From Nocardia asiatica NBRC 100129 (lineage in GTDB: Bacteria; Actinomycetota; Actinomycetes; Mycobacteriales; Mycobacteriaceae): DNA of 64,000 nucleotides. Under the pieces are notes generated by a model. The model saw only the letters and a program-made list of their open reading frames with translations, did not search any database and was not told the DNA's origin. Both the position numbers and the translations under genes were made by a program. Where the stretch lies: positions 1-64,000 of the forward strand of contig NZ_BAFS01000474.1 of NCBI RefSeq assembly GCF_000308415.1. Direction: 5' to 3'. Below are positions 1 to 64,000 of this stretch, piece by piece (the stretch's first letter is position 1; the number at the start of each line of letters is the position of its first letter).

Positions 1-459
1 GAGTATGAGGATGCGTTGCTGTGGGTGCTGGTCGATGATGCGACGGAGCGCGTTGGTGGCGCGATGCAGGTAGCTTGACCAGGTCTCGGAGTTCTCGGCG
101 TAGGCGTGGTCGGGGTCGTGCTGGGGTGGGCCGCCGAAGGAGTCTTTCACTCTGCGCCACAGCTGCCCATCGGCGTCGCCGTGGTCGGCTCCGCGCAGCT
201 CAACGTCGATGACCACGGCGACATCGAGGACTTCGGTGACGATCGCCGCGGTTTCGCGGACCCGCCGCCGTGGCGTGGTGTAGACGATGTCGAAGGCGCG
301 GGCTGCGTGTTCCCGCGCGAGGCGGGCGGCGAGCTGGTGGGCTTGGCGGCGCCCGTGATCGGTGAGGCCGGTGCAGCCACAGTCGCCGCCGACTATTCCG
401 TGGACGTTGCAGATTGCTTCGCCGTGGCGAGCGATGAGCAGTTCGGTCGTAAACGGCAT
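1..459 (-). CDS. Histidine phosphatase superfamily protein, C-terminus cut by window edge
   Basis: The minus-strand frame opens at an ATG (457-459) and is still open at base 1, so about 153 residues are visible. The N-terminus reads MPFTTELLIARHGEA, giving the RHGE phosphohistidine motif of the phosphoglycerate-mutase/acid-phosphatase superfamily. It is followed by a GLTDHGRRQA segment and a Y-T-T-P-R-R-R-V-R-E-T-A stretch, both typical of the fold. The family removes phosphate from small phosphoesters. It is the last visible gene of the minus-strand cluster, downstream of an APH-fold kinase and a methyltransferase, so it may dephosphorylate a pathway intermediate (inference). A second family member lies at 46302-46958. 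Confidence 0.85.
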   Translation of the reverse strand, partial: MPFTTELLIARHGEAICNVHGIVGGDCGCTGLTDHGRRQAHQLAARLAREHAARAFDIVYTTPRRRVRETAAIVTEVLDVAVVIDVELRGADHGDADGQLWRRVKDSFGGPPQHDPDHAYAENSETWSSYLHRATNALRRIIDQHPQQRILIL

Positions 460-604
460 CGGAGTGTCCTCCAGGTCGAGGGTGCGGGTAGTCGCTGGTT
501 ATTGCCGCTGGGCGGCACCGTCCCGCTGTTGTCCACGAGGAGCTGGTCGAGACGGACGCCTGGTCTGTCGCCGGGAATCGGTTGAGTCAGGTTGAGCGTT
601 GCGG

Positions 605-1300
605 TTACCGGGTCGAGGTCCTTGGCGGCCACGGTCGGACATCGACCCAACTGTGGCGGTAGCCGTTGCGATGCAGGTATGGGGCGGTGAGGTGATGGTG
701 AATCTCTGCGTACCGCTGCAAACTCGGCAGTGAGCAGCGAGCCTCGTACGGTAGATGGCTGTTGTATGAGCCCAGGGCGTGCTCGACGGTGGCGGGGTGG
801 AGCCGGCCGTGTGTCATAGCGGTGCTGACGATGAGTTTGGCCAGGTCGTAACCGAACGGTGCGAGGGTCAGGTCGTCGAAGTCGATGACCGCGACACCCT
901 CGTCGATGAGCAGGAAGTTGCGGATGTTCGAGTCCTTATAGAACGCCACCGGCCGAAGCGGCAGCGGTGCAGCGGCTTGGGCGAGAACGTTGCGGCGGGA
1001 GGACACAAAGTCTTTGATGAGCAGATCACCCATGCGGACGGGCCGGTCGAGGCGGGCATCGAAAAAGTGCCGCTGGTGTGCGATGTGATGGGTGCGGCCG
1101 ACCGCGTCGGCGAGTCTGATCAAGTCGTTGGCGCCTGGCTGGTGGTGGCCGAGGTGCTCGAAGACCAAGCAGTGGCTGCGGGATTCGAGTAAGGCCGGGA
1201 CACGTACTGCGCCCAGGTCTCGCATCCATGCGTGGTGGGCCGCTGCTGCGGCAGCCCGCGACGGATCGGCATAGTGCTTGACGTAGACCGAGCCGGTCAT
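605..1300 (-). CDS. Aminoglycoside-phosphotransferase-fold kinase-like protein
   Basis: The protein has 231 residues and an ATG start whose codon overlaps the stop of the upstream methyltransferase gene (ATGA). It carries a variant Brenner motif, YKDSNIRNFLL, keeping the catalytic Asp and the metal-binding Asn of HxDxxxxN but with Tyr in place of the leading His. This is followed by VIDFDD, the second metal-binding Asp. The family phosphorylates hydroxyls of antibiotics, sugars or choline. At 231 residues it is shorter than a typical APH (about 260-300), and the ATP-binding N-lobe appears reduced. It may phosphorylate a pathway intermediate, provide self-resistance, or be inactive. The fold is fairly secure and the substrate is unknown. 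Confidence 0.65.
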   Translation of the reverse strand: MTGSVYVKHYADPSRAAAAAAHHAWMRDLGAVRVPALLESRSHCLVFEHLGHHQPGANDLIRLADAVGRTHHIAHQRHFFDARLDRPVRMGDLLIKDFVSSRRNVLAQAAAPLPLRPVAFYKDSNIRNFLLIDEGVAVIDFDDLTLAPFGYDLAKLIVSTAMTHGRLHPATVEHALGSYNSHLPYEARCSLPSLQRYAEIHHHLTAPYLHRNGYRHSWVDVRPWPPRTSTR

Positions 1301-2112
1301 GGTGTTCTCGCCAAGACGTAGGTGACGGTAGATGTCGCCAGGACAGGCCAGTGCGGCAGCCGACGAAGCTGTGCGACCAGTCGTGATGTGTCCCGGAAGG
1401 TTTGGGACATCGAGTATTTCGGCGAGGTTGCTACGTAGGAGGCCAGCGCGTCGGGGCTATCGAAGCAGAATTCGTGACGTTGGTGCACGACGTCCTCGAC
1501 GAGGAGGGTCTCGGCAACGATGTCGGCTGCGTTGCCGCTGTGGAATGCCTGGTACAGGCTGGGGCGTGCGGTCGCGTGCGGGTCGAGTTCGATACTGGCG
1601 ATCACGTCGTCGAGTTCGGCGTAGCTGTCGGCTGATTTGGTGGCCAGGACGGCGCGCCCGCCGGGTGCGAGGCTGCGGTTGATTTCGGCGAGCACGGTCT
1701 GTGGGCGCGGTGAGTGGTAGAGGCAGAACGCGGCCACGGCCAGGTCGAGGCATTCTTCGGCCAGCGGCAGGCTGTGGAAGTCCGCGACCACCGGGATGAC
1801 GACGTGCCCGGCGTCGCGGACACGGCTTGCGGCGATGTCCAGTAGCGGCTGCGAACGGTCGAGCGCGATGAGCCTCCTGGGTCGCAGTGCCGTGGCCAGA
1901 TGCAGAGTGCTGGTGCCGCGCCCGCAGCCGATGTCGCCCACGACGCGGGGAAGCGTGGCGGCTCGGGCAGCGAGATCGACGATGGTGTCGGCGGCGTCGG
2001 CGCCGCTGACCTTCGCCGCGTGCAGCGCGCTGGTGCGTTGGGTCAGTCGCGTCGCCGAGCCGTAGAGGTGGCTGGTGAGGAGGTGGGGGTCGGTGAAGGG
2101 GGTGGCGGGCAT
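1297..2112 (-). CDS. Class I SAM-dependent methyltransferase
   Basis: This is a 271-residue protein. SAM motif I is seen as VVGDIGCGRGTST (about residues 56-68), followed by an acidic residue at the end of strand 2 (LIALDRS) and a motif-III-like RSLAPGGRAVLATK. That order is typical of a UbiE/Methyltransf_11 Rossmann methyltransferase. It probably methylates a small-molecule intermediate, because it sits between an adenylate-kinase-like protein and an APH-fold kinase in the same transcription direction. The stop overlaps the next start by four bases, implying translational coupling. The acceptor cannot be deduced from sequence. Confidence 0.8.
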   Translation of the reverse strand: MPATPFTDPHLLTSHLYGSATRLTQRTSALHAAKVSGADAADTIVDLAARAATLPRVVGDIGCGRGTSTLHLATALRPRRLIALDRSQPLLDIAASRVRDAGHVVIPVVADFHSLPLAEECLDLAVAAFCLYHSPRPQTVLAEINRSLAPGGRAVLATKSADSYAELDDVIASIELDPHATARPSLYQAFHSGNAADIVAETLLVEDVVHQRHEFCFDSPDALASYVATSPKYSMSQTFRDTSRLVAQLRRLPHWPVLATSTVTYVLARTP

Positions 2113-2140
2113 GGACAGGTCGCCTCCCTGGCGAGTGGAG

Positions 2141-2659
2141 TTAGCGCCGTGCGGAATACTCCGCGTGCATGGACCGCAGAAACCGTGCGCTGTGTCGGCG
2201 GCTGCGGAGGGTGATCAGATGGACGTGGACGCCGTGCTCGGCGAGTAACACGTGAATTTTGGGGCGCATGGTTTTGCGGTATCCCCAGATGTAGCGCACG
2301 AAGTTCCAGGTGATGCGGTCGTAGACGCCGTTGGGGTGTTGTCCGCCGCGGTAGCGCAGGCGGCGTTGAAGGATGCCGAGCAGACATGTGAGAGCGGGTA
2401 GATCGAGGAAGATCACGGTGTCGGCGGCCTGCAACCGGATCGGCAGAGTGCTCGCGTAGTTGCCTTCCAGCAGCCAGCGTGGTTGCGCGACCAACGCTTG
2501 TTGCCGCGCGGCGAACTCGTTGGGCTGCATCGGGTTCCAGTCGGCGTCGTAATAGATGCTGTCGAGGTGGGTCACCGGTAGTTCAAGCAAGGCGGCGATC
2601 TGGTTGGCGAGGTAGGTTTTGCCGGAGCCGCCGCAGCCGAGGATGGCGATCCTGTCCAT
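2141..2659 (-). CDS. Adenylate-kinase-like P-loop NTPase (topology-modulation family)
   Basis: The ATG at 2657-2659 gives 172 residues. The open frame extends a further 49 codons upstream, but that extension looks like intergenic DNA. The protein opens with a Walker A loop, ILGCGGSGKTYLA, followed by LPVTHLDSIYYDADW, the typical start of the FlaR/'DNA topology modulation' group of AAA kinase-like proteins. The lid-like Arg-rich stretch is LQRRLRYRGG. Members resemble adenylate and shikimate kinases but most have no assigned substrate. In a cluster with a cytidylate-hydroxymethylase-like enzyme, a nucleotide-kinase role is tempting but is only inference. Confidence 0.7.
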   Translation of the reverse strand: MDRIAILGCGGSGKTYLANQIAALLELPVTHLDSIYYDADWNPMQPNEFAARQQALVAQPRWLLEGNYASTLPIRLQAADTVIFLDLPALTCLLGILQRRLRYRGGQHPNGVYDRITWNFVRYIWGYRKTMRPKIHVLLAEHGVHVHLITLRSRRHSARFLRSMHAEYSARR

Positions 2660-2670
2660 GCGTGCAGACC

Positions 2671-3747
2671 CTATGTCCCACCGGTTGCCGCAGGGGCAGG
2701 CGGCCCGGTCATGGCACCGCCAACGGGCGCGTGTCGGCTGGTCAGCACCGTGTCGAGCAGGTCGAGTTGCCTCGAGAGCCGGAATACCGACAGCTGGTCC
2801 AGACAATCTTCGAGCAGTTCGGTGTGACGCGGGCCACCAGCCGTCGCGTGTAACTCACTTATGCGTTGGGCTGCGGCCGCGCCGTCGTCGATGTGCAGCG
2901 AGGTTGGGGTGAAGGTGTTGGCGCTGCGGATCGAGGCTGGTGTGAGTGGCAGGCATCCGGCGGTGACGGCCTCGATGATCCGCTGAGTCATCTGCCCGAC
3001 CGCGCCGTAACGGTCGGGAAGCAGCAAGATCGTGGTCAGCGCGCGACCGTAGATGGTGGCGACCTGGGTGAACGGCACCCGTCCGATGAACCGCACATGC
3101 GGCCAGGCTGCGGTATCGGTCCATTTCCCGGCGACCAGGTGTGGATGGACAGCGGCGGCCGGTGCGAAGTAGATGTCGAAGGCGTCGTCGCGGTCGTACT
3201 GGTTGCCGACGTAGGCCAGCGCCAGATCCCGAGGCCGGGCGCACAGCTTCGCGGCATCGGCGTTGTCGAGCACGGTGTCCTCGACTGGAAACAGCAGCGA
3301 CACCGCTCCGCGGGTGGGGTGCAGTGCCGCCTCGCAGATCACGACGTTGTGCTGAGCGCGCAGTGGATCGTTGATGGGCAGACGGCGGTCTTTGTCCCAG
3401 ATGATGGTGCGCACACCGCGGCGGGTGTAGTGGGCGAGCAGCCGATGTTGGCGGTGCAGGTCGCAGGTGTGGCCGGGGCTGGCGCAGGTCGTGGTGTTGC
3501 GGCCGGGGATCGGCCAGCGCCATTCCAGGAATAACACGTCGATGTCGGGGAATCCGCTGTCCCACCGATAGGTGTCAGACAAGTCCAGCCCAGCTTCGCG
3601 GTGGTCACGGTTGGCTTGCAGGAACACCGGTTGATGCCCTCGCTGACAGAGGCCGTCGATAAGGATGCGGCGGTGGCTGCGGCCGCCGTCGGGAGTGTCG
3701 AGGATTCCAGGGCCGAGGAAGCCCCAGAAGCTGTAGCCGATCAACAT
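2671..3747 (-). CDS. Glycosyltransferase-like protein (GT-B/CgeB-type)
   Basis: The ATG at 3745-3747 gives about 358 residues; a GTG at 3759 is an alternative. The N-terminus MLIGYSFWGFLGPGI is followed by a small glycine-rich turn (DTPDGGRSHRRIL). The C-terminal half has LAYVGNQYDRDD, then VRFIGRVP and RIIEAVTAGCLPLTP. The last is the acidic donor-binding E-x7 segment of GT-B enzymes of the CgeB/Glyco_trans_1 type. It overlaps the end of the carbamoyltransferase gene by seven bases and is presumably co-translated with it. It may attach a sugar to the scaffold made by the neighbouring enzymes. Donor and acceptor are unknown, and the family assignment comes from these motifs only. Confidence 0.55.
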   Translation of the reverse strand: MLIGYSFWGFLGPGILDTPDGGRSHRRILIDGLCQRGHQPVFLQANRDHREAGLDLSDTYRWDSGFPDIDVLFLEWRWPIPGRNTTTCASPGHTCDLHRQHRLLAHYTRRGVRTIIWDKDRRLPINDPLRAQHNVVICEAALHPTRGAVSLLFPVEDTVLDNADAAKLCARPRDLALAYVGNQYDRDDAFDIYFAPAAAVHPHLVAGKWTDTAAWPHVRFIGRVPFTQVATIYGRALTTILLLPDRYGAVGQMTQRIIEAVTAGCLPLTPASIRSANTFTPTSLHIDDGAAAAQRISELHATAGGPRHTELLEDCLDQLSVFRLSRQLDLLDTVLTSRHAPVGGAMTGPPAPAATGGT

Positions 3748-5468
3748 TTCGTGATCCACCAGCCTTCCATCATCAACGCGTCGAGGCCGCTACCGAGCAG
3801 GCAGTCCAACGCCATATCGGGTGTGCCGCAGATGGGTTTGCCTTTGACGTTGAGTGAAGTGTTGATCAGCACCGGAATGCCTGTGAGTCCGGCAAATTCG
3901 GTGAGCACCGCAGCCAGAAATGGGTTCTGCTCGGCGGTGACGGTTTGCACTCGTGCGGTGTCGTTGGCGTGGATGACGGCGGGGATCTTGTTGCGGGTCA
4001 GCTCGGTGACGCCGGATGCGAACGACATGAACGGTGCGGGCTGACCGAGGGTGAAGTACTGCGCGGCGGCCGACGCCAGCACTACCGGCGCGAACGGCCG
4101 GAACGGTTCGCGGAACTTCACTGTGTCGTTGAGGCGGTCGACGACATCCGGCAGCAGCGGTGAGGCGAGAATCGAGCGGTTGCCTAGCGCTCGCGGTCCC
4201 GCTTCCAGCCGCCCGTGGAACAGTCCGACGATGCGCCCGTCGGCCAGCTGCCGGGCGAGGTACCGCGCGGGGTCTTCGCGGCGCTCGGCTGTCGTCCCGC
4301 TCCGTGGTGTGGGCGGCATGCGCAGCTGGGGGTAGGTCGGACCCAGGTAGCAGCGGTGATCGATGCCGGTCGGCAGAGTGGGTTGGCGTCGGGTGTGCAG
4401 TTCTATCGCCGCGCCGATGGCGGTGCCGGAGTCACCAGGTGCCGGGGGAACGTGGACTTCATCGAACAGGCCGCTGCCGATGATCTTCGCCACGGCGACG
4501 CAGTTGGCGGCCACACCACCACCAACGCACAGCAGCCGCGACCCGGTCAGTGTCCGTGCCCGGCGGGCCAGGTGCAGCAGGATCTGCTCGGTGCGCTGCT
4601 GCAAAGCGGCAGCCAGATCTCGGTGTACCTGGCTCACCGGCTCGCCGCCGCTCCGGGGTGGGCAGCTCATTCTGATGAACGCTTCGCTCAGGCGCCGGTA
4701 GCGGCTTGACATCACCCGTAACGGGACCAGAGCCGGGTCGAGAGTGAACCCGGTGTCAGTCAGGGGCATTGCGTCGGCGAACAGTCCTGCGAATCTGGTC
4801 GGGTCACCGAGGGCGGCCAGCGCCATGACGGTGCCTTCCTCGTCGCCACGGCGCCAGCCGAGGTGTTCGGTGACCGCCCCGTAGACATAGCCGAGGGACG
4901 CCGGGTCGGCGATGGCCTCGACGATGCGGTATCGAGCCGGGTGGCCGCTGGCGTGGCCGATGGTGGTGGTGTGCGATTCTCCGAGGCTGTCCACGATGAG
5001 CACCGCCGCGTCGTCATAACCGGAGGAGGCGAAGGCATATAGGCCGTGAGCACGGTGATGTGACACCGGCCGAGTCTGTGCGTACGGAAACCGTTGCGAG
5101 ATCTGCTGAACGCGCGCCCGCGTACGGGCAGCGACCTTCGCGAAACTCACAGCCCGCGGCAGTGCGCGTGTACGGCTGTCCGGTCCCAACAGATGGCCCG
5201 GAAATTGCTGCAGAGCAGTGAGATAGCGGTGCGGCTGGAAGTTGTAGGCCACGACGTCGATGTCCGCAGCTGAGAGCCCATTTTCCTTCAGCAGCCAGTT
5301 CACGCCGCGGGCAGGATAGGCGTTGGTGTGCTTGTCACCGGTGAGGCGTTCCTCCTCCACGAATCCTGCCAGCCGACCGTCGATCAACAGTGTTGCCGCC
5401 GAGTCGTGGGTAAACGCGCACAATCCCAGAATCCGGCCCGGAGCTGACGTCGGCGTGCGCGCGGTCAC
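3741..5468 (-). CDS. NodU/CmcH-family O-carbamoyltransferase
   Basis: The protein has 575 residues, the normal length for two-domain carbamoyltransferases (Kae1-like N-domain plus YrdC-like C-domain). The N-terminus has LGLCAFTHDSAATLL, with the family's H-D-S-A. A metal-binding His pair is seen in SHHRAHGLYAF. The C-domain has GRLEAGPRALGNRSI, KFREPFRPFAP and NTSLNVKGKPICGTP, all hallmarks of carbamoyl-phosphate/ATP-dependent O-carbamoylation. The start is a GTG (5466-5468) overlapping the TGA of the thymidylate-synthase-like gene, so the two are translationally coupled. Known family members carbamoylate nodulation factors, cephamycin, tobramycin and novobiocin. Here a hydroxymethyl nucleotide or a sugar hydroxyl is the likely acceptor (inference). 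Confidence 0.93.
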   Translation of the reverse strand: MTARTPTSAPGRILGLCAFTHDSAATLLIDGRLAGFVEEERLTGDKHTNAYPARGVNWLLKENGLSAADIDVVAYNFQPHRYLTALQQFPGHLLGPDSRTRALPRAVSFAKVAARTRARVQQISQRFPYAQTRPVSHHRAHGLYAFASSGYDDAAVLIVDSLGESHTTTIGHASGHPARYRIVEAIADPASLGYVYGAVTEHLGWRRGDEEGTVMALAALGDPTRFAGLFADAMPLTDTGFTLDPALVPLRVMSSRYRRLSEAFIRMSCPPRSGGEPVSQVHRDLAAALQQRTEQILLHLARRARTLTGSRLLCVGGGVAANCVAVAKIIGSGLFDEVHVPPAPGDSGTAIGAAIELHTRRQPTLPTGIDHRCYLGPTYPQLRMPPTPRSGTTAERREDPARYLARQLADGRIVGLFHGRLEAGPRALGNRSILASPLLPDVVDRLNDTVKFREPFRPFAPVVLASAAAQYFTLGQPAPFMSFASGVTELTRNKIPAVIHANDTARVQTVTAEQNPFLAAVLTEFAGLTGIPVLINTSLNVKGKPICGTPDMALDCLLGSGLDALMMEGWWITKC

Positions 5469-6430
5469 TGGATCGCTCCTGGCGCACCGGCTGCCAGCAC
5501 ACGAGAGGCGTCCAGATGCTGGTACCAGGATTCGAGGGCACGCCCCAGTTCACCGGGCACTTGGCGCGCAATCGCGCGGGCGTCGGCGCGGGCACCGTCG
5601 CTCCACTGCCCGTAGCTGCTCATCACACCGGCGAACGTCGCCCATATCGGGCACTCGGTGTCCGATACGTTCCCCACGATGGTGGCGCCCAGGACAGTGT
5701 CGAACCGATCCCAGGCCACCGCCAGCGCCGGCATGGCGGCAGACGCTGGTGGCTTCAGGGGGATGTCGGCCGCGGCGGTGATGTGGTTGTCGTAGAGGTG
5801 CAACGAGTCTACGAAGTGGTGGTATTCGCCGACCTCGACCCGCAGCCATCCGGCGAGCAGTTCCTGCAAGATGGTGGTCGCGAAGATGTCGTACGGGAAG
5901 CCCAGCCACAGATCCTGGCTGCGCATCGTGGTGTGCATATGTAACTGGCCGTCCCGGATGAAAAACCGGTAACTCAGCGTGCAGGGCACGTCGCGGTGTC
6001 CGCGTGTGTCCCGCTCGGGATCGAATAATTGGACGACTGCTTGGCGGGAGTCGCGGTCGCGGGTGAGGATGGCTCGTACCTGGTCCAGCTGGTCGATCCG
6101 TCCATGCCAGCGACGCATTCGCGGACCATACGCGCCTTGCAGTCGTCCGTCGTCGGTGTAACGGGTCAGGTTACGGTTGTAGCGGAAAATCCACGGATCG
6201 TCGGACCCTGACAAGATCCACAGCGTTTCGGCCACCGCGAACGCTGGATTGATCACTCGCGTCGGTGGGAGGTTGACCAGTCGGCGGCGTGGATTTGTTA
6301 GATGCAGGTGGGCTCCGAGGACCTCCATCGTTGCCATCCCCCGAGGACTCACCTTCGTGCCGTCACGCCGCACCGCTCGGCAGGCTGCGGCGAACAACTC
6401 GTTTGCCGAGTCGGCGGTCACATCGATCAT
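5465..6430 (-). CDS. Thymidylate-synthase-fold enzyme, predicted (d)CMP 5-hydroxymethylase
   Basis: This is a 321-residue ThyA-superfamily protein. The catalytic Cys is C150 in DVPCTL. R170, S171 and D173 (MRSQD) match the phosphate- and folate-binding motif, and H211/Y213 (SLHLYDNH) match E. coli H207/Y209. Three substitutions stand out: the residue after the Cys is Thr instead of His, the Gln of QRS is Met, and the pyrimidine-recognising Asn of LPFNIA is Asp (D181, GFPYDIF). In T4 dCMP hydroxymethylase this position is also Asp, and Asn-to-Asp mutants of thymidylate synthase prefer dCMP (established). A cytosine nucleotide substrate is therefore predicted. A strong AAGGAG precedes the ATG. 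The chromosome probably has its own ThyA or ThyX, so this copy is probably not for housekeeping. Confidence 0.88.
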   Translation of the reverse strand: MIDVTADSANELFAAACRAVRRDGTKVSPRGMATMEVLGAHLHLTNPRRRLVNLPPTRVINPAFAVAETLWILSGSDDPWIFRYNRNLTRYTDDGRLQGAYGPRMRRWHGRIDQLDQVRAILTRDRDSRQAVVQLFDPERDTRGHRDVPCTLSYRFFIRDGQLHMHTTMRSQDLWLGFPYDIFATTILQELLAGWLRVEVGEYHHFVDSLHLYDNHITAAADIPLKPPASAAMPALAVAWDRFDTVLGATIVGNVSDTECPIWATFAGVMSSYGQWSDGARADARAIARQVPGELGRALESWYQHLDASRVLAAGAPGAIQ

Positions 6431-7497
6431 CGGATCTCCTTGAATCTTCTGAGAAGCAGGCCATCTCGTACAGCTGCCGGTAGCTCGACGAGCCAGCTGG
6501 CCTGCCGACGCATCCCTTCTTCCAGCTCAACCGATGGTCGATATCCGAGGAACTCGCGAGCTCGCCGGAGATCCGCGCGGGTAGAGGAGACGTCTCCGGC
6601 CTGCTCGGGCATGCGCTCAACCGGGACCGTCCGCCCGGTGACCGCCTTGGCGAGCTCAAAAACCTCCTGCATGGAGGTACTCACCCCGCCTCCGACGTTG
6701 AAAACTTGGCCGTCGACCTCGACGGAGTCGGCGGCCAACGTCGCCGCGATGACGTCATCGATATAAGTGAACTCTCGATGCTGGCTACCGTCGCCGAACA
6801 GCGGGATCGGCACACCGAAGATGCAACTCAATAGTGCCTGGTTGATAGCCATTCCTGGCCGCTGCCGTGGCCCGAATACCGTGAAATACCGCAATGCAAC
6901 GACGCTCAATGTTGTGTCCGCCCGCGTCGCGTGTGCCAGGGACAACTGTTCGGCCGCGAGCTTGCTCACTCCATACGGCGAGATCGGAGTGGTCGGATCG
7001 AATTCGCTACTGGGGCGACCGGCGTCGCCGTAGACACTCGAGGACGACGCAAGTACCAACCGCCGGACCCCAGCTTGCTCACTCGCGTTCAGCAGACGCT
7101 GGGTCGCAGTGATGTTCGATCGGACGTAGTCGTCGAACCGCCGACCCCATGAGTCCCGAACACCAGGCACGCCCGCCAAGTGGAAGACCACGTCGACACC
7201 CGAAAGCAGCCCACCCAACTCGGCGTCGGCGAGGTCGAGCTGGTGCAGTTGCAGCCCCGAATGTTGCACTGCGCGAGCTAGGTTCGCTGCGACTATGGGA
7301 TTTCGATCGTCACGGCGATCCAGGGCGACCACCTCGTGCCCCTGCTCCAAAAGAACGTCTACGAGGTGAGAACCAATGAAACCAGCCGCGCCGGTCACTG
7401 CCAGGCGCCTCGTAGAGACGCGACTGTTTGTTCCCGGACCGGAAAGACTCGTCCCAGCGGGCGGCGTCGGGAGATGCCGCTGAGCGTTATTTGACAA
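6427..7497 (-). CDS. NAD-dependent epimerase/dehydratase (extended SDR)
   Basis: The protein has about 356 residues. The nucleotide-binding motif GAAGFIGSHLVDVLL follows roughly 34 poorly conserved residues. The catalytic pair is in SPYGVSKLAAEQ (YxxxK), preceded by LASSSSVYGDA with the active-site Ser/Thr region. FGPRQRPGMAI and REFTYIDDVI match UDP-glucose 4-epimerase-like sugar-nucleotide enzymes. The 5' end of the frame is a TTG that overlaps the P450 stop by eleven bases, and the real start could lie further in. The stop overlaps the ATG of the thymidylate-synthase-like gene. It probably supplies or modifies a nucleotide sugar for the adjacent glycosyltransferase-like protein (inference). 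Confidence 0.85.
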   Translation of the reverse strand: MSNNAQRHLPTPPAGTSLSGPGTNSRVSTRRLAVTGAAGFIGSHLVDVLLEQGHEVVALDRRDDRNPIVAANLARAVQHSGLQLHQLDLADAELGGLLSGVDVVFHLAGVPGVRDSWGRRFDDYVRSNITATQRLLNASEQAGVRRLVLASSSSVYGDAGRPSSEFDPTTPISPYGVSKLAAEQLSLAHATRADTTLSVVALRYFTVFGPRQRPGMAINQALLSCIFGVPIPLFGDGSQHREFTYIDDVIAATLAADSVEVDGQVFNVGGGVSTSMQEVFELAKAVTGRTVPVERMPEQAGDVSSTRADLRRAREFLGYRPSVELEEGMRRQASWLVELPAAVRDGLLLRRFKEIR

Positions 7498-8806
7498 CGT
7501 AAGCCTCGCTACACCGTGTTCGATAGCTGTCCGGCTGGGATTGGGACCCGGTGGTGAGTTGAGGGATTTCGGGGAAGATCACCGGCAGTTGTTGGAGAGC
7601 TCGGTGGAAGGGGCCGGGCCGCCAGGTCAGCTCGTTCGCGGGTACGGCCAGCCGTATGTCTGACAGGGCGTCCAGCAGTTGGTCGATGGCCTGGTGTGCG
7701 ACGAGGTAGGCCACGTCCTTGGCTGGGCAGACGTGCGGTCCAGCGCCGAATGCCAGATGGGAGCGGTTGCCGGTCAGTTCACCACCGGCGATGTCGGGGT
7801 CACGATGACAGGCGGCGATGCCGATGAGGACGGGCTGTTCAGCGGGTACCCAGGTTTGGTCGAGCATGATCGGTTGGCGTGGGTAGGTGGCGCAGAAGTT
7901 CGCCATCGGCGGGTCGGCGAACAGCACCTCGTCGAGGGCGTCGCGGGTCATCAACGATCCGCTGAGCAGGCCGCCGCCGAATCGCCCATCGGTGAGCATC
8001 AGCAGCAGGGTGTTGGTTATGAGGTTGCGTATCGGTTCGATGCCCGCGCCGTAGAAGCTCAGCAGCTGAGCGAGCAACTCGCGATCGGTGAAATTGGCGT
8101 GGTGCAGCGCCAGCCGGGAGGTGATGTCGTCGCCAGGGTCGGCGCGCTTGTGCCGGATCAGCTCGATCAGCGCCGCGCTGGCCCTGGCCATCCCCGCGGC
8201 GGCGTCGGGGCCGGAGTCGAACCGCGCGGACATGCCGGCCGCGACTTCGTTGCCGATCTCGGGTGAACAGCCGATCATGTGGTTGAGGACATCGAAGACG
8301 AGCGGGAACGCGTAGTCGGCGGCCAGGTCGGCGCTCCCGCGACCGCAGAAGGTGTTGATCCGCGGGATCGCGAGCGCTTCGACCAAGTCCTGTAGGCCAT
8401 GCAGATCGATCTGCGCGATGGGATCCGACGAGGCTTCCCGGTAGCGGTCGTGCGCCGATCCGTCGTGGAATCGGGCGGCGGGCTGCCACCCCAGCATCGC
8501 GCGAATCGGTGAGTCCTGCGGGATTGTTTTCTCCCACTTGCGTGGGTCGGCCGGGAACCGTGCTGGGTCGTGCAGGATGTTCACGGCCGTGCGGTAGCCG
8601 AGCACCAGTGTCGCCGGGACACCAGCTGCCAGCTCGACCGGCGCCAACGGCCCGAACCGCTGACGCATGGACTGGTAGGTGCCGTGCGGGTCAGCGGCGA
8701 ACTCCGGGCTGTACAGAGATACCCGGTGGCCGTCGCCAGTGTCGTAGGGTGTCCCGTGCCCGGCGGGGCATCGGTCAGGCACCATCGGGTTCGGCGGGAT
8801 GGTCAT
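7487..8806 (-). CDS. Cytochrome P450-like protein with degenerate ExxR and I-helix motifs
   Basis: The ATG at 8804-8806 is preceded by GGAG at good spacing and gives about 439 residues. The heme loop is intact: FGAGPHVCPAKDVA, with the Cys ligand. Two usually conserved sites are not. The I-helix acid-alcohol pair reads AGIEP, with Pro instead of Thr. The K-helix ExxR reads EVLF, with Phe instead of Arg. Loss of ExxR is known in a few actinobacterial lineages such as CYP157, so the protein may still bind heme, but classical oxygen activation by the Thr relay is doubtful. Its neighbours suggest tailoring of a natural product. The stop overlaps the start of the epimerase gene. Confidence 0.85.
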   Translation of the reverse strand: MTIPPNPMVPDRCPAGHGTPYDTGDGHRVSLYSPEFAADPHGTYQSMRQRFGPLAPVELAAGVPATLVLGYRTAVNILHDPARFPADPRKWEKTIPQDSPIRAMLGWQPAARFHDGSAHDRYREASSDPIAQIDLHGLQDLVEALAIPRINTFCGRGSADLAADYAFPLVFDVLNHMIGCSPEIGNEVAAGMSARFDSGPDAAAGMARASAALIELIRHKRADPGDDITSRLALHHANFTDRELLAQLLSFYGAGIEPIRNLITNTLLLMLTDGRFGGGLLSGSLMTRDALDEVLFADPPMANFCATYPRQPIMLDQTWVPAEQPVLIGIAACHRDPDIAGGELTGNRSHLAFGAGPHVCPAKDVAYLVAHQAIDQLLDALSDIRLAVPANELTWRPGPFHRALQQLPVIFPEIPQLTTGSQSQPDSYRTRCSEAYVVK

Positions 8807-8979
8807 TGACGTAACTCCAGAGAGGATGCAGGGGTGGGCAGGCACGACTCGGGGCAGGCCCGCAGGCCGTCCAGAAGGCGTCGAGGTTCCGCGAAGCGCG
8901 GCATAGCGTCGTTGCGCGCGGGCAGGGCGAGCCCGCTGTGGGCGGTGAATAACTGCGGCGTGTGCCGCGATGTGGGCGG

Positions 8980-10572
8980 CTAGGTCAAGACAGCGCCGAG
9001 GGAATTGAGTAGTGGCTCCTGCTCAGGCAATCCGCACAGTGCATGGATGTGGCCGTCGGGGTACAACAGGCAAAGGGTGTCGGTGTCCTCGGCGCCGTAC
9101 AGTTTGTGAGCGGCGAAGCTGTCGGCGACGATGGCACCGTCGGGCGCGGCGGCACGCTGATCGGGCGAAGCGATCACTGTGCACCGCACTCGATCACCGA
9201 AACGCCGCGCGACCCGGCTTTCCAATGCTTTCACTGCGGATGCCGAGTGGGCGTCACGCTGGAATACGAGCAGCGTATGTCCGGGATGGTGCAACAGTGC
9301 GTGCAGGCGTTGCCGGGATGTCAGAGCAACGTCGGGTGCGCGGTCACCAGCGGCCAAGCCACCGAGTGGGGTGAGCCCCGGCACTTGGGAGACTGTGTGC
9401 CGATAGGTAGTGCCGATTCCAGATATTCCATTCACCGCTTGCTCGACGAATCCCGGTTCCCGAATGATCGCCAGACGCTCGGCGATCGGCGTGCCGTGCG
9501 CCATGAGCAGGTCATGCAGCGTCTTCGTCCTTTGGATCGTCCGTTGCGCTGCCTCGCGTCGCTGCGGCTCGTAGGTGCAAAGAAGGTCCTCGGGGGCTTC
9601 TCCCCTGGTGACCAGGGCGAGCTTCCAGGCGAGGTTGTAGGCATCCTGCAGGCCCAGATTCATCCCTTGCGCGCCGGCAGGTGAGTGGTGGTGGGCGGCG
9701 TCCCCCGCCAGGAACACGTTGCCGCGCCGATAGTCGCTGATGCCGATGCGGATCGAGAAGTTCGACGCCCATTCCGGCCGGCCGAGGGTGACCGTGCCGT
9801 GGAAGCAGCGGTCGAGCACCGCCTGGAACGCCTCCTGCGTGATCTCGGTTCCGGGATTCTCGCTCATATCGCTGACCAGCAGCCGGTAGATGTCGCCGGG
9901 CATTGGTATGAACAACGTCATTCGGTCGGGCTCGACGAGGTAATCGAGGTCTTCCGCAGACAGTGGGAGCCCGGATATGGGCGCGTCGGTCATTCTCATC
10001 TGGTCGGCGTAGTACTCGCCGCTGACGACGGGCATGCCCATCTGACGACGGACGGTGCTGTGCACTCCATCGCACCCGATCAGCCGCTCGGGATGCAGGA
10101 TCTCCTCGCGACCATCGGCTTTGTTCACCACTCGCGCGGTGACGCGACCGGCACTGTCGGTGCTGACGGACAGCAGTTCGGTATTCCACTCGATCGTGCC
10201 TCCGAGTGAGGCGTGCTTCTCGTGCAGGATCCGCTCGGTCTCGGCCTGGCTGATGTTGAGCATGAAGGGATAGCTGCTGTCGAGTTGCGTAAAGTCCAGT
10301 CGCGCAACCTCGCCTGTGCCCACGAAGTGATAGTTCATCCGACGAGCACGGCGACCCCGCGCAACCAATCGGTCAGCGATCTCCAAGTGGGCGAGCAGTT
10401 CCAGCGAACGCGGATGCACGACACAGGCGTTCGATGTCTCCGCCGGACCGCCCGCCTTGTCGATCACGCGGCATGCAACTCCCCAGCGTCGCAGGATAGT
10501 GGCGGCCAGCGACCCGACCGGTCCCGCGCCGACGATGAGAATGCGGTTGCTTTCTTCGGAATGATGAGACAT
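8980..10572 (-). CDS. FAD-dependent aromatic hydroxylase (PheA/TfdB family)
   Basis: This is a 530-residue flavoprotein monooxygenase. The N-terminal Rossmann motif is ILIVGAGPVGSLAA. The DG motif is LIGCDGVHSTVRRQ, and the FAD-ribityl GD motif is FLAGDAAHHHSPAGAQGMN. A C-terminal thioredoxin-like domain of about 130 residues follows, as in phenol hydroxylases and the polyketide/rifampicin hydroxylases. It uses NAD(P)H and oxygen to hydroxylate an aromatic or enolic substrate. A gap of about 170 bases separates it from the P450 gene and 24 bases from the DUF574 methyltransferase. It may act on the cluster product or detoxify an antibiotic. The family is secure and the substrate unknown. Confidence 0.9.
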   Translation of the reverse strand: MSHHSEESNRILIVGAGPVGSLAATILRRWGVACRVIDKAGGPAETSNACVVHPRSLELLAHLEIADRLVARGRRARRMNYHFVGTGEVARLDFTQLDSSYPFMLNISQAETERILHEKHASLGGTIEWNTELLSVSTDSAGRVTARVVNKADGREEILHPERLIGCDGVHSTVRRQMGMPVVSGEYYADQMRMTDAPISGLPLSAEDLDYLVEPDRMTLFIPMPGDIYRLLVSDMSENPGTEITQEAFQAVLDRCFHGTVTLGRPEWASNFSIRIGISDYRRGNVFLAGDAAHHHSPAGAQGMNLGLQDAYNLAWKLALVTRGEAPEDLLCTYEPQRREAAQRTIQRTKTLHDLLMAHGTPIAERLAIIREPGFVEQAVNGISGIGTTYRHTVSQVPGLTPLGGLAAGDRAPDVALTSRQRLHALLHHPGHTLLVFQRDAHSASAVKALESRVARRFGDRVRCTVIASPDQRAAAPDGAIVADSFAAHKLYGAEDTDTLCLLYPDGHIHALCGLPEQEPLLNSLGAVLT

Positions 10573-10596
10573 GGATTCGGCCTTCCTTATCCAGGG

Positions 10597-11394
10597 CTAT
10601 GGTTTGCGGGCAACCGCGCCGTAGGCGGAGATCGGGCGGGTTTCACCGACCTCGGTGGTGCCGCAACGCCATTGGGTGATGGACGCGAAGCCGGGCTCGA
10701 CCAGCTGCAGTCCGTCGAAGACGGCTTTCAGCTGCGCCTGCGGGCGCGGAACATAGGGTGTGCCGCCGGTGCCGGTGTAGTTCTGGCACAAGGTGACGTA
10801 CGCGCGGCTGTCGTCGGTGCCGTCCCACAGCGCCAGATAGCTGCCCGACGCGACGGCGTCCATGATGGTGTGCACGATCCGCAGCAGCTCGTCGTAGGTT
10901 TTGGCGTGGCCGAGCACGCCCATGAACATCACGGCGACCGGCTCGTGGAAGTTCAGAACATGCTTGGCGTCGGCGATGATCCGTTCGGGATCGTGGTAGT
11001 CGGCGTCGATGTAGGTGACCACGCCCTCGGCTGTGGTGGAGGTGAGCAGCGCCCGCGCGTGGGTGAGGACCAGCGGGTCGTTGTCGACGTAGACGATCCG
11101 GGCCTCTGGCGTGATGGCTTGGGCTATCTCGTGGGTGTTCTGCATCGTCGGCAATCCCGTTCCGATGTCGAGGAATTGCCGCACTCCGGCCTCGTGGGCG
11201 AGGTAGCGCACAACGCGGATGAGGAATTGCCGGGACTGCACGGCCATGGTGGTGATGTCGGGATCCACTTCGATGCCGGCATCGCCTGCGATGCGGTCGA
11301 TCTCGTAGTAGTCCTTGCCGCCCATCCAGTAGTTCCAGATCCGCGCCGAATGCGGGATGTCGGTCCGGAGGAGAGGGCTGTCGTCTTCGCACAT
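10597..11394 (-). CDS. DUF574 SAM-dependent methyltransferase
   Basis: The ATG at 11392-11394 follows an AGGAG eight bases upstream and gives 265 residues. The N-terminus carries the family signature HSARIWNYWMGGKDYYEI. The SAM motif FLDIGTGLPTMQNTHE and a VYVDNDPLVLTHARALL segment follow, all characteristic of the Actinobacteria-enriched DUF574 group. These proteins are abundant in Streptomyces and Nocardia, and few have known substrates. The gene is preceded by about 350 non-coding bases and may have its own promoter. Confidence 0.92.
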   Translation of the reverse strand: MCEDDSPLLRTDIPHSARIWNYWMGGKDYYEIDRIAGDAGIEVDPDITTMAVQSRQFLIRVVRYLAHEAGVRQFLDIGTGLPTMQNTHEIAQAITPEARIVYVDNDPLVLTHARALLTSTTAEGVVTYIDADYHDPERIIADAKHVLNFHEPVAVMFMGVLGHAKTYDELLRIVHTIMDAVASGSYLALWDGTDDSRAYVTLCQNYTGTGGTPYVPRPQAQLKAVFDGLQLVEPGFASITQWRCGTTEVGETRPISAYGAVARKP

Positions 11395-11745
11395 GGATTG
11401 GCTCCTATTGGTGCGGGTAATCCGCGGTGATAGGCGCAGCGATACGCCGGATTCGCCACTGAATTGGGGTCCGCAGCTCAGCCGCAGGTGCCGTTGCCTA
11501 GGAGGCGGCATTCGGTGTGACGCCGGTGGTCGCCGTCGTTGGATGGGTGCCGGGCGTGGCTGCAACCCACGCCCGAAACGGCATAGCCGTTTATTCGGGC
11601 GGAAAGAACCCCACCGTCACCTATCAACCGGTCGGCAGCTGCGGAGGACTTGACGGTAGCCGTTCCACACGGCTGGTAGCCGCGACATCAGCCGCTGTCC
11701 TCACTTCTCATAGCAGCTAGCGTCGCGCGCACGACATCATCGGCG
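11395..11745. other. Non-coding gap within the biosynthetic cluster
   Basis: About 350 bases lie between the 13-residue peptide ORF and the DUF574 methyltransferase. All coding-length frames here look like chance GC-rich ORFs. It probably contains the promoter and 5' leader of the methyltransferase/FAD-hydroxylase/P450 block, since the minus-strand gene start has a clear ribosome binding site close to 11402. No convincing sigma-type hexamers or terminator were identified. Confidence 0.4.
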
Positions 11746-11787
11746 CTAACAACGCAGTGTTGTACAACGCTCGGTTGTGATGAACAT
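11746..11787 (-). CDS. Putative 13-residue leader peptide or RiPP-like micro-ORF
   Basis: The ATG (11785-11787) is preceded by a near-ideal TAAGGAG (11797-11803) at nine-base spacing. The frame encodes MFITTERCTTLRC and stops at a TAG. It starts 26 bases after the end of the flavin monooxygenase gene and is followed by about 350 non-coding bases. The peptide is Thr/Cys-rich with two Cys residues six apart. The coding sequence contains the perfect palindrome GTTGTACAAC. It could be a regulatory leader peptide for the downstream block, a very short natural-product precursor, or chance. The ribosome binding site is the only direct support. Confidence 0.4.
   Translation of the reverse strand: MFITTERCTTLRC
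11759..11768. promoter_or_regulatory. Perfect 10-bp palindrome GTTGTACAAC
   Basis: GTTGTACAAC is its own reverse complement. It lies inside the 13-codon ORF at the head of the methyltransferase block. The identical decamer recurs at 47055-47064 upstream of the histidine phosphatase gene. A dimeric repressor could bind both, but the regulator is unknown. Confidence 0.35.
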
Positions 11788-11813
11788 CGTTGTGTTCTCC
11801 TTACTTGAAGGGT

Positions 11814-13391
11814 CTAAGACGCTGCTCGAGTGGACATCGGGGGACGCGTTCGGTTTTCGCGGTGGGTCTGCGGTGGGACGGTGGTGAAGACCGTTTCCGG
11901 TGCGTGGCGCGTGAATTGTTCGAACGCCCTCGCTGAGGCCGGCCACGGGTTGGTGACCCGTCCGGTGGGATGCTTGAACCAGCTCGGCCCGGCGAGCGGC
12001 CACACTGTGTGGTCGATGGCGTGGTCGAGCCATCGTTGATAGCGCCGCATTGCGTTCGCGTCGATTTCGACCGCTTCGGCGCCGATGTCTTCGCGCCAGC
12101 GCAAGCAGCGGATGATGTAGTCAATTTGGTGTTCCTTCATCACCGGGTTGCTGCCTGCCGGGTTGAAGGTGTTCGGTCCGGCGATGAGGAACGCGTTCGG
12201 GAACCCTGGCACCGCCACTCCGAGGAAAGCGCAGGCACCCGAGGACCAGTGTTCGTGCAGCACCAAGCCGTTCCGGCCGCGGACAGCGACCGGTACGAGG
12301 AATTCCGGTGCCCGGAATCCGGTCGCGTAGATGATCGCGTCGGCTCGGTGGTGGCTGCCGTCGGCGGTGTCGAGTCCGTCGCTGGTGAACCGGGTGATCG
12401 CGGCGGTGATGAGTTCGACGTTGGGCCGGGTCAGCGCCGGGTAGTAGTGGCTGTCGAGGATGATGCGTTTGCCGCCGATCGGATAGTCGGGAGTCAGTTG
12501 CGCGCGCAGCACCGGATCGGGAATCTGCCGGTGCAGATGCCAGCGGGCAAAGGTTTCGGCCGGGCGTGCCGACCAGCCGCGGCGCATGATTGGCGCGAGG
12601 ACAGCGTCCGCGCCGCGATGCAGGGCCTGCCGGTAGCGGTGGTGGGCGCCGGGCAGGCGCAGCACGGCACGCGCCAGCGGCCCGAAGTCCGTGGCGGGTT
12701 TGGGCAGGACCCACTGCGGTGTCCGTTGGTACACGCCCACATGCCGCGCGGCCGCGGCAAGGGTGGGCAGTATTTGGGCGGCGCTGGATCCTGTGCCGAT
12801 CACCGCGACATCCAGGCCGGACAAGTCGATGTCGTGATCCCATCTCGCGGTGTGGAACACCGGCCCGGTGAACTGCGCCCGCCCGGGATAGTCGGGGATG
12901 TTCGGTCGGTGCAATTGCCCGACCGCGAAAACCACAACCTCAGCCACTATCTGCTGCCCGGACACGGTCGTGAGTCGCCAGCGACCCCGATCATCGAGGT
13001 AGGTTGCCTCGCTGATCGCGGTGCCCAGCCGCAGATGTGCGGTGAGCTGGTGTTCGCTGACGACCTGTCGGAGGTAGTCGAGAATCCGCGGTTGCCCGGG
13101 GTAGCGGGTCTGCCCGTTGCGGTAGGGCGCGAAGGAAAACGAGTACAGGTGCGCCGGGACGTCGCAGTTGCAGCCGGGGTAGGTGTTGTCGCGCCAGACG
13201 CCGCCGACGTCGTCGGCCTTCTCGTAGATGGCGAAGCGGTCTATGCCCGCGCGGCGCAACGCCACACCCATACCGATCCCGCCGAAACCCGCACCGATGA
13301 CAGCCACCTGCACGTCCTCGGGTTCGGCACCGCTCGGAGGCACGACGCAAACGGGTGACGGCGAAGAGTGCCGTTCGGGTGTGGCGTTCAC
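11814..13391 (-). CDS. Flavin-containing/Baeyer-Villiger-type monooxygenase
   Basis: The protein has 525 residues and a GTG start overlapping the stop of the GNAT gene. The FAD motif is VAVIGAGFGGIGMGVALR and the NADPH-binding motif is VAVIGTGSSAAQI. Between them lies FTGPVFHTARWDHD, which matches the type I Baeyer-Villiger fingerprint FxGxxxHxxxW(P/D). IYATGF near residue 355 is the second family motif. It probably inserts oxygen next to a ketone or oxidises a heteroatom, using NADPH and oxygen. It is one of three oxygenases in the cluster, which points to a heavily oxidised product. The family is secure and the substrate unknown. Confidence 0.92.
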   Translation of the reverse strand: MNATPERHSSPSPVCVVPPSGAEPEDVQVAVIGAGFGGIGMGVALRRAGIDRFAIYEKADDVGGVWRDNTYPGCNCDVPAHLYSFSFAPYRNGQTRYPGQPRILDYLRQVVSEHQLTAHLRLGTAISEATYLDDRGRWRLTTVSGQQIVAEVVVFAVGQLHRPNIPDYPGRAQFTGPVFHTARWDHDIDLSGLDVAVIGTGSSAAQILPTLAAAARHVGVYQRTPQWVLPKPATDFGPLARAVLRLPGAHHRYRQALHRGADAVLAPIMRRGWSARPAETFARWHLHRQIPDPVLRAQLTPDYPIGGKRIILDSHYYPALTRPNVELITAAITRFTSDGLDTADGSHHRADAIIYATGFRAPEFLVPVAVRGRNGLVLHEHWSSGACAFLGVAVPGFPNAFLIAGPNTFNPAGSNPVMKEHQIDYIIRCLRWREDIGAEAVEIDANAMRRYQRWLDHAIDHTVWPLAGPSWFKHPTGRVTNPWPASARAFEQFTRHAPETVFTTVPPQTHRENRTRPPMSTRAAS

Positions 13392-14053
13392 TGGTTCACC
13401 ACCCGATGAAACAGCGTTTCCCCCGGCAGGGGCGCGACGTAGGCGGGCAGATCGATGAGTGCGTTCATCTGCAGCGGTGCATCCGGTTCGGACACGTTCA
13501 TGCCGTTGCGGTGGTAGAACTCGGCCAATCCTGGTGCGTCGGTGTTGAACTGGCCGTAAACCACGCTCGCTCCCGCATCGCAGGCGGTGGTGAGAGCGTG
13601 GCTCAGCAGCGCGGTACCGATACCGCAGCGGCGCCAGCCGGGCTTAACCGCAAGGGCGTGGATCTTGATCGTCGCCAGCGCCGCTTGCAGGACGGTCGCG
13701 GGGCCCAGCATCGCCAGTTGTGCGCAGAGGAAGAACGACGGTCCCGCTGCCAGGCCGCCGATGGGGCGGTTGTCGGCGACGGCGACCAGAGCCATCGTGC
13801 GCGCGGCCAGCAGCGTGGGGATGCCGCCGGGGATGCTCGGGTCGTTCACCTTCTCCGCGGCGTAGCTGCGGGTGAGGCCGGTGGAAAGGATGCCTGCGTC
13901 GGCGACCTCGACGAGGTTGCGTCCGGCCGGGCGTGATTGCGGCACACCAGCGAGGTGATGCCATTGGGTGAACTCCAGCAGTTCGGCGCGGGCACTAGCG
14001 GGGCGGACCTGCACGATGGCGTGAGCGGGAGTTGTTTCGGTAGCGGGTTGCAC
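13388..14053 (-). CDS. GNAT-family N-acetyltransferase
   Basis: This is a 221-residue protein with a GTG start. Motif A, the acetyl-CoA pyrophosphate loop, is seen as ALAVKPGWRRCGIGTALL (about residues 133-150). It is followed by a helix and a YHRNGM segment corresponding to motif B. The N-terminal 60 residues are variable and probably form the acceptor side. Its stop overlaps the GTG of the monooxygenase by four bases. A role in acetylating the cluster product, for biosynthesis or self-protection, is plausible but unproven. Confidence 0.8.
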   Translation of the reverse strand: MQPATETTPAHAIVQVRPASARAELLEFTQWHHLAGVPQSRPAGRNLVEVADAGILSTGLTRSYAAEKVNDPSIPGGIPTLLAARTMALVAVADNRPIGGLAAGPSFFLCAQLAMLGPATVLQAALATIKIHALAVKPGWRRCGIGTALLSHALTTACDAGASVVYGQFNTDAPGLAEFYHRNGMNVSEPDAPLQMNALIDLPAYVAPLPGETLFHRVVNQ

Positions 14054-14113
14054 GGGATGTCTCCGATCGAGAGTTGAGGTGAACTGGGCAGACGGCGTCC
14101 GAGTGGGTGTGCG

Positions 14114-14977
14114 CTATTCGGGCTGCCAGAGCAGCTGGCCTGTGTGGGCTGTGGTGACTCGGCCGAGTTGGACGTCGGCGAAGTGCAGGCCGAAGCCGAG
14201 GGTGCCGGGGGTGGCGAGTTGGTCGATGACGGCGCGACTGGTGATGACGGATTGGGCAGGGTCGTCGTCGATGGCCGCGGTGAGTTCTGGGTGGGTGATT
14301 TGCAGGGGGGTTTGCATCGCGTCGCCGAACACGAGCAACCGGTGCCCGGGTGAGGTGATCACGTAGCCGAGGTGCCCGAAGCTGTGGCCTGGGAGGGCCA
14401 GGGCGTGGACGCCGGGGAAGATTTCCTCACCGTCGGTGATGGTGCGGACTTGGGCGGTGAAGATGTCGAGCATCTCGGTGCTGGCGCCGGTCGCGGCGGC
14501 GAGGCGGCGGTGCTGCCATTCGGTGTCGCCGATCAGGACGGGGATGTCGGCGAACGGGCTGGTCGCGGCGTCGGGGGCGGCCTGCCAGAGCCAGCCGATG
14601 TGATCGAGATGCAGGTGGGTGATGGCGACGAGTTCGATGTCGGCCAGGGTTTTGCGCGCGGCGGAGAGGCTGTCGAGCAGTTGCCCGCCGCGCATCAAAC
14701 CGAACTCGGTGGGGACGGCCAGCGGTCCGAAGCCGGCGTCGATGAGCATGGCTCGGTTGCCGTGTTCGATCAGCAGGGCGCCGATGCTGGCGATGAGGTA
14801 GCCGTCGGGGTTGATCAGATGCGCGTGCTCGGCCCAGATGTGGTCGTCGGCGTCCGGCAGCCACGTGTGGGGTTCGAGCAGGGCGACGCCGTCGGGGAGG
14901 TAGGTGATGCGGTGGTCGCCGAGCTGGTGGTGATGGAGGGTGGCGGGGCGGGTGTAGTGGTCGAGGCTGAGAGTCAT
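14114..14977 (-). CDS. Metallo-beta-lactamase-fold hydrolase
   Basis: The ATG at 14975-14977 has a GGAG just upstream and gives 287 residues. The zinc-binding signature is ITHLHLDHIGWLWQ (HxHxDH). Further metal ligands are in LPGHSFGHLGY, VFGDAMQTP and GFGLHFADV, in the order expected for lactonase/glyoxalase-II-like enzymes. It is the first gene of the minus-strand biosynthetic cluster and follows about 250 bases that probably hold the cluster promoter. It could hydrolyse a lactone or ester intermediate or a signal molecule. It has no signal peptide, so it acts in the cytoplasm. Confidence 0.88.
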   Translation of the reverse strand: MTLSLDHYTRPATLHHHQLGDHRITYLPDGVALLEPHTWLPDADDHIWAEHAHLINPDGYLIASIGALLIEHGNRAMLIDAGFGPLAVPTEFGLMRGGQLLDSLSAARKTLADIELVAITHLHLDHIGWLWQAAPDAATSPFADIPVLIGDTEWQHRRLAAATGASTEMLDIFTAQVRTITDGEEIFPGVHALALPGHSFGHLGYVITSPGHRLLVFGDAMQTPLQITHPELTAAIDDDPAQSVITSRAVIDQLATPGTLGFGLHFADVQLGRVTTAHTGQLLWQPE

Positions 14978-15228
14978 GATCGGGTCTCCTGATGTCGGGT
15001 TTCGGGGTGGGTGTGGTCGCCGCCGCGACGCGCGGCCCTGTAGGGCAGTGGGTCGGTGTGCTGGGGGGCGGGTGGAGTCGCGGCGGCTGGGCGGTCGGGT
15101 CACGGCGCGACCTCGCGTGTGGGTGCGCGCGCCCGGTGTTCTGTTGCGGGCTCCGCGGATTCGGAAAACGGCATGGGCTTCTCGCAGGTGGGATCGAATG
15201 CGGGCAAGGGAGGTCTTGCGGCGTCCGG

Positions 15229-16158
15229 TTACGGATCGGGCCCGGTGTCCGGGTACGCCGCGACCGCGGCGGTCTCGCCTGCGTCGACGCCGGTGGTGCT
15301 GTCCCAGCTGTCGGTCGCGGCCTCAGGGATCGCGGCGTCGACTGCGGCATTGATCTGAGCCCCGGCCTCGGATTGCCCCCGGATCGCGGTGTCGAGGGCG
15401 TGGCGGGCTTGTTCGATGAGCGCTTTCGGTGTCGGAGGCTGCTCAGCATCGGGGTCTACGGTGGTGATGTCGCGGTCGATGCGACGGAGGCTTTTCAGCG
15501 AGCGCCGCACCCCATCGGCGATGGCGGTGCTGGTGTAGCTGCGCCAGTGGGTATCGAGGTCCTCGCGGCTATAGCGCAAGTAGCCCTCGACCCGCTCGGC
15601 GAGGTCCGTGGTGGTGTTGAATGCTCGGGCGCGGGAGCGTGCGCCGAGGCCGATCGAGGTGGCGGTGCGATCAGCGCGGGTCCACAGCGCTTCCATGTTG
15701 CGCCGCAGCTGTTGGGCGGCGGCAGGGTCCGGCTCGGCGTCGGCGGTGTTGATGCCGAGGAGATGGTCGCGGGCGACGGTGAGGGCGGCCATGTCGGTGA
15801 GCTGACGCATGTCGTCCGCGACGCGGGGAGTGTTTCGTCGTCCGGGCGCCGGGCGTGGCGCCGGGAGCAGGTGGTCGTCGTTCCATGCGCGGCCGGATTC
15901 GGCGAGCCGCCGCACAACCCCAATCCAATCGGCCGGCACACCACGATTACGGGCTTGGATCTCCGCCAGACTGCGTTGCCGGTCGACCGCGGCGATCTGC
16001 TCGAACACCGCCGTTGTCGCGGCGGCCTCCGTATCGGTGGTCAGGAGGGTGGCGCGCAACTCGTTGGCGTCGGCGGCCAGCTGGTGGATGCGGCGCAGAA
16101 GAGTCGCGTGTTCGGGTGGGATGTCTCCGCTGCGGATGCCCGGTTGTGGGTGGGTCAT
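15229..16158 (-). CDS. Conjugation-operon paralog family protein 1 (unknown function)
   Basis: This 309-residue protein has an ATG overlapping the stop of the previous gene. It has no signal peptide or membrane segment and is mostly helical. It shares a block order with five other proteins in this operon: a Gly/Trp segment (ESGRAWNDDH), RQLTDMAAL, RRNMEALWTRAD, HWRSYTS, TPKALIEQARHAL, and a C-terminal INAAVDAAIPEA followed by an acidic, Gly/Pro-rich tail. It is the last gene of the conjugation operon. The function is unknown; the common tail suggests a shared docking or secretion role (inference). Confidence 0.7.
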   Translation of the reverse strand: MTHPQPGIRSGDIPPEHATLLRRIHQLAADANELRATLLTTDTEAAATTAVFEQIAAVDRQRSLAEIQARNRGVPADWIGVVRRLAESGRAWNDDHLLPAPRPAPGRRNTPRVADDMRQLTDMAALTVARDHLLGINTADAEPDPAAAQQLRRNMEALWTRADRTATSIGLGARSRARAFNTTTDLAERVEGYLRYSREDLDTHWRSYTSTAIADGVRRSLKSLRRIDRDITTVDPDAEQPPTPKALIEQARHALDTAIRGQSEAGAQINAAVDAAIPEAATDSWDSTTGVDAGETAAVAAYPDTGPDP

Positions 16159-17099
16159 TGTTCGTATCCCTCGCCTGGTGAGGAGAACTGCGGCGCGCCG
16201 ATGTCGTGGTCGGTCATGGGGTCGTTCACCCATGCCTGGGTGTCGGCGGCGTGGCTGAACACCGCTGTGGCGCGGTCGGTTTCGGTGTCGTGGACGGCTG
16301 TGCCGGTGGGAATCGCGGCGTCGACCGCGGCGGCGATGTCGGCGCCGGTGGTGTTAGCGGACTGGAACAGAGGCGGCGGGAGCGTCAGCCCTGTCGTGAT
16401 CGCGTGTACCAGCTCTTCGTGGGCGCACAACGCCGCCGCGGTGTCGATCGCGATTCCGGCATTGTTCAATGCGGTGGCTTGCAACGCGTAGGAACGAGTG
16501 TCGGTGCGGGCGATCTGCTGCCAACGCTGTGCCACCTGTTCGGCGGGAAGGCCGTCGACGGACGCGAGTGCGGCGTGAGCCCACTCCCCCGCGTCACCCC
16601 ACAGGTCGTGGCCTTCCTCGCTGGTGAGGCCGAGCAGGTTGGCCACCGCTGCGGTTCGGTAGCGCAGGGCACGCAGGTTGCCCTCGACTTCGGCGACGAT
16701 CGTGGCGTCGCTGGATGGGTTGATCCGGTCGTTTACGGTGTGCAGGGCGGTCCACTCGCGCAGCTGGTGCACGTCGGCGGACAGATCGCCGAGGACGCGG
16801 TCCCAGTCGGTGGGTTCGGGGGTGCGCAGGTAGAGGTCGGCGCGCCAGTGGGTGCCGCGGTCACCGCGTTCACGCACGTGGTCGATCCACACGCGCGGCA
16901 CCCCACCCGCGGAGGCGGCATCGATCAATGCCTCACGCAGGAGCGCGCGGCCTTGATAGTCCTCATACCAGGACTGCGGCGGGGTTTGCCCGGTCTGCCG
17001 CTGGCGTTCGGTGGCGGTAGCCACCATCCGGTTGAGGAACACCGTTTGGTTCTGCAGAGCTTTCAGCACCGCTGCCTGCGCCCGTGTCGGTGCCCTCAC
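16155..17099 (-). CDS. Conjugation-operon paralog family protein 2 (unknown function)
   Basis: The GTG at 17097-17099 overlaps the stop of the DUF4913 gene (GTGA) and gives 314 residues. The frame stays open far upstream, but only this start fits the operon's coupling pattern. The family blocks are RERGDRGTHW, HQLREWTAL, LRALRYRTAAVANLLGL, QRWQQIAR and the tail AAAVDAAIPTGTAVHDTE. The N-terminus (ALKALQNQ-like, about residues 8-20) resembles family protein 5. No catalytic motif is visible. It is soluble, helical and of unknown function. Confidence 0.68.
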   Translation of the reverse strand: MRAPTRAQAAVLKALQNQTVFLNRMVATATERQRQTGQTPPQSWYEDYQGRALLREALIDAASAGGVPRVWIDHVRERGDRGTHWRADLYLRTPEPTDWDRVLGDLSADVHQLREWTALHTVNDRINPSSDATIVAEVEGNLRALRYRTAAVANLLGLTSEEGHDLWGDAGEWAHAALASVDGLPAEQVAQRWQQIARTDTRSYALQATALNNAGIAIDTAAALCAHEELVHAITTGLTLPPPLFQSANTTGADIAAAVDAAIPTGTAVHDTETDRATAVFSHAADTQAWVNDPMTDHDIGAPQFSSPGEGYEQ

Positions 17100-17992
17100 G
17101 GCCCCGCCCCCGGGGTGAGGCCGTCGCCGAAGGCGCGGAAGTCGGGACCGAACCCGAGCCGCTCGATCGGGGTGCTCGCTCCGGGCGCCCCGAACCACGC
17201 GGCCGGGACCGGTTCGGCCAGGAGGCCGGGGGTGTCGATGTGCTGGTCGGGGGTGCAGCGGTGCAGGGGGCCGTTGGCGGCATCGAGGATGTAGCGCATG
17301 TGCGGGTCGATGTGGCGGGTGAACAGGGTGCTCATCGCGGATTTGTCTTGCGCCACGCGGGCGGCTTCGAACCCCCGGTGCAGCCCGGCGAAACGGACCG
17401 CCACGGCGCGATGCTCCCACCACCGGCGACACCACGTGTATTGGCCTTCGCGGTTGTTGGCCGCGATCCGCACCGAGGTCACCGGCAGCAGCCACTGCTG
17501 CACGAACAGACTCCAGTGTTCGAACAGCGGCGGCGGTCCCTTCTGCTCCTGGCCGTCTCCGTTGGTGGTGGGCTGGGAGGGTGTGAAGTACCGAGTGGGG
17601 ACCGGCTCGAATGGCAGGCTGGGTGTGGCGATGTGGGTGGTGCGGGTGCAGCGGTGCAGGGGGCCGTTGGCGGCGTCGAGGATGACTTTGAAGTGGGCAT
17701 CGACGTGGGAGAGCACGAAGGTGCTGAAGCCGTTACCGGTACGGGTGCGTTTCTGCGCTTCGAACGCGGCGTGCAGGTGCGCGATGCGCACCGCGACCGC
17801 GCGGTGTGCCCACCACCGGCTGCACCAGGTGTAGGTGTTCTCCCGGTTGGCTTCGGCCAACCGGACGCTGATGAACGGCCAGAACCACTTCTCGGCGAAC
17901 TCGGTGAAATGCTGATACGACGGCGGCACCGGCTTGTTCGGCACGTTCTTCCCCGCCGCAGGGTTCCCCGTCGCCGAGGTTGGCGCGCTCAC
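17096..17992 (-). CDS. Tandem DUF4913-like protein
   Basis: This 298-residue protein contains two copies of an approximately 110-residue domain. Each copy has the core WxxPxxSVRxAxxNRE, TWC-RWWxHRAVAVR and ILDAANGPLHRCT. This matches DUF4913, found in actinobacterial plasmids and integrative elements. The two domains are separated by a Pro/Gln-rich linker. It lies directly downstream of the coupling-protein gene, with the stop four bases into the next GTG start. Conserved Trp/His/Arg residues could bind nucleic acid or peptide, but no function is known. A 39-base segment is almost identical between the copies, so the duplication may be recent or under constraint. Confidence 0.7.
   Translation of the reverse strand: MSAPTSATGNPAAGKNVPNKPVPPSYQHFTEFAEKWFWPFISVRLAEANRENTYTWCSRWWAHRAVAVRIAHLHAAFEAQKRTRTGNGFSTFVLSHVDAHFKVILDAANGPLHRCTRTTHIATPSLPFEPVPTRYFTPSQPTTNGDGQEQKGPPPLFEHWSLFVQQWLLPVTSVRIAANNREGQYTWCRRWWEHRAVAVRFAGLHRGFEAARVAQDKSAMSTLFTRHIDPHMRYILDAANGPLHRCTPDQHIDTPGLLAEPVPAAWFGAPGASTPIERLGFGPDFRAFGDGLTPGAGP
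17254..17684. repeat. Direct repeat of 39 bp (17254-17292 and 17646-17684)
   Basis: The two 39-base copies differ at a single position and encode the same ILDAANGPLHRCT segment of each DUF4913 domain. The rest of the two domains has diverged more, so this is the most conserved core or a gene-conversion tract. Confidence 0.8.
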
Positions 17993-19866
17993 GAGCGCTC
18001 ACCTCCGTCGGCCGGATCCCCCTCGGGACCAATGACTGGCGCCGTGCTCTGATCCGCCGCTTTCCGGAACCGCTCGAGCGACTTCCGGATCAGGGGCGCG
18101 TATTCGGTGTCCGACCACCAGATTTTGCGCACCACGACCGGTCCGTGGTTCGGAAGCCGGACCAGGGCGCGGTCTTTCGGCAGGGCTGCCAGCAACGCGG
18201 TGTCGAGGATGGGTTCAGCGCGCCAGGACACGGTGCGGTTGGTGCCTTGGGCGCCGCGGCTGTGGGAACGATCGGCGACGTCGTGCGGTCCGGTCATCGC
18301 CGACCAGTGCTCCAGATAGTCGGTCGCGGCGATCCCGCCGCCGTAGACCTCGATCGACTGGGCGCGCATCGTCTTCAACCCGTTCGCGCCCCATAGATCT
18401 TCGCCTTGCTCGAGGACCTGAAGGATGGTCATCAACACGATCCCGCAACCACCGGCGTAGGTGTAGTAGGTCGGCAGTTCGGCGATGCGCGCGCAGTTGG
18501 CGGCCTCGTCCAGCACCGACAGCAACGGCACCGCCAACCGCCCATCCGGGCGAGCACGCGCCGCGTCCAGCGCGGCCTCCAGGATCTGCCCGACCAGCGC
18601 GGAGGTCAGGGGTGTGGCGCCGTCGGGGCCAGCCATCGACAGTGCATACAACGTGTCGGCCGACTCCACGAACCGCGCGGGTTCGAACTGCGGCAGGTCA
18701 TGGGTGGGGTCTTGTTCGGTCCGGTCGATGACGACTTCGCTCTTGCGGGTCTTCTGGTCGACCGCCTCGCGGACCGCTATCCGCACCCGCCGTTGGGGTG
18801 TGACCATGCGGGCGTAGCCCTCGTCGGTGAGGACGTTCAGGAATCGCCTGGCCATGTCGAACAAGCCGTCGCGTTGGCGGCTGTAGAGCGCTTGGGATTC
18901 GAGGATGCGTTCGGCGGAGCGGTGGTGTCTGTAGTGGCGCAGGATCAGCGCCGGGGTCTGGTCCTGATCACGCCCGAGCCATTCGGCCACGTGCAGCAGA
19001 TCCCCGCCTGCGCAGGCCGCGGCGTACAGATACAAGCTGAGCAGTTCTTGGGCGCCGCCGTCGAAGTAGGAGTCGACCTTGGCGTTGGCAGCTTGCGCCG
19101 CCGACCCGGAGGCGGCGGAGACGAAGAACCCGGCCAGCTTCCGCGCCTTGGGCAAGCTGGTGACCTGAGCCAACAAGTCGACCCAGAACCCGCATTCCAC
19201 CTTCCCGGTCACCGCTTGCAGGTCGCACAACCAAATCTGGCCGCGCTGTTCACGCCCATACACGGTGTGCCGGTAGAGGTCTGGTTTGTTGCTGGTTGCC
19301 AAGCACGGGCCCCACGCTGAGAGCACAGCCGGGATCGCCCACGCCATCGTTTTGCCGGTGCGTGTGCCTGCGGCGATCGTCACCCCCAACTCGGCAGGCA
19401 CGAATAGTTCCACCCCGCCGATGACGGTCTTGCCCAGCGGTGGTCCTTTGAGGGCTTGGATTTCCGGGGGCGCGTCGCGCAGCAATCGCTTGTTGGCGCG
19501 CAGGATGTCTCGCCTCCGCGCCATCCGAATGTCGCGGGGCCGTTGCATGGTGCGCGCGGCGGCGTCGATCTCACTGCCCGATCCGAATGTCCGCCACCCG
19601 AACACAGCCAGCCCGCTGCCGGCCAGCAGGTAGACGACAGCGATGAGGGTGGCTTGCCACGGCCATGGGTGTTGCCTGGTGGCGACCTCCAGCAGGGCAC
19701 CGACGGGGTGGCGGGTGACGGGCAGTCCGGCCCAGCGGCTGCCCAGGCTCAGCGCTGACCACGCTGCCAGCGCCATCAGCGCCACTACGAGAAGCAGCAG
19801 CAGGAGGCTGGTTTCCTCGCCGAGTCCGCGTTTGGTGCGGCGGCGGGTTTCTCGGGTCGAGAACAT
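17989..19866 (-). CDS. VirD4/TraD-type conjugative coupling protein ATPase
   Basis: The ATG at 19864-19866 follows AAAGGA at seven-base spacing and gives 625 residues. A GTG at 19914 overlapping the preceding stop is an alternative start. Two N-terminal membrane segments (about 20-40 and 73-90) precede a cytoplasmic ATPase domain. Walker A is GTRTGKT (about 167-173) and the Walker B-like strand is LLSVLDEAAN. The C-terminus resembles TraG/TraD. Coupling proteins recruit the relaxosome and protein substrates to the type IV secretion channel. This is the gene most diagnostic of conjugation in the window. Its downstream neighbours carry a common tail that it might recognise (inference). Confidence 0.9.
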   Translation of the reverse strand: MFSTRETRRRTKRGLGEETSLLLLLLVVALMALAAWSALSLGSRWAGLPVTRHPVGALLEVATRQHPWPWQATLIAVVYLLAGSGLAVFGWRTFGSGSEIDAAARTMQRPRDIRMARRRDILRANKRLLRDAPPEIQALKGPPLGKTVIGGVELFVPAELGVTIAAGTRTGKTMAWAIPAVLSAWGPCLATSNKPDLYRHTVYGREQRGQIWLCDLQAVTGKVECGFWVDLLAQVTSLPKARKLAGFFVSAASGSAAQAANAKVDSYFDGGAQELLSLYLYAAACAGGDLLHVAEWLGRDQDQTPALILRHYRHHRSAERILESQALYSRQRDGLFDMARRFLNVLTDEGYARMVTPQRRVRIAVREAVDQKTRKSEVVIDRTEQDPTHDLPQFEPARFVESADTLYALSMAGPDGATPLTSALVGQILEAALDAARARPDGRLAVPLLSVLDEAANCARIAELPTYYTYAGGCGIVLMTILQVLEQGEDLWGANGLKTMRAQSIEVYGGGIAATDYLEHWSAMTGPHDVADRSHSRGAQGTNRTVSWRAEPILDTALLAALPKDRALVRLPNHGPVVVRKIWWSDTEYAPLIRKSLERFRKAADQSTAPVIGPEGDPADGGERS

Positions 19867-19910
19867 GATGCGGTCCTTTCGAAGGGTGTGACGAGCGGCG
19901 ACGGAGGGGT

Positions 19911-21005
19911 TCACGCCGTAAGGTCGGCCTCGGCACCGACCTCAAGCGACGGCGCGGGCTGCTCTTGGTGACCATCGGCCGGACTCCATGCGGCGAATCC
20001 GGCCTCGGGCAGTGCGGCGTCGATGGCCTCGCTCGTCTGTGCGCCTGCGGCGTAGTCGAGACCCGGCTCCGGGGTGAGGTCGACGAGGTGTTCAGCCGCG
20101 GTCGCGTCGCGTCCGGTCCACGGATCCGCCGCCGTCGTCTGTGGAAGGTTGGCCGGCGACTGGTGGGAATAGGTGCCTGCGAGTCCGGCGTGGTAGGCGG
20201 CCTCGATGTCGACCGATGATGCCGCGGCTGCTGCGGCGTCGACGCGGGCGGTGCGGGCGTCGTGCAGGAGGGTTTCCAGGCGTGCGAGGTGGGCTTGGTC
20301 CCGCTGGGAGGTGCCCGGCCACGCATCCGCCAGACGGGTGTGTTCAGCGGTCGCGTCTTGCAATTGCCGCAACGCCACGCGTTGGCGGGTGAGGCGTTCC
20401 TCGCGCCCGCTGTCGGCGTCTCCGGTTGCTTCTTCGGCCTCCAGCAGCTGGTCGGTGGCGGCGATGATCGCATCGACTTCGGCGAGGCTGGCCAGTTCCG
20501 GGCCGCTGCCGCCGAGCGCACGCTCGAGCACGCTGACGCGCTCCATCGTGCGCTCGGGTGAATGGGCAGGTGGCTGCCAGCGGGCGCCGTCTTGGTCGGA
20601 GCCGGTGGTGGTGGTTTCGATGTGGCCGGTGATCTCGGCGGCTTGGCGCAGGTTGCGCCACACCATCGGCTCGACGTCGAGGTCTCCCTCGAGGTTTGCG
20701 CGGGTGATGCGGTTGTAGGCGGCGCGGGTGAATTCCGGGCGCGCTTCCCATCCGGCGACCGCGGCTTGCAATTGTCCCCAAAGCCTGCGGTGCTCAGGTG
20801 ATTCGTGGCGGCCCCACCGTGCGGCCAGCTCATCGGCCCATGCGGTGAATTGCTGCTGCTGGTCGGGGGTTTCGCCGTGGGGTGCGATCAACCGCAACTG
20901 GTAGTAGTGGGTGAAATCAGCCCGGATCTGGGCCTCAGTGGGGTCGGTGGCGTCGCGGTAATAGGCCGGATCGGTAGTGCCGCGTCGGGGATCGGGCCAG
21001 CTCAT
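19911..21005 (-). CDS. Helical/coiled-coil protein with the operon's shared C-terminal tail
   Basis: This is a 364-residue soluble protein rich in Ala, Glu, Gln and Arg, with long predicted helices around residues 150-240. No enzyme motif is visible. The C-terminus has TSEAIDAALPEAGFAAW followed by an acidic tail. This echoes the A-V-D-A-A-L-P motif of the six paralogs in the same operon, although the body of the protein is different. The ATG overlaps the stop of the small ORF at 21002-21082. It lies immediately upstream of the coupling protein. The function is unknown; it could be a transfer substrate or an accessory factor. Confidence 0.65.
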   Translation of the reverse strand: MSWPDPRRGTTDPAYYRDATDPTEAQIRADFTHYYQLRLIAPHGETPDQQQQFTAWADELAARWGRHESPEHRRLWGQLQAAVAGWEARPEFTRAAYNRITRANLEGDLDVEPMVWRNLRQAAEITGHIETTTTGSDQDGARWQPPAHSPERTMERVSVLERALGGSGPELASLAEVDAIIAATDQLLEAEEATGDADSGREERLTRQRVALRQLQDATAEHTRLADAWPGTSQRDQAHLARLETLLHDARTARVDAAAAAASSVDIEAAYHAGLAGTYSHQSPANLPQTTAADPWTGRDATAAEHLVDLTPEPGLDYAAGAQTSEAIDAALPEAGFAAWSPADGHQEQPAPSLEVGAEADLTA

Positions 21006-21082
21006 CGCTGTACCCGCCGATCATCGCGAAACATCGGTCGATGCTGGTGCGCAACAGCGGCATCAGGTGTGGTGTCGGACAT
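21002..21082 (-). CDS. 26-residue small ORF coupled to the coiled-coil gene
   Basis: The ATG (21080-21082) has a perfect GGAGGT (21088-21093) at ideal spacing. The frame encodes 26 mostly polar residues, beginning MSDTTPDAAVAHQHRP and ending in an Arg-rich stretch. Its TGA overlaps the ATG of the next gene. The strong ribosome binding site and ATGA coupling suggest it is translated, either as a genuine microprotein or to deliver ribosomes to the following gene. Confidence 0.55.
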   Translation of the reverse strand: MSDTTPDAAVAHQHRPMFRDDRRVQR

Positions 21083-21120
21083 CGTCGACCTCCGGTGAAG
21101 GAAGGGCGTGGACCGCGTTG

Positions 21121-21132
21121 CGTCACGTGACG
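21121..21132. promoter_or_regulatory. 12-bp perfect palindrome CGTCACGTGACG
   Basis: CGTCACGTGACG is a perfect inverted repeat. It sits in the roughly 205-base gap between the paralog 3 gene and the small ORF, about 40 bases upstream of the strong ribosome binding site. It is the largest gap inside the conjugation operon, so this may be an internal promoter/operator for the coupling-protein half. No bound regulator can be named. Confidence 0.4.
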
Positions 21133-21287
21133 GCGCGTGCGCGGCCTGGGATGTCCCCTGGCAGTGCGGGTTCGAACGTCCCGGTCAGTACCCGGTGACC
21201 AGAACGTCGACGAGAAATCGTGTGCGGTGAGTTCTTCGAGTCAGCAGATGGGTCGTCGGTAGGTGTGAGTTCCCTTCTCGAGTTCGG

Positions 21288-22259
21288 TCAGTACGGGGCG
21301 ATACCGCGATCGGTCGTGCCGCCCGGTTCGGTGGCCGGGCCGGTGTGGTCGGGTTCGGTGTCCCAGACGTGTGTGCCGGCGGGCAGGGCGGCGTCGACGG
21401 CCTCGGTGATGGCGGCGGCGTCGGGGTTTGTTGTGTCGGCGTCCCCGAGGGCGGCGTCGATGAACTGGGCGCGCAGTGACGCCGCGGCGGTGTCGATCAT
21501 CTGGTGTGGTGTCGGTGGCGTCAGCTCGGCGCCAGCGATGGGGGTGCCGGTATCGGGGTCGGTGGGAACGTAGGGCGGGATCGCCAAGTCGGGGCTCGGG
21601 GCAGCGTAGGCGTTCCATTGGGCCACCAAATCCAGCTCGTCGTAGGTTTCCAGATGCACCGCGTGCGTACGGCGCGCGCCTTCCGCGGCCGGCCCCCAGA
21701 AAAGGTCGGCTTCGGTGGCAGTGAACTTCGCGGCGTGCGCCAGCGCGGTGACCCGCTGGTGATACAGCTGCATGTTGCGCGAGAACTGTGCCGCACGAGC
21801 GGGGTCGGTGCCGAAACTCCAGCGCCCGGTGGAGATCCGGTCCGCACGGGCCGCTGCGAGCGCGGCCATCCGTTCCAGGTGCCACAGGTCGAGGCTGAGC
21901 ATGTCGATGTAGAAGTCCTGGGCAGCGTTGTCGCGCATCGGGTTCTGCCGCACCCCGGCTTCCACCCGGGGTCGGGTGCTGGCGGTGCCGAGTTCGCGGG
22001 CATCGGCGATCCACGCCGGCTCGATCCCCGCGGTCAGCGCGGTTTGCTCAGCCTGCTCACGTTGCGCTTCCAGCCCGTCCAGATGCGCTTGCCACGCGGC
22101 CTGCTGGTCGCCGTCGCTGGTGAGCGCTTCGAACTTCTCCCACCCGGCATCGGCGATACGGGTGTGTTCGGCGGCCAGCAAACGGATGCGCATCAGCAGC
22201 TGCGCCTGCCACTGCGCCACTGTCTGTTCGGGCGAGAATTCCGATTCAGGAACGGTCAT
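21288..22259 (-). CDS. Conjugation-operon paralog family protein 3 (unknown function)
   Basis: This 323-residue soluble helical protein has the family blocks AQLLMRIRLLAAEHTRIADAG, LWHLERMAALAAARADR, FSRNMQLYHQRVTALAH, AQWNAYAA, TPHQMIDTAAASL and the C-terminal ITEAVDAALPAGTHVWDTE. It is the best match to the consensus of the shared tail. It has no signal peptide, membrane helix or catalytic motif. It is followed by the longest internal gap of the operon. Confidence 0.7.
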   Translation of the reverse strand: MTVPESEFSPEQTVAQWQAQLLMRIRLLAAEHTRIADAGWEKFEALTSDGDQQAAWQAHLDGLEAQREQAEQTALTAGIEPAWIADARELGTASTRPRVEAGVRQNPMRDNAAQDFYIDMLSLDLWHLERMAALAAARADRISTGRWSFGTDPARAAQFSRNMQLYHQRVTALAHAAKFTATEADLFWGPAAEGARRTHAVHLETYDELDLVAQWNAYAAPSPDLAIPPYVPTDPDTGTPIAGAELTPPTPHQMIDTAAASLRAQFIDAALGDADTTNPDAAAITEAVDAALPAGTHVWDTEPDHTGPATEPGGTTDRGIAPY

Positions 22260-22271
22260 CGTCGTACCGCC

Positions 22272-23216
22272 TCACCAATCACGCTCGACCGACGACCCGG
22301 ATTCCGGTGGCCGAATGTCGGGTTCGCTGGCCGGTTCGCTGTCCCACACCGCGGTCACGTCGGCAGGCAGCGCCGCGTCCACCGCCGCACCGATACCGGC
22401 CTCGGCGGCCACCTGCCCAGGTGTGATGGTCGACAACGCTTCGGTAGCGCGGTCGATGAGCAGGTGCGGGGTGGGTGGCGATGTTCCCGGTTCCTGCGTC
22501 ATCGCCTGGTCGACGGCGAGTGTGTCGATGCTGCGCCGGACGTCGTGTTCGATGCCACGCCAGGCGTAGGTGCGCCACCGCTCTGATAAGGCGGTGTCGT
22601 CGTAGCCGCGCACGGTCACCGACACCAGCTTCAACCAGCCCGCGCCGTCACGCTCCCACAACTGCGCGCGTTCCTCAGCGCTCAACCCGATGACGTGGGC
22701 GGTTTCTGTCGCCCGGGTCCACAACGCGGCCATGTTCCGGTCGAACTGCTCGCGCGCGGCGGGGTCGTCGGCCACGGTGTCATCGAGGCCGCGCTGGCGG
22801 TGCTCGACCTTGACCGCGGCCATGTGCTCGAGCTGCCAGATGTCCGCGGCGATGCCTTCGACCATGTGCGCGCGCACCGGGTCTTCCCCGTGACGCATCG
22901 TGGGTGGGGAGTGCACGCTGTCGCCCCACCGCTGCCCGCGTTGTCCGGCGGCGCGGGCTGCGGTTATCGCCGTCTGCGGTAGGCCCACGGCGGCGGCGTG
23001 TATCTCGATCTCGCTGCGGTCAGCCTCCAGGGCGCGCAGGTGGGTGCGCCAGGTCTGCACTTGGATCTCGCCGCTGCCGTAGTGCGGCTGGTAGTTCGGA
23101 TATCCCTGGTGCAGGACCCTGGTGTGGTCGGCGGTGGTGTTCTGGATGCGTTCGAGCAGCCGCAGCTTCCAGCTGGGCAGCCTCTCCAGATCAGGTATGG
23201 GACGACTCACGGGCAT
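22272..23216 (-). CDS. Conjugation-operon paralog family protein 4 (unknown function)
   Basis: The ATG at 23214-23216 has AAAGG upstream and gives 314 residues; a GTG at 23276 overlapping the previous stop is an alternative. The family blocks are WKLRLLERIQ, QRGQRWGDS, IWQLEHMAAVK, RNMAALWTRATETAHVIGL, ERWRTYAW, TPHLLIDRATEAL and the tail AAVDAALPADVTAVWDSE. It is most similar to family protein 6: both have a GYP-Y segment near residue 40 and a Q-[ST]-W-R-[ST] segment. Its function is unknown. Confidence 0.7.
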   Translation of the reverse strand: MPVSRPIPDLERLPSWKLRLLERIQNTTADHTRVLHQGYPNYQPHYGSGEIQVQTWRTHLRALEADRSEIEIHAAAVGLPQTAITAARAAGQRGQRWGDSVHSPPTMRHGEDPVRAHMVEGIAADIWQLEHMAAVKVEHRQRGLDDTVADDPAAREQFDRNMAALWTRATETAHVIGLSAEERAQLWERDGAGWLKLVSVTVRGYDDTALSERWRTYAWRGIEHDVRRSIDTLAVDQAMTQEPGTSPPTPHLLIDRATEALSTITPGQVAAEAGIGAAVDAALPADVTAVWDSEPASEPDIRPPESGSSVERDW

Positions 23217-23272
23217 GAACCTTTCTTCTGCGATGCTGGGGCCTGCTGGTCTGGTGGTGCGTTCCGGGCGTG

Positions 23273-24178
23273 TCACGGCTCAGGTCCGGGGGTGAGTTCG
23301 GGCGGCGAGCCGGTCACCTCGAGCGCGTCATCGACCGGGTTAGGGTCCGCGCCGCGGGTGTCGGACAGGCCGGCGGCGTCGATGGCGGCGGTGATATCCG
23401 CGGCGTGCCGGGGGTCGCGGCCCGGGTCGACGACGATCAGCCTGGTGATGGTGCGGTCGGTGGCGGTGAGCGCGGCCGCGGCGTGTTCGACCATGCGGTC
23501 GGGTGAGATCGGCATCTGGGCGGTGATGTCGTCAGGGGTGATGCCCGCGGCTTGCAACACCAGCATCGGCATCGCCACGGCGGTGAAGTCCGCGCCCGCC
23601 ACTTGCTTCCACCGCTTCGCAAGCTGCTGGTCGCTCTGCCCGCGCAGCTGCTGGGCTACCGTCGTTGCCCAGTGCCCGTATCCGCGCTGCCACACCTGGT
23701 GGCGTTCGTCCTCGCTCAATCCCAGCGCGTGGGAGACCGCGCCAAGGCGCTGCCAGGTCATGCCCATCACTCGCCGAAACCGCGCTACCGCGTCCTCATC
23801 GAGCGCGGCGCGGCGCGGGTAGGCGGCGCCGATCCCGGCCATGTCCTGCAACCGGTGAACCTCGCGTCGCAGCGCGGTAATCAGCGTGGCCCGCTCGACC
23901 TGCCCGGAACCGAGGAGGGCTTGTCCGGGCTGCCAGCGGGTGCCGCGTTCCCCGGCGGCGCGCGCGTAGTCGATCCACGACTTCGGTACCCCGACCGCCA
24001 GGGCGACCGCTTCGCACTGGTCGCGGGAGCGCTGCCCGATCCGTACTTGCTCCACCACTTCCGGTGGCGGACTGGTGTGACCGGCATGATGGGCGCGTTC
24101 GAGCAGCTGCTGGCTGTCGTAGGCGAGGTTCTGCACCGCTTTGAGCAGGTGCGCCTGCAACGGAGTGGGGGTGTCCAT
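23273..24178 (-). CDS. Conjugation-operon paralog family protein 5 (unknown function)
   Basis: This 301-residue protein begins MDTPTPLQAHLLKAVQNLA. The family blocks are AGERGTRWQPG, VHRLQDMAG, RRVMGMTWQRLGAVSHALGL, KRWKQVAGAD and a tail ADITAAIDAAGLSD followed by an acidic Pro-rich end. It is closest to family protein 2 in its N-terminal half. No catalytic motif or membrane segment is visible. It lies between two other proteins with the tail, as part of the continuous operon. Confidence 0.68.
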   Translation of the reverse strand: MDTPTPLQAHLLKAVQNLAYDSQQLLERAHHAGHTSPPPEVVEQVRIGQRSRDQCEAVALAVGVPKSWIDYARAAGERGTRWQPGQALLGSGQVERATLITALRREVHRLQDMAGIGAAYPRRAALDEDAVARFRRVMGMTWQRLGAVSHALGLSEDERHQVWQRGYGHWATTVAQQLRGQSDQQLAKRWKQVAGADFTAVAMPMLVLQAAGITPDDITAQMPISPDRMVEHAAAALTATDRTITRLIVVDPGRDPRHAADITAAIDAAGLSDTRGADPNPVDDALEVTGSPPELTPGPEP

Positions 24179-24226
24179 CTCACCGGCCTCCGCCCCGCCG
24201 CTGCGTTGCCTCGCTGCTTGAGCTGG

Positions 24227-25306
24227 TCATAACTCGTGACCAAGATCGGGTGTGGGCGGCATCGCAGCATCGGGGAGTTCGGCCTCGATCCCGAGTTCCA
24301 GCACCTGTGTCACGCCGTTGTCGGTGAGTCCAGCGGTATCAACCGCGTCGCCGATCGCCGACCCTTCACCCGATGCGGTGCCCGGCTCACCAATGAGATC
24401 AGCGAACTCGTGGGCAAGGTGCGTGGCGACCGATAGTTCCTCGGTCAGCCCGATGACGTCCTCGATCGCCACCGGCGACCGCTGGCGGGCAGTGCCCAGC
24501 GTGGAGTCGATGTCATCGACGAGGGTGGCGTCGATGATGGACGGGCCACTCTCGATCGCCAGCGGTGACAACTCATGCGCACTGCCGTCGACGGGGTCGA
24601 TGTCATCGACGAGGGCGGCGTCGATGACGATGGAAGGATCACCGCCGGTGTCTTCGGTGAACCGCTCGGCGTAGGCATCGGATTCGTCTGCGTGCTGCTG
24701 CGATAGCCCTTCGGCGCCTTTCGCCGCAGCGAACGCCGCCGCCGAGGCCATCGCCTCCCCCGTATCACCGTGCGCACTCAACGTGTCGCTGAAACCAGCT
24801 GCACGGCGGCGGATGTCGCTGAGCAGCTTCTTGTATTCGACGTCGAGGCCGTGTAGCTCGTTGGCGCGGGTCTCCCGATTCTTGTAGGCGGTGATCTTCA
24901 CGCCGTGAAGTTCACGGCTTTGTCTGCGTTCGAGCGAGCCCGCCATATTCCGCCGCGTGAGATCGGCGTCGGCACGTTCGATCTGCCGCTGCTTCTGCTG
25001 CTGTTCGAGCGTGTGCTGCTCACCGCCGCGCTGGATCCGAGAACGGACTTCCTCGACCCTGGCGCTGTTGAGGTCCCGCGCGTGACCTGCGACTTCCACC
25101 GCGTTGGTCACACGCACCCAGTGCTCGACCGAGGAACGGTGCTCTTTCGCGTCGGCGTGGCGTATTCGCTGGTCGGACTCCGCTTTCGAGCGGGCGTGTC
25201 CGCTCTGGCCACGCATCAGCGCGGCGGTTGTGTGCGCGGTTTGCAGGGCTTGGACGAATCCCTGGCGCATCGCCTGGCTGGATTCCTCGACCGGATCGCC
25301 AGTCAC
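24227..25306 (-). CDS. Coiled-coil protein with internal repeat and tail motif
   Basis: The GTG at 25304-25306 overlaps the stop of the lipoprotein gene and gives 359 residues; the much longer upstream frame is out of register with operon coupling. Residues about 35-160 are Arg/Glu/Gln-rich with heptad character (for example RGGEQHTLEQQQKQRQIE), a probable coiled coil. A 30-residue unit, IDA-LVDDID-SPLAIE, occurs twice in the C-terminal half, with a matching 32-base DNA repeat. The C-terminus has AIGDAVDTAGLTD, a diverged form of the shared tail. It is soluble and of unknown function; a structural or translocated factor is possible. Confidence 0.62.
   Translation of the reverse strand: MTGDPVEESSQAMRQGFVQALQTAHTTAALMRGQSGHARSKAESDQRIRHADAKEHRSSVEHWVRVTNAVEVAGHARDLNSARVEEVRSRIQRGGEQHTLEQQQKQRQIERADADLTRRNMAGSLERRQSRELHGVKITAYKNRETRANELHGLDVEYKKLLSDIRRRAAGFSDTLSAHGDTGEAMASAAAFAAAKGAEGLSQQHADESDAYAERFTEDTGGDPSIVIDAALVDDIDPVDGSAHELSPLAIESGPSIIDATLVDDIDSTLGTARQRSPVAIEDVIGLTEELSVATHLAHEFADLIGEPGTASGEGSAIGDAVDTAGLTDNGVTQVLELGIEAELPDAAMPPTPDLGHEL
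24506..24627. repeat. Two 32-bp direct repeats, 90 bp apart
   Basis: Copies at 24506-24537 and 24596-24627 differ by about one base and encode the repeated DDID/LVDDI acidic unit of the coiled-coil protein. The 90-base period corresponds to a 30-residue protein repeat. Confidence 0.75.
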
Positions 25307-25848
25307 CCTGTCACCTCCAACCCCGACAGCAACCACGCCGACCGGTCGCTGGTGCGGGTGGTGTAGGCGTAAACGGCCCACCGGATTGGTAGCTGACCGG
25401 TGGGCTGCAGTTCGACCGCCAGCACCCGGTGCACGGAGGTAGCGGTGTCGGCCGGATGGTCGTCGCTGGTCACCCGTGCGGTGGTGGTGATGGTGGTGGC
25501 ATCGGTGCGCCATTGCTGCCACTGAGCCGTGGTGACCGGCGCCCACACCACCGCCGCGGGTTCGGCGCGTTCGGCGAACCCGGGATCCAGCAACGCGCGC
25601 GCCGCCCGCAACGCTGCGCGCTGGTCGACCTGCTCGCTGGGCCGGTAACCGAACACCACCGTGACCGCCGCAGTCATGACCTGCGCGGGCGAACATGGGT
25701 CCACGCTGGTGAACGGTGTCGCGAAATGCTCCGCTCGGCAGAGTTGTTCACTATCCGCAGCGGGCGCCGTGATGGCTGCACCGCACCCAGCGACCGTTAC
25801 CGCGACGACGCCGATGAACAATGCCAACGTGGGGATATGGGTGCTCAC
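25303..25848 (-). CDS. Putative lipoprotein of the conjugation operon
   Basis: This is a 181-residue protein. The N-terminus has a short hydrophobic signal ending in the lipobox TVAGC (Cys about residue 22), so it is probably lipid-anchored on the outer face of the membrane. The mature part has a conserved-looking AVTVVFGYRPSEQ and alternating strands, and ends RSAWLLSGLEVTG. This resembles the small NTF2-like lipoproteins that accompany actinobacterial type IV secretion operons. The TGA overlaps the next GTG and its ATG overlaps the previous gene's stop. Assignment beyond lipoprotein is uncertain. Confidence 0.7.
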   Translation of the reverse strand: MSTHIPTLALFIGVVAVTVAGCGAAITAPAADSEQLCRAEHFATPFTSVDPCSPAQVMTAAVTVVFGYRPSEQVDQRAALRAARALLDPGFAERAEPAAVVWAPVTTAQWQQWRTDATTITTTARVTSDDHPADTATSVHRVLAVELQPTGQLPIRWAVYAYTTRTSDRSAWLLSGLEVTG

Positions 25849-26813
25849 GGTTCACGCCCCGGCTCTCGTGGGAACCGCGCAGGGCCGGGCTCGGGTTCGT
25901 GGGCCGGTTCGGCGCTCCAGCTCAGCTCCAGCTCATCCGGGAGGGCAGCATTGACCGCCGCATCGTCGGGTGCCGTACTGGCCGTGTACTCGACGCCGTC
26001 GCCTTCGGCGCCGCTGTGCCACAGGTGATGCATCGCGTGCTGGATCAACTGCTGCGGCCGTGGCGGCAAAACCTCGGCGTCCAGGACCCGAGCCCGATGG
26101 CGGTCGATGGTGTCGCGGATATTGTCGACGCCGTCGCGCGCTTCCCGTTCGATGCCCGGCCAGGCGTGGATGCGCCACCGCTCCTCAAGAATGTCGGTGT
26201 CGTAGGTATGGACCGTGGCAGCGAGCAACACGCCCCACCCGTGCGCGCTCCTGACCCACAACTGTTCGCGTTCGCTGTCGAGAAGGTTGATCGCCAGTGC
26301 GAGCTCGCACGCGCGTTGCCATACCGCGGTCATGTTGTTGTGAAGATGGCTGGCCATGACTGGGTCGGGCTCGGAATGGATGCCGCAGCCGGCCATCCGA
26401 GCGCGGCGTGCGGCCGTGATCGCAGCCATGTGTTCCAGCTGCCACACGTCATCAGCGAGCAGGTTGAGGACCCAGACTCGGCGGGCTTCCGGCCCGCACG
26501 GCGGGCGCGGTGGCGCCGGGTCGCGCTCGGCCCAGCGCACACCTTGACGCCCCAGCAGCCGGGCGGCCTCAATCCACGGGGGCGGAACTTCCACTGCGCG
26601 AGCGTGAATCTGGGCCTCGTTCCGTAGTCCGTCCAACACCCGCAACCGGCTACGCCAGCTCTGGATTCGAAACTCTCCATCACCGCCAGGGGTGTAGGTC
26701 GGGTAGCCGCGCCGCAGCAGACGCGCACGTTCCACCGACAGCTCCTGAATGTCTTCCAGCAGCCGCGCCTTCCACGGCGGCAGGACCTCCCACGGCAGCC
26801 TCGTCTCGGTCAC
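25845..26813 (-). CDS. Conjugation-operon paralog family protein 6 (unknown function)
   Basis: The GTG at 26811-26813 is preceded by GGAGG at seven-base spacing, giving 322 residues; an in-frame ATG at 26939 exists but lies in poorly conserved sequence. The blocks are PPWKARLLEDIQELSVERAR, RQGVRWAERD, VWQLEHMAAITAARRAR, NNMTAVWQRACELALAINL, ERWRIHAW, PQQLIQHAMHHL and AAVNAALPDELELSWSAE. It is the nearest relative of family protein 4. It is soluble, helical and of unknown function. Confidence 0.7.
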   Translation of the reverse strand: MTETRLPWEVLPPWKARLLEDIQELSVERARLLRRGYPTYTPGGDGEFRIQSWRSRLRVLDGLRNEAQIHARAVEVPPPWIEAARLLGRQGVRWAERDPAPPRPPCGPEARRVWVLNLLADDVWQLEHMAAITAARRARMAGCGIHSEPDPVMASHLHNNMTAVWQRACELALAINLLDSEREQLWVRSAHGWGVLLAATVHTYDTDILEERWRIHAWPGIEREARDGVDNIRDTIDRHRARVLDAEVLPPRPQQLIQHAMHHLWHSGAEGDGVEYTASTAPDDAAVNAALPDELELSWSAEPAHEPEPGPARFPREPGREP

Positions 26814-26931
26814 TGTCGGACCTCCGTGCCGCGGCCGCGCGAATGCGAACGGGACTCCTGTCGGTTCATAAGAACTCCTGATCGATGTGGAACGGCTCGT
26901 GTGGCGAGTCACGGTCGGTGTGAGGGCGCGG

Positions 26932-28056
26932 TCAGGCATTTCGATCTCCTGGTGGTGTGCTGGTGTAGCGGCGCACGTCCATGCGTTCGCCCTCCCATGC
27001 GCTCAGCGGAGTGAGGGTGACGATTTGCCCGGATTGCGGGGCGTGCAGCAACAGGTCGCGGCCTTGGGCGTCGCGGCCGTAATAGATGCCGACATGATGG
27101 GAATCCGCGTCGCCCGGGGCGGTGAAGAAGATCAGATCCCCCGGCGCCCGCTGCACGAACGGCACTATCTGCGCGGTGGGGTGGTCTTGCTGGGCTTGGG
27201 TATAGTGCGGCAACCGGATCCGCCCGCCCGAGGCGTGATAGACGGCGTAGAGAGTCAGGCCCGAGCAGTCGAACCCTCCGCCGGTCGGACCGTTCACATC
27301 CCCGCCGCCCCACACGTACTGTGTGCCGATCCAACGCGCGCCGTGCTCGATCACCGCCCGCCCGAACGCGCTCGCCTCCACTGGCAGTGGCGTGCCGGAG
27401 CCGGTCGTTCCGCACCCGGCAGCGAGCGACCCGGCCGGCGTGCGGGCCATCGATCCTGGGTCGAGGTCGGCGAACATCGCATACAGTCGCCGCGCCAACT
27501 CCAACTGCCCGGCATAGGCGTTGGGTGCGGACCGTTCGATCGCCTGAGCCAGTTCGGCCGGTGTCATCCGCTCCGCTGCGGCGCCCAGTTGTGTGGCGTG
27601 GTCGTAGAACCAGTTGATCTGGTAGATGGGGTCCATCAGTTTCGCGATGCCGACCGACCCCCAGACGCTGGCGCGCATCTGGTGCGGGCCGACCGAATCG
27701 TGATCGAACCCGAGCCCGTCGTTTGCGTGGTTCAACGACTCCGGCACCGCCGGATTCGCCAGGTTCCGGAACATCGATTCGGTTGCCTGGGCGGCGAGTT
27801 CGGCGATGATCACGTTCTGCGGCATGCCGCGCTGCTTGCCGATCGCCACCCCGTTGCGCGCCAGCTGCAACTGCGATTCCGACAACCCCGCCACCGTCCG
27901 GCCGGTCGGGCCACTCACCCCGCCCGCCGCCCCCGCCGACAACGGTGCCGCACACGACGACGTCTGCTCGACGCCGAGGATCACCAAGATCAGCAGAAGC
28001 AGCGCGATCGGGAGCCCGAGTGCGGTCGCGGTCACGGTTTTCGATGCGGTGTCCAT
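26932..28056 (-). CDS. NlpC/P60 cell-wall hydrolase with membrane anchor (VirB1-like role)
   Basis: This is a 374-residue protein. An N-terminal membrane segment (about residues 10-32) anchors it outside the cell. A central helical region with an ATESMFRNL...GPHQMR pattern resembles lysozyme/transglycosylase-like domains, with the Glu in QATESMF a possible acid. The C-terminal NlpC/P60 domain has the catalytic Cys in GGGFDCSGLTLYA and the His in DSHHVGIYYG. The domain cleaves peptide stems of peptidoglycan. In conjugation operons such enzymes open the wall for the secretion channel. The position next to the VirB4 gene supports this role. Confidence 0.9.
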   Translation of the reverse strand: MDTASKTVTATALGLPIALLLLILVILGVEQTSSCAAPLSAGAAGGVSGPTGRTVAGLSESQLQLARNGVAIGKQRGMPQNVIIAELAAQATESMFRNLANPAVPESLNHANDGLGFDHDSVGPHQMRASVWGSVGIAKLMDPIYQINWFYDHATQLGAAAERMTPAELAQAIERSAPNAYAGQLELARRLYAMFADLDPGSMARTPAGSLAAGCGTTGSGTPLPVEASAFGRAVIEHGARWIGTQYVWGGGDVNGPTGGGFDCSGLTLYAVYHASGGRIRLPHYTQAQQDHPTAQIVPFVQRAPGDLIFFTAPGDADSHHVGIYYGRDAQGRDLLLHAPQSGQIVTLTPLSAWEGERMDVRRYTSTPPGDRNA

Positions 28057-28062
28057 CGGTGC

Positions 28063-29775
28063 TCACCTGCTCGCCTCCCCCGCGCCGGGAAGGTTGTCGA
28101 AACGTCGGTTGGTGTTGTGGACGTCCGCGGCCCGTTCGGTAGGGGTGAACACCATCCGGAATGGGATTCCTGGCTCGTTCGCTTCACCGGTCTTCAGCAA
28201 GAAACAGCCAGTGCCGGGCGGGGTTTCACGCCGGACGGGATCCAGGTCGTCGTCGCTGGGCGGCCGCGGCGCAGCCCAGGAGGTGACCAGCAGCTTCTCG
28301 GTGTCGGTGATGCCGACCGCCGCGCGGATACGGTTGATCTCCTCCGGCCCGACCGGGCCGATCAGCTTCGCTCGCGCCCTTTCGAAAAACCCGAGGGCTT
28401 TCGCCTGCGCGGCGGCGGAGTCGAACGCGGCGAGGTCTTTGATGGTGTGGCTGCACATGATCAATCCAGTGCCCAAAGTGCGATTGAGCCGGGTGAGGGC
28501 GTCGACCCGGTCCACCATGAACTCCCCCACCCCGAGGACCCGCCAGATCTCGTCCATGACGACCTCGAACGTGCGCGGCGGCGCGAGTCCGGCGTCGGCA
28601 AGGGCGTGCGCGGCGGCGACCGCGCCGAAGCCTTCGCTCCAGCACACCATCAACACCGCGGCCAGTAGTTTGGTGTCACCTTCGGGGATGCGGGAGACGT
28701 CCACACACACCGCCGGACTGCCGAGGTCCAGCCGGGTGGTGGTGGGTCCGTTGAAGATCGCTCCGAACGGGCCTTCGACCAGCGCCCGTAGGGAGCGGCG
28801 CAGGGTTTTGGTGCTGGCGCGGTAGGAGGTCTCGTCGTCCTCTTCGGCGAACTGGCGCAGTTGTTCGGCACCACCGGAGATGACGTCGAGCAGGTCCGGT
28901 AGCCGCGGCGGGCGCTGATAGGAGAAGCCGCCCGTGGGGCTGTAGAGCTGGCGCAGGCCAGCGGCGAGCAGCACTTCTTCGTAGTCGGCGACTCGCGAGC
29001 CGCGCACGAGTTCGACAAGTCCGGCGACGATGTTGACCTGGCCAGCTTCCACACGAGCGGCAACCTGGCGGCGCTGGTCCGGATCGGTGAGCTGTTCGAC
29101 CACGGCACCGAGGGTGCCGACGTCGAGAGGATTCACGGTGCCGTGGCCATAGCCGACATCGACGACCTGACCACCCAATTGTTCGACGAGGTCGCGGTAA
29201 TCGGGTTTGGTGTCGCCCATGCACAGCACGGTTTCCCCGGCCGCGACCGCGCCAGTAACCATCCGCCGGATCAGCGAAGACTTTCCGAACCCGTTGAGTG
29301 CCAGCACAAACACGATCGGGGCGGTGATGAACCCTTTCAGGAACCACGACATCGGGTCGAAATGCACGGGCGTGCCCGTGATGTAATGCGCCCCGACAGG
29401 AGTGCCGACGGTAGGTGCGCTCGCCCCGACACTGAACGGCCACAGCCCGGCGACCTGCACAGTGGTCGCCCGCCATTCCGGGGTGGTGGCGACGACGGCG
29501 GCGCGGCCGCCGCCGAGCCCGCGATACCCGCGGTCGGACAGACTCGCAAGCGAGCGGTCGAAGCCATCCCCGCCATGGTCTTCCGCGCGGCGGGCGGCGG
29601 TGGCGCGTCGATGATCATCGCTCGATATCGCCAGCCTCGCCCGCCAGCCGCGCAGGCCGGGCTGGGCGGCAGCCGCCTGGATCGCGGCGCGCGCCGAGGG
29701 CGTGAGCACCCGCACACCGGCGACGATTTCGGTCCGGGCGGGCCGTGGTGTTTTCTCACTGCGGGGCTTGGTCAT
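28063..29775 (-). CDS. VirB4/TraC-type conjugation ATPase
   Basis: This is a 570-residue protein. Walker A is LALNGFGKSSLIRR (about 159-172), Walker B is FEVVMDEIWRVL, and a TCSH-like segment IMCSHTIKDLAAF and RAKLIGPV follow, as in VirB4-like HerA/FtsK ATPases. VirB4 powers assembly of the channel and pilus. The N-terminal domain is short compared with full-length VirB4 proteins (about 800 residues), so the missing part may be supplied by the upstream SCO6880-like protein. The ATG overlaps the stop of that gene, which implies stoichiometric translation. Confidence 0.9.
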   Translation of the reverse strand: MTKPRSEKTPRPARTEIVAGVRVLTPSARAAIQAAAAQPGLRGWRARLAISSDDHRRATAARRAEDHGGDGFDRSLASLSDRGYRGLGGGRAAVVATTPEWRATTVQVAGLWPFSVGASAPTVGTPVGAHYITGTPVHFDPMSWFLKGFITAPIVFVLALNGFGKSSLIRRMVTGAVAAGETVLCMGDTKPDYRDLVEQLGGQVVDVGYGHGTVNPLDVGTLGAVVEQLTDPDQRRQVAARVEAGQVNIVAGLVELVRGSRVADYEEVLLAAGLRQLYSPTGGFSYQRPPRLPDLLDVISGGAEQLRQFAEEDDETSYRASTKTLRRSLRALVEGPFGAIFNGPTTTRLDLGSPAVCVDVSRIPEGDTKLLAAVLMVCWSEGFGAVAAAHALADAGLAPPRTFEVVMDEIWRVLGVGEFMVDRVDALTRLNRTLGTGLIMCSHTIKDLAAFDSAAAQAKALGFFERARAKLIGPVGPEEINRIRAAVGITDTEKLLVTSWAAPRPPSDDDLDPVRRETPPGTGCFLLKTGEANEPGIPFRMVFTPTERAADVHNTNRRFDNLPGAGEASR

Positions 29776-31238
29776 GCCGACACCCGCTTGGAGATCGAGG
29801 TGTGCTCAGGCAGGATCAGCCCGATTCCCAAGCTGGCGGCGAAAGCGGCGGCTTGGGTGCCGTAGCAGCGGCGCACACTCAGCCGGGACGCTGCGGCCAT
29901 CCCCTTCACCGAGGCTTCGATCCCGGGCAGGTCCCCGTCGAGGTGATCGGTGACCGTCACCAGCACCCCGAACCGCGTCAGCCCGGCGCCGCGTGCTTGT
30001 TCCTCGCGGGCTGCTTGGGTGTTGCCTACCCGGATCCGCGCCGACGCCGAGGCGATGCCCCGTTCGGTCTGCTCGGCCGCGACCGCGTCGCGGAAGTCGG
30101 AGTCGACCAGGGTGGTGGCCTCGGCCGCCGAATGCAACCTGTACACGAACGCCACCCGCTTGCGTGGCACATCTGCGCGCGGGCGCAGCAACTCCTCGAG
30201 CACGGTTTCCATCACCGCGCCGCGCGGAGCGGCGTCCATCTCCCACGTGATCGACCTCGCACCATCGTGCACGTAGTGATCCCACCGATCCTGATGCGCG
30301 AGCGGCCCGACGGAGTCCCACGATTGCGTGGACGTGATCGCCGCGCCGGCGGCTTCCACGTCGCGCTGGGCAGCGAGGTCGTAGCGGCTACGCACCAGCC
30401 CGAGCACCTCCCACGCCTGCAACGGCGTCGCCGGAAGTCCCGCACGGGCGAGTTGGGACAACACGCCTTGCAGGCGTTGGCCGATCTCGTGGGCCTGCTC
30501 GGCATCATCACGACGCCCTTTGCCGATGGCGCGGTAGGTGATCGCGATCCGGCCCTCAACCCGCACTCCGACCCCGCCGATATCGGCGGCGGCTTCCCGC
30601 ATCACCGCCTGCGCATAGTCCGGCGCGCTGTTGCGGACCAGGCGGGTGACCTCCTGTGACTGTTTGAGGCGGGTTTCGACCACGTTCTCCAGCACCGAGC
30701 ACACCGCGACCACTTCCCCACCACGGCTTTGGGTGGCCAGGAACTGCCCGTAGCTTTCGACCCAGGCGTCGATCTGTGCTTGGTCAACCAGCTCCTTGCC
30801 CCGCGGGATCACCTTCAGCACCACCGTGTAGTGGTCGCTGCGACGGATGTGGAGCATCGCGAACCGCTTTCCGCCCGCCGTCTCGAACTCACTCAGTCGC
30901 GAATCCGCTAGTAAGCCAGGAAGTTTCGCGATTCCCGGGATCCGCGAGAATCGTCCGGCACGGTAGAGGTGCTCGCCGCGGGCGCGGGCGGCGGCGAACT
31001 GCAGCCGCAACAACGCGATCTCCCAGCCGGTGCGGCCATTGCGGGTGACCGCCAGCGGGGTGAACACCACCGCGCTGCCGAGGATCAGCACCCCGGCCGA
31101 CAGCAGGGATCGGGTGATCAAGAACCCGACCATCACCATGATGATCAGCCCGAGCCCGAGCATCGACACGCCCCAGGTCAACCCGAAGAACCCCGCGGAA
31201 CGGGGACGCTCCCAGCGGCCATACATGCGTGTCGTCAC
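29772..31238 (-). CDS. SCO6880-family conjugation membrane protein
   Basis: This is a 488-residue protein with two adjacent membrane segments near the N-terminus (about 20-65, GLTWGVSMLGLGLIIMVMV and the following hydrophobic run). It is followed by a large cytoplasmic region with SDHYTVVLKVIP. It matches the actinobacterial SCO6880 family that precedes VirB4-like ATPases in integrative and plasmid transfer operons. The arrangement of two membrane helices plus a soluble domain resembles a VirB3/PrgI-like part fused to the N-terminal domain of VirB4 (inference). The GTG start overlaps the stop of the VirB6-like gene; an in-frame ATG at 31226 is an alternative. Confidence 0.82.
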   Translation of the reverse strand: MTTRMYGRWERPRSAGFFGLTWGVSMLGLGLIIMVMVGFLITRSLLSAGVLILGSAVVFTPLAVTRNGRTGWEIALLRLQFAAARARGEHLYRAGRFSRIPGIAKLPGLLADSRLSEFETAGGKRFAMLHIRRSDHYTVVLKVIPRGKELVDQAQIDAWVESYGQFLATQSRGGEVVAVCSVLENVVETRLKQSQEVTRLVRNSAPDYAQAVMREAAADIGGVGVRVEGRIAITYRAIGKGRRDDAEQAHEIGQRLQGVLSQLARAGLPATPLQAWEVLGLVRSRYDLAAQRDVEAAGAAITSTQSWDSVGPLAHQDRWDHYVHDGARSITWEMDAAPRGAVMETVLEELLRPRADVPRKRVAFVYRLHSAAEATTLVDSDFRDAVAAEQTERGIASASARIRVGNTQAAREEQARGAGLTRFGVLVTVTDHLDGDLPGIEASVKGMAAASRLSVRRCYGTQAAAFAASLGIGLILPEHTSISKRVSA

Positions 31239-32686
31239 CGCCGCACCTCCCCCGGCCCCAAAGCGTCCTGGTCCAAGCTTGTGGCGGTTGCTTCACGAGT
31301 CTGGCTCTCGATTGCCGAGACTGTCTGCTGTGCAGCGTCTTTGACCATCTGCGCGCCCATCGCCGCCGCACCGGCCACACCCGCGCCCGCAACACCGACT
31401 GCCTCACCACCGCCGCTACTCGCTGCGGACGCCGACGGCGGCTGAACTGCCCCGGCACCGGCAGGACGCGCACCACTGCTGCCGTTAGTCGATCCGCCGG
31501 TCTTACCGCCGCCGGTCCCAGCGCTACTCGCGGCACCGTCGCCGCCGCCAGGCATCGGGCGGCCACCGCCCCCTCCCCCTCCATCTCTGGACGGGCCTCC
31601 AGCACCAGGTGAGCCGACGGCCCCACCACCAGGCGCGTTCTCACCCTCGCTGACCTTGCGGGCATTCGACCGCTCACCGATCGCCGCCATAGCCATCCCG
31701 GCCGCACCGCCGGCCACAACAGCCGCCGCGCCGCCCCCGCCACCGAGTGTCGCGACAGCGGGGGCGACCAGACGGATCAGCGCGGGCAGGACAATCACTG
31801 TCATGACCAGCAGGATCAAGCCGAGCAGCACCAACTGTGGGTCTTGCTGGTCACGGCCCGCCACGGTAAAGGCGATCGCATAGACCAATGCCCCGACCGG
31901 TTTCCACAACACGAAGGCCAGTGACCAACTCAGCAGGCGTTTGTACGCTTGGGAACCAGGTCCGGTACCCGAGGCGGCCGCCGCGATCGGAATCACCGCC
32001 ACCACCACGATCAGCAGCGCTTGCCGGAGAACCAGCATCACCAGTTGAATCAGCATGCTGATGATCCCGAGCAGGAACAACACCAGATAGGTCCCAATCC
32101 CTAACCCGGATTTCGTCTCGAACTCGAATTCGGCGATCCCGGCGACGATGTTGTGCGCATCTCCCCTGGATGCGTCGAACAACACCCACTCGGCGAAGGC
32201 ATCACCGGCACGGGTTCCGGTGGTGACGATTGCCGCGAAGGCCATCGAGGTGAACACCGCGCGGGCCAACATGAGGAAGCTTTCCTGGGCCTCGCCCGCG
32301 ACCCCGCCGCGTTTGGCCAGCGCCAGTCGCGCCGCAGCGAAGATGATTCCGCAGGTCAGCAGCAGCACCTGCAGCCCGCTGGTGTAGTCCCGGATTCCCG
32401 CCAGCGCCGGTCCCAATCCGCCCCGGCTGTCCGCCAGTTGCGGAGATGGCAAGGCTGTCCACCACGTCATGACGAATCGCAGAAGCTTGCCGAAACTCTC
32501 CCCGAGCTGCGAGGTCAGGTCGTCGAGCACCGAGTTGGCTGCCGCGGAGGCAGCTTGGCCGAGTTGTTCGCACGCCTGCTGGGGTCCTAGCGGTATGTCG
32601 CACACATCCGACGGTGGAAGCGGTGGCAGCTGTGCGCGCCACGGCCCTGACGCGAATGATGCCTGCGCGAGGGAGCTTTCGGTCAC
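31235..32686 (-). CDS. VirB6/TrbL-like polytopic channel protein
   Basis: The GTG at 32684-32686 follows GGAAGG and overlaps the previous stop, giving 483 residues; an ATG at 32701 is possible. After an amphipathic N-terminus, about six hydrophobic segments span residues roughly 90-320 (for example VLLLTCGIIFAAARLAL and LVLFLLGIISMLIQLVMLV). The C-terminal third is extremely Gly/Ser/Ala-rich and low in complexity, followed by a helix near the end. Polytopic core plus flexible tail is typical of VirB6/TrbL inner-membrane channel proteins in actinobacterial transfer operons. Confidence 0.85.
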   Translation of the reverse strand: MTESSLAQASFASGPWRAQLPPLPPSDVCDIPLGPQQACEQLGQAASAAANSVLDDLTSQLGESFGKLLRFVMTWWTALPSPQLADSRGGLGPALAGIRDYTSGLQVLLLTCGIIFAAARLALAKRGGVAGEAQESFLMLARAVFTSMAFAAIVTTGTRAGDAFAEWVLFDASRGDAHNIVAGIAEFEFETKSGLGIGTYLVLFLLGIISMLIQLVMLVLRQALLIVVVAVIPIAAAASGTGPGSQAYKRLLSWSLAFVLWKPVGALVYAIAFTVAGRDQQDPQLVLLGLILLVMTVIVLPALIRLVAPAVATLGGGGGAAAVVAGGAAGMAMAAIGERSNARKVSEGENAPGGGAVGSPGAGGPSRDGGGGGGGRPMPGGGDGAASSAGTGGGKTGGSTNGSSGARPAGAGAVQPPSASAASSGGGEAVGVAGAGVAGAAAMGAQMVKDAAQQTVSAIESQTREATATSLDQDALGPGEVRR

Positions 32687-33483
32687 GGTGCGGCCTTCCA
32701 TGAGCCGAAACCGGTCAACGTGGATGTCGACGTGCCCGGACCCCACAGTGCTTGGATGTCGTCGGGTACGCGGACGCGCCAATCCCCGTCGATCCAGGCC
32801 ATGGGCCAGGTGGAGACGGTGTAGCCCAGATCGTCGTGAGTGGCGAACTGAACGATGGCGAGGTCGTCGCGGTAGCCGGGCTGGATCCGCACGCCGTCGG
32901 GGACCACGACATAGCGTGCGACACCCGGGGTGCGCTCGCGTGAGCGGGCGAACCGATCGGTGAGTGCCCGGCCGCCGCCGTAGTAGCGCTCACGCACTAC
33001 CTGCTGCCACACCCCCTCCGGTGCAGCCAGCACACGTGCGAGCGCGTCCGCGGCAGCCAGCGCCGCCCCGTGGGGTGTATGAGCAAAGCCGGATGCGATG
33101 CCGTGCTCAACACGGCTGGGACCGTCGCTGCCCGATACCGGCAGGGCGGCCCCGCCCCAGCCACGCTGCCAGCGCATTTGGGCGGGTGGGGTGGTCAGGT
33201 AGTCGGGGCGGGCGGGGTCCGGACGGGTGCTCGGGTCTTGCGGCAGCGCGGCACCCTCGTCGTCGCTGATTACTTCCAGCCTGTTGCCGAACAGGTCGAT
33301 GGTCGGTGGCGGCGTGGCGGGAGGAAGATCGGGAAACGTCCGCACCGTTGGGGAGGGCGGGCTGCTGGGATCGGGGGGCTGCTCGGATGAGCGGGAGTCA
33401 TGGGTGATGGTCAGGACGAATACCGCGATCACGACAGCGGTGATGCTGGCGAGGAGGATTGTCAGTAGACGATGAGCTTTCAT
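32683..33483 (-). CDS. Membrane-anchored VirB8-like accessory protein
   Basis: This is a 266-residue protein with a single N-terminal membrane helix (about 7-26), then a Pro/Ser-rich linker and an extracytoplasmic domain. The domain starts MRWQRGWGGAALPVS, continues VEHGIASGFAHTPHGAALAA, and ends GDWRVRVP. The same pattern (LRWQPFQGVDLPV, AGAALAA, DDWRLQLP) occurs in the next gene, so the two are paralogs. Topology, length and an NTF2-like pattern resemble VirB8/TcpC channel scaffold proteins, but the assignment is by analogy. Its stop overlaps the VirB6-like start. Confidence 0.7.
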   Translation of the reverse strand: MKAHRLLTILLASITAVVIAVFVLTITHDSRSSEQPPDPSSPPSPTVRTFPDLPPATPPPTIDLFGNRLEVISDDEGAALPQDPSTRPDPARPDYLTTPPAQMRWQRGWGGAALPVSGSDGPSRVEHGIASGFAHTPHGAALAAADALARVLAAPEGVWQQVVRERYYGGGRALTDRFARSRERTPGVARYVVVPDGVRIQPGYRDDLAIVQFATHDDLGYTVSTWPMAWIDGDWRVRVPDDIQALWGPGTSTSTLTGFGSWKAAP

Positions 33484-33501
33484 CTGGGCTGGGTTTCTTT
33501 C

Positions 33502-34143
33502 TCAGCGTCGTGTGAGCGGGACTAGGTCAGGAGGGGGCACCGTCATGGCGGTAACCGCCGCAGTGGTGGTGGGGCTGTCGGGTAGCTGTAGGCGCCAGTC
33601 GTCGCCATGCCAGACGACGCCGGTGTGGTTGCATGTGACGGTGTTGTCGGGATGGATGCTGTAGATGTCGACGTTTGTGGCGTCGAGCGTGTAACGGGTG
33701 ATCACGTAGCCGAGAAGTTTCGGCGGGCGGTCGGTGGTCGGGCTGGTAATCGAGATCTGTGCGCGCGCGGTCGCCCAGGCGTCGCGGCCTGGACCTGGAG
33801 CGAGCATCCGCTGTCCGACGATCGGCCATTGGTTGTCGGTGGCGATGGACATTCGCACTGTGGCGTGGATGGCGGCTAGCGCGGCTCCTGCCGGTGATCG
33901 GTCGAATCCGACAGCAACGGGTTGTTCGATGTGGCGGGGGCCTTCTTTTCCGACCGGTAGGTCGACCCCTTGGAAGGGCTGCCATCGCAGACCGGTAGGT
34001 GCGGCCACGAGTGCATTGGAAGTTGGTTCACCGATCGGGGGGTGGTTTTCGCGGCCGCAGCCAAGCAGCCCGGCAGCAGTGACCAGTACCGCTACAGCCA
34101 GCACAGCAGCGCTGGTGGTCTGGTGTGTTCGGATCGAATTCAC
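33502..34143 (-). CDS. Lipoprotein paralog of the VirB8-like accessory protein
   Basis: The GTG at 34141-34143 has GAGGAG upstream and gives 213 residues. A hydrophobic signal ends in the lipobox GLLGC (Cys about residue 29). The mature domain mirrors its neighbour with LRWQPFQGVDLPV, SPAGAALAAIHA and WHGDDWRLQLPDS. One copy is therefore anchored by a transmembrane helix and the other by lipid, presumably both on the outer face of the membrane near the secretion channel. The longer upstream frame is Arg-rich out-of-frame sequence and was discarded. Confidence 0.7.
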   Translation of the reverse strand: MNSIRTHQTTSAAVLAVAVLVTAAGLLGCGRENHPPIGEPTSNALVAAPTGLRWQPFQGVDLPVGKEGPRHIEQPVAVGFDRSPAGAALAAIHATVRMSIATDNQWPIVGQRMLAPGPGRDAWATARAQISITSPTTDRPPKLLGYVITRYTLDATNVDIYSIHPDNTVTCNHTGVVWHGDDWRLQLPDSPTTTAAVTAMTVPPPDLVPLTRR

Positions 34144-34166
34144 GGGATGGGTTCTCCTCGGCAGGA

Positions 34167-34400
34167 TCAGGTCGGAGGCAGCACGGCCAAGGCCAGCGAG
34201 CTGGCGCTGCCGAGCAGCACGGCGCCGAGCAGGGCGCCAACGAGCCCTTCGACGGCTTCGTCGCGGTAGAGGCGGACGACCAGCAGCCCTCCGACCCACA
34301 CCGTCCGGGCGATACACAGCAGCAGCACGAACCAGGCCAGCCAACCCAATAGCTGCGTCAGCGGTGAAAGAACCTGCACGGGAAGCGGTTTGGCGATCAC
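34167..34400 (-). CDS. Small membrane protein of the conjugation operon
   Basis: This is a 77-residue protein with a GTG start overlapping the stop of the hydrolase gene. It has two hydrophobic segments (about 15-40, LLGWLAWFVLLLCIARTVW, and 52-75) joined by a short charged loop (LYRDEA). Its small size and hairpin topology resemble VirB3- or VirB2-like components, but there is no diagnostic motif. Its position between the channel genes and the pilin-like gene supports a structural role in transfer. Confidence 0.6.
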   Translation of the reverse strand: MIAKPLPVQVLSPLTQLLGWLAWFVLLLCIARTVWVGGLLVVRLYRDEAVEGLVGALLGAVLLGSASSLALAVLPPT

Positions 34401-35347
34401 GGCGCACCGCCGCTACGTTGCTGGCCGCGGTAGGCGACTTCGAGCGCGGCTAGGATCGCCTCGGCGGCCGCGGCGGGCTCGAGGTGAGGCAAGGAATGCC
34501 CCGCATCGGCAACACAGCTGTAGTCGCCCCAGATGAGTTCGGCCAGCTCCTGAGACATGCGCGGATGTACGACGAGGTCGAGTTCACCGGTCACAATCCA
34601 CGTCGGCACGCTGCGCAAGATGCTGACGATCTCGCCGGACAACCTCGCACCGCTGTAGGCGGCCAGCTCCGCCCTCACCACATCCACATCCATGTCGGCG
34701 GCGCGCATCCTGCCCCGGCTGCGGATCGGGCGCGAGCGGCGGCGCGGCGACCTGTAGCTACCTGGATAGAGGTAGGTCGTCAGTTCTTCGACGAGCCGAC
34801 TCTCCCAGTGCCTGCCGGTCTCACAATTAACGGACTGCGACGACCAGGGAAATGCGGGGCTGGCGTTGAACAGCACGATGCCAGCCAGGGCACGGGCGCG
34901 GCGCGGATGTCGCCCGGCCCATGCCTGCACCAGTAACGACGCCACCGAGTGCGCCACCAGAACGACCGCGCCGTGCGTGTGCGTCAGGACGGTGTCGAGG
35001 TCGTCGATGAGCACCGGCAGCCCGGTCCCTGCTCCGCGACCAGGCGGTGCGCTCGTGCCGTGCCCGCGCTGGTCGTAGGCGATCTGTGCGATACCTCCGT
35101 CAAGGCGCTGGTCCAGGTAGTCGGTCAGCGGCTTCCAGTAGCTGGAGTCGGTGAGTGTGCGGTGGACGTAGGCCACCGTCACCGGTGCTGTCGAGGCACC
35201 CAGTCGGGTGCCCGAGAGGCGGGTCCGGTCCCGGGTGTGAATGGTGAGCGGAATCGAGTCGCGATGACCGGTCGTGGCTGTTTCGCGTGTCACGGCGGCG
35301 GGCGGTGTGGCTGTGGCTGGACAGGAACGAATCCGTTGGCGGAGCAT
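34397..35347 (-). CDS. Alpha/beta hydrolase, atypical nucleophile elbow
   Basis: The ATG at 35345-35347 gives 316 residues. Fold markers are IAQIAYDQRGHGTSAPP, VVLVAHSVASLLVQ (nucleophile Ser in A-H-S-V-A rather than GxSxG), the acid strand WIVTGELDLVVHP and the catalytic His in DAGHSLPHLEP. It has no signal peptide, so it is cytoplasmic. The substrate is unknown. Presence inside a conjugation operon is unusual; it may process a lipid or ester linked to the envelope genes nearby. The frame is open much further upstream, but that part overlaps the pilin-like gene. Confidence 0.72.
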   Translation of the reverse strand: MLRQRIRSCPATATPPAAVTRETATTGHRDSIPLTIHTRDRTRLSGTRLGASTAPVTVAYVHRTLTDSSYWKPLTDYLDQRLDGGIAQIAYDQRGHGTSAPPGRGAGTGLPVLIDDLDTVLTHTHGAVVLVAHSVASLLVQAWAGRHPRRARALAGIVLFNASPAFPWSSQSVNCETGRHWESRLVEELTTYLYPGSYRSPRRRSRPIRSRGRMRAADMDVDVVRAELAAYSGARLSGEIVSILRSVPTWIVTGELDLVVHPRMSQELAELIWGDYSCVADAGHSLPHLEPAAAAEAILAALEVAYRGQQRSGGAP

Positions 35348-35349
35348 GC

Positions 35350-35646
35350 CTATCCGCCTCCGGTGATGGCTGCGTCCATGATCTGCCCGGCGCTGGTAGC
35401 GATGATGCCGCCGACCAAAGCACCCATGATGATCTTGGGTGATTCGACAGCGCCGCCGTGGAATCGTTCCCACCCGAATTTGCCGCCGGCGTATATCAAG
35501 GCTCCGATTCCGACCAGGGTGACAATCCAGGACAGGTAGTTGACAAGATTGACCAACTTGTCCGCTCCTGGCGGCGTCGTCGGGGTGATCTGAATCTGCT
35601 GGGCGAGCACAGAGACGGCCCCGGCAACCGCGTACGCGGTAGTCAT
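35350..35646 (-). CDS. VirB2/TrbC-like small membrane protein (pilin-like)
   Basis: This is a 98-residue protein. After a short N-terminal hydrophobic stretch and a polar Gln/Thr/Pro region, two hydrophobic segments appear: NLVNYLSWIVTLVGIGALIY (about 33-52) and IIMGALVGGIIATSAGQIM (about 72-90). A basic and aromatic loop (GGKFGWERFHGG) lies between them. Size, hairpin topology and small-residue-rich helices match VirB2/TrbC-type subunits. The ATG overlaps the stop of the upstream gene. The pilin role is inferred from topology and context. Confidence 0.65.
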   Translation of the reverse strand: MTTAYAVAGAVSVLAQQIQITPTTPPGADKLVNLVNYLSWIVTLVGIGALIYAGGKFGWERFHGGAVESPKIIMGALVGGIIATSAGQIMDAAITGGG

Positions 35647-36299
35647 GACGATGACTCCAAATCATGTTGTGCCGCAATCGCTATACGACGTGCGGCAAGG
35701 TGAGTGATGATTTGAGACCCCGCGCGGTGCACATCGGCGGGAACTGCCTCGGTCAACCGTGAGCGCCGCGGTGGCGGCCGGTCGAATGGCACATACTGGG
35801 CTAGGTCGGTGAGCTCGCAGCTGAGCAGTTCGTCGTGCCAGGCGATCTGGTGGACATGCTCGATCAGATCCGCCACGACCGCGCAGTAGCGGCGCACGAC
35901 CATGGGGACTCGCCCTGGGCGCGCGGCCGTTAGCACGAGGCCGATCACATGCACGCCGTCCGGGGCCAGTCCGGCATGCCATTCCCGCAGGCGGTCGGCC
36001 GCGGCAGTCAGGCCGGGCATGCACAAACGTGCGGCGACGACGACCTGTTGGGTGGTGGCCAGTGAAGCGGGCCAAGCCAGGCCGGTGTCGGCGGCGGGTG
36101 CCCACCACCGCGCCAGGGTGGAAGTCCCTGCGCCGCCGTGTGCGCCGAGCACCGCGAACAACGGCGGATGAGCTCCCGTAGTCGGCAGCGGGGTCTCCCG
36201 CACCGGCGCCAACCGTTCCGGTGCGGCGACGGTTCCCGGCTCGAGGCGCCCCGTCACCCAGGGGCGGTCGTCTCGGTGCAGGTGTAGCGGTGCGGCCAT
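35643..36299 (-). CDS. ParA/MinD-like protein with degenerate P-loop (DUF6668-like)
   Basis: This 218-residue protein contains FAVLGAHGGAGTSTLARWW at about residues 48-66. This looks like a deviant Walker A motif, but the Lys of GGxGKST is Thr (GAGTST). The following VVVAARLCMPGL and VIGLVLTAARPGRVP align with the switch and strand regions of MinD-like proteins. Nucleotide hydrolysis is therefore doubtful; it may bind but not hydrolyse, or be structural. It resembles the DUF6668 group seen in actinobacterial mobile elements. It lies between the pilin-like gene and a membrane-anchored protein. Confidence 0.6.
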   Translation of the reverse strand: MAAPLHLHRDDRPWVTGRLEPGTVAAPERLAPVRETPLPTTGAHPPLFAVLGAHGGAGTSTLARWWAPAADTGLAWPASLATTQQVVVAARLCMPGLTAAADRLREWHAGLAPDGVHVIGLVLTAARPGRVPMVVRRYCAVVADLIEHVHQIAWHDELLSCELTDLAQYVPFDRPPPRRSRLTEAVPADVHRAGSQIITHLAARRIAIAAQHDLESSS

Positions 36300-36303
36300 C
36301 GGT

Positions 36304-37014
36304 TCAGCCCCGCTTCTGGATGTTGGTGATCACGACACCGACAGAGTCGTGGCGGACGTTGATCAGCTGCAGGTAGTCGACGCGTTGCCCGTCGCGGTGC
36401 TGTTGGACAACGTGCACCTCCGCAGTGCTGCCAGCGATCGGGGTGATCGCCACGCAATGTGTGGCCCCGGCCGGAACTGACGCGATCCCCGCCGCCAACG
36501 CCTCGGCGACGAGTCCGGCCTCGGGGGCTACGAGCCGCATAGCTGCTTCAGCGCTGCGCTGGACGTAGTAGGCGTGCTCGAACGCCGCGATCGCCCCAGC
36601 CACGCTGTGGGTGTCTCCCGCGGAGTCGGTGACCGTCTGTCCGGACAATCCCGTGCACGCACCGCTGAGGTGCGGCGTGGTAGTCGGTGGAGCTGCGGTC
36701 AGGGTCGGGATCGCCGTGACGGGATCCGGGGTGTCGGCGACCCAGCTGAAATCCAGCCCGGCTAGCACGGCCGCTCCGCTGAGGCTGGCGGCAAGCCAGA
36801 CCCACACGCGGCGCGGCACCTGCGTGCGCACCGCCCCTCGGACTGGCCGTGGTGGTGAGAGCTGCTGTGCGTTGATCCACCGCCATTGCTCCCCATCACG
36901 CTCCGGCTCGTCGGTCGTGTCCAAGAGCGGCGAGAGTGTGGTGAGTTCGGTGGGATCCAGCCAGCCCCAGCCGTGGTCGCTGCTGGCGTCGGTGTGGGCT
37001 CGGGTGTTGGGCAT
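36304..37014 (-). CDS. Single-pass membrane protein of the conjugation operon
   Basis: The ATG at 37012-37014 follows GAGGAGGTG and gives 236 residues. A cytoplasmic N-terminus of about 75 residues (Trp-rich: HGWGWLDPTEL, QWRWINAQQL) precedes one membrane segment (about 83-100, VWVWLAASLSGAAVLAGLDF). An extracytoplasmic domain with two Cys (GACTGL, THCVAI) that could form a disulfide follows. It ends VGVVITNIQKRG. The layout is reminiscent of accessory proteins that bridge the cytoplasmic ATPases and the envelope, but no family could be named with confidence. Confidence 0.65.
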   Translation of the reverse strand: MPNTRAHTDASSDHGWGWLDPTELTTLSPLLDTTDEPERDGEQWRWINAQQLSPPRPVRGAVRTQVPRRVWVWLAASLSGAAVLAGLDFSWVADTPDPVTAIPTLTAAPPTTTPHLSGACTGLSGQTVTDSAGDTHSVAGAIAAFEHAYYVQRSAEAAMRLVAPEAGLVAEALAAGIASVPAGATHCVAITPIAGSTAEVHVVQQHRDGQRVDYLQLINVRHDSVGVVITNIQKRG

Positions 37015-37142
37015 CGTAGGTTTCACCTCCTCGGTGTGTGGTGGCGCGGGATTGTGGGCCCTTCGGGCGGGGTGCCAGGGGAGAATCAGCAGACAAGGCT
37101 TGGGTACGTCTGCGGATTGGGCGGGATCCGCCCGAAGGGGTC

Positions 37143-38657
37143 TCACGGACCGCCGCTGGACGTAGGCACCCCCGGTACGGCGGTGCTAGTGACCGGTGCC
37201 GTCGCGGGCGCGGAAGACGTCCAGGGGGCGCCGGACTGCGGTACGGCCGACGGCGAACCGGTGGCCGCGAGGTCACGGGCGACGGCGGTGAACCAGTCGG
37301 CGGTCGCGGCCAGCGCCGATCGGCCAGTCGGTGTGACCGGTGTGGCGCGGTAGGAGCCGTGACGGCCGGTGGTGTCGCTGTATTGCGCAGCGGCGGCGAG
37401 GGTGTAGAGCTGCTGCTGGTCGGTGATGGTGCTGGTGATCGCGTCGAAAGCTTCGTTCACCCAGCGGCTGGCCGTCTGCGGCGGAATCAACTCGACTGCC
37501 GCGGTGGCGAGTTTCGCGCCCAACGTGGCGACCGCCGCCCATGGGTTGGCCAGCCCGACGGTCGCCAACTCGGCGATCGTGGCTGGAGTGAACACTTTCC
37601 GCGCGACCGTCACCGCCGCGTTCAACCCGATGGTGCCGATCTTGAACAGCGCCGCCAAAGCCTCTCCCGGCCCGGGTGGGACGATGTCAGGTTGCGAGGC
37701 TTCGGCCAGTCGCTGCCCGAGCGGTTTCGCAGGCTGATACGACAGTTGATCCAGGCTGGTCCCGGTGACGTCCTCGTTGATGACGTTCACCGCGGTGGTG
37801 AACACCGTGGTGGTCAAGGCTTCGGCGATGGTGGAAATCGCTGCGATCGGGTCACGCAGGTCCGAGCGGGCGGCGATGTTCGCGGCCGTGGCGGCCAAGC
37901 TGCTTCCGGGCGGGGTGTCACACGTTGCGTCACCGGCCACACACAGGTCCGCGACACGACCGGTCAAGGCCCCGAACCCGCTCGATGCCGCCGGTGTGGC
38001 GGCGATTCCGGCACCGGTCAACGGCTGGTTAATCAGCGAGACCGTGGCAACCTTCCGCCCCGCGGTTCCGGGCGCGGGCGAGGGGGTGGTGCTGTCGGGC
38101 CGGCCGGGCAGCACCGGGGTGTTGGTGGCGCGGTTCGGGTTGGCCAACAACGCGATCGCGGCGATGTGTTCAGCGCTGACGCGTGCGTCACCTGTACCAA
38201 CGCGCTCGGCGAACCGCGCGACCGCGGGTGCACCGTGGGCGTAGCCGGCGGCGGCGATCTTCGTGTTCGGGCAGCGCGCCACGACTTCGACGGCCATCTG
38301 TTCCAACCGCTCAGCCGCAGCGGTGATCGCCGCCTCATAAAGCAATGCCGTCCCGTCGGGTGCGCGACCGTAGGGAACGTACGCGCGTTGCACCAGATCA
38401 CCGGCCGTGACGGCCAACGGGCCGAACAGTTGCCCCAGTGCACCTGAATCGCTGCTGAGCCCGGCCTCCGGGGAAGCTTCCTCGCTGCCCTGCACCCCGA
38501 ACGCATACAGAACGGGGCATGTCTCACCGAGCGGAACGCCGGTGGGCTCGGCGTGCGCGGTGCTGATGGCAATGGTGAACGAAACAATGACCGCCATGAG
38601 CACCGCCGCAGCGGCGTGGCACCGCGCACGAGTGCTTGTGCTGTTGCTGGGGCGCAT
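37143..38657 (-). CDS. Cutinase-family protein lacking the catalytic serine
   Basis: The ATG at 38655-38657 gives 504 residues with a Sec-type signal peptide (cleavage about after A-H-A, residue 36). The cutinase core is recognisable: TCPVLYAFGVQGSEE, VQRAYVPYG and the Asp/Cys segment VADLCVAGDATCD. The nucleophile elbow reads GYAHGA where active members have GYSQGA, so the catalytic Ser is Ala (residue 140). It therefore cannot be a classical serine esterase. An approximately 200-residue C-terminal extension follows, also seen in the intact paralog at 39853-41103. A binding or structural role in the envelope is likely (inference). Confidence 0.82.
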   Translation of the reverse strand: MRPSNSTSTRARCHAAAAVLMAVIVSFTIAISTAHAEPTGVPLGETCPVLYAFGVQGSEEASPEAGLSSDSGALGQLFGPLAVTAGDLVQRAYVPYGRAPDGTALLYEAAITAAAERLEQMAVEVVARCPNTKIAAAGYAHGAPAVARFAERVGTGDARVSAEHIAAIALLANPNRATNTPVLPGRPDSTTPSPAPGTAGRKVATVSLINQPLTGAGIAATPAASSGFGALTGRVADLCVAGDATCDTPPGSSLAATAANIAARSDLRDPIAAISTIAEALTTTVFTTAVNVINEDVTGTSLDQLSYQPAKPLGQRLAEASQPDIVPPGPGEALAALFKIGTIGLNAAVTVARKVFTPATIAELATVGLANPWAAVATLGAKLATAAVELIPPQTASRWVNEAFDAITSTITDQQQLYTLAAAAQYSDTTGRHGSYRATPVTPTGRSALAATADWFTAVARDLAATGSPSAVPQSGAPWTSSAPATAPVTSTAVPGVPTSSGGP

Positions 38658-38734
38658 AAGTGTTGACCTCGATTCGATCCGGCCTGGGACCTGCCCGCAC
38701 CCACAGCAAGGGGTCGTAGGACGGGCAGGCCGAT

Positions 38735-39856
38735 TCAGGTGGTCTGCGGGCTGGATGGCGTGGGTCGGCGTTGCAGGTAGCCGGCCAACCGGGCGACGGC
38801 TTCGGCGGCACCGTCCCGGGCGGCGCCCACATGGCTGGTCGAGTACTCCCGCCAGCTCAGATCCACGCCGAGCGCGCGGTATTCGGTGAACAAGCTGCGG
38901 CCGATCTCGACCGGCACAAGGGCGTCTTCGATGCCGTGGTAGAGATGCACGGGCACCTTGGGGGCGGCGCGGCCGCTGGTCTCGTTGGCCAGCACATAGC
39001 GCCAAAGAGGGTCGTTCCACGGATCAGGCCGCTCACACCAGCCGCCCAAGGACTGGTTACGGTAGGTAAGCAGCAACTCTGCCGCATCGAGCACTCGAGC
39101 CTGCTGGACCGTCTCGCGGCCGGCGTCGGTGAGCAGGTGCCCGGTCGGCAGGTGGGAGTACGCGCGACTAAGCCCGATGAGCCCGGCCAGAGCTAGCCCC
39201 GCCCACGGCCCGCCGTCGATTCCCGCGATGACTGCGCCCGGATCGGCCACGACGCCACCGGCGGCCACACCCCGCAGATCCAGCTCCGGGGCGTAGGCCG
39301 GTTGTTGTTCGGCGGCCCACACCGCGTTGCGGCCGCCGTCGCCGTACCCCCACACCACGCACGGCCCCGCGTCGCTGAGTTCGGGCAGGTGGCGGGTTGC
39401 ACGCGCCAGGTCCAGCACGGCGTGCGCGCCTGCAGCTCCGGCCAGGAACTGGTGCGGCCCCAGACCGGTTACGCCCAGGCATGGCCCGTCCGGTACCGCA
39501 ACGGTCCATCCGCGCTCCAGAGCTGTGGCGATGAAGAGAGATTCCGGCTCGCGCCCCTCAGCCAGAAGTTGCGACGGGGCGCAGCGACCACCGAGACCGT
39601 GGAAGGACGGGCAATACACCAGGACCGGGCCCGGATCGGCAACTCCAGCGACCGGACTGGCGGTGATTACCGTGCCGGAGGCAGCCATCGGTGCGCGGGA
39701 ACCTGTCGTGGCATATACAACCTGCCACGCCGGACCCGCGCCTCTCAGACCCGCCAAGGTGATTGGGCGGCGGCGCAGGAGCTGCCCGGCTGGTGCGGCG
39801 ATACCGTTATCAGGACTGCTGTAGAAGCCGTCATCGATCGCGATGGGATCGGTCAT
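38735..39856 (-). CDS. Secretory-lipase-family (LIP) protein lacking the catalytic serine
   Basis: This is a 373-residue protein. Family markers are YATTGSRAPMAASGTV, LVYCPSFHGLGGRCAPS, VPDGPCLGVTG, HLYHGIEDALVP (acid) and STSHVGA (His). The nucleophile elbow is WGYGDGGRNA, with Gly where active LIP enzymes have Ser (residue 172, GYSxGG). No signal peptide is visible, although relatives are secreted. The gene overlaps the following cutinase gene by four bases. With the Ser-less cutinase next to it, it looks like a pair of non-catalytic lipid-binding proteins, or enzymes with a changed mechanism. Confidence 0.8.
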   Translation of the reverse strand: MTDPIAIDDGFYSSPDNGIAAPAGQLLRRRPITLAGLRGAGPAWQVVYATTGSRAPMAASGTVITASPVAGVADPGPVLVYCPSFHGLGGRCAPSQLLAEGREPESLFIATALERGWTVAVPDGPCLGVTGLGPHQFLAGAAGAHAVLDLARATRHLPELSDAGPCVVWGYGDGGRNAVWAAEQQPAYAPELDLRGVAAGGVVADPGAVIAGIDGGPWAGLALAGLIGLSRAYSHLPTGHLLTDAGRETVQQARVLDAAELLLTYRNQSLGGWCERPDPWNDPLWRYVLANETSGRAAPKVPVHLYHGIEDALVPVEIGRSLFTEYRALGVDLSWREYSTSHVGAARDGAAEAVARLAGYLQRRPTPSSPQTT

Positions 39857-41103
39857 GGCCTATCTCCCGCGATGTCGTGGGCGAGAGCGACCATCCAGGC
39901 GATGCCCGAGTTCAGCTGGCCGTTGACGGCGTAGTTGTTGTGCCGGGCGACGGTGTCTGCAAAACGCACCCACACCGCGGGATCGACCAAGTCGGCGTTA
40001 TCGGCGACCAACTGACTCCACGCCGCCGACAGCTGACCGGCCACCTTGGGCAGCAACCCGATCGGATCCGCCGCCACGATGGCGGTGATCTCGTTCCACC
40101 GCGCGGCAGCAGCCCCGATCTCCTCCGCGCTCGGTGCCGGGTTGCGCGGGTCAGCCGCGTCCACCAGCCGAGCTGCCAGCGGCAACTGCGGAAGGTAATC
40201 GACGTTGCCGCCACCGACCTGGAAGTCGTTGAGCACCACGGTCGTCCAGGCATCACCCAGCGCGGCGGAGAATAGACCATTGAGCGAGGCGATCGCGGCC
40301 AGCGGATTGCGCAGGTCGGCTTGGGCGGCGATCTCCGCCCCAACGCGCAGCACCGCCGCGCGGTCGGGCGCAGAACAGGCCAGGTCTCCGTCGGTGCAGA
40401 TATCGGCGACCCGCCCAGTGAGTTCCCCGTAGCTGGTCGCGCCATCGGCGATACCACCCCCACCGGCGGGCGGGTTGGACATCTGCACCGCTGACACCGC
40501 AGCCCCGCTCGTGCCCGGCGCAGGATCCGGGACCATCTGCCCCGGCCGCCCTGGAAAAATCGGCGCGCCCGGTGCGCGATCAGGATGGGCATACAGCGCG
40601 ATCCCTGCGACACGCTCCGGGGCCACCGGTCCGGCGCCGGAGCCGACATCGTGGGCGAACGACGACATCGCCTGCGCGCCTTGTGAATATCCGATGCCTG
40701 CGATCAACGTGCTGGGGCAGGTTTCAGCGATCTGCACCGCGGCGGCATCCAGCTGACGGCGGGCATCGGTCACCGACACCGCATATGGTTCCGGGCCCCC
40801 GCCGGGCACCGCGCCACCGAAGCCCGCGCCGTAGGGGATGTAGCTGCGCTGCACCAGGCCAGGAGCAGCTGCCAAGACGGGGGCGATCAGGGCGCCCACG
40901 ACACCGGTGTCGGCGAGCGGGTCCGCGGTGGGTGAGGACTGGCCGGTGCCTTGAACACCGAGCATGTACAGCGCGGGACATCCCGGACCGATCGGCACGG
41001 CCGCAGCAGTTGCGCTGCTGGTGGTCCCGGTGGCCACCCCGAGGGCGGCGGAGGCTGCGATCGCGGCGGCGATGGTGCGCCGGCGGCTCAACGAGAGGGT
41101 CAT
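39853..41103 (-). CDS. Cutinase-family esterase with long C-terminal domain
   Basis: This is a 416-residue protein. The signal peptide has a twin-Arg-like SRRRTIAAAIAASAALG. The core includes GCPALYMLGVQGTG, QRSYIPYGAGFGG and an intact nucleophile elbow IGYSQGAQAM (Ser about residue 140); the Asp/Cys segment is VADICTDGDLACS. Cutinase-like proteins of mycolate-containing bacteria hydrolyse mycolate or other lipid esters in the envelope. In this operon it may remodel the mycomembrane to let the transfer channel through (inference). The C-terminal extension of about 150 residues resembles that of the Ser-less paralog. Confidence 0.88.
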   Translation of the reverse strand: MTLSLSRRRTIAAAIAASAALGVATGTTSSATAAAVPIGPGCPALYMLGVQGTGQSSPTADPLADTGVVGALIAPVLAAAPGLVQRSYIPYGAGFGGAVPGGGPEPYAVSVTDARRQLDAAAVQIAETCPSTLIAGIGYSQGAQAMSSFAHDVGSGAGPVAPERVAGIALYAHPDRAPGAPIFPGRPGQMVPDPAPGTSGAAVSAVQMSNPPAGGGGIADGATSYGELTGRVADICTDGDLACSAPDRAAVLRVGAEIAAQADLRNPLAAIASLNGLFSAALGDAWTTVVLNDFQVGGGNVDYLPQLPLAARLVDAADPRNPAPSAEEIGAAAARWNEITAIVAADPIGLLPKVAGQLSAAWSQLVADNADLVDPAVWVRFADTVARHNNYAVNGQLNSGIAWMVALAHDIAGDRP

Positions 41104-42047
41104 GGCTGCCCGACCCCCACGCCTGCGCCGAAGCCCGCACCGACGGTTCCGGCGGCGACCGCGCCGACCGCCGCGGCCGGGATGCCAGCGATCGCGGCAC
41201 CGGCGGCGGCGCCAGCGGCGGCGCCGAGCGCTGTGCCGGCGATGCCGGAGGTCACTTCGCCGATGACCGGAACCGGCACCACCGTGCCGAGTGCGGCTCC
41301 GGCGATGCCACCGACGGTGCCGCCGATCAGGCCACCGACCACCGCGCCCGCGGCAGCAGCTGGGACACCGGCCACGGCAGCGCCGACCGCGCCACCGATA
41401 CCCGCGCCGGCGAGCGTGGCGCCACTGACGCGGTCGGAGCGCCCGGCGGGGATCCCGATCGAATCCAGCGCGGTCGCGACCTGCGCTTCGGCGTTCGCGG
41501 CGACGTCATTGATGACGTCCGCGTATTCCGGCGCCAGCCACTCCGGGCGCGGAGCCTGCCACTGACCGACCCGAATCGTGTTCTCCGGCGGCTCGATCGG
41601 TGCCACCGGTGCCACCGGCTCGGGCAGGTGCAGTTCCTCGATCCGGACCGGTTCCACCGGTTGCTCCGGCGGTGGCGCCGGACGCGAGGGCGCGGCGTTG
41701 CGGACCTCCGGCGGTTGCGAGTAGTACACCGGGGGCGCGGGCTCTGGCGGCGCGGGTACCGGCTCGGGCTCCGGTGCCGGTGGGGGCGGCGGGGGCGGGG
41801 TGGTCGTGCCGGGCTGGGCGGGGTTGGTGACGCCGGGCTGATCAGCGATCGCGGCAAGACTGGCGCTGGCGCTGGCGGTGTCTGCGGCTGCCATCATCAC
41901 CACTGCGGGCACCACGGCCGCCAAGATCGCGCGGCTACCTCGGCCAAGGCTGGAGCAATCCCGCTGCCAGCGCGCGTTGTTCTCCTGGTCCCCGCTTGCT
42001 GCGTCGTCGCAATAGGCGAAATGAGTATGTCTTCTGATTTTTTGCAT
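41100..42047 (-). CDS. Exported Pro-rich/Gly-zipper protein, first gene of the operon
   Basis: This is a 315-residue protein with a long N-terminus and a hydrophobic export signal (about 40-62, AILAAVVPAVVMMAAADTASA). A Pro-rich region (about 80-165) is followed by a C-terminal domain of Gly/Ala-rich hydrophobic segments with glycine-zipper spacing (GAGIGGAVGAAVAG, GGLIGGTVGGIAGAAL). The Pro-rich spacer could cross the wall and the zipper domain could insert in a membrane, possibly the mycomembrane. It shares an ATGA with the cutinase gene. Homology to any named family is not evident. Confidence 0.65.
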   Translation of the reverse strand: MQKIRRHTHFAYCDDAASGDQENNARWQRDCSSLGRGSRAILAAVVPAVVMMAAADTASASASLAAIADQPGVTNPAQPGTTTPPPPPPPAPEPEPVPAPPEPAPPVYYSQPPEVRNAAPSRPAPPPEQPVEPVRIEELHLPEPVAPVAPIEPPENTIRVGQWQAPRPEWLAPEYADVINDVAANAEAQVATALDSIGIPAGRSDRVSGATLAGAGIGGAVGAAVAGVPAAAAGAVVGGLIGGTVGGIAGAALGTVVPVPVIGEVTSGIAGTALGAAAGAAAGAAIAGIPAAAVGAVAAGTVGAGFGAGVGVGQP

Positions 42048-42125
42048 GCCGAATAGACCCCGTTGGGAAGGTATGGGAAGGGAATTCTTATGATCGGAAT
42101 GCGCCGTGGCGCTCAGTGGTTCCTA

Positions 42126-42155
42126 CCTCCCAGCAGCGAAACCACTGCTGGGAGG
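42126..42155. terminator. Hairpin terminator with perfect 11-bp stem
   Basis: CCTCCCAGCAG (42126-42136) pairs perfectly with CTGCTGGGAGG (42145-42155) around an 8-base loop. It lies about 20 bases beyond the stop of the 35-residue peptide gene on the minus strand and before the first large operon gene. It could terminate the peptide transcript or act as an attenuator controlling read-through into the conjugation operon. There is no strong U-tract. Confidence 0.7.
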
Positions 42156-42176
42156 CCGCATCTCAAGGCGAGATGG

Positions 42177-42284
42177 TCAGATGAACGGACGGATGAGCGC
42201 CAGCGCCTGGCCTGCCACGGACAACCCGTTGGAGAGCGCAGACAGGGCGGTATTCACCCAGCCCAGAATGATCAGTGGGTCCAT
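42177..42284 (-). CDS. 35-residue hydrophobic peptide
   Basis: The ATG at 42282-42284 has GAAAGGA upstream at seven-base spacing. The product begins MDPLIILGWVNTALSALSNG and ends ALALIRPFI; it is hydrophobic with scattered Ser/Asn and only one basic residue. It could form a single amphipathic or transmembrane helix. It lies between three operator-like palindromes (upstream) and a strong hairpin (downstream), as a self-contained transcription unit in front of the conjugation operon. It may be a small membrane regulator, a toxin-like peptide or a leader; no homolog was recognised. Confidence 0.5.
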   Translation of the reverse strand: MDPLIILGWVNTALSALSNGLSVAGQALALIRPFI

Positions 42285-42695
42285 CGGTTTCCTTTCGGTG
42301 GTCGAACTTGCATGTCCATCAAAACCCCTCCCGAGCAGCAAAACCAGTGTTTCGGCGAACCGAATTTGCGTTAACGCAGCCAGCGTAAAGCTGCAAAAGG
42401 GGTGATACGCTGCGGCGTAGCACACCATTTTACGCAGCCAGCGATAAACGAATTTCTTTTGTCCACCCGGAAGCCTCCGACACCGAAACGACCCAGGTTG
42501 GCCATGAATAGGTTGGATAGGCCGAAGCGTTCCCGAGCGTCGCCGATCAGCGTGCACGAGAAACGTCGAACCGCTGACGATGAGAAGGGCTGCGACGGCG
42601 GATAGCCGCAGCACATGAAGCGCATAGAACGCTTACTGACGCGGCTGGAAGCCCGGGACCATCAACTGTGACGTGAGCCAGGAAAGGACGGCCGA
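42285..42695. promoter_or_regulatory. Operator-like region with three TACGC-N4/5-GCGTA palindromes
   Basis: Imperfect inverted repeats of the same type occur at 42371-42389 (TTAACGC-agcca-GCGTAAA), 42406-42419 (TACGC-tgcg-GCGTA) and 42429-42448 (TTTACGC-agcca-GCGATAAA). They are about 26-32 bases apart, near three helical turns. ACGCAGCCAGCG is a direct 12-base repeat of the first and third. They lie upstream of the minus-strand peptide gene. This suggests cooperative repressor binding controlling entry into the conjugation region. The remaining bases to 42695 hold no convincing gene. Confidence 0.55.
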
Positions 42696-43043
42696 CTATT
42701 CGAATGCGCGTTGCGGAGGTATCGGGCGGCGGCGCTGCCTCCGCCTACGAGTCGGACGTCGGCGATCGGCTGTTTGCGGTTTCGCAGGATCTGGCGCCGC
42801 ACGGGCGTGGGGACGGCGCGCGGTCGACTGAATTGCCGCAGCGATGTCGCTTGCGGTCAGGTACCACGATCGGCCGGCTTTGTGGCCTGGCAGGCGTCCC
42901 TTTCTCAGCTGTTCTTCGTACCAGCGTGTGGACTTCCGCAACGCCTGAGCGCCAACTGCCACGGGATATGTCGGCTCATGCAGCAGATCGTTGGCACCAT
43001 TTTCCGACGGATCCGCTGATCCGGCGTTTCCATGCTCGCTCAT
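42696..43043 (-). CDS. Excisionase-like/MerR-type HTH DNA-binding protein
   Basis: The ATG at 43041-43043 gives 115 residues; an upstream in-frame start at 43121 is possible. Residues about 20-70 read YPVAVGAQALRKSTRWYEEQ, followed by LRKGRLPGHKAGRSWYLTAS. This is the pattern of helix-turn-helix type 17 proteins (excisionases and MerR-like helices), with a wing at GRSWYL. The C-terminus is very Arg/Pro-rich (RRRPTRRRRQRRR), suggesting nonspecific DNA binding. It sits beside the operator region and could regulate the conjugation operon or act in excision of the element (inference). Confidence 0.6.
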   Translation of the reverse strand: MSEHGNAGSADPSENGANDLLHEPTYPVAVGAQALRKSTRWYEEQLRKGRLPGHKAGRSWYLTASDIAAAIQSTARRPHARAAPDPAKPQTADRRRPTRRRRQRRRPIPPQRAFE

Positions 43044-43285
43044 TTCCCAGACCTGCCTGCCATTTCTGCCAGCATCAGATAGGAAATTAAGGACGAGCTG
43101 GCGAGCGACTACGAGAGTCACTGCATCCAGAATACCTGCGGGGCCGATGCGACTAATTCAACGAAGGTCGCCAGTCCGCCGCATCCCGGCCAGACCACGA
43201 ATGCCCCGCGCGTCGCGAAAAATCGATCGTGGGTGCACACAGCAGCATGGACATCGCTTCACACGTCATTTCGTGGAGGATGCAG

Positions 43286-44110
43286 CTAGGCCACCTCGAT
43301 GTTGGGTCCGCAGTATGGCACCGGAAGCGCGGTGACCAGCAATACGTCTCCAGTCTGACTGATCTCTGACATGGTCAGGCTGTAGGAGATCAGCTCTCCG
43401 GTATCGGTGTTGCGCCAGTGGAGCTGGTCTCCGGTGTTGCGGCCGTAGGAAATACTGATGCTGCTGGACCAGAGCCGGGCGAACGTACTGTTGGGACGCA
43501 GCCGTCGCATCAAGTCTCGGGCCTGCTCCGAAGTCCGGTAACGCCCGAGTACTGCTTTGGTGGTAGCGACCGAATGAGCAGCCTCCCGATCCCAATCGAC
43601 TACCGTGTCTCGCGCAGCCGGACTGAACAGCCATACCGGCACCGACTCGCTCGAATCCAGCCCAGGCAGTGCTGACCGGAACGAATCATTACAGGCCAAA
43701 ACGTTCCACATAGGATCCATGTAGGCCCCGAGCACTCCCCGTTCCTCAAGGGCATGGATATGGGTCATCAGTCCGCCGTTCTCCCGAACGAGCCGACGAA
43801 GGTTCTCGGCGGGAGCGAGATCTTCGGCGGGAGCGCGAAGCTCGAGAAGGTGACGTGCTTGCGCAGCGTCCAGCCGGTATCCCCGGATGAGCTTGTCGAG
43901 CGTTTCCAGGCTGGGTACCCGCTCGCCGCTTTCGATTTGGCTCAAGTAGGACGCACTGACCCTGGTGCGCTCGTAGCTCCCGACACGTGACAGCCCCAGG
44001 TGATCTCTGATCATCCAGCATGTCGTCGACAGCGTCGGTATGCTCGGCTGCGCGCTGCGACTGGGCTGGCGGTGTGCTGGACGCCGACTCAAGCGAACTC
44101 CCCCTCTCAT
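43286..44110 (-). CDS. XRE-family regulator with MmyB-like ligand-binding domain
   Basis: The ATG at 44108-44110 has CGGAG upstream; the frame has 274 residues. The helix-turn-helix is visible as TRVSASYLSQIESGERVPSL (about residues 49-68), followed by a MmyB-type domain with YMDPMWNVLACNDSFRSALPG and RDTVVDWDREA. Such regulators are common in actinobacteria and often control neighbouring redox genes. The N-terminal 30 residues look unlike the family, so the true start might be the ATG at 44014, although the HTH would then be short. The gene is divergent from the SDR gene at 44334, its probable target. Confidence 0.78.
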   Translation of the reverse strand: MRGGVRLSRRPAHRQPSRSAQPSIPTLSTTCWMIRDHLGLSRVGSYERTRVSASYLSQIESGERVPSLETLDKLIRGYRLDAAQARHLLELRAPAEDLAPAENLRRLVRENGGLMTHIHALEERGVLGAYMDPMWNVLACNDSFRSALPGLDSSESVPVWLFSPAARDTVVDWDREAAHSVATTKAVLGRYRTSEQARDLMRRLRPNSTFARLWSSSISISYGRNTGDQLHWRNTDTGELISYSLTMSEISQTGDVLLVTALPVPYCGPNIEVA

Positions 44111-44333
44111 GCAATGATCTCCGCTACGGTTAGCGCGGGAGGCTCGACCAACAATCGCCCCCGCGGGTTACCTCAGACCTGCTGAGCCGCAACAGGTTGC
44201 TGCGGCCTGGCGGTCCTTTCTGCTCAACCTTTGCCGCCCGCCCGCCGGGCGTCAATATCACAATCTTTGATACCTGCGCACCCGCCACCAAGCTTTGGCA
44301 GCCGTTAGTGTGCAAGAAGTCGATCATGCACAG

Positions 44334-45203
44334 ATGGGGGATCCGGTGAGCACAATCGAGTTGAGGACCGGGACGTTAGCTGGCAAGACAGCGATCATCA
44401 CAGGAGCCAGCCGCGGCATAGGTGCCGCGATCGCGATACGGCTGGCCGCGGAGGAAGCCAACGTGACGATGATCGGCCGCACCGCCCAGGCACATCCCAA
44501 GTATCGCGGCACCATCCACACCGCGGCCGCCGAAGCGGAGGCCGCCGGCGGGGATGTCCTGCCGATCGCGGCCGACGTCCGCGATGACAAGGCAATGGCG
44601 GATGCTGTGCAGCGGACCATCGAGCGGTTCGGCGGTATCGACATGTTGCTGAACGTGGCAGCGGTGATCGAACCAGCACCTGTAGCGACACTGACGATGA
44701 ACCAATATGACTACATGCAGGACATTAACTGTCGCGCAACGCTGTTGATGACGAAGCTATGTCTGCCAGCGCTTCAACTCTCAGCGCAGGCCGGTCGAGC
44801 ACCCCATGTCCTGAATATCTCCCCACCGTTGAACATGGCTGCTGAGCAGATCGGTAGGTTCCCCGGATACACCGTCAGCAAGTACGGCACCTCCTTGCTG
44901 ACCATCGGAATGGCTCATCAGTTCACTGATCTGGGCATCGCAGTCAACTCACTGTGGCCACGCACCACGATCGACACCGCGGCCGTGCGGAACAAGCTCG
45001 GCGGCGATCAAGTCGCGGCGACGTCACGCAACGTGTGGGTTATGGCTGATGCAGCACTGCTCGTGCTTACACGCTCGGCCTGTACCGGCGAGCTGCTGCT
45101 CGATGACGAAGTGCTCGCCAACCACGGAGTGACCGATCTGGAGAAGTACCGCGTGACTCCTGGAACAGGCCCGCTGACCAACGACATCTTCATCGATGAC
45201 TAG
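44334..45203 (+). CDS. Short-chain dehydrogenase/reductase
   Basis: The protein is about 289 residues from the ATG at 44334; a GTG at 44346 with a GGGGG just upstream is an alternative. The cofactor motif is TAIITGASRGIGAAIAIRL, followed by NVAAVIEP (NAG-like) and the catalytic GYTVSKYGTSLL (YxxxK) with a Ser in NISPPL. The HxxHPKYRG-like insertion after strand 2 (TAQAHPKYRGTIHTAAAE) is characteristic of the HSDL2-like SDR group. It probably oxidises or reduces a small alcohol or ketone with NADP(H). It is divergently transcribed from the XRE regulator. Confidence 0.88.
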   Translation: MGDPVSTIELRTGTLAGKTAIITGASRGIGAAIAIRLAAEEANVTMIGRTAQAHPKYRGTIHTAAAEAEAAGGDVLPIAADVRDDKAMADAVQRTIERFGGIDMLLNVAAVIEPAPVATLTMNQYDYMQDINCRATLLMTKLCLPALQLSAQAGRAPHVLNISPPLNMAAEQIGRFPGYTVSKYGTSLLTIGMAHQFTDLGIAVNSLWPRTTIDTAAVRNKLGGDQVAATSRNVWVMADAALLVLTRSACTGELLLDDEVLANHGVTDLEKYRVTPGTGPLTNDIFIDD

Positions 45204-45458
45204 ATCTATCGCCTCGACACAGAGCGACACCCTGACCCAGCTCGCACATGTTCGGCCGCGCACATGTGGAATACACTGTGCGCCAATATGATTTGCGCCA
45301 CCTTCGGGGCGCCGATAGCCGGTTCACGGTGAAACGATTGGCTTCGTTGCCATAGCCTGGCCTGTTAGGCAGCCACGAAGCGTCCCGCGAGTCTGCACTT
45401 CCATCGATGCACCGCGCACGCTCCCGAGGCTGTTGGAAGCCAAGTAAAGGCGTATGCG

Positions 45459-46217
45459 ATGGTTGAGGATGACGATCTACCCGTACTGGCCAGGCTACTT
45501 CGGGCCGAGCGCGAAGCCGCCCAACTGACGCGCGAAGAAGCTGCCCAGATTATCAAAGTCTCGAAGGGCTTGATCTACGCGTGGGAGCGCAAAGGGCGGA
45601 CTCCCTCAGCCGAGACACTCGAGGCATTCTTGAACGGCCTCGAAGTCCCTCAGTGGCGAAGACCCAAGTACGCCGCGCTGGCACAGCCGCTGCTCAACCA
45701 GCTCAACTGGGACATGTCGCCGGTCGTCACTCCGGACGATCAGCTCGGCTTGGACCGCAACCTCGACCCCGCCTGCTACCACGACGACGCCTTCGACCTG
45801 TATGCCGCCAACGGGCCACTGCTTGACCGGTTCCCCGGGCTCGTCGCCCCCGAACCCGATGCCACAGTGCGGCCGAACTTGCTCGAGTGGGTGGTCCGCG
45901 ATCCTGCCGCGAAGAAGGTGATCGGGAACTGGGAGGAGCGGGCCACCGTCATGGCCAACGCCTTTCTCATCGTCGCGCCAGGCCGGATCCCCGAGCGACG
46001 CATCCAGCAGATCATCACCTCCTGCGAGCAAGCACCCGAATGGCCGGAAATCTCCAGGATCCGCGCCACCGACGAGCACGTCCTCAACCAACGGATTTAT
46101 CTCTGGGACCCGGAGACCGAGTGCTACGAGAACCGCATCATCACCGCCTACACCTTCAAATACCCCCCGCGTCCGTACAACGTGCTCGTATTGCAGGCAA
46201 CAGTGCCGCAAAGCTGA
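45459..46217 (+). CDS. XRE-family regulator with MmyB-like C-terminal domain
   Basis: This is a 252-residue protein. The N-terminal helix-turn-helix spans about residues 8-62 (LLRAEREAAQLTREEAAQII, then GLIYAWERKGRTPSAETLEA). The C-terminal domain includes LDRNLDPACYHDDAFDLYAANG and RPNLLEWVVRDPAAKKVIGNW, the MmyB-like ligand-binding signature. It ends with an unusual Tyr-rich extension (YENRIITAYTFKYPPRPYN). It faces the histidine phosphatase gene tail to tail. Targets are unknown. Confidence 0.85.
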   Translation: MVEDDDLPVLARLLRAEREAAQLTREEAAQIIKVSKGLIYAWERKGRTPSAETLEAFLNGLEVPQWRRPKYAALAQPLLNQLNWDMSPVVTPDDQLGLDRNLDPACYHDDAFDLYAANGPLLDRFPGLVAPEPDATVRPNLLEWVVRDPAAKKVIGNWEERATVMANAFLIVAPGRIPERRIQQIITSCEQAPEWPEISRIRATDEHVLNQRIYLWDPETECYENRIITAYTFKYPPRPYNVLVLQATVPQS

Positions 46218-46301
46218 CCAGCGCCGGGCCGCCTCGGAAGCCATCACGCCGATACCACGGCGGCGGCGTCGACGACTGCGGCGGCAGGGTTGACACGTCG
46301 G

Positions 46302-46958
46302 TCATGCGTGTCGCTTGCGCCGGGTGATGCGGTGCGGTTGCGCTCTCAAATGCTCGGCGTCGTTCGCGCGGACCAACACCCACCGCGACCCTTCGGCCTC
46401 TGCAGACTGGTGGCGAGCCGGGCGCAGCTGCCATTCGGTGATCGCGGTGTGGTCGACCTCGATCGAGGCATGCGCGCGGGAGTACGTTCCTTCCAGGAAG
46501 TACTGGGCCGCGGCGAGCGCGGTGGATTGGTGGCAGACCACCACAACCGTCTCGCCGGGATGCCTCCCCGCGATCAACTCCAACTCCCGCCCCACCCGTG
46601 GTGCCCACTGCCCCCACAGCTGCCCACCTTCACCACCCGACATCGCGCGCTCGACCGGATTCCCGTGCGCCGGCCCGAGCGGAGTCGTCTCGACCGATAG
46701 CCCCAGCAGCTGGGCCACGATCGTGGCGGTTTGCGCCGCCCGGCGTATGCCGGTGCTGTACACGCGGCTGACTTGCAGGCTCGATTGCTCGGCGGCCAAC
46801 CGCTCCGCCAGCCTCGCGGCTTGGCTTCTGCCCGTCGCGCTTAGTCTACGCTCGGTCTCTTCGCCCTCGGCGACTCCGGCGGCGTGGGTCTCACCGTGGG
46901 CGCAGCGAATAAGCAGCAGCCGTACTCCGGCACGCGCACCCCCGTCGCATCGGTCCAC
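46302..46958 (-). CDS. Histidine phosphatase superfamily protein
   Basis: The GTG at 46956-46958 gives about 218 residues; the frame is open to 47096, but that part contains the GTTGTAC palindromes and looks like promoter sequence. The active-site strand reads LLLIRCAHGETHAAG, where Cys-Ala is inserted between the usual Arg and the catalytic His-Gly-Glu. The second catalytic His is in VVVVCHQSTALAAAQ, and RVYSTGIRRAAQTATI matches the conserved helix. It belongs to the same superfamily as the gene at 1-459. The substrate is unknown, and the altered first motif may change catalysis. Confidence 0.8.
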   Translation of the reverse strand: MDRCDGGARAGVRLLLIRCAHGETHAAGVAEGEETERRLSATGRSQAARLAERLAAEQSSLQVSRVYSTGIRRAAQTATIVAQLLGLSVETTPLGPAHGNPVERAMSGGEGGQLWGQWAPRVGRELELIAGRHPGETVVVVCHQSTALAAAQYFLEGTYSRAHASIEVDHTAITEWQLRPARHQSAEAEGSRWVLVRANDAEHLRAQPHRITRRKRHA

Positions 46959-47054
46959 CAATCCGCCACCTACCTGACAATCTCGAAGCTCCGGACGTTC
47001 CCGCCCACCTCCCAACCATCGCCCGCGTCGAACACTCGTCGCCAACAACAGGGC

Positions 47055-47076
47055 GTTGTACAACAGCATGTTGTAC
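47055..47076. promoter_or_regulatory. GTTGTACAAC palindrome plus adjacent GTTGTAC half-site
   Basis: A perfect GTTGTACAAC (47055-47064) is followed by GTTGTAC at 47070-47076. It lies upstream of the histidine phosphatase start on the minus strand. The decamer is identical to the one at 11759-11768, which may indicate a common regulator. Confidence 0.4.
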
Positions 47077-47204
47077 CGCCGCGCCAGCCACCACATTCGC
47101 TAGTCGAAGGCCAGCTGCAATGGCGGCTCGGCCGCAGTTCGGTGACCGTTAGTTATCGATCAGCGTGCCTGTCTCGACGGCCGATCACGCGGTATGCAAT
47201 CATT

Positions 47205-47220
47205 TCGCACATATGTTCGA
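47205..47220. promoter_or_regulatory. LexA (SOS) box of mycobacterial type
   Basis: The sequence TCGCAC-ATAT-GTTCGA matches the mycobacterial LexA consensus TCGAAC-N4-GTTCGA with one mismatch. It lies at the 5' end of the ImuA'-like gene and includes the candidate ATG at 47213, so the real start may be slightly different or the mRNA leaderless. Confidence 0.6.
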
Positions 47221-48004
47221 TAGCTCGCAGTTGGAGGGCAGTCAACGGTCCGACGGCACCACAGCCGCAGCACCGCTGACCGACCTCCCACGTACCGAGC
47301 AACTCGCGCTCCTGCGCGCCCGCATGGACGCCATCCACGGCCGAGTCGGCGCCCGCGAAGCCCCACCGATGCCCACCACCGCACCAGCGAACACACTGCC
47401 GATCCCCGGGGCACTGGGTGAGGCGCTGCCCGCCGGTGGCCTACCGCGCGGATCGCTGATCGCTTGCACCGGACGCCTCGGCCCTCTCCTCGGATTGCTC
47501 GCCGCGGCCACCGCCGCCGGGGAATGGACCGCCGTCCTCGGCTGCCCGCGGCTGGGGTTGCTCGCCGTCGCGGAGATGGGCGGAAACCTGTCCCGCCTGG
47601 CCCACATCTCCAACCCGGGTGACGACCCCCTCGATGTCGCCGCCATCCTCCTCGACGGCCTTCCCCTCGTCGTACTCGACCACCCCGCCACCCCAGCCGC
47701 CACCCGCACACGAGCGGTCCTCGCCCGGCTTCGCAGCCATGACGCCATCCTGGTCACCACCCACACCGGCTGGGCCCGCCCCGACCTGGAAATCCACAGC
47801 GAACTTCTCGAGTGCGAGGGGATCGGCCGCGGACGCGGACGGCTGCGATCGATGACCTACACGATCCAGGTTTCCGGCCGCACAGCGCGCCGCCCACGCA
47901 GCACCTCACTACGACTGGGCGCTGCCGGGACGCAGCGATCGTGCTGGACCCGCCGACCAGCCGACCCCCACACCGCTACTACCGCGATCAGCCGGACGGG
48001 GTGA
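47213..48004 (+). CDS. ImuA'/RecA-like SOS mutagenesis accessory protein
   Basis: This is a protein of about 263 residues. The central domain follows the RecA-like pattern of actinobacterial ImuA' (Rv3395c-type): ALGEALPAGGLPRGSLIACTG with a degenerate P-loop, GEWTAVLGCPRLGLLAVAEM and LPLVVLDHPATP. In M. tuberculosis ImuA' works with ImuB and DnaE2 in damage-induced mutagenesis (established). The SOS box at the 5' end fits that role. No ImuB gene follows; instead two unknown genes do. It may be an orphan or a diverged copy carried on a mobile region. Confidence 0.65.
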   Translation: MFDSSQLEGSQRSDGTTAAAPLTDLPRTEQLALLRARMDAIHGRVGAREAPPMPTTAPANTLPIPGALGEALPAGGLPRGSLIACTGRLGPLLGLLAAATAAGEWTAVLGCPRLGLLAVAEMGGNLSRLAHISNPGDDPLDVAAILLDGLPLVVLDHPATPAATRTRAVLARLRSHDAILVTTHTGWARPDLEIHSELLECEGIGRGRGRLRSMTYTIQVSGRTARRPRSTSLRLGAAGTQRSCWTRRPADPHTATTAISRTG

Positions 48005-48006
48005 CC

Positions 48007-48336
48007 ATGAACGAATCCGGATCATCCCACCACGCCAGCACCAGAATGCTCACCCCTCCACGCAGGGTCCTCGTCGACCCCCGGCGAATATGGGTACCTC
48101 CAACTCGCAGTCCCGCCCGAACGGTGCCGTTCACTCTCGGAGAGAAAGCCGCCGCCCTGGATCTACGCATGGGCGAGACATGGATTCCCGCGCTCGGCTA
48201 CCGGTGGGCACGCCTGCGGTTCGGGACTGAGCCCGTATGGTTTCTCGAAGTCGAACTCGAACTCCGGTCGGTCAACGGCCACGTCGCACTCACCGTCCGA
48301 CAATGGGTGCCCTGGGACTCCGTCAAGCCGGCGTGA
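48007..48336 (+). CDS. Small protein of unknown function downstream of ImuA'-like gene
   Basis: The ATG at 48007 gives 109 residues; a GTG at 48001 overlapping the preceding TGA (GTGA) is equally plausible. The product is basic at its N-terminus and ends with alternating hydrophobic residues (VWFLEVELELRSVNGHVALT, then VRQWVPWDSVKPA), suggesting a small beta-rich domain. The close coupling to the ImuA'-like gene suggests one SOS-controlled transcript. It takes the position where ImuB would be expected but is far too short and unrelated. The function is unknown. Confidence 0.55.
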   Translation: MNESGSSHHASTRMLTPPRRVLVDPRRIWVPPTRSPARTVPFTLGEKAAALDLRMGETWIPALGYRWARLRFGTEPVWFLEVELELRSVNGHVALTVRQWVPWDSVKPA

Positions 48337-48587
48337 GTAACCAACCCCGTTCGCTCGTGACTAGATCGCGTCCGCACATTCTCCTGCCACGTCGCGTGCG
48401 ATCGAGGTTAGCCGAGTATCAGGGTCGCCCTGATGACATCGTGCCCGCAGTCGCAACGCGCGCACAGCGCCCCGGAATGAGTGGCACTGGAGCTAGGCTT
48501 GCTCTGTGGAACATGCGATCGCCGCCTCACCACGATCCGTACAGCTCCGCTGGACGGAGCCGTACGCCTGATGGTGCACCGCCCCAT

Positions 48588-50369
48588 ATGAATCATGTAT
48601 CGCTGTCCGGCCTGATCGGTCGCCATCATTTCCAGCAGCACCAGATCCCAATTCCCGACGCGATCGAACGCGCGACCACACTGCTGATCCCAGCGCCGTC
48701 CGGAAAGTGGCATGTCCCCGGCGGCTGCAGGTACGCACGTGAGCATGCGGGCCAGTCGGTGCCACTGCTCGAGGTCAGGTGGGGCGATCTGTGCGGCAAC
48801 TGCGCCCCCACGCAAGATGTTGATCCACTGCACACTTGCGCCCTGCGTTCCGTTGCCACTCTCTCCGAGATGAGCGCGGCCGTCAGTGCGTTCGCTGAAG
48901 AACTGGCCGACCCTGGCAGGTCTTTCGAATGGCTCGACTACGCCCGTCGCCGGGCCGGGCGACCCATCACCGACGAGTCATTGCCAGCTTTGACCGCCCC
49001 TATGCGTGGCGTCCGCGGGTGGGCCCGCACTGTCGCGGCTGTCAACCGCGCTGCCCTGGAATACTCGGGCCAGTTCGACGCCCTGCTGGCGCAGCTCGCC
49101 GAGCGGCTCGGCACCGACTCCGAGGACGGGCTGTTCGATCGCGCAATCGATATCGTCGCCACTGAAACACCGGCCTGCGCCGAAAGCGAACAGCTCCAGA
49201 GGATCACCTGCGCCGCCGATCCGAACCATCGAGCCTACGTTGCGAAAAACCGCGGCTTCGACGCGTGGACATACGTCGCCGACCTCTGGCTGGGCGCACA
49301 CCGGCAGGGGACCAACCATCCCGACATCATCACCGCACGCGCCAAACAATCTCTTGCCGAACGTCTCCCCCACGTCCGCGACTTGACCCAATTGCCTATT
49401 GACCCGAAGGTGGCACCGCACCCTGCCGATACTCCGCAGAGCTGGGCCGACCGCGTCCTCGCTGTCCTTCGCGACCGCACGGTCACCGTGTGGATTGAGC
49501 GGGCCGAGATGACCCTTCACAGCCTGCGCGACGCACACCGCACAAGCAGCAACGCCGAGCCGGACCGCGCGCTGCTGGTTACCGGATGGCCCCTGCACCA
49601 CGACTCCTGTGCACGCTTGGCCTACCTGAGCCAATACCCAATGCTGCTGGCGCCCTTACGGATCGTCGGCAGCGCCGACTGGCAATTTCCTTCCACCGAG
49701 ACCTGTGTGGCAATACTGCGGGTGCCCGAAGCCGCCGCCGAGCAAGCCCACGCCGTCTCCAGCAACATCCGCTCCACTGTCTTGGCAGCCGGCACCGACC
49801 CCCTCGTCGCGGCGTCCCGGCTGTTGCGCGACTTCGGAGTCGTCGTCCATCCGATTGATTTGCCACCGACGGCCCGGCCATCGCGGCTGGTCGAATCGGA
49901 ACGAACCCGGCTGGCCATCGCGATCACCGACACACCCTTCCAAGCACACCCCAGGCCATTCGCCCATGGCGCCGACCTTCCCCCGCATGTCCACGACCGC
50001 GGCGGCGAATGGACACCATGGACAGCACGCGACGCCTTCCACCGCCGTGGTTCGGTCTTCATCCCTGGCATCGATGATCTCGAGCGGTTCGCCGTAGGTT
50101 TCGTCCAATCAGAGATGTACGACACTCTCGAGGTCCAGGTGCGGCTCCAAATACCCGCAGGAACGGCCCCGCGTGTACAGCGCTATTCGAACCAGGTGCC
50201 GGCCATCGAAAACCCACCCACTCTCACACAGGCTGGGCTGATCGATGTCCCCGCCATCCTGCACGGCCTTACCGACGACCACACAACCCTGCTGCTCGAG
50301 ATCGACCCGTGCCGCGACCCGATCCACGTGCCCCTGAACTACATCGCCATGCTGCAATTCCTGCGCTGA
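48588..50369 (+). CDS. Large protein of unknown function
   Basis: The ATG at 48588 gives 593 residues; the frame is open back to 48237, but the upstream part is Arg/Pro-rich and probably not coding. The N-terminal 80 residues contain a Cys/His cluster (GGCRYARE, DLCGNC, PLHTCALRS) that could bind zinc. The rest is a mixture of helices and strands without a recognised motif. No signal peptide or membrane helix is visible. It overlaps no neighbour and is convergent with the XRE-ImmA gene, which starts 20 bases beyond its stop. Confidence 0.55.
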   Translation: MNHVSLSGLIGRHHFQQHQIPIPDAIERATTLLIPAPSGKWHVPGGCRYAREHAGQSVPLLEVRWGDLCGNCAPTQDVDPLHTCALRSVATLSEMSAAVSAFAEELADPGRSFEWLDYARRRAGRPITDESLPALTAPMRGVRGWARTVAAVNRAALEYSGQFDALLAQLAERLGTDSEDGLFDRAIDIVATETPACAESEQLQRITCAADPNHRAYVAKNRGFDAWTYVADLWLGAHRQGTNHPDIITARAKQSLAERLPHVRDLTQLPIDPKVAPHPADTPQSWADRVLAVLRDRTVTVWIERAEMTLHSLRDAHRTSSNAEPDRALLVTGWPLHHDSCARLAYLSQYPMLLAPLRIVGSADWQFPSTETCVAILRVPEAAAEQAHAVSSNIRSTVLAAGTDPLVAASRLLRDFGVVVHPIDLPPTARPSRLVESERTRLAIAITDTPFQAHPRPFAHGADLPPHVHDRGGEWTPWTARDAFHRRGSVFIPGIDDLERFAVGFVQSEMYDTLEVQVRLQIPAGTAPRVQRYSNQVPAIENPPTLTQAGLIDVPAILHGLTDDHTTLLLEIDPCRDPIHVPLNYIAMLQFLR

Positions 50370-50388
50370 GCGCGACAACGGCATCCGC

Positions 50389-51537
50389 CTAGCTGGAGCT
50401 TGAACCGAGAGCGTAGACCGATCCAGTGGTCGGTTTGCCGCCGCGGTTTTCGTAAGGCGTGGGCACCACCGATCGCAGCACGGCCGGGGGAATTGCGAGG
50501 GCGTCGGCGGCGGCGCGGTACGGCCGCGACCCGAACCGTCGGCTGAGAAGTGTCCACAGCAGCAACGGACTCTCGTTGCCGACCTCCACAGGTTCTTCTC
50601 GTCGCCATCCTTTGGCCGACAACTGCACGAACAATGACCGTTTGCGGCTGTCGGTGATCAACTCCAGCGCTGAAGCCCTCATGATCAGCGCTTGCATCGA
50701 TACACCCCACGTTGCCTTGATCCGTCCGAAGTCGGTCAGGGTCGTCGCGTCGGAGAGAATTTCGACAGCGCGTGACCGGGGCACCAACAAGGCGGCGGCG
50801 AACTTGTTCGCCTCGCCTTCCGGGTCGGCCGCACGGGGACGGAAAGAGTGCAGCACCAAATGTCCCACCTCGTGCGCGATCGTGAATCGCTGCCGATCGC
50901 CGTGAGTTCCAGGGAAGAATCCCACCAGGGCACTCGCGCCCAGACCGCCCCAATACGACGCGCCGAAATGCCCGCCCCCCGCGGGCGCCTCATCACCGTC
51001 GATGTGCGGAGGAACGATGGGGGCCACCGCGACGCCTGCACGTTCCAGTGCTCGCGTCAGGTGGGGAATCGGCGCGTCCGGAGCGAGCCGCAGCGATTCC
51101 CGCGTCTGGTCGGCCAACTCGTTGATCTCGTCGTCACTAACCGATTCCTGAGTGACGAAAGGTAGGTCGGCGACAGGATACTTGCTCTCGGTGATCAGCC
51201 CGTCGGACACGCGGTAGCTCTCGCGATACCAGCGATGTATCCGGCGAGTCATCGTGATGCTCGCGCCTGCCAGCTTGCGAAAGCGCAGCGAATCCAGCGG
51301 AATCGCGTTCGACTCGACGTAGAAGAAGCTCAGCGGTGTCCCGGTCGCTGTCGCGATGACTTCCAGCTCCGCGTCGGTTACATCGCGGAACTGATTCTCG
51401 GCATCGGATAACCGCGACTGTCCCAACCCCGTCATCTCAGCAAGCTGCTTCTGCGTGAACCCGAATAGCTCACGCAGCGCGCGTATCCGTTCACCCGGAG
51501 ACGCCGCGAGCATCACCACCGCCTTCCTCGTCGCCAT
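50389..51537 (-). CDS. XRE helix-turn-helix fused to ImmA/IrrE metallopeptidase
   Basis: The frame gives 382 residues; an internal ATG at 51513 is also plausible. The HTH spans about residues 12-66 (RIRALRELFGFTQKQLAEMT, SRLSDAENQFRDVT). The C-terminal half has the zinc-peptidase motif FTIAHEVGHLVLHSF (HExxH) and an additional downstream acidic site in PEGEANKFAAALLVPR. This is the ImmA/IrrE architecture found in phage and mobile-element repressors and in antitoxins. Its start overlaps the end of the upstream gene by about 47 bases, so they form a unit, possibly a toxin-antitoxin pair (inference). Confidence 0.88.
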   Translation of the reverse strand: MATRKAVVMLAASPGERIRALRELFGFTQKQLAEMTGLGQSRLSDAENQFRDVTDAELEVIATATGTPLSFFYVESNAIPLDSLRFRKLAGASITMTRRIHRWYRESYRVSDGLITESKYPVADLPFVTQESVSDDEINELADQTRESLRLAPDAPIPHLTRALERAGVAVAPIVPPHIDGDEAPAGGGHFGASYWGGLGASALVGFFPGTHGDRQRFTIAHEVGHLVLHSFRPRAADPEGEANKFAAALLVPRSRAVEILSDATTLTDFGRIKATWGVSMQALIMRASALELITDSRKRSLFVQLSAKGWRREEPVEVGNESPLLLWTLLSRRFGSRPYRAAADALAIPPAVLRSVVPTPYENRGGKPTTGSVYALGSSSS

Positions 51538-52132
51538 CCGCGTGCGGCATCAACAGATCCAGACCCTCATCGGTCGGCTGGAACTCCAGATCCGACAACT
51601 CCTCAGCCGTCTCAGGAAGCACGAACTCGAGATCGACCTTCGCCTTCTCGCCCCACTTCCACGGGCCGATCGTACGGACGATCCGGAAGCTCGGTGTCGC
51701 CAACTCCGGATCGATACGCCACAGCCCCAGCAGACGGTCGTTCGCCTCCCCGGTCAAAGACAGCTGACGCGGCAGCGGCGGATTGCTGTAGTACGCCCGC
51801 CGCGCCGCGTTCGTGCCAGGCGGAGGGATGTGGTCGTCGGCGTGCGCGTGAAGCAACTGCACCCGGTAGTGGTCATCGGTCAACCACAACGCACCGTTCT
51901 GCGAATGTTGGCCACTCAGCTTCCACGCACCCAGCAGACCCTTCTTCTGCCGAAGCTTGTGGTGGGCCAGTGCACGGATCGTGTGCGTCGCATGCCAACC
52001 ATAGAGCTCGGCCTCGTCGAGTTCAGGCAGCCGCTCCCGACGGATCTGCTCAGCCCACGTGAACGTGTCGTGTAGCGGCTCACACAGATCCGACAAGGCC
52101 GCACGGACACGCTCCACATGAACCTTAATCAT
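51491..52132 (-). CDS. Unknown protein paired with XRE-ImmA peptidase
   Basis: This is a 213-residue soluble protein. It starts MIKVHVERVRAALSDLCEPL and has a basic mid-region (LRQKKGLLGAWKLSGQHSQN) and an acidic C-terminus (PHADGDEEGGGDAR). No catalytic motif could be assigned with confidence, although the H-x3-H-T pattern in YGWHATHTIRALAHHKL is notable. It is preceded by a short AT-rich promoter-like stretch (52135-52175) and overlaps the protease gene. It could be the toxin or the substrate of the downstream ImmA-like protease. Confidence 0.6.
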   Translation of the reverse strand: MIKVHVERVRAALSDLCEPLHDTFTWAEQIRRERLPELDEAELYGWHATHTIRALAHHKLRQKKGLLGAWKLSGQHSQNGALWLTDDHYRVQLLHAHADDHIPPPGTNAARRAYYSNPPLPRQLSLTGEANDRLLGLWRIDPELATPSFRIVRTIGPWKWGEKAKVDLEFVLPETAEELSDLEFQPTDEGLDLLMPHADGDEEGGGDARGVSG

Positions 52133-52279
52133 GGCGCAGATATTATCACGACAAAAGTTAATACGTACATCCGTTCGACCGTGGCGGTCGCACGGCTTGG
52201 GTCGCGGGTCTTGCAGATGCGTGGGTGTTGCGGCGTGCCGTCGCGGTTTTGACGGGGCGGGAGAGGAAGATCGCGCGGC

Positions 52280-52705
52280 ATGACGGCAGGCGCGCGCAGC
52301 AGGACCTCATCTCCGCGGCGAGAAGATGCCCACACCTTCGAGGTGGCCGGGCGGGTCTTGAGCCTGCTACTCGATTCCATCGGGCCTCTCGGACGAAGCC
52401 TGGGATTTCATCTGTGGCCCAGCCCGATCGACCCAGGGTTCGTGCTGTCGTGGCGCGGTCCTGTGCCGGGCGAGATCGAGGTGATCCAGTACTTGGTCAA
52501 CGCCTCGGCCGACGACGAGCTGACCACAGCCCTGCGGCCCGGCGATGTGACGTTCGACTTCGCGGCGGACGACAAGCACTACACCCACGTCGACGTTCAG
52601 GGCGTGCGGTTTCAGCTCCGGCCGGAGCGAATGCTCACTCCCAAGGAGCTCGCCTCGTGGGGCACGTACTGGCGCAGCGGGGATCTGGAAGCGTTGCTGA
52701 GCTGA
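52280..52705 (+). CDS. Small protein of unknown function
   Basis: This is a 141-residue protein. After a variable Arg/Ser-rich start, residues about 20-141 look structured: VLSLLLDSIGPLGRSLGFHL, FVLSWRGPVPGEIEVIQYLV, HVDVQGVRFQLRPERM. There is no signal peptide, membrane helix or known motif. It stands alone, divergent from the 51491-52132 gene, with a small hairpin downstream. Confidence 0.5.
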   Translation: MTAGARSRTSSPRREDAHTFEVAGRVLSLLLDSIGPLGRSLGFHLWPSPIDPGFVLSWRGPVPGEIEVIQYLVNASADDELTTALRPGDVTFDFAADDKHYTHVDVQGVRFQLRPERMLTPKELASWGTYWRSGDLEALLS

Positions 52706-52759
52706 TCGGCCGACCTGTTGGTGGACGCGACTGTGGGCGTCGCTGCGCGCGTGCCGCGG

Positions 52760-52776
52760 AGCGAGCTTCGCTCGCT
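52760..52776. terminator. Short GC hairpin, candidate terminator
   Basis: AGCGAGC (52760-52766) and GCTCGCT (52770-52776) form a 7-bp stem with a TTC loop, 54 bases beyond the stop of the small gene at 52280-52705. There is no U-tract, so termination is plausible but weak. Confidence 0.4.
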
Positions 52777-53066
52777 TGCCACCGTGGCCACATGGCCAGC
52801 CGAGCGTGCGATTGGCAGTGGGCGGCGACTGCCTTGAGATGTTATGGCCGGTCACAGCCGCCAAGACGTGCTGCGAAAGACGGTCCGGGACTCTGGACTG
52901 AGGGCGTCGGCGGTTGATCGTGCTCGGAACACGTCAGCGTCGCGCCCGCACGGGGCCACCGGCAAGAGTGGCACGGACGTCGGCGAGAAGGCGTCGCATA
53001 CCGCGTCGACGGTCCGACATCACAGCAACCACCTTCCCGCGCAGAGATGCCGTCCACGTCTTCGTC
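52777..53066. other. Gap with no supported gene
   Basis: About 290 bases separate the small hairpin from the end of the convergent 5'-nucleotidase gene. Frames here are short, Arg-rich and lack ribosome binding sites. No RNA gene or repeat was recognised. Confidence 0.4.
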
Positions 53067-54044
53067 TCAGGCTTCCGACGCATCTACCTCTTTCTCCCCA
53101 ACGATCTTTTCGGCCGACCTTCGATTCAGCTCGCCAAATGGGACGTGAACCGAGGGTACATATTTGCTGGTATCTATCAAATGACTTTCTTGATCGTCAA
53201 AGAATATGTGCGGCTTCAGAACTTGCATGACTCGGCCTTTGTCGACGCCCCCCAAGAAGAATGCATTATCGACCTGCACCTCCCAGGCTTTGAGACTGAG
53301 GATCATCCGCTCATGCGCTGGCGCGTTACGTGAGGTCACGACCGAAATTGACAGCCGTCGACGATAATTGCTATCGCTCTTACACCTTTCCCTTTCCATC
53401 GTCTGGATACGGGACAGCGCCTTCAAGAAAGGCAGAAGCAGCCCCTCCGGGTGGGTCTCGTTGGCGTGTTCGGATTCACTCGCATGAAAAGCACTGATGC
53501 CACCCGATTGGAAAATCTGCTCGGCACTGTCGTTCGTCAGGATCCCATCGAAGTCGAAAGCGATCCGCAGTTGATCACTATCATCCGCTTCTGCGACCGA
53601 GGCAAGGACAAGTCCAGCCGGGTGGTGCTGTTCGACCGCGGCGCGGACCGCTTCGTCGTCCGCCGACAGGTACAAGGAGATGTTGAAGGGGGGAATGAAC
53701 TCGTACGGAGATCGCCCGGCAGTGAAGATAGCCCGTGTGATGGCCAGGCCGTGACGCGACACGGATCTCATGACCCGCAAGCCTGTATCAGGATCGTTTC
53801 GCGACATAATGACTACCTCAACGAGGGGATCACCCATATTCGGAGAAAGATCATTGAGTTGCAGTATTCGCTTGACGAATTGAAACGCTACACCCGGCTG
53901 CAGAGCATCCTCAAGATGCTCCTCCTGATACCTTCGGTAAGCTGCTTCACCCTGTTCTCTGAAAACTCGGTCTGCCTCTCCAAGGTCGAATAATGCGCTC
54001 GAAGCGACGCCTATTACCAGGCGATCATCAAGGATGTAGGGCAC
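53067..54044 (-). CDS. Cytosolic 5'-nucleotidase family protein
   Basis: This is a 325-residue protein. The family signature is seen in VVIMSRNDPDTGLRVMRSV and GLAITRAIFTAGRSPYEFIP, followed by RIAFDFDGILTNDSAEQIFQ, a HAD-like DxDG motif. This matches the 5'-nucleotidase family that includes cytosolic cN-I-type enzymes, which dephosphorylate nucleoside monophosphates. Base composition is lower in GC than the neighbours, especially near the 3' end (53140-53260), suggesting separate acquisition. It is divergent from the folate/thymidylate operon, and a shared promoter region of about 280 bases lies between them. It may control nucleotide pools for that operon (inference). Confidence 0.82.
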   Translation of the reverse strand: MPYILDDRLVIGVASSALFDLGEADRVFREQGEAAYRRYQEEHLEDALQPGVAFQFVKRILQLNDLSPNMGDPLVEVVIMSRNDPDTGLRVMRSVSRHGLAITRAIFTAGRSPYEFIPPFNISLYLSADDEAVRAAVEQHHPAGLVLASVAEADDSDQLRIAFDFDGILTNDSAEQIFQSGGISAFHASESEHANETHPEGLLLPFLKALSRIQTMERERCKSDSNYRRRLSISVVTSRNAPAHERMILSLKAWEVQVDNAFFLGGVDKGRVMQVLKPHIFFDDQESHLIDTSKYVPSVHVPFGELNRRSAEKIVGEKEVDASEA

Positions 54045-54321
54045 GGGTAGAGATTATCCCACTCGAAGTCATTTATTCGAGTAGTGCAACGAACCACCCA
54101 ACCCTTTCCCAGCACACCGTGGACCGGCAGGGGACCGCCGGTCGCCGCGACCACGCTCCAATCTCCGAACCGATCCATCCCGCGACTACGATGCGACTGC
54201 ATCCGACAGAAACGGTTTAGGGATCGGTCTGCTGCAGGAGCAAGGATCTGACCAGCCGTGCAACTCGTTCCGGCTACGCAACCCTGCATCCCGATACGTA
54301 CATTCGTTGAAGGAGTATCCG

Positions 54322-54930
54322 ATGCGACAGCGCTGGGCCAGCGCCGACAAGCTGACACGCATGCTCGCGGAGTCCCGGATCGAAGTCGATCTCGACGGGC
54401 CGGTCGGGTTCCTGGCGTTGCATGGCGGGATCGAAAGTGGCACAGCAACGTTGGCTCTTCGGGCGGCGTCGCGGGTGGGCGGGTCCGCGCTGATCGTGCG
54501 TCAGCAGTCCAACGACACTCGCCTGCATGTCTCGTCCAACGAGTTCGCCCCCGAACTGTTTCCGCAACTGCGGCTGATACTGGATCATTGCCCTGTGATT
54601 GTGTCGCTGCACGGCCATAACCGCCGCGCGTTCGCCCACCATGTCATGGTCGGCGGACAGAACCGGGTGTTGGCGGGGAAGATGGCGTCCTGCCTGCGGC
54701 GCCACACCGAGCGTCTAGCCGTCATCGACGACTTGGCGGTCATTCCCCCCGAGATCAATGGCACGAAGCCGGCCAACCCGGTCAACATTGCCGCGGCCGG
54801 CACCCAACTCGAGATTCCGCACCTACCCGATGTGACCCGCCCGTGGTCACTTCATATGGATCCGCGAGTCGAGGATGAACTTCTCGCCGGCCTGTGCGAG
54901 TTCGCTGATCTCGTTCACCGCCACAACTGA
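54322..54930 (+). CDS. Poly-gamma-glutamate hydrolase-like zinc peptidase
   Basis: The ATG at 54322 follows GAAGGAG and gives 202 residues. The pattern matches the poly-gamma-glutamate hydrolase family (phage PghP/YndL): FLALHGGIESGTATLALRAA, then RLHVSSNEFAPE, VIVSLHGHN, VMVGGQNR and a final AAAGTQLEIPH. The His and Glu residues in these segments are the expected zinc ligands and active-site residues. Known members cleave gamma-glutamyl bonds. It starts an operon whose next gene is dihydropteroate synthase, so gamma-glutamyl folate tails are a possible substrate (inference). No signal peptide is present, so it acts inside the cell. Confidence 0.78.
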   Translation: MRQRWASADKLTRMLAESRIEVDLDGPVGFLALHGGIESGTATLALRAASRVGGSALIVRQQSNDTRLHVSSNEFAPELFPQLRLILDHCPVIVSLHGHNRRAFAHHVMVGGQNRVLAGKMASCLRRHTERLAVIDDLAVIPPEINGTKPANPVNIAAAGTQLEIPHLPDVTRPWSLHMDPRVEDELLAGLCEFADLVHRHN

Positions 54931-54962
54931 CAACCCGCACGCTCGGCAGGAGCTCAGCCCGC

Positions 54963-55730
54963 ATGCCCGTGAAGATCATGGGTGTTCTCAACGTGACTCC
55001 CGACTCGTTCTCCGACGGCGGCCTCTACCTTGATCCCCACCGCGCGCTCGATCGCGCATATCAGATGCTCGATGAGGGCGCGGACATCATTGACATCGGC
55101 GGCGAGTCAACCCGCCCAGGCGCGACGCCGGTCGAGCCCGATGTCGAATGGGAGCGCGTCGGCCCGGTTATCGAGGCTTTGGCGGGTAACTGTGTCCTGA
55201 GCGTGGACACGCGCCATCCCAATGTCGCCCGTGCTGCGGTTGGCTGTGGTGTAAGCATCCTCAACGACGTTTCCGCCAGCCTGTCCGAGGTTGCCGCACA
55301 GAACCAAGTGACGTGGATCGCCATGCACATGCAACGTGACCCATCGACAATGCAGCGTGATCCTCACTACACGAATGTCGTCGCCGAGGTACGCGCCTAC
55401 CTAGCCGCATGCACTGATGACGCACTGCGCCGGGGGGTGCCCGAGGTGCTTGTCGATCCGGGCATCGGCTTCGGCAAGAACTTCCAGCACAATCTCGAGC
55501 TGTTACGCCATCTCGACAAGTTCGCTGATCTGGCGCATGGCCTCGTCCTAGGCGTTTCACGCAAATCGGTGCTCGGCGAAGCTATCGGTCAGACCGATCC
55601 GCTGCGGAGGCTGTCAGCAGCTCTAGCTGTGTCGGCCCTTGCAGTGAGCAAGGGGGTGTCGATCATACGAACCCACGATGTCGCCGAGACCATCCAAGCC
55701 GTTCGTATGGCCGAGTTTCTACAGGGGTAA
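54963..55730 (+). CDS. folP: Dihydropteroate synthase
   Basis: This is a 255-residue protein with AGGAGCT before the ATG. All family motifs are present: MGVLNVTPDSFSDGG, GADIIDIGGESTRPGA, LSVDTRHPNVA, LNDVSAS, MHMQ, VDPGIGFGKN, GVSRKS and IIRTHDV. The enzyme joins p-aminobenzoate to 6-hydroxymethyl-dihydropterin diphosphate in folate synthesis and is the target of sulfonamides. The MHMQ segment has Gln where MHMRG is usual, and the loop carries a short MQRDPSTMQRDP duplication. Outside the usual folate operon it is probably an extra copy, perhaps serving the adjacent ThyX or giving antifolate tolerance (inference). Confidence 0.95.
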   Translation: MPVKIMGVLNVTPDSFSDGGLYLDPHRALDRAYQMLDEGADIIDIGGESTRPGATPVEPDVEWERVGPVIEALAGNCVLSVDTRHPNVARAAVGCGVSILNDVSASLSEVAAQNQVTWIAMHMQRDPSTMQRDPHYTNVVAEVRAYLAACTDDALRRGVPEVLVDPGIGFGKNFQHNLELLRHLDKFADLAHGLVLGVSRKSVLGEAIGQTDPLRRLSAALAVSALAVSKGVSIIRTHDVAETIQAVRMAEFLQG

Positions 55731-55903
55731 TACCGTCGTCCCCATCACAACGGCACCTGCTCTAGACTCGGCCCCCAGACCGGAACCTCACACAGCAAGC
55801 ACTCGGGCACCTAGCGCACAGTGGGGCGTGTCGGTGAAACAGGGACTCCTGCGGGTGTGTAATCGTGTGGCTAGGGCCCCTCTGTATTTGGAAGGACGAT
55901 CGG

Positions 55904-56638
55904 ATGGCTGCTCTCGACACCGACACCGACGTGACCACCCGCAGCGATGTCGAGGTCGAGCTCGTCAAATCGCAGGCATCCGATGCTGACGTCCTGTTCG
56001 CTGCGAGGGTATCGACCCAGGGCCCTGAGTCGCTCGCTGCAGTCGAGGCAGACGCCACCGGATCGTCGGGCTTGATCAATTTCCTGATGAAGAACCGGCA
56101 CGGGTCGCCCTTCGAGCACAACTCGTTCACCTTCTACATTCATGCGCCGATCTTCGTGTTCCGCGAGTTGATGCGCCATCGCATCGCCTCATACAACGAA
56201 GAATCCGGCCGCTACCGCCAGCTGCGGCCGGTCTTCTACAAGCCGTCGATCTCACGCAACATCGTCCAGGTCGGCAAGGCCGGCGCCTACACCTTCGAAC
56301 CGGGCACCTCAGACCAGTATGAAGTGCTCGACGAGCAGGTCGATGCCGCATACGAAGCGTGCTACCGCTCGTACACCGCGATGCTCGAGGCTGGTATCGC
56401 GCGGGAAGTGGCACGCATCGTCCTACCGGTCGGCCTGTTCTCCAGCGCGTACATGACCGTCAACGCGCGCTCGCTGATGAATGTGCTGTCACTGCGCACC
56501 AAGAGCCCCGACTCTGCCTACCCCAGCTTCCCTCAAGCCGAAATCGAGATGGTCGCTGAGCAGATGGAGAAGAAGTTCGCCGAGCTGATGCCGCTCACAC
56601 ACGCTGCTTTCGTCAAGAACGGCCGCGTCGCTCCCTGA
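55904..56638 (+). CDS. thyX: Flavin-dependent thymidylate synthase
   Basis: The ATG at 55904 follows GGAAGGA and gives 244 residues. The ThyX motif is complete: RHRIASYNEESGRY (RHRxxSxNExSxRY), followed by the C-terminal R-x3-P pattern in AREVARIVLPVGLFSS. ThyX methylates dUMP using methylene-tetrahydrofolate, FAD and NADPH, releasing tetrahydrofolate without forming dihydrofolate. It is probably a second thymidylate synthase, here next to dihydropteroate synthase. A paired function in folate-dependent pyrimidine modification is likely, and the substrate may differ from dUMP. Confidence 0.95.
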   Translation: MAALDTDTDVTTRSDVEVELVKSQASDADVLFAARVSTQGPESLAAVEADATGSSGLINFLMKNRHGSPFEHNSFTFYIHAPIFVFRELMRHRIASYNEESGRYRQLRPVFYKPSISRNIVQVGKAGAYTFEPGTSDQYEVLDEQVDAAYEACYRSYTAMLEAGIAREVARIVLPVGLFSSAYMTVNARSLMNVLSLRTKSPDSAYPSFPQAEIEMVAEQMEKKFAELMPLTHAAFVKNGRVAP

Positions 56639-56782
56639 TCTCTCTCGGCAGTACCCGAACCGAGCCACCAGCGCCCGGTTCGGGCGAACGTGCGCGCCAG
56701 CTCCCGCGGACCGATATTCTTAACTCGCGGCATAGTCCGTGATTCTTTGATCCGCAGTACATTTCGCCTGCAGGGGGCGCGG

Positions 56783-57793
56783 ATGACCAGTCCGATCGAG
56801 AACGTCGTCCACGCGCGGGCTGGTATGCGCCAACGCCTGCTGCGTCCTGACACCCGCCAGGTACTCATCGCACGCCTGGACGGATCACTGGAGGCGGTCG
56901 ACAGCTACACACGCGTCAACTGCGCAGGCTATGGGAGAATTCGCCGCTTCAACAGCTTCGGCATCCACCTACGCTCCACCCCCGGCGCTTCCAGACCGAA
57001 GCCGCTGTATCGCGGGTTGCCGCCAGCCTTGCCATACACCACTCAGGTCTTCCAACTGGGCGGATGCAACTGGGCGTGTTGGTACTGCTTCGTCGATGAC
57101 GCGCTGCTGTCAGGCGACCAAACCCGCGGTAGGTTCATGACGGCCGCGGAACTAGTCGACTTGTATCTCGCTGACGCCGACCCACCCCCCGCGCTGGATC
57201 TGTCAGGCGGACAACCCGACCTTGTGCCCGAGTGGTGCCTTTGGATGATGCAAGAACTCGATGAACGCGGCCTGCGCGGTCACGTCCCCATATGGATCGA
57301 TGACAACCTCAGTGGTCACTGGATGCGTCAAGTGCTCTCCGCCCAAGACATCGCCTACATGGCCGCCTACCCCCGGCACTCCCGAGTCGGATGCTTCAAA
57401 GGCTTCGACGAAGCCTCCTTCGTCGACAACACCGGCGCTCCCACATCCTCGTTCGACCGCCAATTCGCCGTCCTCGCCGAACTTCTCACCGCAGGCTTCG
57501 ACCTCTACACCTACGCCACCTTCACCGCGCGTCCCAAGCCCGACCGACACATCCCCTCAGCGATGAAGGCTTTCGTCGATCGGCTACAGGCCATCCATCC
57601 CGACCTTCCGCTGCGCACCATCCCTCTCGAGATCCGCCCCTACACCGCAATCAGCAGTCGCATCGCCTCCGCGGACGCCGAACCGTTCTACCGGCTGCAA
57701 TATCAAGCAGCTGCGGCATGGGAACACGAACTACACACCCGGTTCACCGAGGACCAACGACAGACGCCGTACGAAGACATCCAACTTCGCTGA
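56783..57793 (+). CDS. Radical SAM enzyme
   Basis: The ATG at 56783 gives 336 residues. The cluster-binding motif is GGCNWACWYCFVDD (CxxxCxxC) around residue 100, followed by ALDLSGGQPDL, a GGE-like SAM-binding segment. The N-terminal 90 residues include VNCAGYGRIRRFNSFGIHL, which is not part of the usual barrel. No second Fe-S cluster motif (SPASM) is seen. The reaction is unknown. Location immediately after ThyX and before a glutaredoxin-like gene suggests modification of a pyrimidine nucleotide, or thiol chemistry on a folate/nucleotide product (inference). Confidence 0.88.
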   Translation: MTSPIENVVHARAGMRQRLLRPDTRQVLIARLDGSLEAVDSYTRVNCAGYGRIRRFNSFGIHLRSTPGASRPKPLYRGLPPALPYTTQVFQLGGCNWACWYCFVDDALLSGDQTRGRFMTAAELVDLYLADADPPPALDLSGGQPDLVPEWCLWMMQELDERGLRGHVPIWIDDNLSGHWMRQVLSAQDIAYMAAYPRHSRVGCFKGFDEASFVDNTGAPTSSFDRQFAVLAELLTAGFDLYTYATFTARPKPDRHIPSAMKAFVDRLQAIHPDLPLRTIPLEIRPYTAISSRIASADAEPFYRLQYQAAAAWEHELHTRFTEDQRQTPYEDIQLR

Positions 57794-57808
57794 TCCCGGG
57801 GGTGAACC

Positions 57809-58087
57809 ATGCCATCACGCGACGTCGAACTGTACATACACGGAACGCCGGACCATCCGCGCACAGCGCATTCTCTGCTGGCCTGCCGCATGCTGGCTTA
57901 CCACAGCGTCACCTACACCGCCTACGACGTCCTCACCGACCAGCAAGCGCGCAACCGCGCGCAAACTGCGTCCGGTGTCCGAATGTGGCCCCAAGTCTTC
58001 GCCGACGGCGAATATCTCGGGGGCACCGAGGTACTCTGCGAACTGCTTCGCTCCGGGCAACTCCGTCCCCACCGCAACGCAGCGTAG
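57809..58087 (+). CDS. Glutaredoxin-like protein without active-site cysteine
   Basis: This is a 92-residue thioredoxin-fold protein. The pattern YIHGTPDHPRTAHSLLACRM aligns with the KGTPxxPxCGFSxxA segment of CGFS monothiol glutaredoxins, but the Cys is Thr (TAHS). Later motifs are conserved: WPQVFADGEYLGGTEVL, with the glutathione-binding WPQ and GG. The only nearby Cys is several residues downstream (LLACRML). It may be a binding protein or use that Cys. It lies fifteen bases after the radical SAM gene and two before the WD40 gene. Confidence 0.75.
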   Translation: MPSRDVELYIHGTPDHPRTAHSLLACRMLAYHSVTYTAYDVLTDQQARNRAQTASGVRMWPQVFADGEYLGGTEVLCELLRSGQLRPHRNAA

Positions 58088-58089
58088 CC

Positions 58090-59745
58090 ATGATCGAGCC
58101 GACTCGTCTGTGGCGTATACCCGGAACCTCCACAGCTCCGAGCCCACACACCGCCGGCGACAGCCCTAGCACAACAGCGATAGACCTCGACCCCACAATC
58201 GGCACCATCTGGTTCGGCCGCATCGATGGTGTTCTCCTCTCAGCCGCAGGCGCCGGCCCCGTCTCACCGGGGCCCTCCCCGATCACCGCCATCGCTGCCC
58301 GCAGCTCCGGCCTGGCTGTCGGCACACACTCCGGCCAGGTATTCGCCCTACCGGTAGACACCACCGGACACCCCGGCAACCCGGTCCGAGTAGATCACCA
58401 TCGCGGCCCGATCAGCGGATTGTGCTGGAGCGGCACTGACAGCACCGCGCTCATCTCAGCAGGATGGGACGGGCACATCCGTGCGCACCGCCGGGGTAGC
58501 GGCTCCCACGTCGTCCACGCAGGCAACACCTCTGTCACGGCCATCACACCCACTTCCGACGGCGTCGCTGCCGCTCTCCTCGACGGTGCCGTCCTGGTCA
58601 CTTCTGCTGGCGGCACCTTCACCGAACTTGCAAGGCTCGATGCTGTGCCGACTGCCATCACCACCGGTCCCGGCGGGCAGCTCATTGTTTCCACCGCCCG
58701 TCACACCATCGCCCGCATCACGCCGACAGGAACAGTCATCACATCCTCGACGCGCCTGCAGGGGATGCCTCTGGCCCTCGCCACCGATCATGCCCGCGAC
58801 ATGCTCGCAATCGCCGCAGTCGACGGCACGATCAGCCAATGGTCACTGAACGACCTCATGCCTGGCACAGTGCTGTCGCTCGCCGGAGCGCCGATCCCGA
58901 CCCTGGCCCTCGGCCATGGCGATACCCTCTACTACGGCAGCCGCGGCGGCGGGATCACCGCGGCCGCAATATCGTCTGCGCTCTCCCATGGCGAAGTGCC
59001 CACACCAGGCGGACAGATCTGGTCACTGCGCCTTTCACTGCCCGCAGGTCTGGTCGCCTCAGCAGGTACGGACAGCAGGATCTGTTTGCGAGATCTGTCC
59101 ACCGGCAGACTGCGCCGCACTCTTACCGGTCACGACGGCTGGATCAACTCCGTCGCCTTCACCACCGACGGCCAACTCCTAGCCACCGGATCCGCAGACA
59201 CCACCGTCCGACTCTGGAACCCCCACTCCGGCCAACACCTGCGCACTCTTACCGGTCACGACGGCTGGATCAACTCCGTCGCCTTCACCACCGACGGCCA
59301 ACTCCTAGCCACCGGATCCGCAGACACCACCGTCCGACTCTGGAACCCCCACTCCGGCCAACACCTGCGCACCCTCACCGGTCACTCGTGCCCAGTCACA
59401 TCCGTGGCCGCCGCCCACACAAAAATCCTCACCACCGGCCACGACACCAACGTCATCACCTGGAACACCGACGGCGAACGCCTCATGACCGGTCACCACC
59501 GACGTCACGTCTGGATGGCTGCGATCCGTCCCGATGGCCGCCTCTCCGCCACTATCGGCGCCGACAACGCCGTCCGGATATGGGACCCACTCGCCCCCCA
59601 GCAAACGACCGCCTTCCACCTACCCGACGTCGGCACCGCGTGCGACCTCGCCACACTCGATCACCAGCGCGTGCTACTCGGCACCGCTAGCCGCGATGGC
59701 GGCATAGAACTGAGGCTTCTCATTTCTAAGGCGACAGCGAGTTAA
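58090..59745 (+). CDS. WD40-repeat protein
   Basis: The ATG at 58090 immediately follows the glutaredoxin-like stop and gives 551 residues. WD40 repeats are clear in the C-terminal half: LTGHDGWINSVAFTTDGQLL and GSADTTVRLWNPHSGQHL, present as two identical 42-residue units, then a diverged LTGHSCPVTSVAA unit and a final AVRIWDP. The N-terminal half has weaker repeats (for example ISGLCWSGTDSTALISAGWD). Such beta-propellers scaffold multiprotein complexes. It probably assembles or docks the operon's enzymes. No enzymatic domain is fused to it. Confidence 0.9.
   Translation: MIEPTRLWRIPGTSTAPSPHTAGDSPSTTAIDLDPTIGTIWFGRIDGVLLSAAGAGPVSPGPSPITAIAARSSGLAVGTHSGQVFALPVDTTGHPGNPVRVDHHRGPISGLCWSGTDSTALISAGWDGHIRAHRRGSGSHVVHAGNTSVTAITPTSDGVAAALLDGAVLVTSAGGTFTELARLDAVPTAITTGPGGQLIVSTARHTIARITPTGTVITSSTRLQGMPLALATDHARDMLAIAAVDGTISQWSLNDLMPGTVLSLAGAPIPTLALGHGDTLYYGSRGGGITAAAISSALSHGEVPTPGGQIWSLRLSLPAGLVASAGTDSRICLRDLSTGRLRRTLTGHDGWINSVAFTTDGQLLATGSADTTVRLWNPHSGQHLRTLTGHDGWINSVAFTTDGQLLATGSADTTVRLWNPHSGQHLRTLTGHSCPVTSVAAAHTKILTTGHDTNVITWNTDGERLMTGHHRRHVWMAAIRPDGRLSATIGADNAVRIWDPLAPQQTTAFHLPDVGTACDLATLDHQRVLLGTASRDGGIELRLLISKATAS
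59119..59370. repeat. Perfect tandem 126-bp WD40 duplication
   Basis: Bases 59119-59244 and 59245-59370 are identical (126/126), each encoding one 42-residue WD40 blade. Complete identity including third codon positions shows a very recent duplication or ongoing repeat exchange. Confidence 0.95.
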
Positions 59746-59783
59746 GAATTATGTGCGACGAGGGCCCAAATCCTAACCGGTAG

Positions 59784-60071
59784 ATGCTTCGGATCTTTCC
59801 GTATGAACAACGGCTTCAGACAATTTGGGAGATACGAATCATCCACGACCACGCTCCGTCCGGCCTCACAGTCACCGAGAGGAACCTGGCCGAGGAGATC
59901 GACCGGGTGGTCACCAGCACCCTCGCCCGGTCATGGGACAACGCCGACGCCCGAAACCGCGGCGCCCGCCGCGCCACCGCCGCCGTCTTCCGCCGGTACA
60001 TGTTGAAGCCCGTCGGGGAACCATACGAGTCCACCGTCGCCTACATCGAAGCTCATTACCTAGTCGACTGA
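59784..60071 (+). CDS. Small protein of unknown function
   Basis: This is a 95-residue protein, MLRIFPYEQRLQTIWEIRII at the start, mostly helical with a basic middle (RNRGARRATAAVFRRYML) and an acidic end. It starts 38 bases after the WD40 gene and may belong to the same transcript. A hairpin at 60220-60262 follows. No family is recognised. Confidence 0.5.
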   Translation: MLRIFPYEQRLQTIWEIRIIHDHAPSGLTVTERNLAEEIDRVVTSTLARSWDNADARNRGARRATAAVFRRYMLKPVGEPYESTVAYIEAHYLVD

Positions 60072-60219
60072 TCGGTCAAGCGGCGATCGTCGCAGCCTCA
60101 GTAGCCGACGAAGGGTCGTCAGTTCCGCGTCGGGTGTCTCAGTGAGCAAGCCATGTACCGGAGTGATGCGGCGGACGCGTACCCAGGCGGTCGGCGCAAC
60201 AGCTCGGTGGAGACGCCGG

Positions 60220-60262
60220 GCTGAAGGCCGGACCGCCCCGGGAAGGACGGCCGGACTTCAGC
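60220..60262. terminator. Hairpin between convergent genes
   Basis: GCTGAAG-g-CCGG-a-CCG (60220-60235) pairs with CGG-CCGG-a-CTTCAGC (60248-60262), with one mismatch and one bulge. It sits between the plus-strand operon end and the minus-strand small membrane gene, so it may terminate both directions. Confidence 0.55.
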
Positions 60263-60270
60263 GAGCAGAA

Positions 60271-60474
60271 CTACTCAGTCGGCCCCGACCGGGTACGCAC
60301 GAATAGTCCTAGCACCGTGACGAACACGCTGACTCCTGCTGGCCACCCGACGAGCAGTCCTGCCGCCAGTGCCAGGGTCAGCGCCAGGGACAACACCACC
60401 AGGGGATGGATCTCCGGCCCCTTGGGATCGACGGGATACGACTGGGTGTTGTCAGGCTCGACCGATAAGCTCAT
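60271..60474 (-). CDS. Small two-helix membrane protein
   Basis: This is a 67-residue protein with ATG at 60472-60474 and AAAGGAAG upstream. A polar N-terminus precedes two adjacent hydrophobic segments (VVLSLALTLALAAGLLVGW and VSVFVTVLGLFV), ending RTRSGPTE. The function is unknown. It stands alone on the minus strand, separated by hairpins on both sides. Confidence 0.5.
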   Translation of the reverse strand: MSLSVEPDNTQSYPVDPKGPEIHPLVVLSLALTLALAAGLLVGWPAGVSVFVTVLGLFVRTRSGPTE

Positions 60475-61092
60475 GCCGCCTGTACTTCCTTTCTTCTGTT
60501 GACACAGTGGAGGTGTAGGTGTACTGCGGCCCCTGCCTATGCTCAGGCGGGGGCCGCGCTCGTTCCGAGGTCGCTTGCGAATCCGCGGTTTCCGCGATGC
60601 GGAAGCCGCAATCGACGTTCGGTAGGTGGAAGCCTAGCCATGAGGGCCGACGCAAAAGAGTTTCGTGAAACAACGATGTGGAACGCGCATCTCTGACCGT
60701 CGCGGCCTCGAATTTTTCTATGGCCGGGCAACCGTGGGCGAACCTAGGCGACCCAACTGGCTGACACCAAACCGTGCTGTGCACACAGCTGTGGATAACT
60801 TCGCTGCACGTGTTGATCAACTGTCGATTTACTGTGGATGGCTGCAGAGTTCGTCGTGCCACAGCCACCGTGCCCAGCGCTTGACCAGCGGATTCTGCGG
60901 AGCGACTACCCGGACACCGTCGCGCTGCGTGACCATGTGCTCGTCGAGCTCGCGATCGGGTTGGGCAAGAGCGTGACCGGTAGGTGCAACCGGAGCCTCA
61001 TCGCGATGCCGTCGGACACGCCGTGCGCCAACGCGCTCTGACAGCACCAGCGACAGCGGAACCGACATAGCGGCGGGCGCGTCAAAGAATGC
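60475..61092. other. Non-coding region with hairpin, promoter-like and palindromic elements
   Basis: No supported gene lies in this stretch. A TTGACA (60499-60504) is followed at 17 bases by TACTGC, and then a strong 13-bp hairpin (60526-60538 with 60545-60557, one G-T pair). Further on, a perfect DnaA-box sequence TGTGGATAA (60790-60798) is flanked by the palindromes TGTGCACA (60778-60785) and GTTGATCAAC (60812-60821), with a near-match TGTGGATGG about 35 bases further. It could be an origin-like or regulatory region, or encode a small RNA. Evidence for any single role is weak. Confidence 0.35.
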
Positions 61093-61284
61093 ATGACACT
61101 TCACCTGCGTCCCGCTCAGAACCCTGAACCGCCGCTCAACGGCGGTCCTACGTCTGCGGAATCAGCCCGGATCTGGTCCGAGTTTCTGCGTCAACGCCGC
61201 AGTGCCGCACGACCCGCAGGGCAAGCAGACGAGTCCTCCGAGCGGTCCATCCAGCGCACTGGGTCTCACACCGCAGTGTCCTGA
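61093..61284 (+). CDS. Possible 63-residue protein
   Basis: An ATG frame of 63 residues (MTLHLRPAQNPEPPLNGGPT at the start) has no clear ribosome binding site and is Arg/Ser/Glu-rich. It ends shortly before the large inverted repeat at 61321. It is listed only as a weak candidate; codon composition alone does not separate it from chance. Confidence 0.2.
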   Translation: MTLHLRPAQNPEPPLNGGPTSAESARIWSEFLRQRRSAARPAGQADESSERSIQRTGSHTAVS

Positions 61285-61320
61285 TGAAGGAAAAGCAGGA
61301 GCGTGACGGGAAAGGAGGTA

Positions 61321-61373
61321 CGCCACTGGGCTCGGGCCAAGAGACTTGTCCTCCTGGCCCGAGCCCAGTGGCG
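61321..61373. repeat. Perfect 19-bp inverted repeat (hairpin)
   Basis: Bases 61321-61339 and 61355-61373 are perfect reverse complements with a 15-base loop. The stem begins CGCCACTGGGCTCGGGCCA. It is among the strongest hairpins in the window. It is 53 bases long and has no U-tract; it could be a factor-independent terminator, an RNA element, or a protein-binding site. Confidence 0.75.
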
Positions 61374-61720
61374 GTGCAAGGTCGCCAGCGCGAGTCAGCG
61401 AGGGCAGTCATAGCGGCTTGCGGAGGTCGACTCGACACCATCCGATCTGTACCAACTGCGAGACGAAATCGCGCGGGCGTTGCGATGTGAATGCTCCGCC
61501 CGCCGTACTATCACCACGATCGAGAACCTCCCGGCCTGGCAGCAATCGCCACAACTTTCTACGGCTTCGGCACCCATCAGCAGCAGTTGCGCACACGCCT
61601 GAGGTCAAATTAGTTACCTGAACGAAATTTAGAATACCGGCGGCTGCGCTGGTTTCGTAGCGAATTGCATTCCTATCGGTACGTTTTACGTTCATCTACC
61701 GCAGATTATGGTCGCGATGT
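61374..61720. other. Gap with AT-rich promoter-like stretch
   Basis: No supported gene. Bases about 61608-61715 are noticeably more AT-rich than the surroundings (for example around 61610-61640 and 61670-61700), which fits a promoter zone for the downstream kinase-fusion gene. No specific hexamers could be assigned reliably. Confidence 0.35.
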
Positions 61721-61903
61721 ATGGTGGCCGCGACGAATTCTGGCTTTACCGGGCCTCTTCAGTACGAGCGCAACTACGACCCGGCTGACCTGCCCTCTAA
61801 CACTAGACGGGACAGCACAGCCGATCGGCAGCACTATCGGGGATGCGAATTGGTCGCTGCAAGAATCATTTACGACAACGTCATGGGCGGGGGTAGCAGA
61901 TGA
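61721..61903 (+). CDS. Possible 60-residue protein coupled to the kinase-fusion gene
   Basis: An ATG frame of 60 residues ends in TGA at 61901-61903, overlapping the ATG of the next gene (ATGA). The product is polar and begins MVAATNSGFTGPLQYERNYD. The coupling is the main support; no ribosome binding site or family was recognised. Confidence 0.35.
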   Translation: MVAATNSGFTGPLQYERNYDPADLPSNTRRDSTADRQHYRGCELVAARIIYDNVMGGGSR

Positions 61904-64000
61904 TCGGAGCTCCGTCGATCAAGCGGCTCGGTGACTCGACGATCCGATTCGCTGGTGTCGACCCGAACGATCTGCGTGATCCCGATGGCAAGACCCTGAT
62001 AGCCGATCGTGTCCGTTACCAGGGCATGGGCCTGTCTGTGCTGATCACGTCAACGTTCGCCGTGTTCGCGATGCCGATGGCCCTGACTGTGATGAGCGGA
62101 CACTTCTCGTGGATCTACGTGATCGCCGGATTGCTGTATGGCGTGTTCATCTTGAACTTCGATCGTTGGGTGGTCTCGGGCTTCGACTACGACTCCGGAT
62201 GGAAGGCTCGGCTCCGCGCTGCTGCGGGCTTGATGATCCGTCTTCCAATCGCCCTGCTCATCGCCCTGTCCATCAGCGAGCCGATCGTCATGTTTGTGTT
62301 CGCGTCCGAGATCCACGCCCAGGTCATCGAGCACAAGCATCAGGAGAAGATTGATCAGGCCGACAAACTTCGCAACGACCCGCTCTACGACCCACACAGA
62401 TCCGAACAGTTCGCGGCGCTGAACAGGGCAAACGATGCTGTGAAGAACACGCGGGATACGCTCGATGCGGCAGAGAAGGCCCTCGACCTGGAGCAGGGCG
62501 GAGCCGGCGGAACCGGTCACTCAGGGTATGGGGACCGCACTTCCGAACGGCGCGCTGTCCGCACGAAAGCGGCCGAGGCGTTCGATTCGGCAGTGAGCAC
62601 GCAGGTTGAGGCGCAGAACAATTACAACGGCAAGTCCGCGGAACTCGCTGCGGCCCGGCAAGCAGCGATCGAAGCCAGTGACCGGCGGATCGATGAGCGT
62701 GTCGCGGGTCTGGCGGACCGGGAGCGGGCGCTTGCCGCCATCAGCCACGATCCTGCTGTCGCGAAAACGACCCTGGTGATGCGGGGTTTGTTGTTCTTGG
62801 TCGACGTGGCGCCGCTGCTGCTGAAGTACGCGATGCCTGCGACGTTCTACGAACAGATGCTTCGCGCCCGAGGACGGCGTCTCCTCGACCGACATACGGA
62901 AGACTTGCAGGCTACTGAGGAACTCGCCAAAGAACGCCGCGTTCTGGAGAACGCGACCGCGCGTTACAAGCTCAATCAACAGGCCATCGTCGATGAGGAA
63001 AAGATCGCCAGGGACAGCGATCTCGAGCTGAGAAAGGTCATCGCCGAGCACACTCGTCAGGTCGTCACATCGGGCTACGAGCGCCTTCACGATGTCGGCA
63101 CCCTCGATCCTCCGCGGCGCAACCCGTCACGTCCCCCGGCTGTTGGACCGCAACCCGCTCGACACCCGGCCCCACGGCCGGGACCGACACCACATGACGA
63201 CATCCACGACGACCCGGACCTTCCGACCAACCCCGACCCTCATGATGTCCCGAACGACGGCCGCTCCCAGGTAGTCGGTGAACGATGGGCTATCAAGGAC
63301 GCGCTGACCAAACCGCGCAGCGACCACCCCTGGCGTCGCGCCTACCTGGCAAAGGACCTACTCAAGAAGGAAAAGGGCGACTGCGTCCTCAAACGCGTCG
63401 ACCAGCCATACAAGGGACAACGCATATCGATGGGGTTGAACGAGCTGCATTCTCTACCGGAGGGCCGCGAGATCAGTCCCTACGTGGCCCCCATGGTTCA
63501 CGGGGGTTACGACGTCAACTTCGGCCTGTTCGTGGTGACCCCGTACTACAAGCGAGGGACGCTGGCCGAACTCATGCGGGACGGTGCCGAATCGCTGACA
63601 CTGCGGACCGCGCTGAAGTACATCGAGCAGATCCTGCAGGGCCTGCTCGCGGTCTTCGAGTACAGCAACACCATCCATTTCGACATCAAGCCGTCGAACA
63701 TCGCCCTGGACAAGAAGGGCAACATCCGCATCATCGACTGGGGCCTGGCAACCTCCAGCGATACCGCAGACAGCGCACCGGTCGGGTTCTCCCTGTGGTA
63801 CGCCCCGCCCGAACAAGTCACCGCCACCGAGCGCAACCAGGAGTGGAGATCAGGGCGTTGTGACATTCGCGCGGTCGGCGCGACGCTCTACACTTTGATC
63901 GTCGGATCCGCACCTCTGTACCTGGAGGCGGCCAACCTCCAACTGCTCGATGAGCACGGTGTACTACCGGACGACCGCAAGCACGAGTTCATCCGACTGC
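61900..64000 (+). CDS. DUF4407 membrane protein fused to serine/threonine-kinase-like domain (3' end outside window)
   Basis: The open frame runs from the ATG at 61900 through the window edge, at least 700 residues. Residues about 1-385 are a DUF4407 protein: membrane segments around 44-64, 70-86 and 106-134, a long Glu/Gln/Ala-rich coiled coil with a further hydrophobic stretch near 290-310, and a Pro/Asp-rich linker (about 410-470). Residues about 480-700 are a protein-kinase-like domain with HFDIKPSN (H593, D595, K597, N600), IDWGLA (D613, DFG position) and WYAPPEQ (APE position). It is a non-RD kinase: Phe replaces Arg in HRD. The glycine-rich loop is not obvious. This is a membrane-tethered kinase; the substrate is unknown. 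Confidence 0.85.
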   Translation, partial: MIGAPSIKRLGDSTIRFAGVDPNDLRDPDGKTLIADRVRYQGMGLSVLITSTFAVFAMPMALTVMSGHFSWIYVIAGLLYGVFILNFDRWVVSGFDYDSGWKARLRAAAGLMIRLPIALLIALSISEPIVMFVFASEIHAQVIEHKHQEKIDQADKLRNDPLYDPHRSEQFAALNRANDAVKNTRDTLDAAEKALDLEQGGAGGTGHSGYGDRTSERRAVRTKAAEAFDSAVSTQVEAQNNYNGKSAELAAARQAAIEASDRRIDERVAGLADRERALAAISHDPAVAKTTLVMRGLLFLVDVAPLLLKYAMPATFYEQMLRARGRRLLDRHTEDLQATEELAKERRVLENATARYKLNQQAIVDEEKIARDSDLELRKVIAEHTRQVVTSGYERLHDVGTLDPPRRNPSRPPAVGPQPARHPAPRPGPTPHDDIHDDPDLPTNPDPHDVPNDGRSQVVGERWAIKDALTKPRSDHPWRRAYLAKDLLKKEKGDCVLKRVDQPYKGQRISMGLNELHSLPEGREISPYVAPMVHGGYDVNFGLFVVTPYYKRGTLAELMRDGAESLTLRTALKYIEQILQGLLAVFEYSNTIHFDIKPSNIALDKKGNIRIIDWGLATSSDTADSAPVGFSLWYAPPEQVTATERNQEWRSGRCDIRAVGATLYTLIVGSAPLYLEAANLQLLDEHGVLPDDRKHEFIRL

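What the first reader, a model, noticed from the sequence alone, without database searches (positions are those of the whole stretch)
54322..59745. Folate/thymidylate operon with radical SAM, Cys-less glutaredoxin and WD40 scaffold
A poly-gamma-glutamate-hydrolase-like protein, FolP, ThyX, a radical SAM enzyme, a glutaredoxin-like protein and a WD40 protein are closely spaced on one strand, facing a 5'-nucleotidase. I know of no described pathway with this set. Ideas: a pyrimidine-modifying pathway with its own folate supply, deglutamylation of folates by the first gene, or a module giving tolerance to antifolates. It may cooperate with the hydroxymethylase cluster on the other side of the window, which also needs methylene-tetrahydrofolate.
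Basis: partly seen in the sequence, partly recalled or inferred. Interest (0 to 1): 0.72.

Follow-up and report, generated by a model that had tools for sequence, protein, structure and literature searches.

The report
Radical-SAM operon in Nocardia defence island
Six bacterial genes read by eye as a folate and thymidine pathway turn out to be built around a small, widely travelled, undescribed radical-enzyme module that sits among known virus-defence genes, with the folate and thymidine genes seen beside it only in Nocardia.

Summary
The genes are real and correctly named, but the emphasis should move. The tight core is a triad: radical SAM (rSAM), Cys-less monothiol-glutaredoxin-like, WD40 (gaps 15 and 2 bp). 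My searches found no description of this rSAM family. In 80 of 86 loci examined it sits with two to six genes of a mobile cassette (DUF6932, RmrA-like XRE/ImmA, DUF4186, BpsA/methyltransferase-like, ASCH, NMP-kinase-like). The other six loci, the window included, form one clade, lack that cassette and carry the Grx-like gene instead. In those 86 loci FolP and the poly-gamma-glutamate-hydrolase-like gene occur only in the window and a decayed Nocardia takedensis copy; ThyX only in the window. So no conserved folate pathway. The operon lies beside RmrA-RmrT (RosmerTA defence) and PDC-S08 (the 5'-nucleotidase); the Solirubrobacter triad lies beside a CAP12-type TIR gene. ThyX looks like a dTMP maker, not a PolB-type UMP methylase; FolP is not Sul-like; the genome keeps ThyA and other DHPS-family genes. 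Best reading: a defence-island rSAM module acting on a nucleotide, in Nocardia coupled to, or merely neighbouring, dTMP/folate genes. Substrate and defence function are inferred, not shown.

The parts
50389..51537 (-). neighbour: RmrA, XRE + ImmA/IrrE protease antitoxin of RosmerTA
   Evidence: PADLOC PDLC03953 1.6e-177; the RmrA-RmrT stretch is matched at 76% nt in 2 of the 59 Nocardia genomes (own counted in the 59)
51491..52132 (-). neighbour: RmrT, RosmerTA toxin
   Evidence: PADLOC PDLC03939 1.4e-84
53067..54044 (-). divergent neighbour: 5'-nucleotidase, = phage-defence candidate PDC-S08
   Evidence: PF06189 5.3e-118; PDLC04900 1.3e-129; relatives on 46 plasmid records
54322..54930 (+). 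poly-gamma-glutamate-hydrolase-like zinc peptidase (PGAH)
   Evidence: PF05908 2e-17; 3a9l 1.6e-6, HGGIE and SLHG kept
54963..55730 (+). FolP, dihydropteroate synthase
   Evidence: TIGR01496 1.9e-86; 2dqw 2.1e-69
55904..56638 (+). ThyX, flavin-dependent thymidylate synthase; only ThyX found in this genome
   Evidence: TIGR02170 2.2e-57; 4p5a 1.1e-73
56783..57793 (+). radical SAM enzyme, core of the module
   Evidence: PF04055 2.4e-5; 80 relatives kept of 87 found in genomes and 7 plasmid records; AF2 model pLDDT 88.4; PFL-activating enzyme Z 16.8
57065..57088 (+). CX3CX2C cluster-binding motif of the rSAM (CNWACWYC)
   Evidence: invariant in alignment A3 of 45
57809..58087 (+). monothiol-glutaredoxin-like protein, active-site Cys replaced by Thr (codon at 57863)
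   Evidence: TIGR00365 4.6e-14, 52 bits, below that model's cut-off of 117; 3zyw 2.6e-10; alignment
58090..59745 (+). WD40 repeat protein
   Evidence: PF00400 2.8e-39; homologues next to the rSAM in L012, L013, L014, L016
59116..59385 (+). 126-bp tandem repeat, 2.1 copies, 98%: duplicated WD40 blade

Best explanation
The locus is a defence-island operon whose working core is the triad radical SAM - Cys-less Grx-like - WD40. Most likely the rSAM uses a [4Fe-4S] cluster and SAM to alter a nucleotide (a pyrimidine deoxynucleotide is my guess), the WD40 propeller and the Grx-like protein act as scaffold or sensor and docking parts for it, and the product interferes with or marks invading nucleic acid. 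In Nocardia the triad has picked up PGAH, FolP and ThyX, which could feed it dTMP and folate or keep the thymidylate pool up while it works. Shown: gene content, phylogeny, context, predicted folds, ThyX type by sequence. Inferred: substrate, defence role, role of the folate genes.
For: Genome scan: 87 relatives, best 80 kept, plus 7 plasmid records, five of them fetched. In the 86 loci examined (80, five plasmid loci, window), profiles find DUF6932 in 56, XRE/ImmA in 74 (one of them the window's own RmrA, 17.8 bits), DUF4186 in 73, MT in 67, ASCH in 72, kinase in 74; 80 loci have at least two of the six and 49 have all six; the other six loci have none (RmrA apart) and are exactly the six with the Grx-like gene. 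They form one clade, 100/98. The triad is packed with gaps of 15 and 2 bp. Defence context: RmrA, RmrT, PDC-S08 beside the window operon; CAP12/Pycsar TIR beside the L012 triad (PF10137 2.3e-27); among 126 nearest-flank proteins from 73 cassette loci the tallies show dGTPase 4, Aga_Cas4-like_Nuc 3, integrase 4, DUF763 3, dCTP deaminase 2 (25 of 179 and of 111 families shown). Nucleotide link: the kinase-like protein hits phage dNMP kinase (phrog_139 1.3e-9), VakA 1.2e-5 and, as a profile, adenylate-kinase-type structures (AdkA-like 3lw7 2.7e-11 over its length); ASCH domain; ThyX in the window, with Phe at the PolB Tyr126 position.
Against: No substrate test. The fold nearest to the rSAM is pyruvate formate-lyase activating enzyme (Z 16.8), then QueE 13.4; viperin 11.9, so the fold does not point to nucleotides. 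The triad lacks kinase and ASCH, so the nucleotide argument is carried over from the other clade. The Grx-like protein keeps its Cys in L013/L014, so Cys loss is not a trait of the whole clade. Only one of four distinct triads outside the window (L012) was seen beside a named defence gene; the flanks of the others were not scanned against PADLOC, and L016 and L019 are broken. The one published test of a PDC-M63AB pair that I found saw no defence activity (PMC12409345, passages); the cassette's DUF6932 protein matches PDC-M63A. FolP-ThyX and ThyX-rSAM gaps are 173 and 144 bp, the latter with a terminator-like site. No control was run for the flank tallies.
Confidence: 0.4

Rival explanations
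1. Chance neighbours: PGAH-FolP, a phage- or plasmid-like ThyX and the rSAM-Grx-WD40 triad are separate cargo piled up in one island and share no pathway.
For: FolP/PGAH/ThyX absent from the triad loci outside Nocardia; gaps 173 and 144 bp, a terminator-like site in the second; ThyX is 61-62% identical to the best-listed actinophage ThyX and 58-64% to eight Streptomyces plasmid ThyX, and among 38 other genus genomes only one weak 30% match was seen; only patchy matches to 44.2-64 kb in the Nocardia genomes searched.
Against: PGAH-FolP-rSAM-Grx-WD40 keep their order in N. takedensis at 67-69% nt identity over the alignable blocks, so the linkage is not recent; all six genes lie on one strand.
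Confidence: 0.3
2. One reading: a pyrimidine-modifying pathway with its own folate supply, perhaps serving the hydroxymethylase cluster at 5.5-6.4 kb.
For: A thymidylate-synthase-like gene is at 5465-6430 (-) (PF00303 1.6e-29); ThyX and FolP are both folate-linked.
Against: No folate genes with the triad outside Nocardia in the loci examined; RosmerTA and PDC-S08 lie between the clusters; the genome has other DHPS-family copies (5 PF00809 places) and ThyA, so no own supply is needed.
Confidence: 0.12
3. Antifolate-tolerance module: spare FolP plus ThyX bypass of ThyA.
For: Spare DHPS and ThyX genes in one operon.
Against: FolP scores far below the Sul1-4 cut-offs (97-150 bits against 475-600); gives no role for rSAM, Grx, WD40; no dihydrofolate reductase among the ten proteins scanned.
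Confidence: 0.05
4. The rSAM is an activase or peptide/protein modifier, like PFL-AE or a RiPP maturase, and the Grx-like protein or another protein is its target.
For: PFL-AE is the best structural match (Z 16.8, 228 aligned, 3.3 A); the only profile hit among PDB sequences at E 0.1 or less is a sactipeptide-type enzyme, 5wgg, E 0.026.
Against: No glycyl-radical enzyme among the proteins scanned; small precursor peptides were not searched for; the usual cassette has a nucleotide-kinase-like gene.
Confidence: 0.13

Closest known systems
RosmerTA (RmrA-RmrT) phage defence
   Same: Direct neighbour in the window (PADLOC 1.6e-177 and 1.4e-84); the usual cassette has an RmrA-like XRE/ImmA gene (6e-10 for the L010 protein)
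   Different: The window operon itself has no ImmA gene; rSAM, Grx, WD40 are not part of RosmerTA as described (PMC10440598 passages)
Prokaryotic viperins (pVip) with viperin-associated kinases
   Same: Radical SAM; in the usual cassette a VakA-like kinase (1.2e-5)
   Different: pVip model only E 0.0074 over the cluster region; PFL-AE and QueE score higher in fold comparison; no kinase in the triad
PADLOC candidate PDC-M63
   Same: First gene of the usual cassette (L010) matches PDC-M63A (6.6e-16)
   Different: Absent from the window; PDC-M63AB is a two-gene candidate, the cassette here has seven
PolB, UMP/dUMP methylase of polyoxin biosynthesis
   Same: Best PDB relative of the window ThyX (4p5a, 1.1e-73; that 4p5a is PolB is recalled, and its residues 94-99, 124 and 126 fit PMC5003785)
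   Different: Window has Phe at the Tyr126 position that PolB needs for full UMP activity
Branched-chain polyamine synthase BpsA
   Same: Fold of the MT protein of the usual cassette (Z 22.6, 278 aligned, 3.5 A; next family 17.2)
   Different: 11-12% identity; no such gene in the window operon

Membership tests
Prokaryotic viperin | match to pVip profile over the whole enzyme | tested here: inconclusive
   E 0.0074, residues 93-163 only
Prokaryotic viperin | viperin as clearly nearest fold | tested here: inconclusive
   viperin 5vsl Z 11.9, below PFL-AE 16.8 and QueE 13.4
Prokaryotic viperin | makes 3'-deoxy-3',4'-didehydro nucleotides (recalled) | not testable with these tools
   needs enzyme assay
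Radical SAM superfamily | CX3CX2C and rSAM fold | tested here: met
   invariant in 45 sequences; rSAM proteins fill the listed structure matches
Grx4-type monothiol glutaredoxin | CGFS cysteine | tested here: not met
   TAHS in the window; Thr or Ser at that place also in L016, L012, L019; Cys kept in L013/L014
ThyX | over the TIGR02170 cut-off and RHRx7S-type motif (motif recalled) | tested here: met
   194 bits against 87.9; RHRIASYNEES in the sequence
PolB-type UMP methylase | Tyr126 (important for UMP, PMC5003785) | tested here: not met
   Phe at that column of the phmmer alignment, counted by eye
Sul sulfonamide-resistant DHPS | over Sul1-4 cut-offs | tested here: not met
   97-150 bits against 475-600
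Poly-gamma-glutamate hydrolase (PghP) | PF05908 over cut-off and His/Glu/His metal residues (roles recalled) | tested here: met
   63.7 bits against 22; HGGIE and SLHG aligned with 3a9l
PDC-M63/DUF4186 cassette | DUF6932, XRE/ImmA, DUF4186, MT, ASCH, kinase beside the rSAM | tested here: not met
   none beside the window rSAM; only RmrA, about 5 kb off on the other strand, matches the XRE profile, weakly (17.8 bits)

The most novel reading that the evidence does not exclude
A previously undescribed family of radical SAM enzymes makes an altered nucleotide for defence in bacteria of many phyla, independently of viperin, in two builds: a mobile seven-gene cassette with its own NMP kinase, ASCH reader and BpsA-like transferase, and a compact rSAM-Grx-WD40 build, which in Nocardia is tied to its own thymidylate and folate genes.
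Probability: 0.25. Interest if true: 0.88.

Novelty: new variant of a known kind. Interest (0 to 1): 0.64.

Why it matters
Radical SAM chemistry in immunity is known mainly from viperins (recalled). A second rSAM family that moves between phyla on plasmids and islands, with nucleotide-kinase-like and ASCH partners, would be a new source of antiviral nucleotides or DNA modifications, and the Nocardia operon would point to its substrate pool (thymidylate). If false, it is still a well defined, widely spread, unexplained gene module.

Tried and rejected
Phage and viral relatives of the rSAM: none in 50,697 phage records and none confirmed by two IMG/VR pattern scans; the viral structure library gave only general radical SAM proteins among its best matches. 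Antifolate resistance: FolP not Sul-like. Ribothymidylate synthesis: PolB Tyr126 not kept. A nucleotide-binding rSAM fold: not decided by structure; viperin was not excluded. RNA families: none in the window at gathering score. PGAH has no plasmid relative at E 1e-3. Empty-site search: in 59 Nocardia genomes (own included; match list cut) the listed matches to 44.2-64 kb were patchy, so insertion ends were not defined; in one genome two adjoining matches join window 45188 to 47366, upstream of the operon. The first profile for FolP drifted into rSAM because of the fused N. takedensis frame and was replaced by single-sequence search. The first clustering merged several cassette families and was replaced by profiles. 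Profile counts cover whole loci; within 4.5 kb of the rSAM they are DUF6932 53, XRE/ImmA 70, DUF4186 72, MT 66, ASCH 72, kinase 74 of 86. No control set was run for the flank tallies, so enrichment is not claimed; members behind each tally are not named, and the dGTPase ones are probably the cyanobacterial cluster L029, L030, L033, L057, so not independent. L013 and L014 are identical in rSAM and count as one. The tree's bootstrap had not settled (0.981) and its root is arbitrary.

Literature: searches for DUF4186 (4 papers), radical SAM + ASCH domain, PolB/polyoxin/ThyX/dUMP, rSAM + kinase terms (8 of 559 listed), DUF6932 (none), PDC-M63, rSAM + defence terms (12 of 18 listed), rSAM + hypermodified phage DNA, rSAM/WD40/glutaredoxin/TS/DHPS (10 of 21 listed), RmrA/RmrT (8 of 224 listed). 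No listed paper appeared to describe this module; subscription papers are mostly not held, and the library states that no bioRxiv preprints are held. Read as passages only: PMC9679502, PMC10853773, PMC7641849, PMC5003785, PMC12409345, PMC4158269, PMC10440598.
Full report
Observation. Families: PF05908 PGA hydrolase, TIGR01496 DHPS, TIGR02170 ThyX, a radical SAM protein only weakly seen by Pfam, a Grx4-like protein and a WD40 protein. The Grx-like protein has TAHS where 3zyw (glutaredoxin-3) has CGFS. The 5'-nucleotidase is divergent, not facing. Gaps are 32, 173, 144, 15 and 2 bp in order (coordinates), so the tight unit is rSAM-Grx-WD40. A terminator-like site lies in the 144-bp gap, though such sites are no more frequent in the region than by chance.

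The rSAM family. tblastn found 7 plasmid relatives in 72,556 records at 40-42% identity and none in 50,697 phage records. An alignment of the window and five plasmid proteins, used as query over one genome per species, found 87 relatives; the tool kept the best 80, from Actinomycetota, Pseudomonadota, Bacteroidota, Acidobacteriota, Chloroflexota, Cyanobacteriota, Planctomycetota, others and one thaumarchaeal bin. In the window's genus 2 of 150 genomes have it: the window's own and one (G175) whose fetched 3,606 bases are contained letter for letter in the N. takedensis locus L016, which is why I call the genus Nocardia. In 396 Actinomycetota genomes only the window's own gave a strong match; three others gave partial matches at E 1.8e-4 to 9.6e-4.

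Two builds. Iterated profiles over all ORFs of 86 loci (80, five plasmid loci, window) gave DUF6932 in 56, XRE/ImmA in 74, DUF4186 in 73, MT in 67, ASCH in 72 and the kinase-like gene in 74. One of the 74 XRE/ImmA loci is the window itself, by its RmrA at 17.8 bits. Many loci are cut by contig ends. Eighty loci have at least two of the six genes, 49 have all six. The remaining six, the window, L012 Solirubrobacter, L013 and L014 (identical rSAM), L016 N. takedensis and L019 Bryobacteraceae, have none (RmrA apart) and are the only ones with the Grx-like gene. WD40 homologues lie beside the rSAM in five of the six; in L019 the Grx-like frame runs on into what looks like the start of a WD40 region (my reading). 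A sixth WD40 hit, in L057, is about 10.7 kb from its rSAM on the other strand and is left out. A maximum-likelihood tree puts the six in one clade (100/98), grouped with L015 and L017, which carry cassette genes, at 97/87 (root arbitrary, two rows are fragments, bootstrap not settled).

Nocardia additions. Single-sequence searches over the same ORFs find PGAH and FolP only in window and L016, ThyX and the 5'-nucleotidase only in the window. In L016 the DNA aligns to window 54358-55356 and 56813-58050 at 67 and 69%. There PGAH and rSAM are frameshifted, FolP is cut after about residue 133 and runs into the rSAM frame, no ThyX is found, and only the first third of WD40 matches. So the linkage of PGAH-FolP with the triad predates the split of the two loci, and the second copy is decaying. 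What lay between FolP and rSAM in N. takedensis before is unknown.

Folate and thymidylate genes. The genome has five PF00809 places over the cut-off (one in a 1580-residue frame, perhaps MetH, not tested), a strong ThyA-family match and the distant TS-like gene of the window, and just one ThyX. In 38 other genus genomes only one weak 30% match to this ThyX was seen. The ThyX resembles those of eight Streptomyces plasmids (58-64%) and actinophages (61-62% in the listed best rows). Its best PDB relative is 4p5a, which I recall as PolB; PMC5003785 (passages) reports that Tyr126 is found in PolB but is Phe in Streptomyces ThyX, and that Y126F keeps dUMP but loses over 60% of UMP activity. The window has Phe there, so dTMP is the expected product. 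FolP is an ordinary DHPS. PGAH keeps HGGIE and SLHG of 3a9l; whether it cuts folyl-polyglutamates is untested.

Structure. The AF2 model of the rSAM (45 sequences, pLDDT 88.4, pTM 0.88) matches PFL-activating enzyme best by VIA-align (8fo0 Z 16.8, 3.3 A, 228 aligned), then QueE (5tgs 13.4), RlmN (12.6), spore photoproduct lyase (12.2) and viperin (5vsl 11.9); Foldseek alone ranks lipoyl synthases first at E 8.2e-5. The fold does not decide the substrate. Invariant residues outside the cluster motif include C46, C203, D172-D173-N174-L175-S176 and K205-G206. The MT protein of the usual cassette, with DPPWY invariant in 27 sequences, models well (pLDDT 89.2) and is nearest to branched-chain polyamine synthase BpsA (6j27 Z 22.6, 3.5 A, 278 aligned) ahead of ordinary methyltransferases (17.2). 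A transferase of an aminopropyl or similar group is thus as likely as a methylase (inference).

Context. PADLOC names the two genes at 50389-52132 RmrA (1.6e-177) and RmrT (1.4e-84) and the 5'-nucleotidase PDC-S08 (1.3e-129). RosmerTA is an experimentally supported phage-defence family (PMC10440598, passages). The Solirubrobacter triad lies beside a CAP12/Pycsar TIR gene. In the one cassette scanned gene by gene (L010), the first protein matches PDC-M63A (6.6e-16) and the second RmrA (6e-10). Of 126 nearest-flank proteins from 73 loci (the five non-window triad loci left out; ORFs chosen by a codon score), the tallies include dGTPase 4, Aga_Cas4-like_Nuc 3, AbiEi 2, integrase 4, DUF763 3, dCTP deaminase 2 and a ribonucleotide reductase domain 1; nine of them scanned one by one include a relaxase, a DNA-alkylation-repair protein, a CHAT-TPR protein, a dCTP-deaminase-like protein and NrdR. 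No control was run. In Tolypothrix PCC 7712 the cassette (record 15983-21923) lies within an 18,401-base insertion at 15,435-33,835 that distinguishes it from PCC 7601 (PMC9679502, passages). Against a defence role: the one test of PDC-M63AB that I found saw no activity (PMC12409345, passages).

Conclusion. The evidence makes the rSAM triad the core and the folate and thymidylate genes a Nocardia addition. I commit to a defence-island module that alters a nucleotide, at 0.4, with plain co-location of separate cargo at 0.3. The mended counts did not change these odds.

Noticed in passing
L010:12374-18329, L011:12380-18320; 49 of 86 loci have all six partner genes: Conserved mobile cassette DUF6932 - XRE/ImmA - DUF4186 - rSAM - BpsA/MTase-like (DPPWY) - ASCH - NMP-kinase-like across phyla; a finding in its own right.
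   Followed up: partly
50389-52132: RosmerTA pair RmrA-RmrT; a 76% identical stretch is in two of the 59 Nocardia genomes.
   Followed up: partly
L016:8869-12344: Decayed N. takedensis copy: frameshifts in PGAH and rSAM, FolP cut and fused to the rSAM frame, no ThyX found, WD40 match cut short.
   Followed up: yes
59116-59385: Two nearly identical 126-bp copies, probably a recently duplicated WD40 blade.
   Followed up: no
61900-64000 (open): DUF4407 domain in one frame with a Ser/Thr protein kinase domain (PF14362, PF00069).
   Followed up: no
1-42000, - strand: Large biosynthetic-looking cluster with a thymidylate-synthase-like gene (5465-6430), carbamoyltransferase, epimerase and FAD-binding monooxygenase; four of ten sampled ORFs (362-489 aa; some may be shadow frames) had no Pfam match at 1e-6.
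   Followed up: no
L012:7017-8039: CAP12/Pycsar-type TIR protein directly upstream of the Solirubrobacter WD40-rSAM-Grx triad.
   Followed up: partly
L029, L030, L033, L057, L009 near the cassette: One gene family of about 474 aa, annotated as a dGTPase in L009, lies next to the cassette in five cyanobacterial loci; elsewhere dCTP deaminase-like (L050) and NrdR-like (L026) genes are next to it.
   Followed up: partly
21912-22005: ARAGORN calls a 94-base tRNA-Gly inside ORFs of the biosynthetic cluster; possibly false.
   Followed up: no
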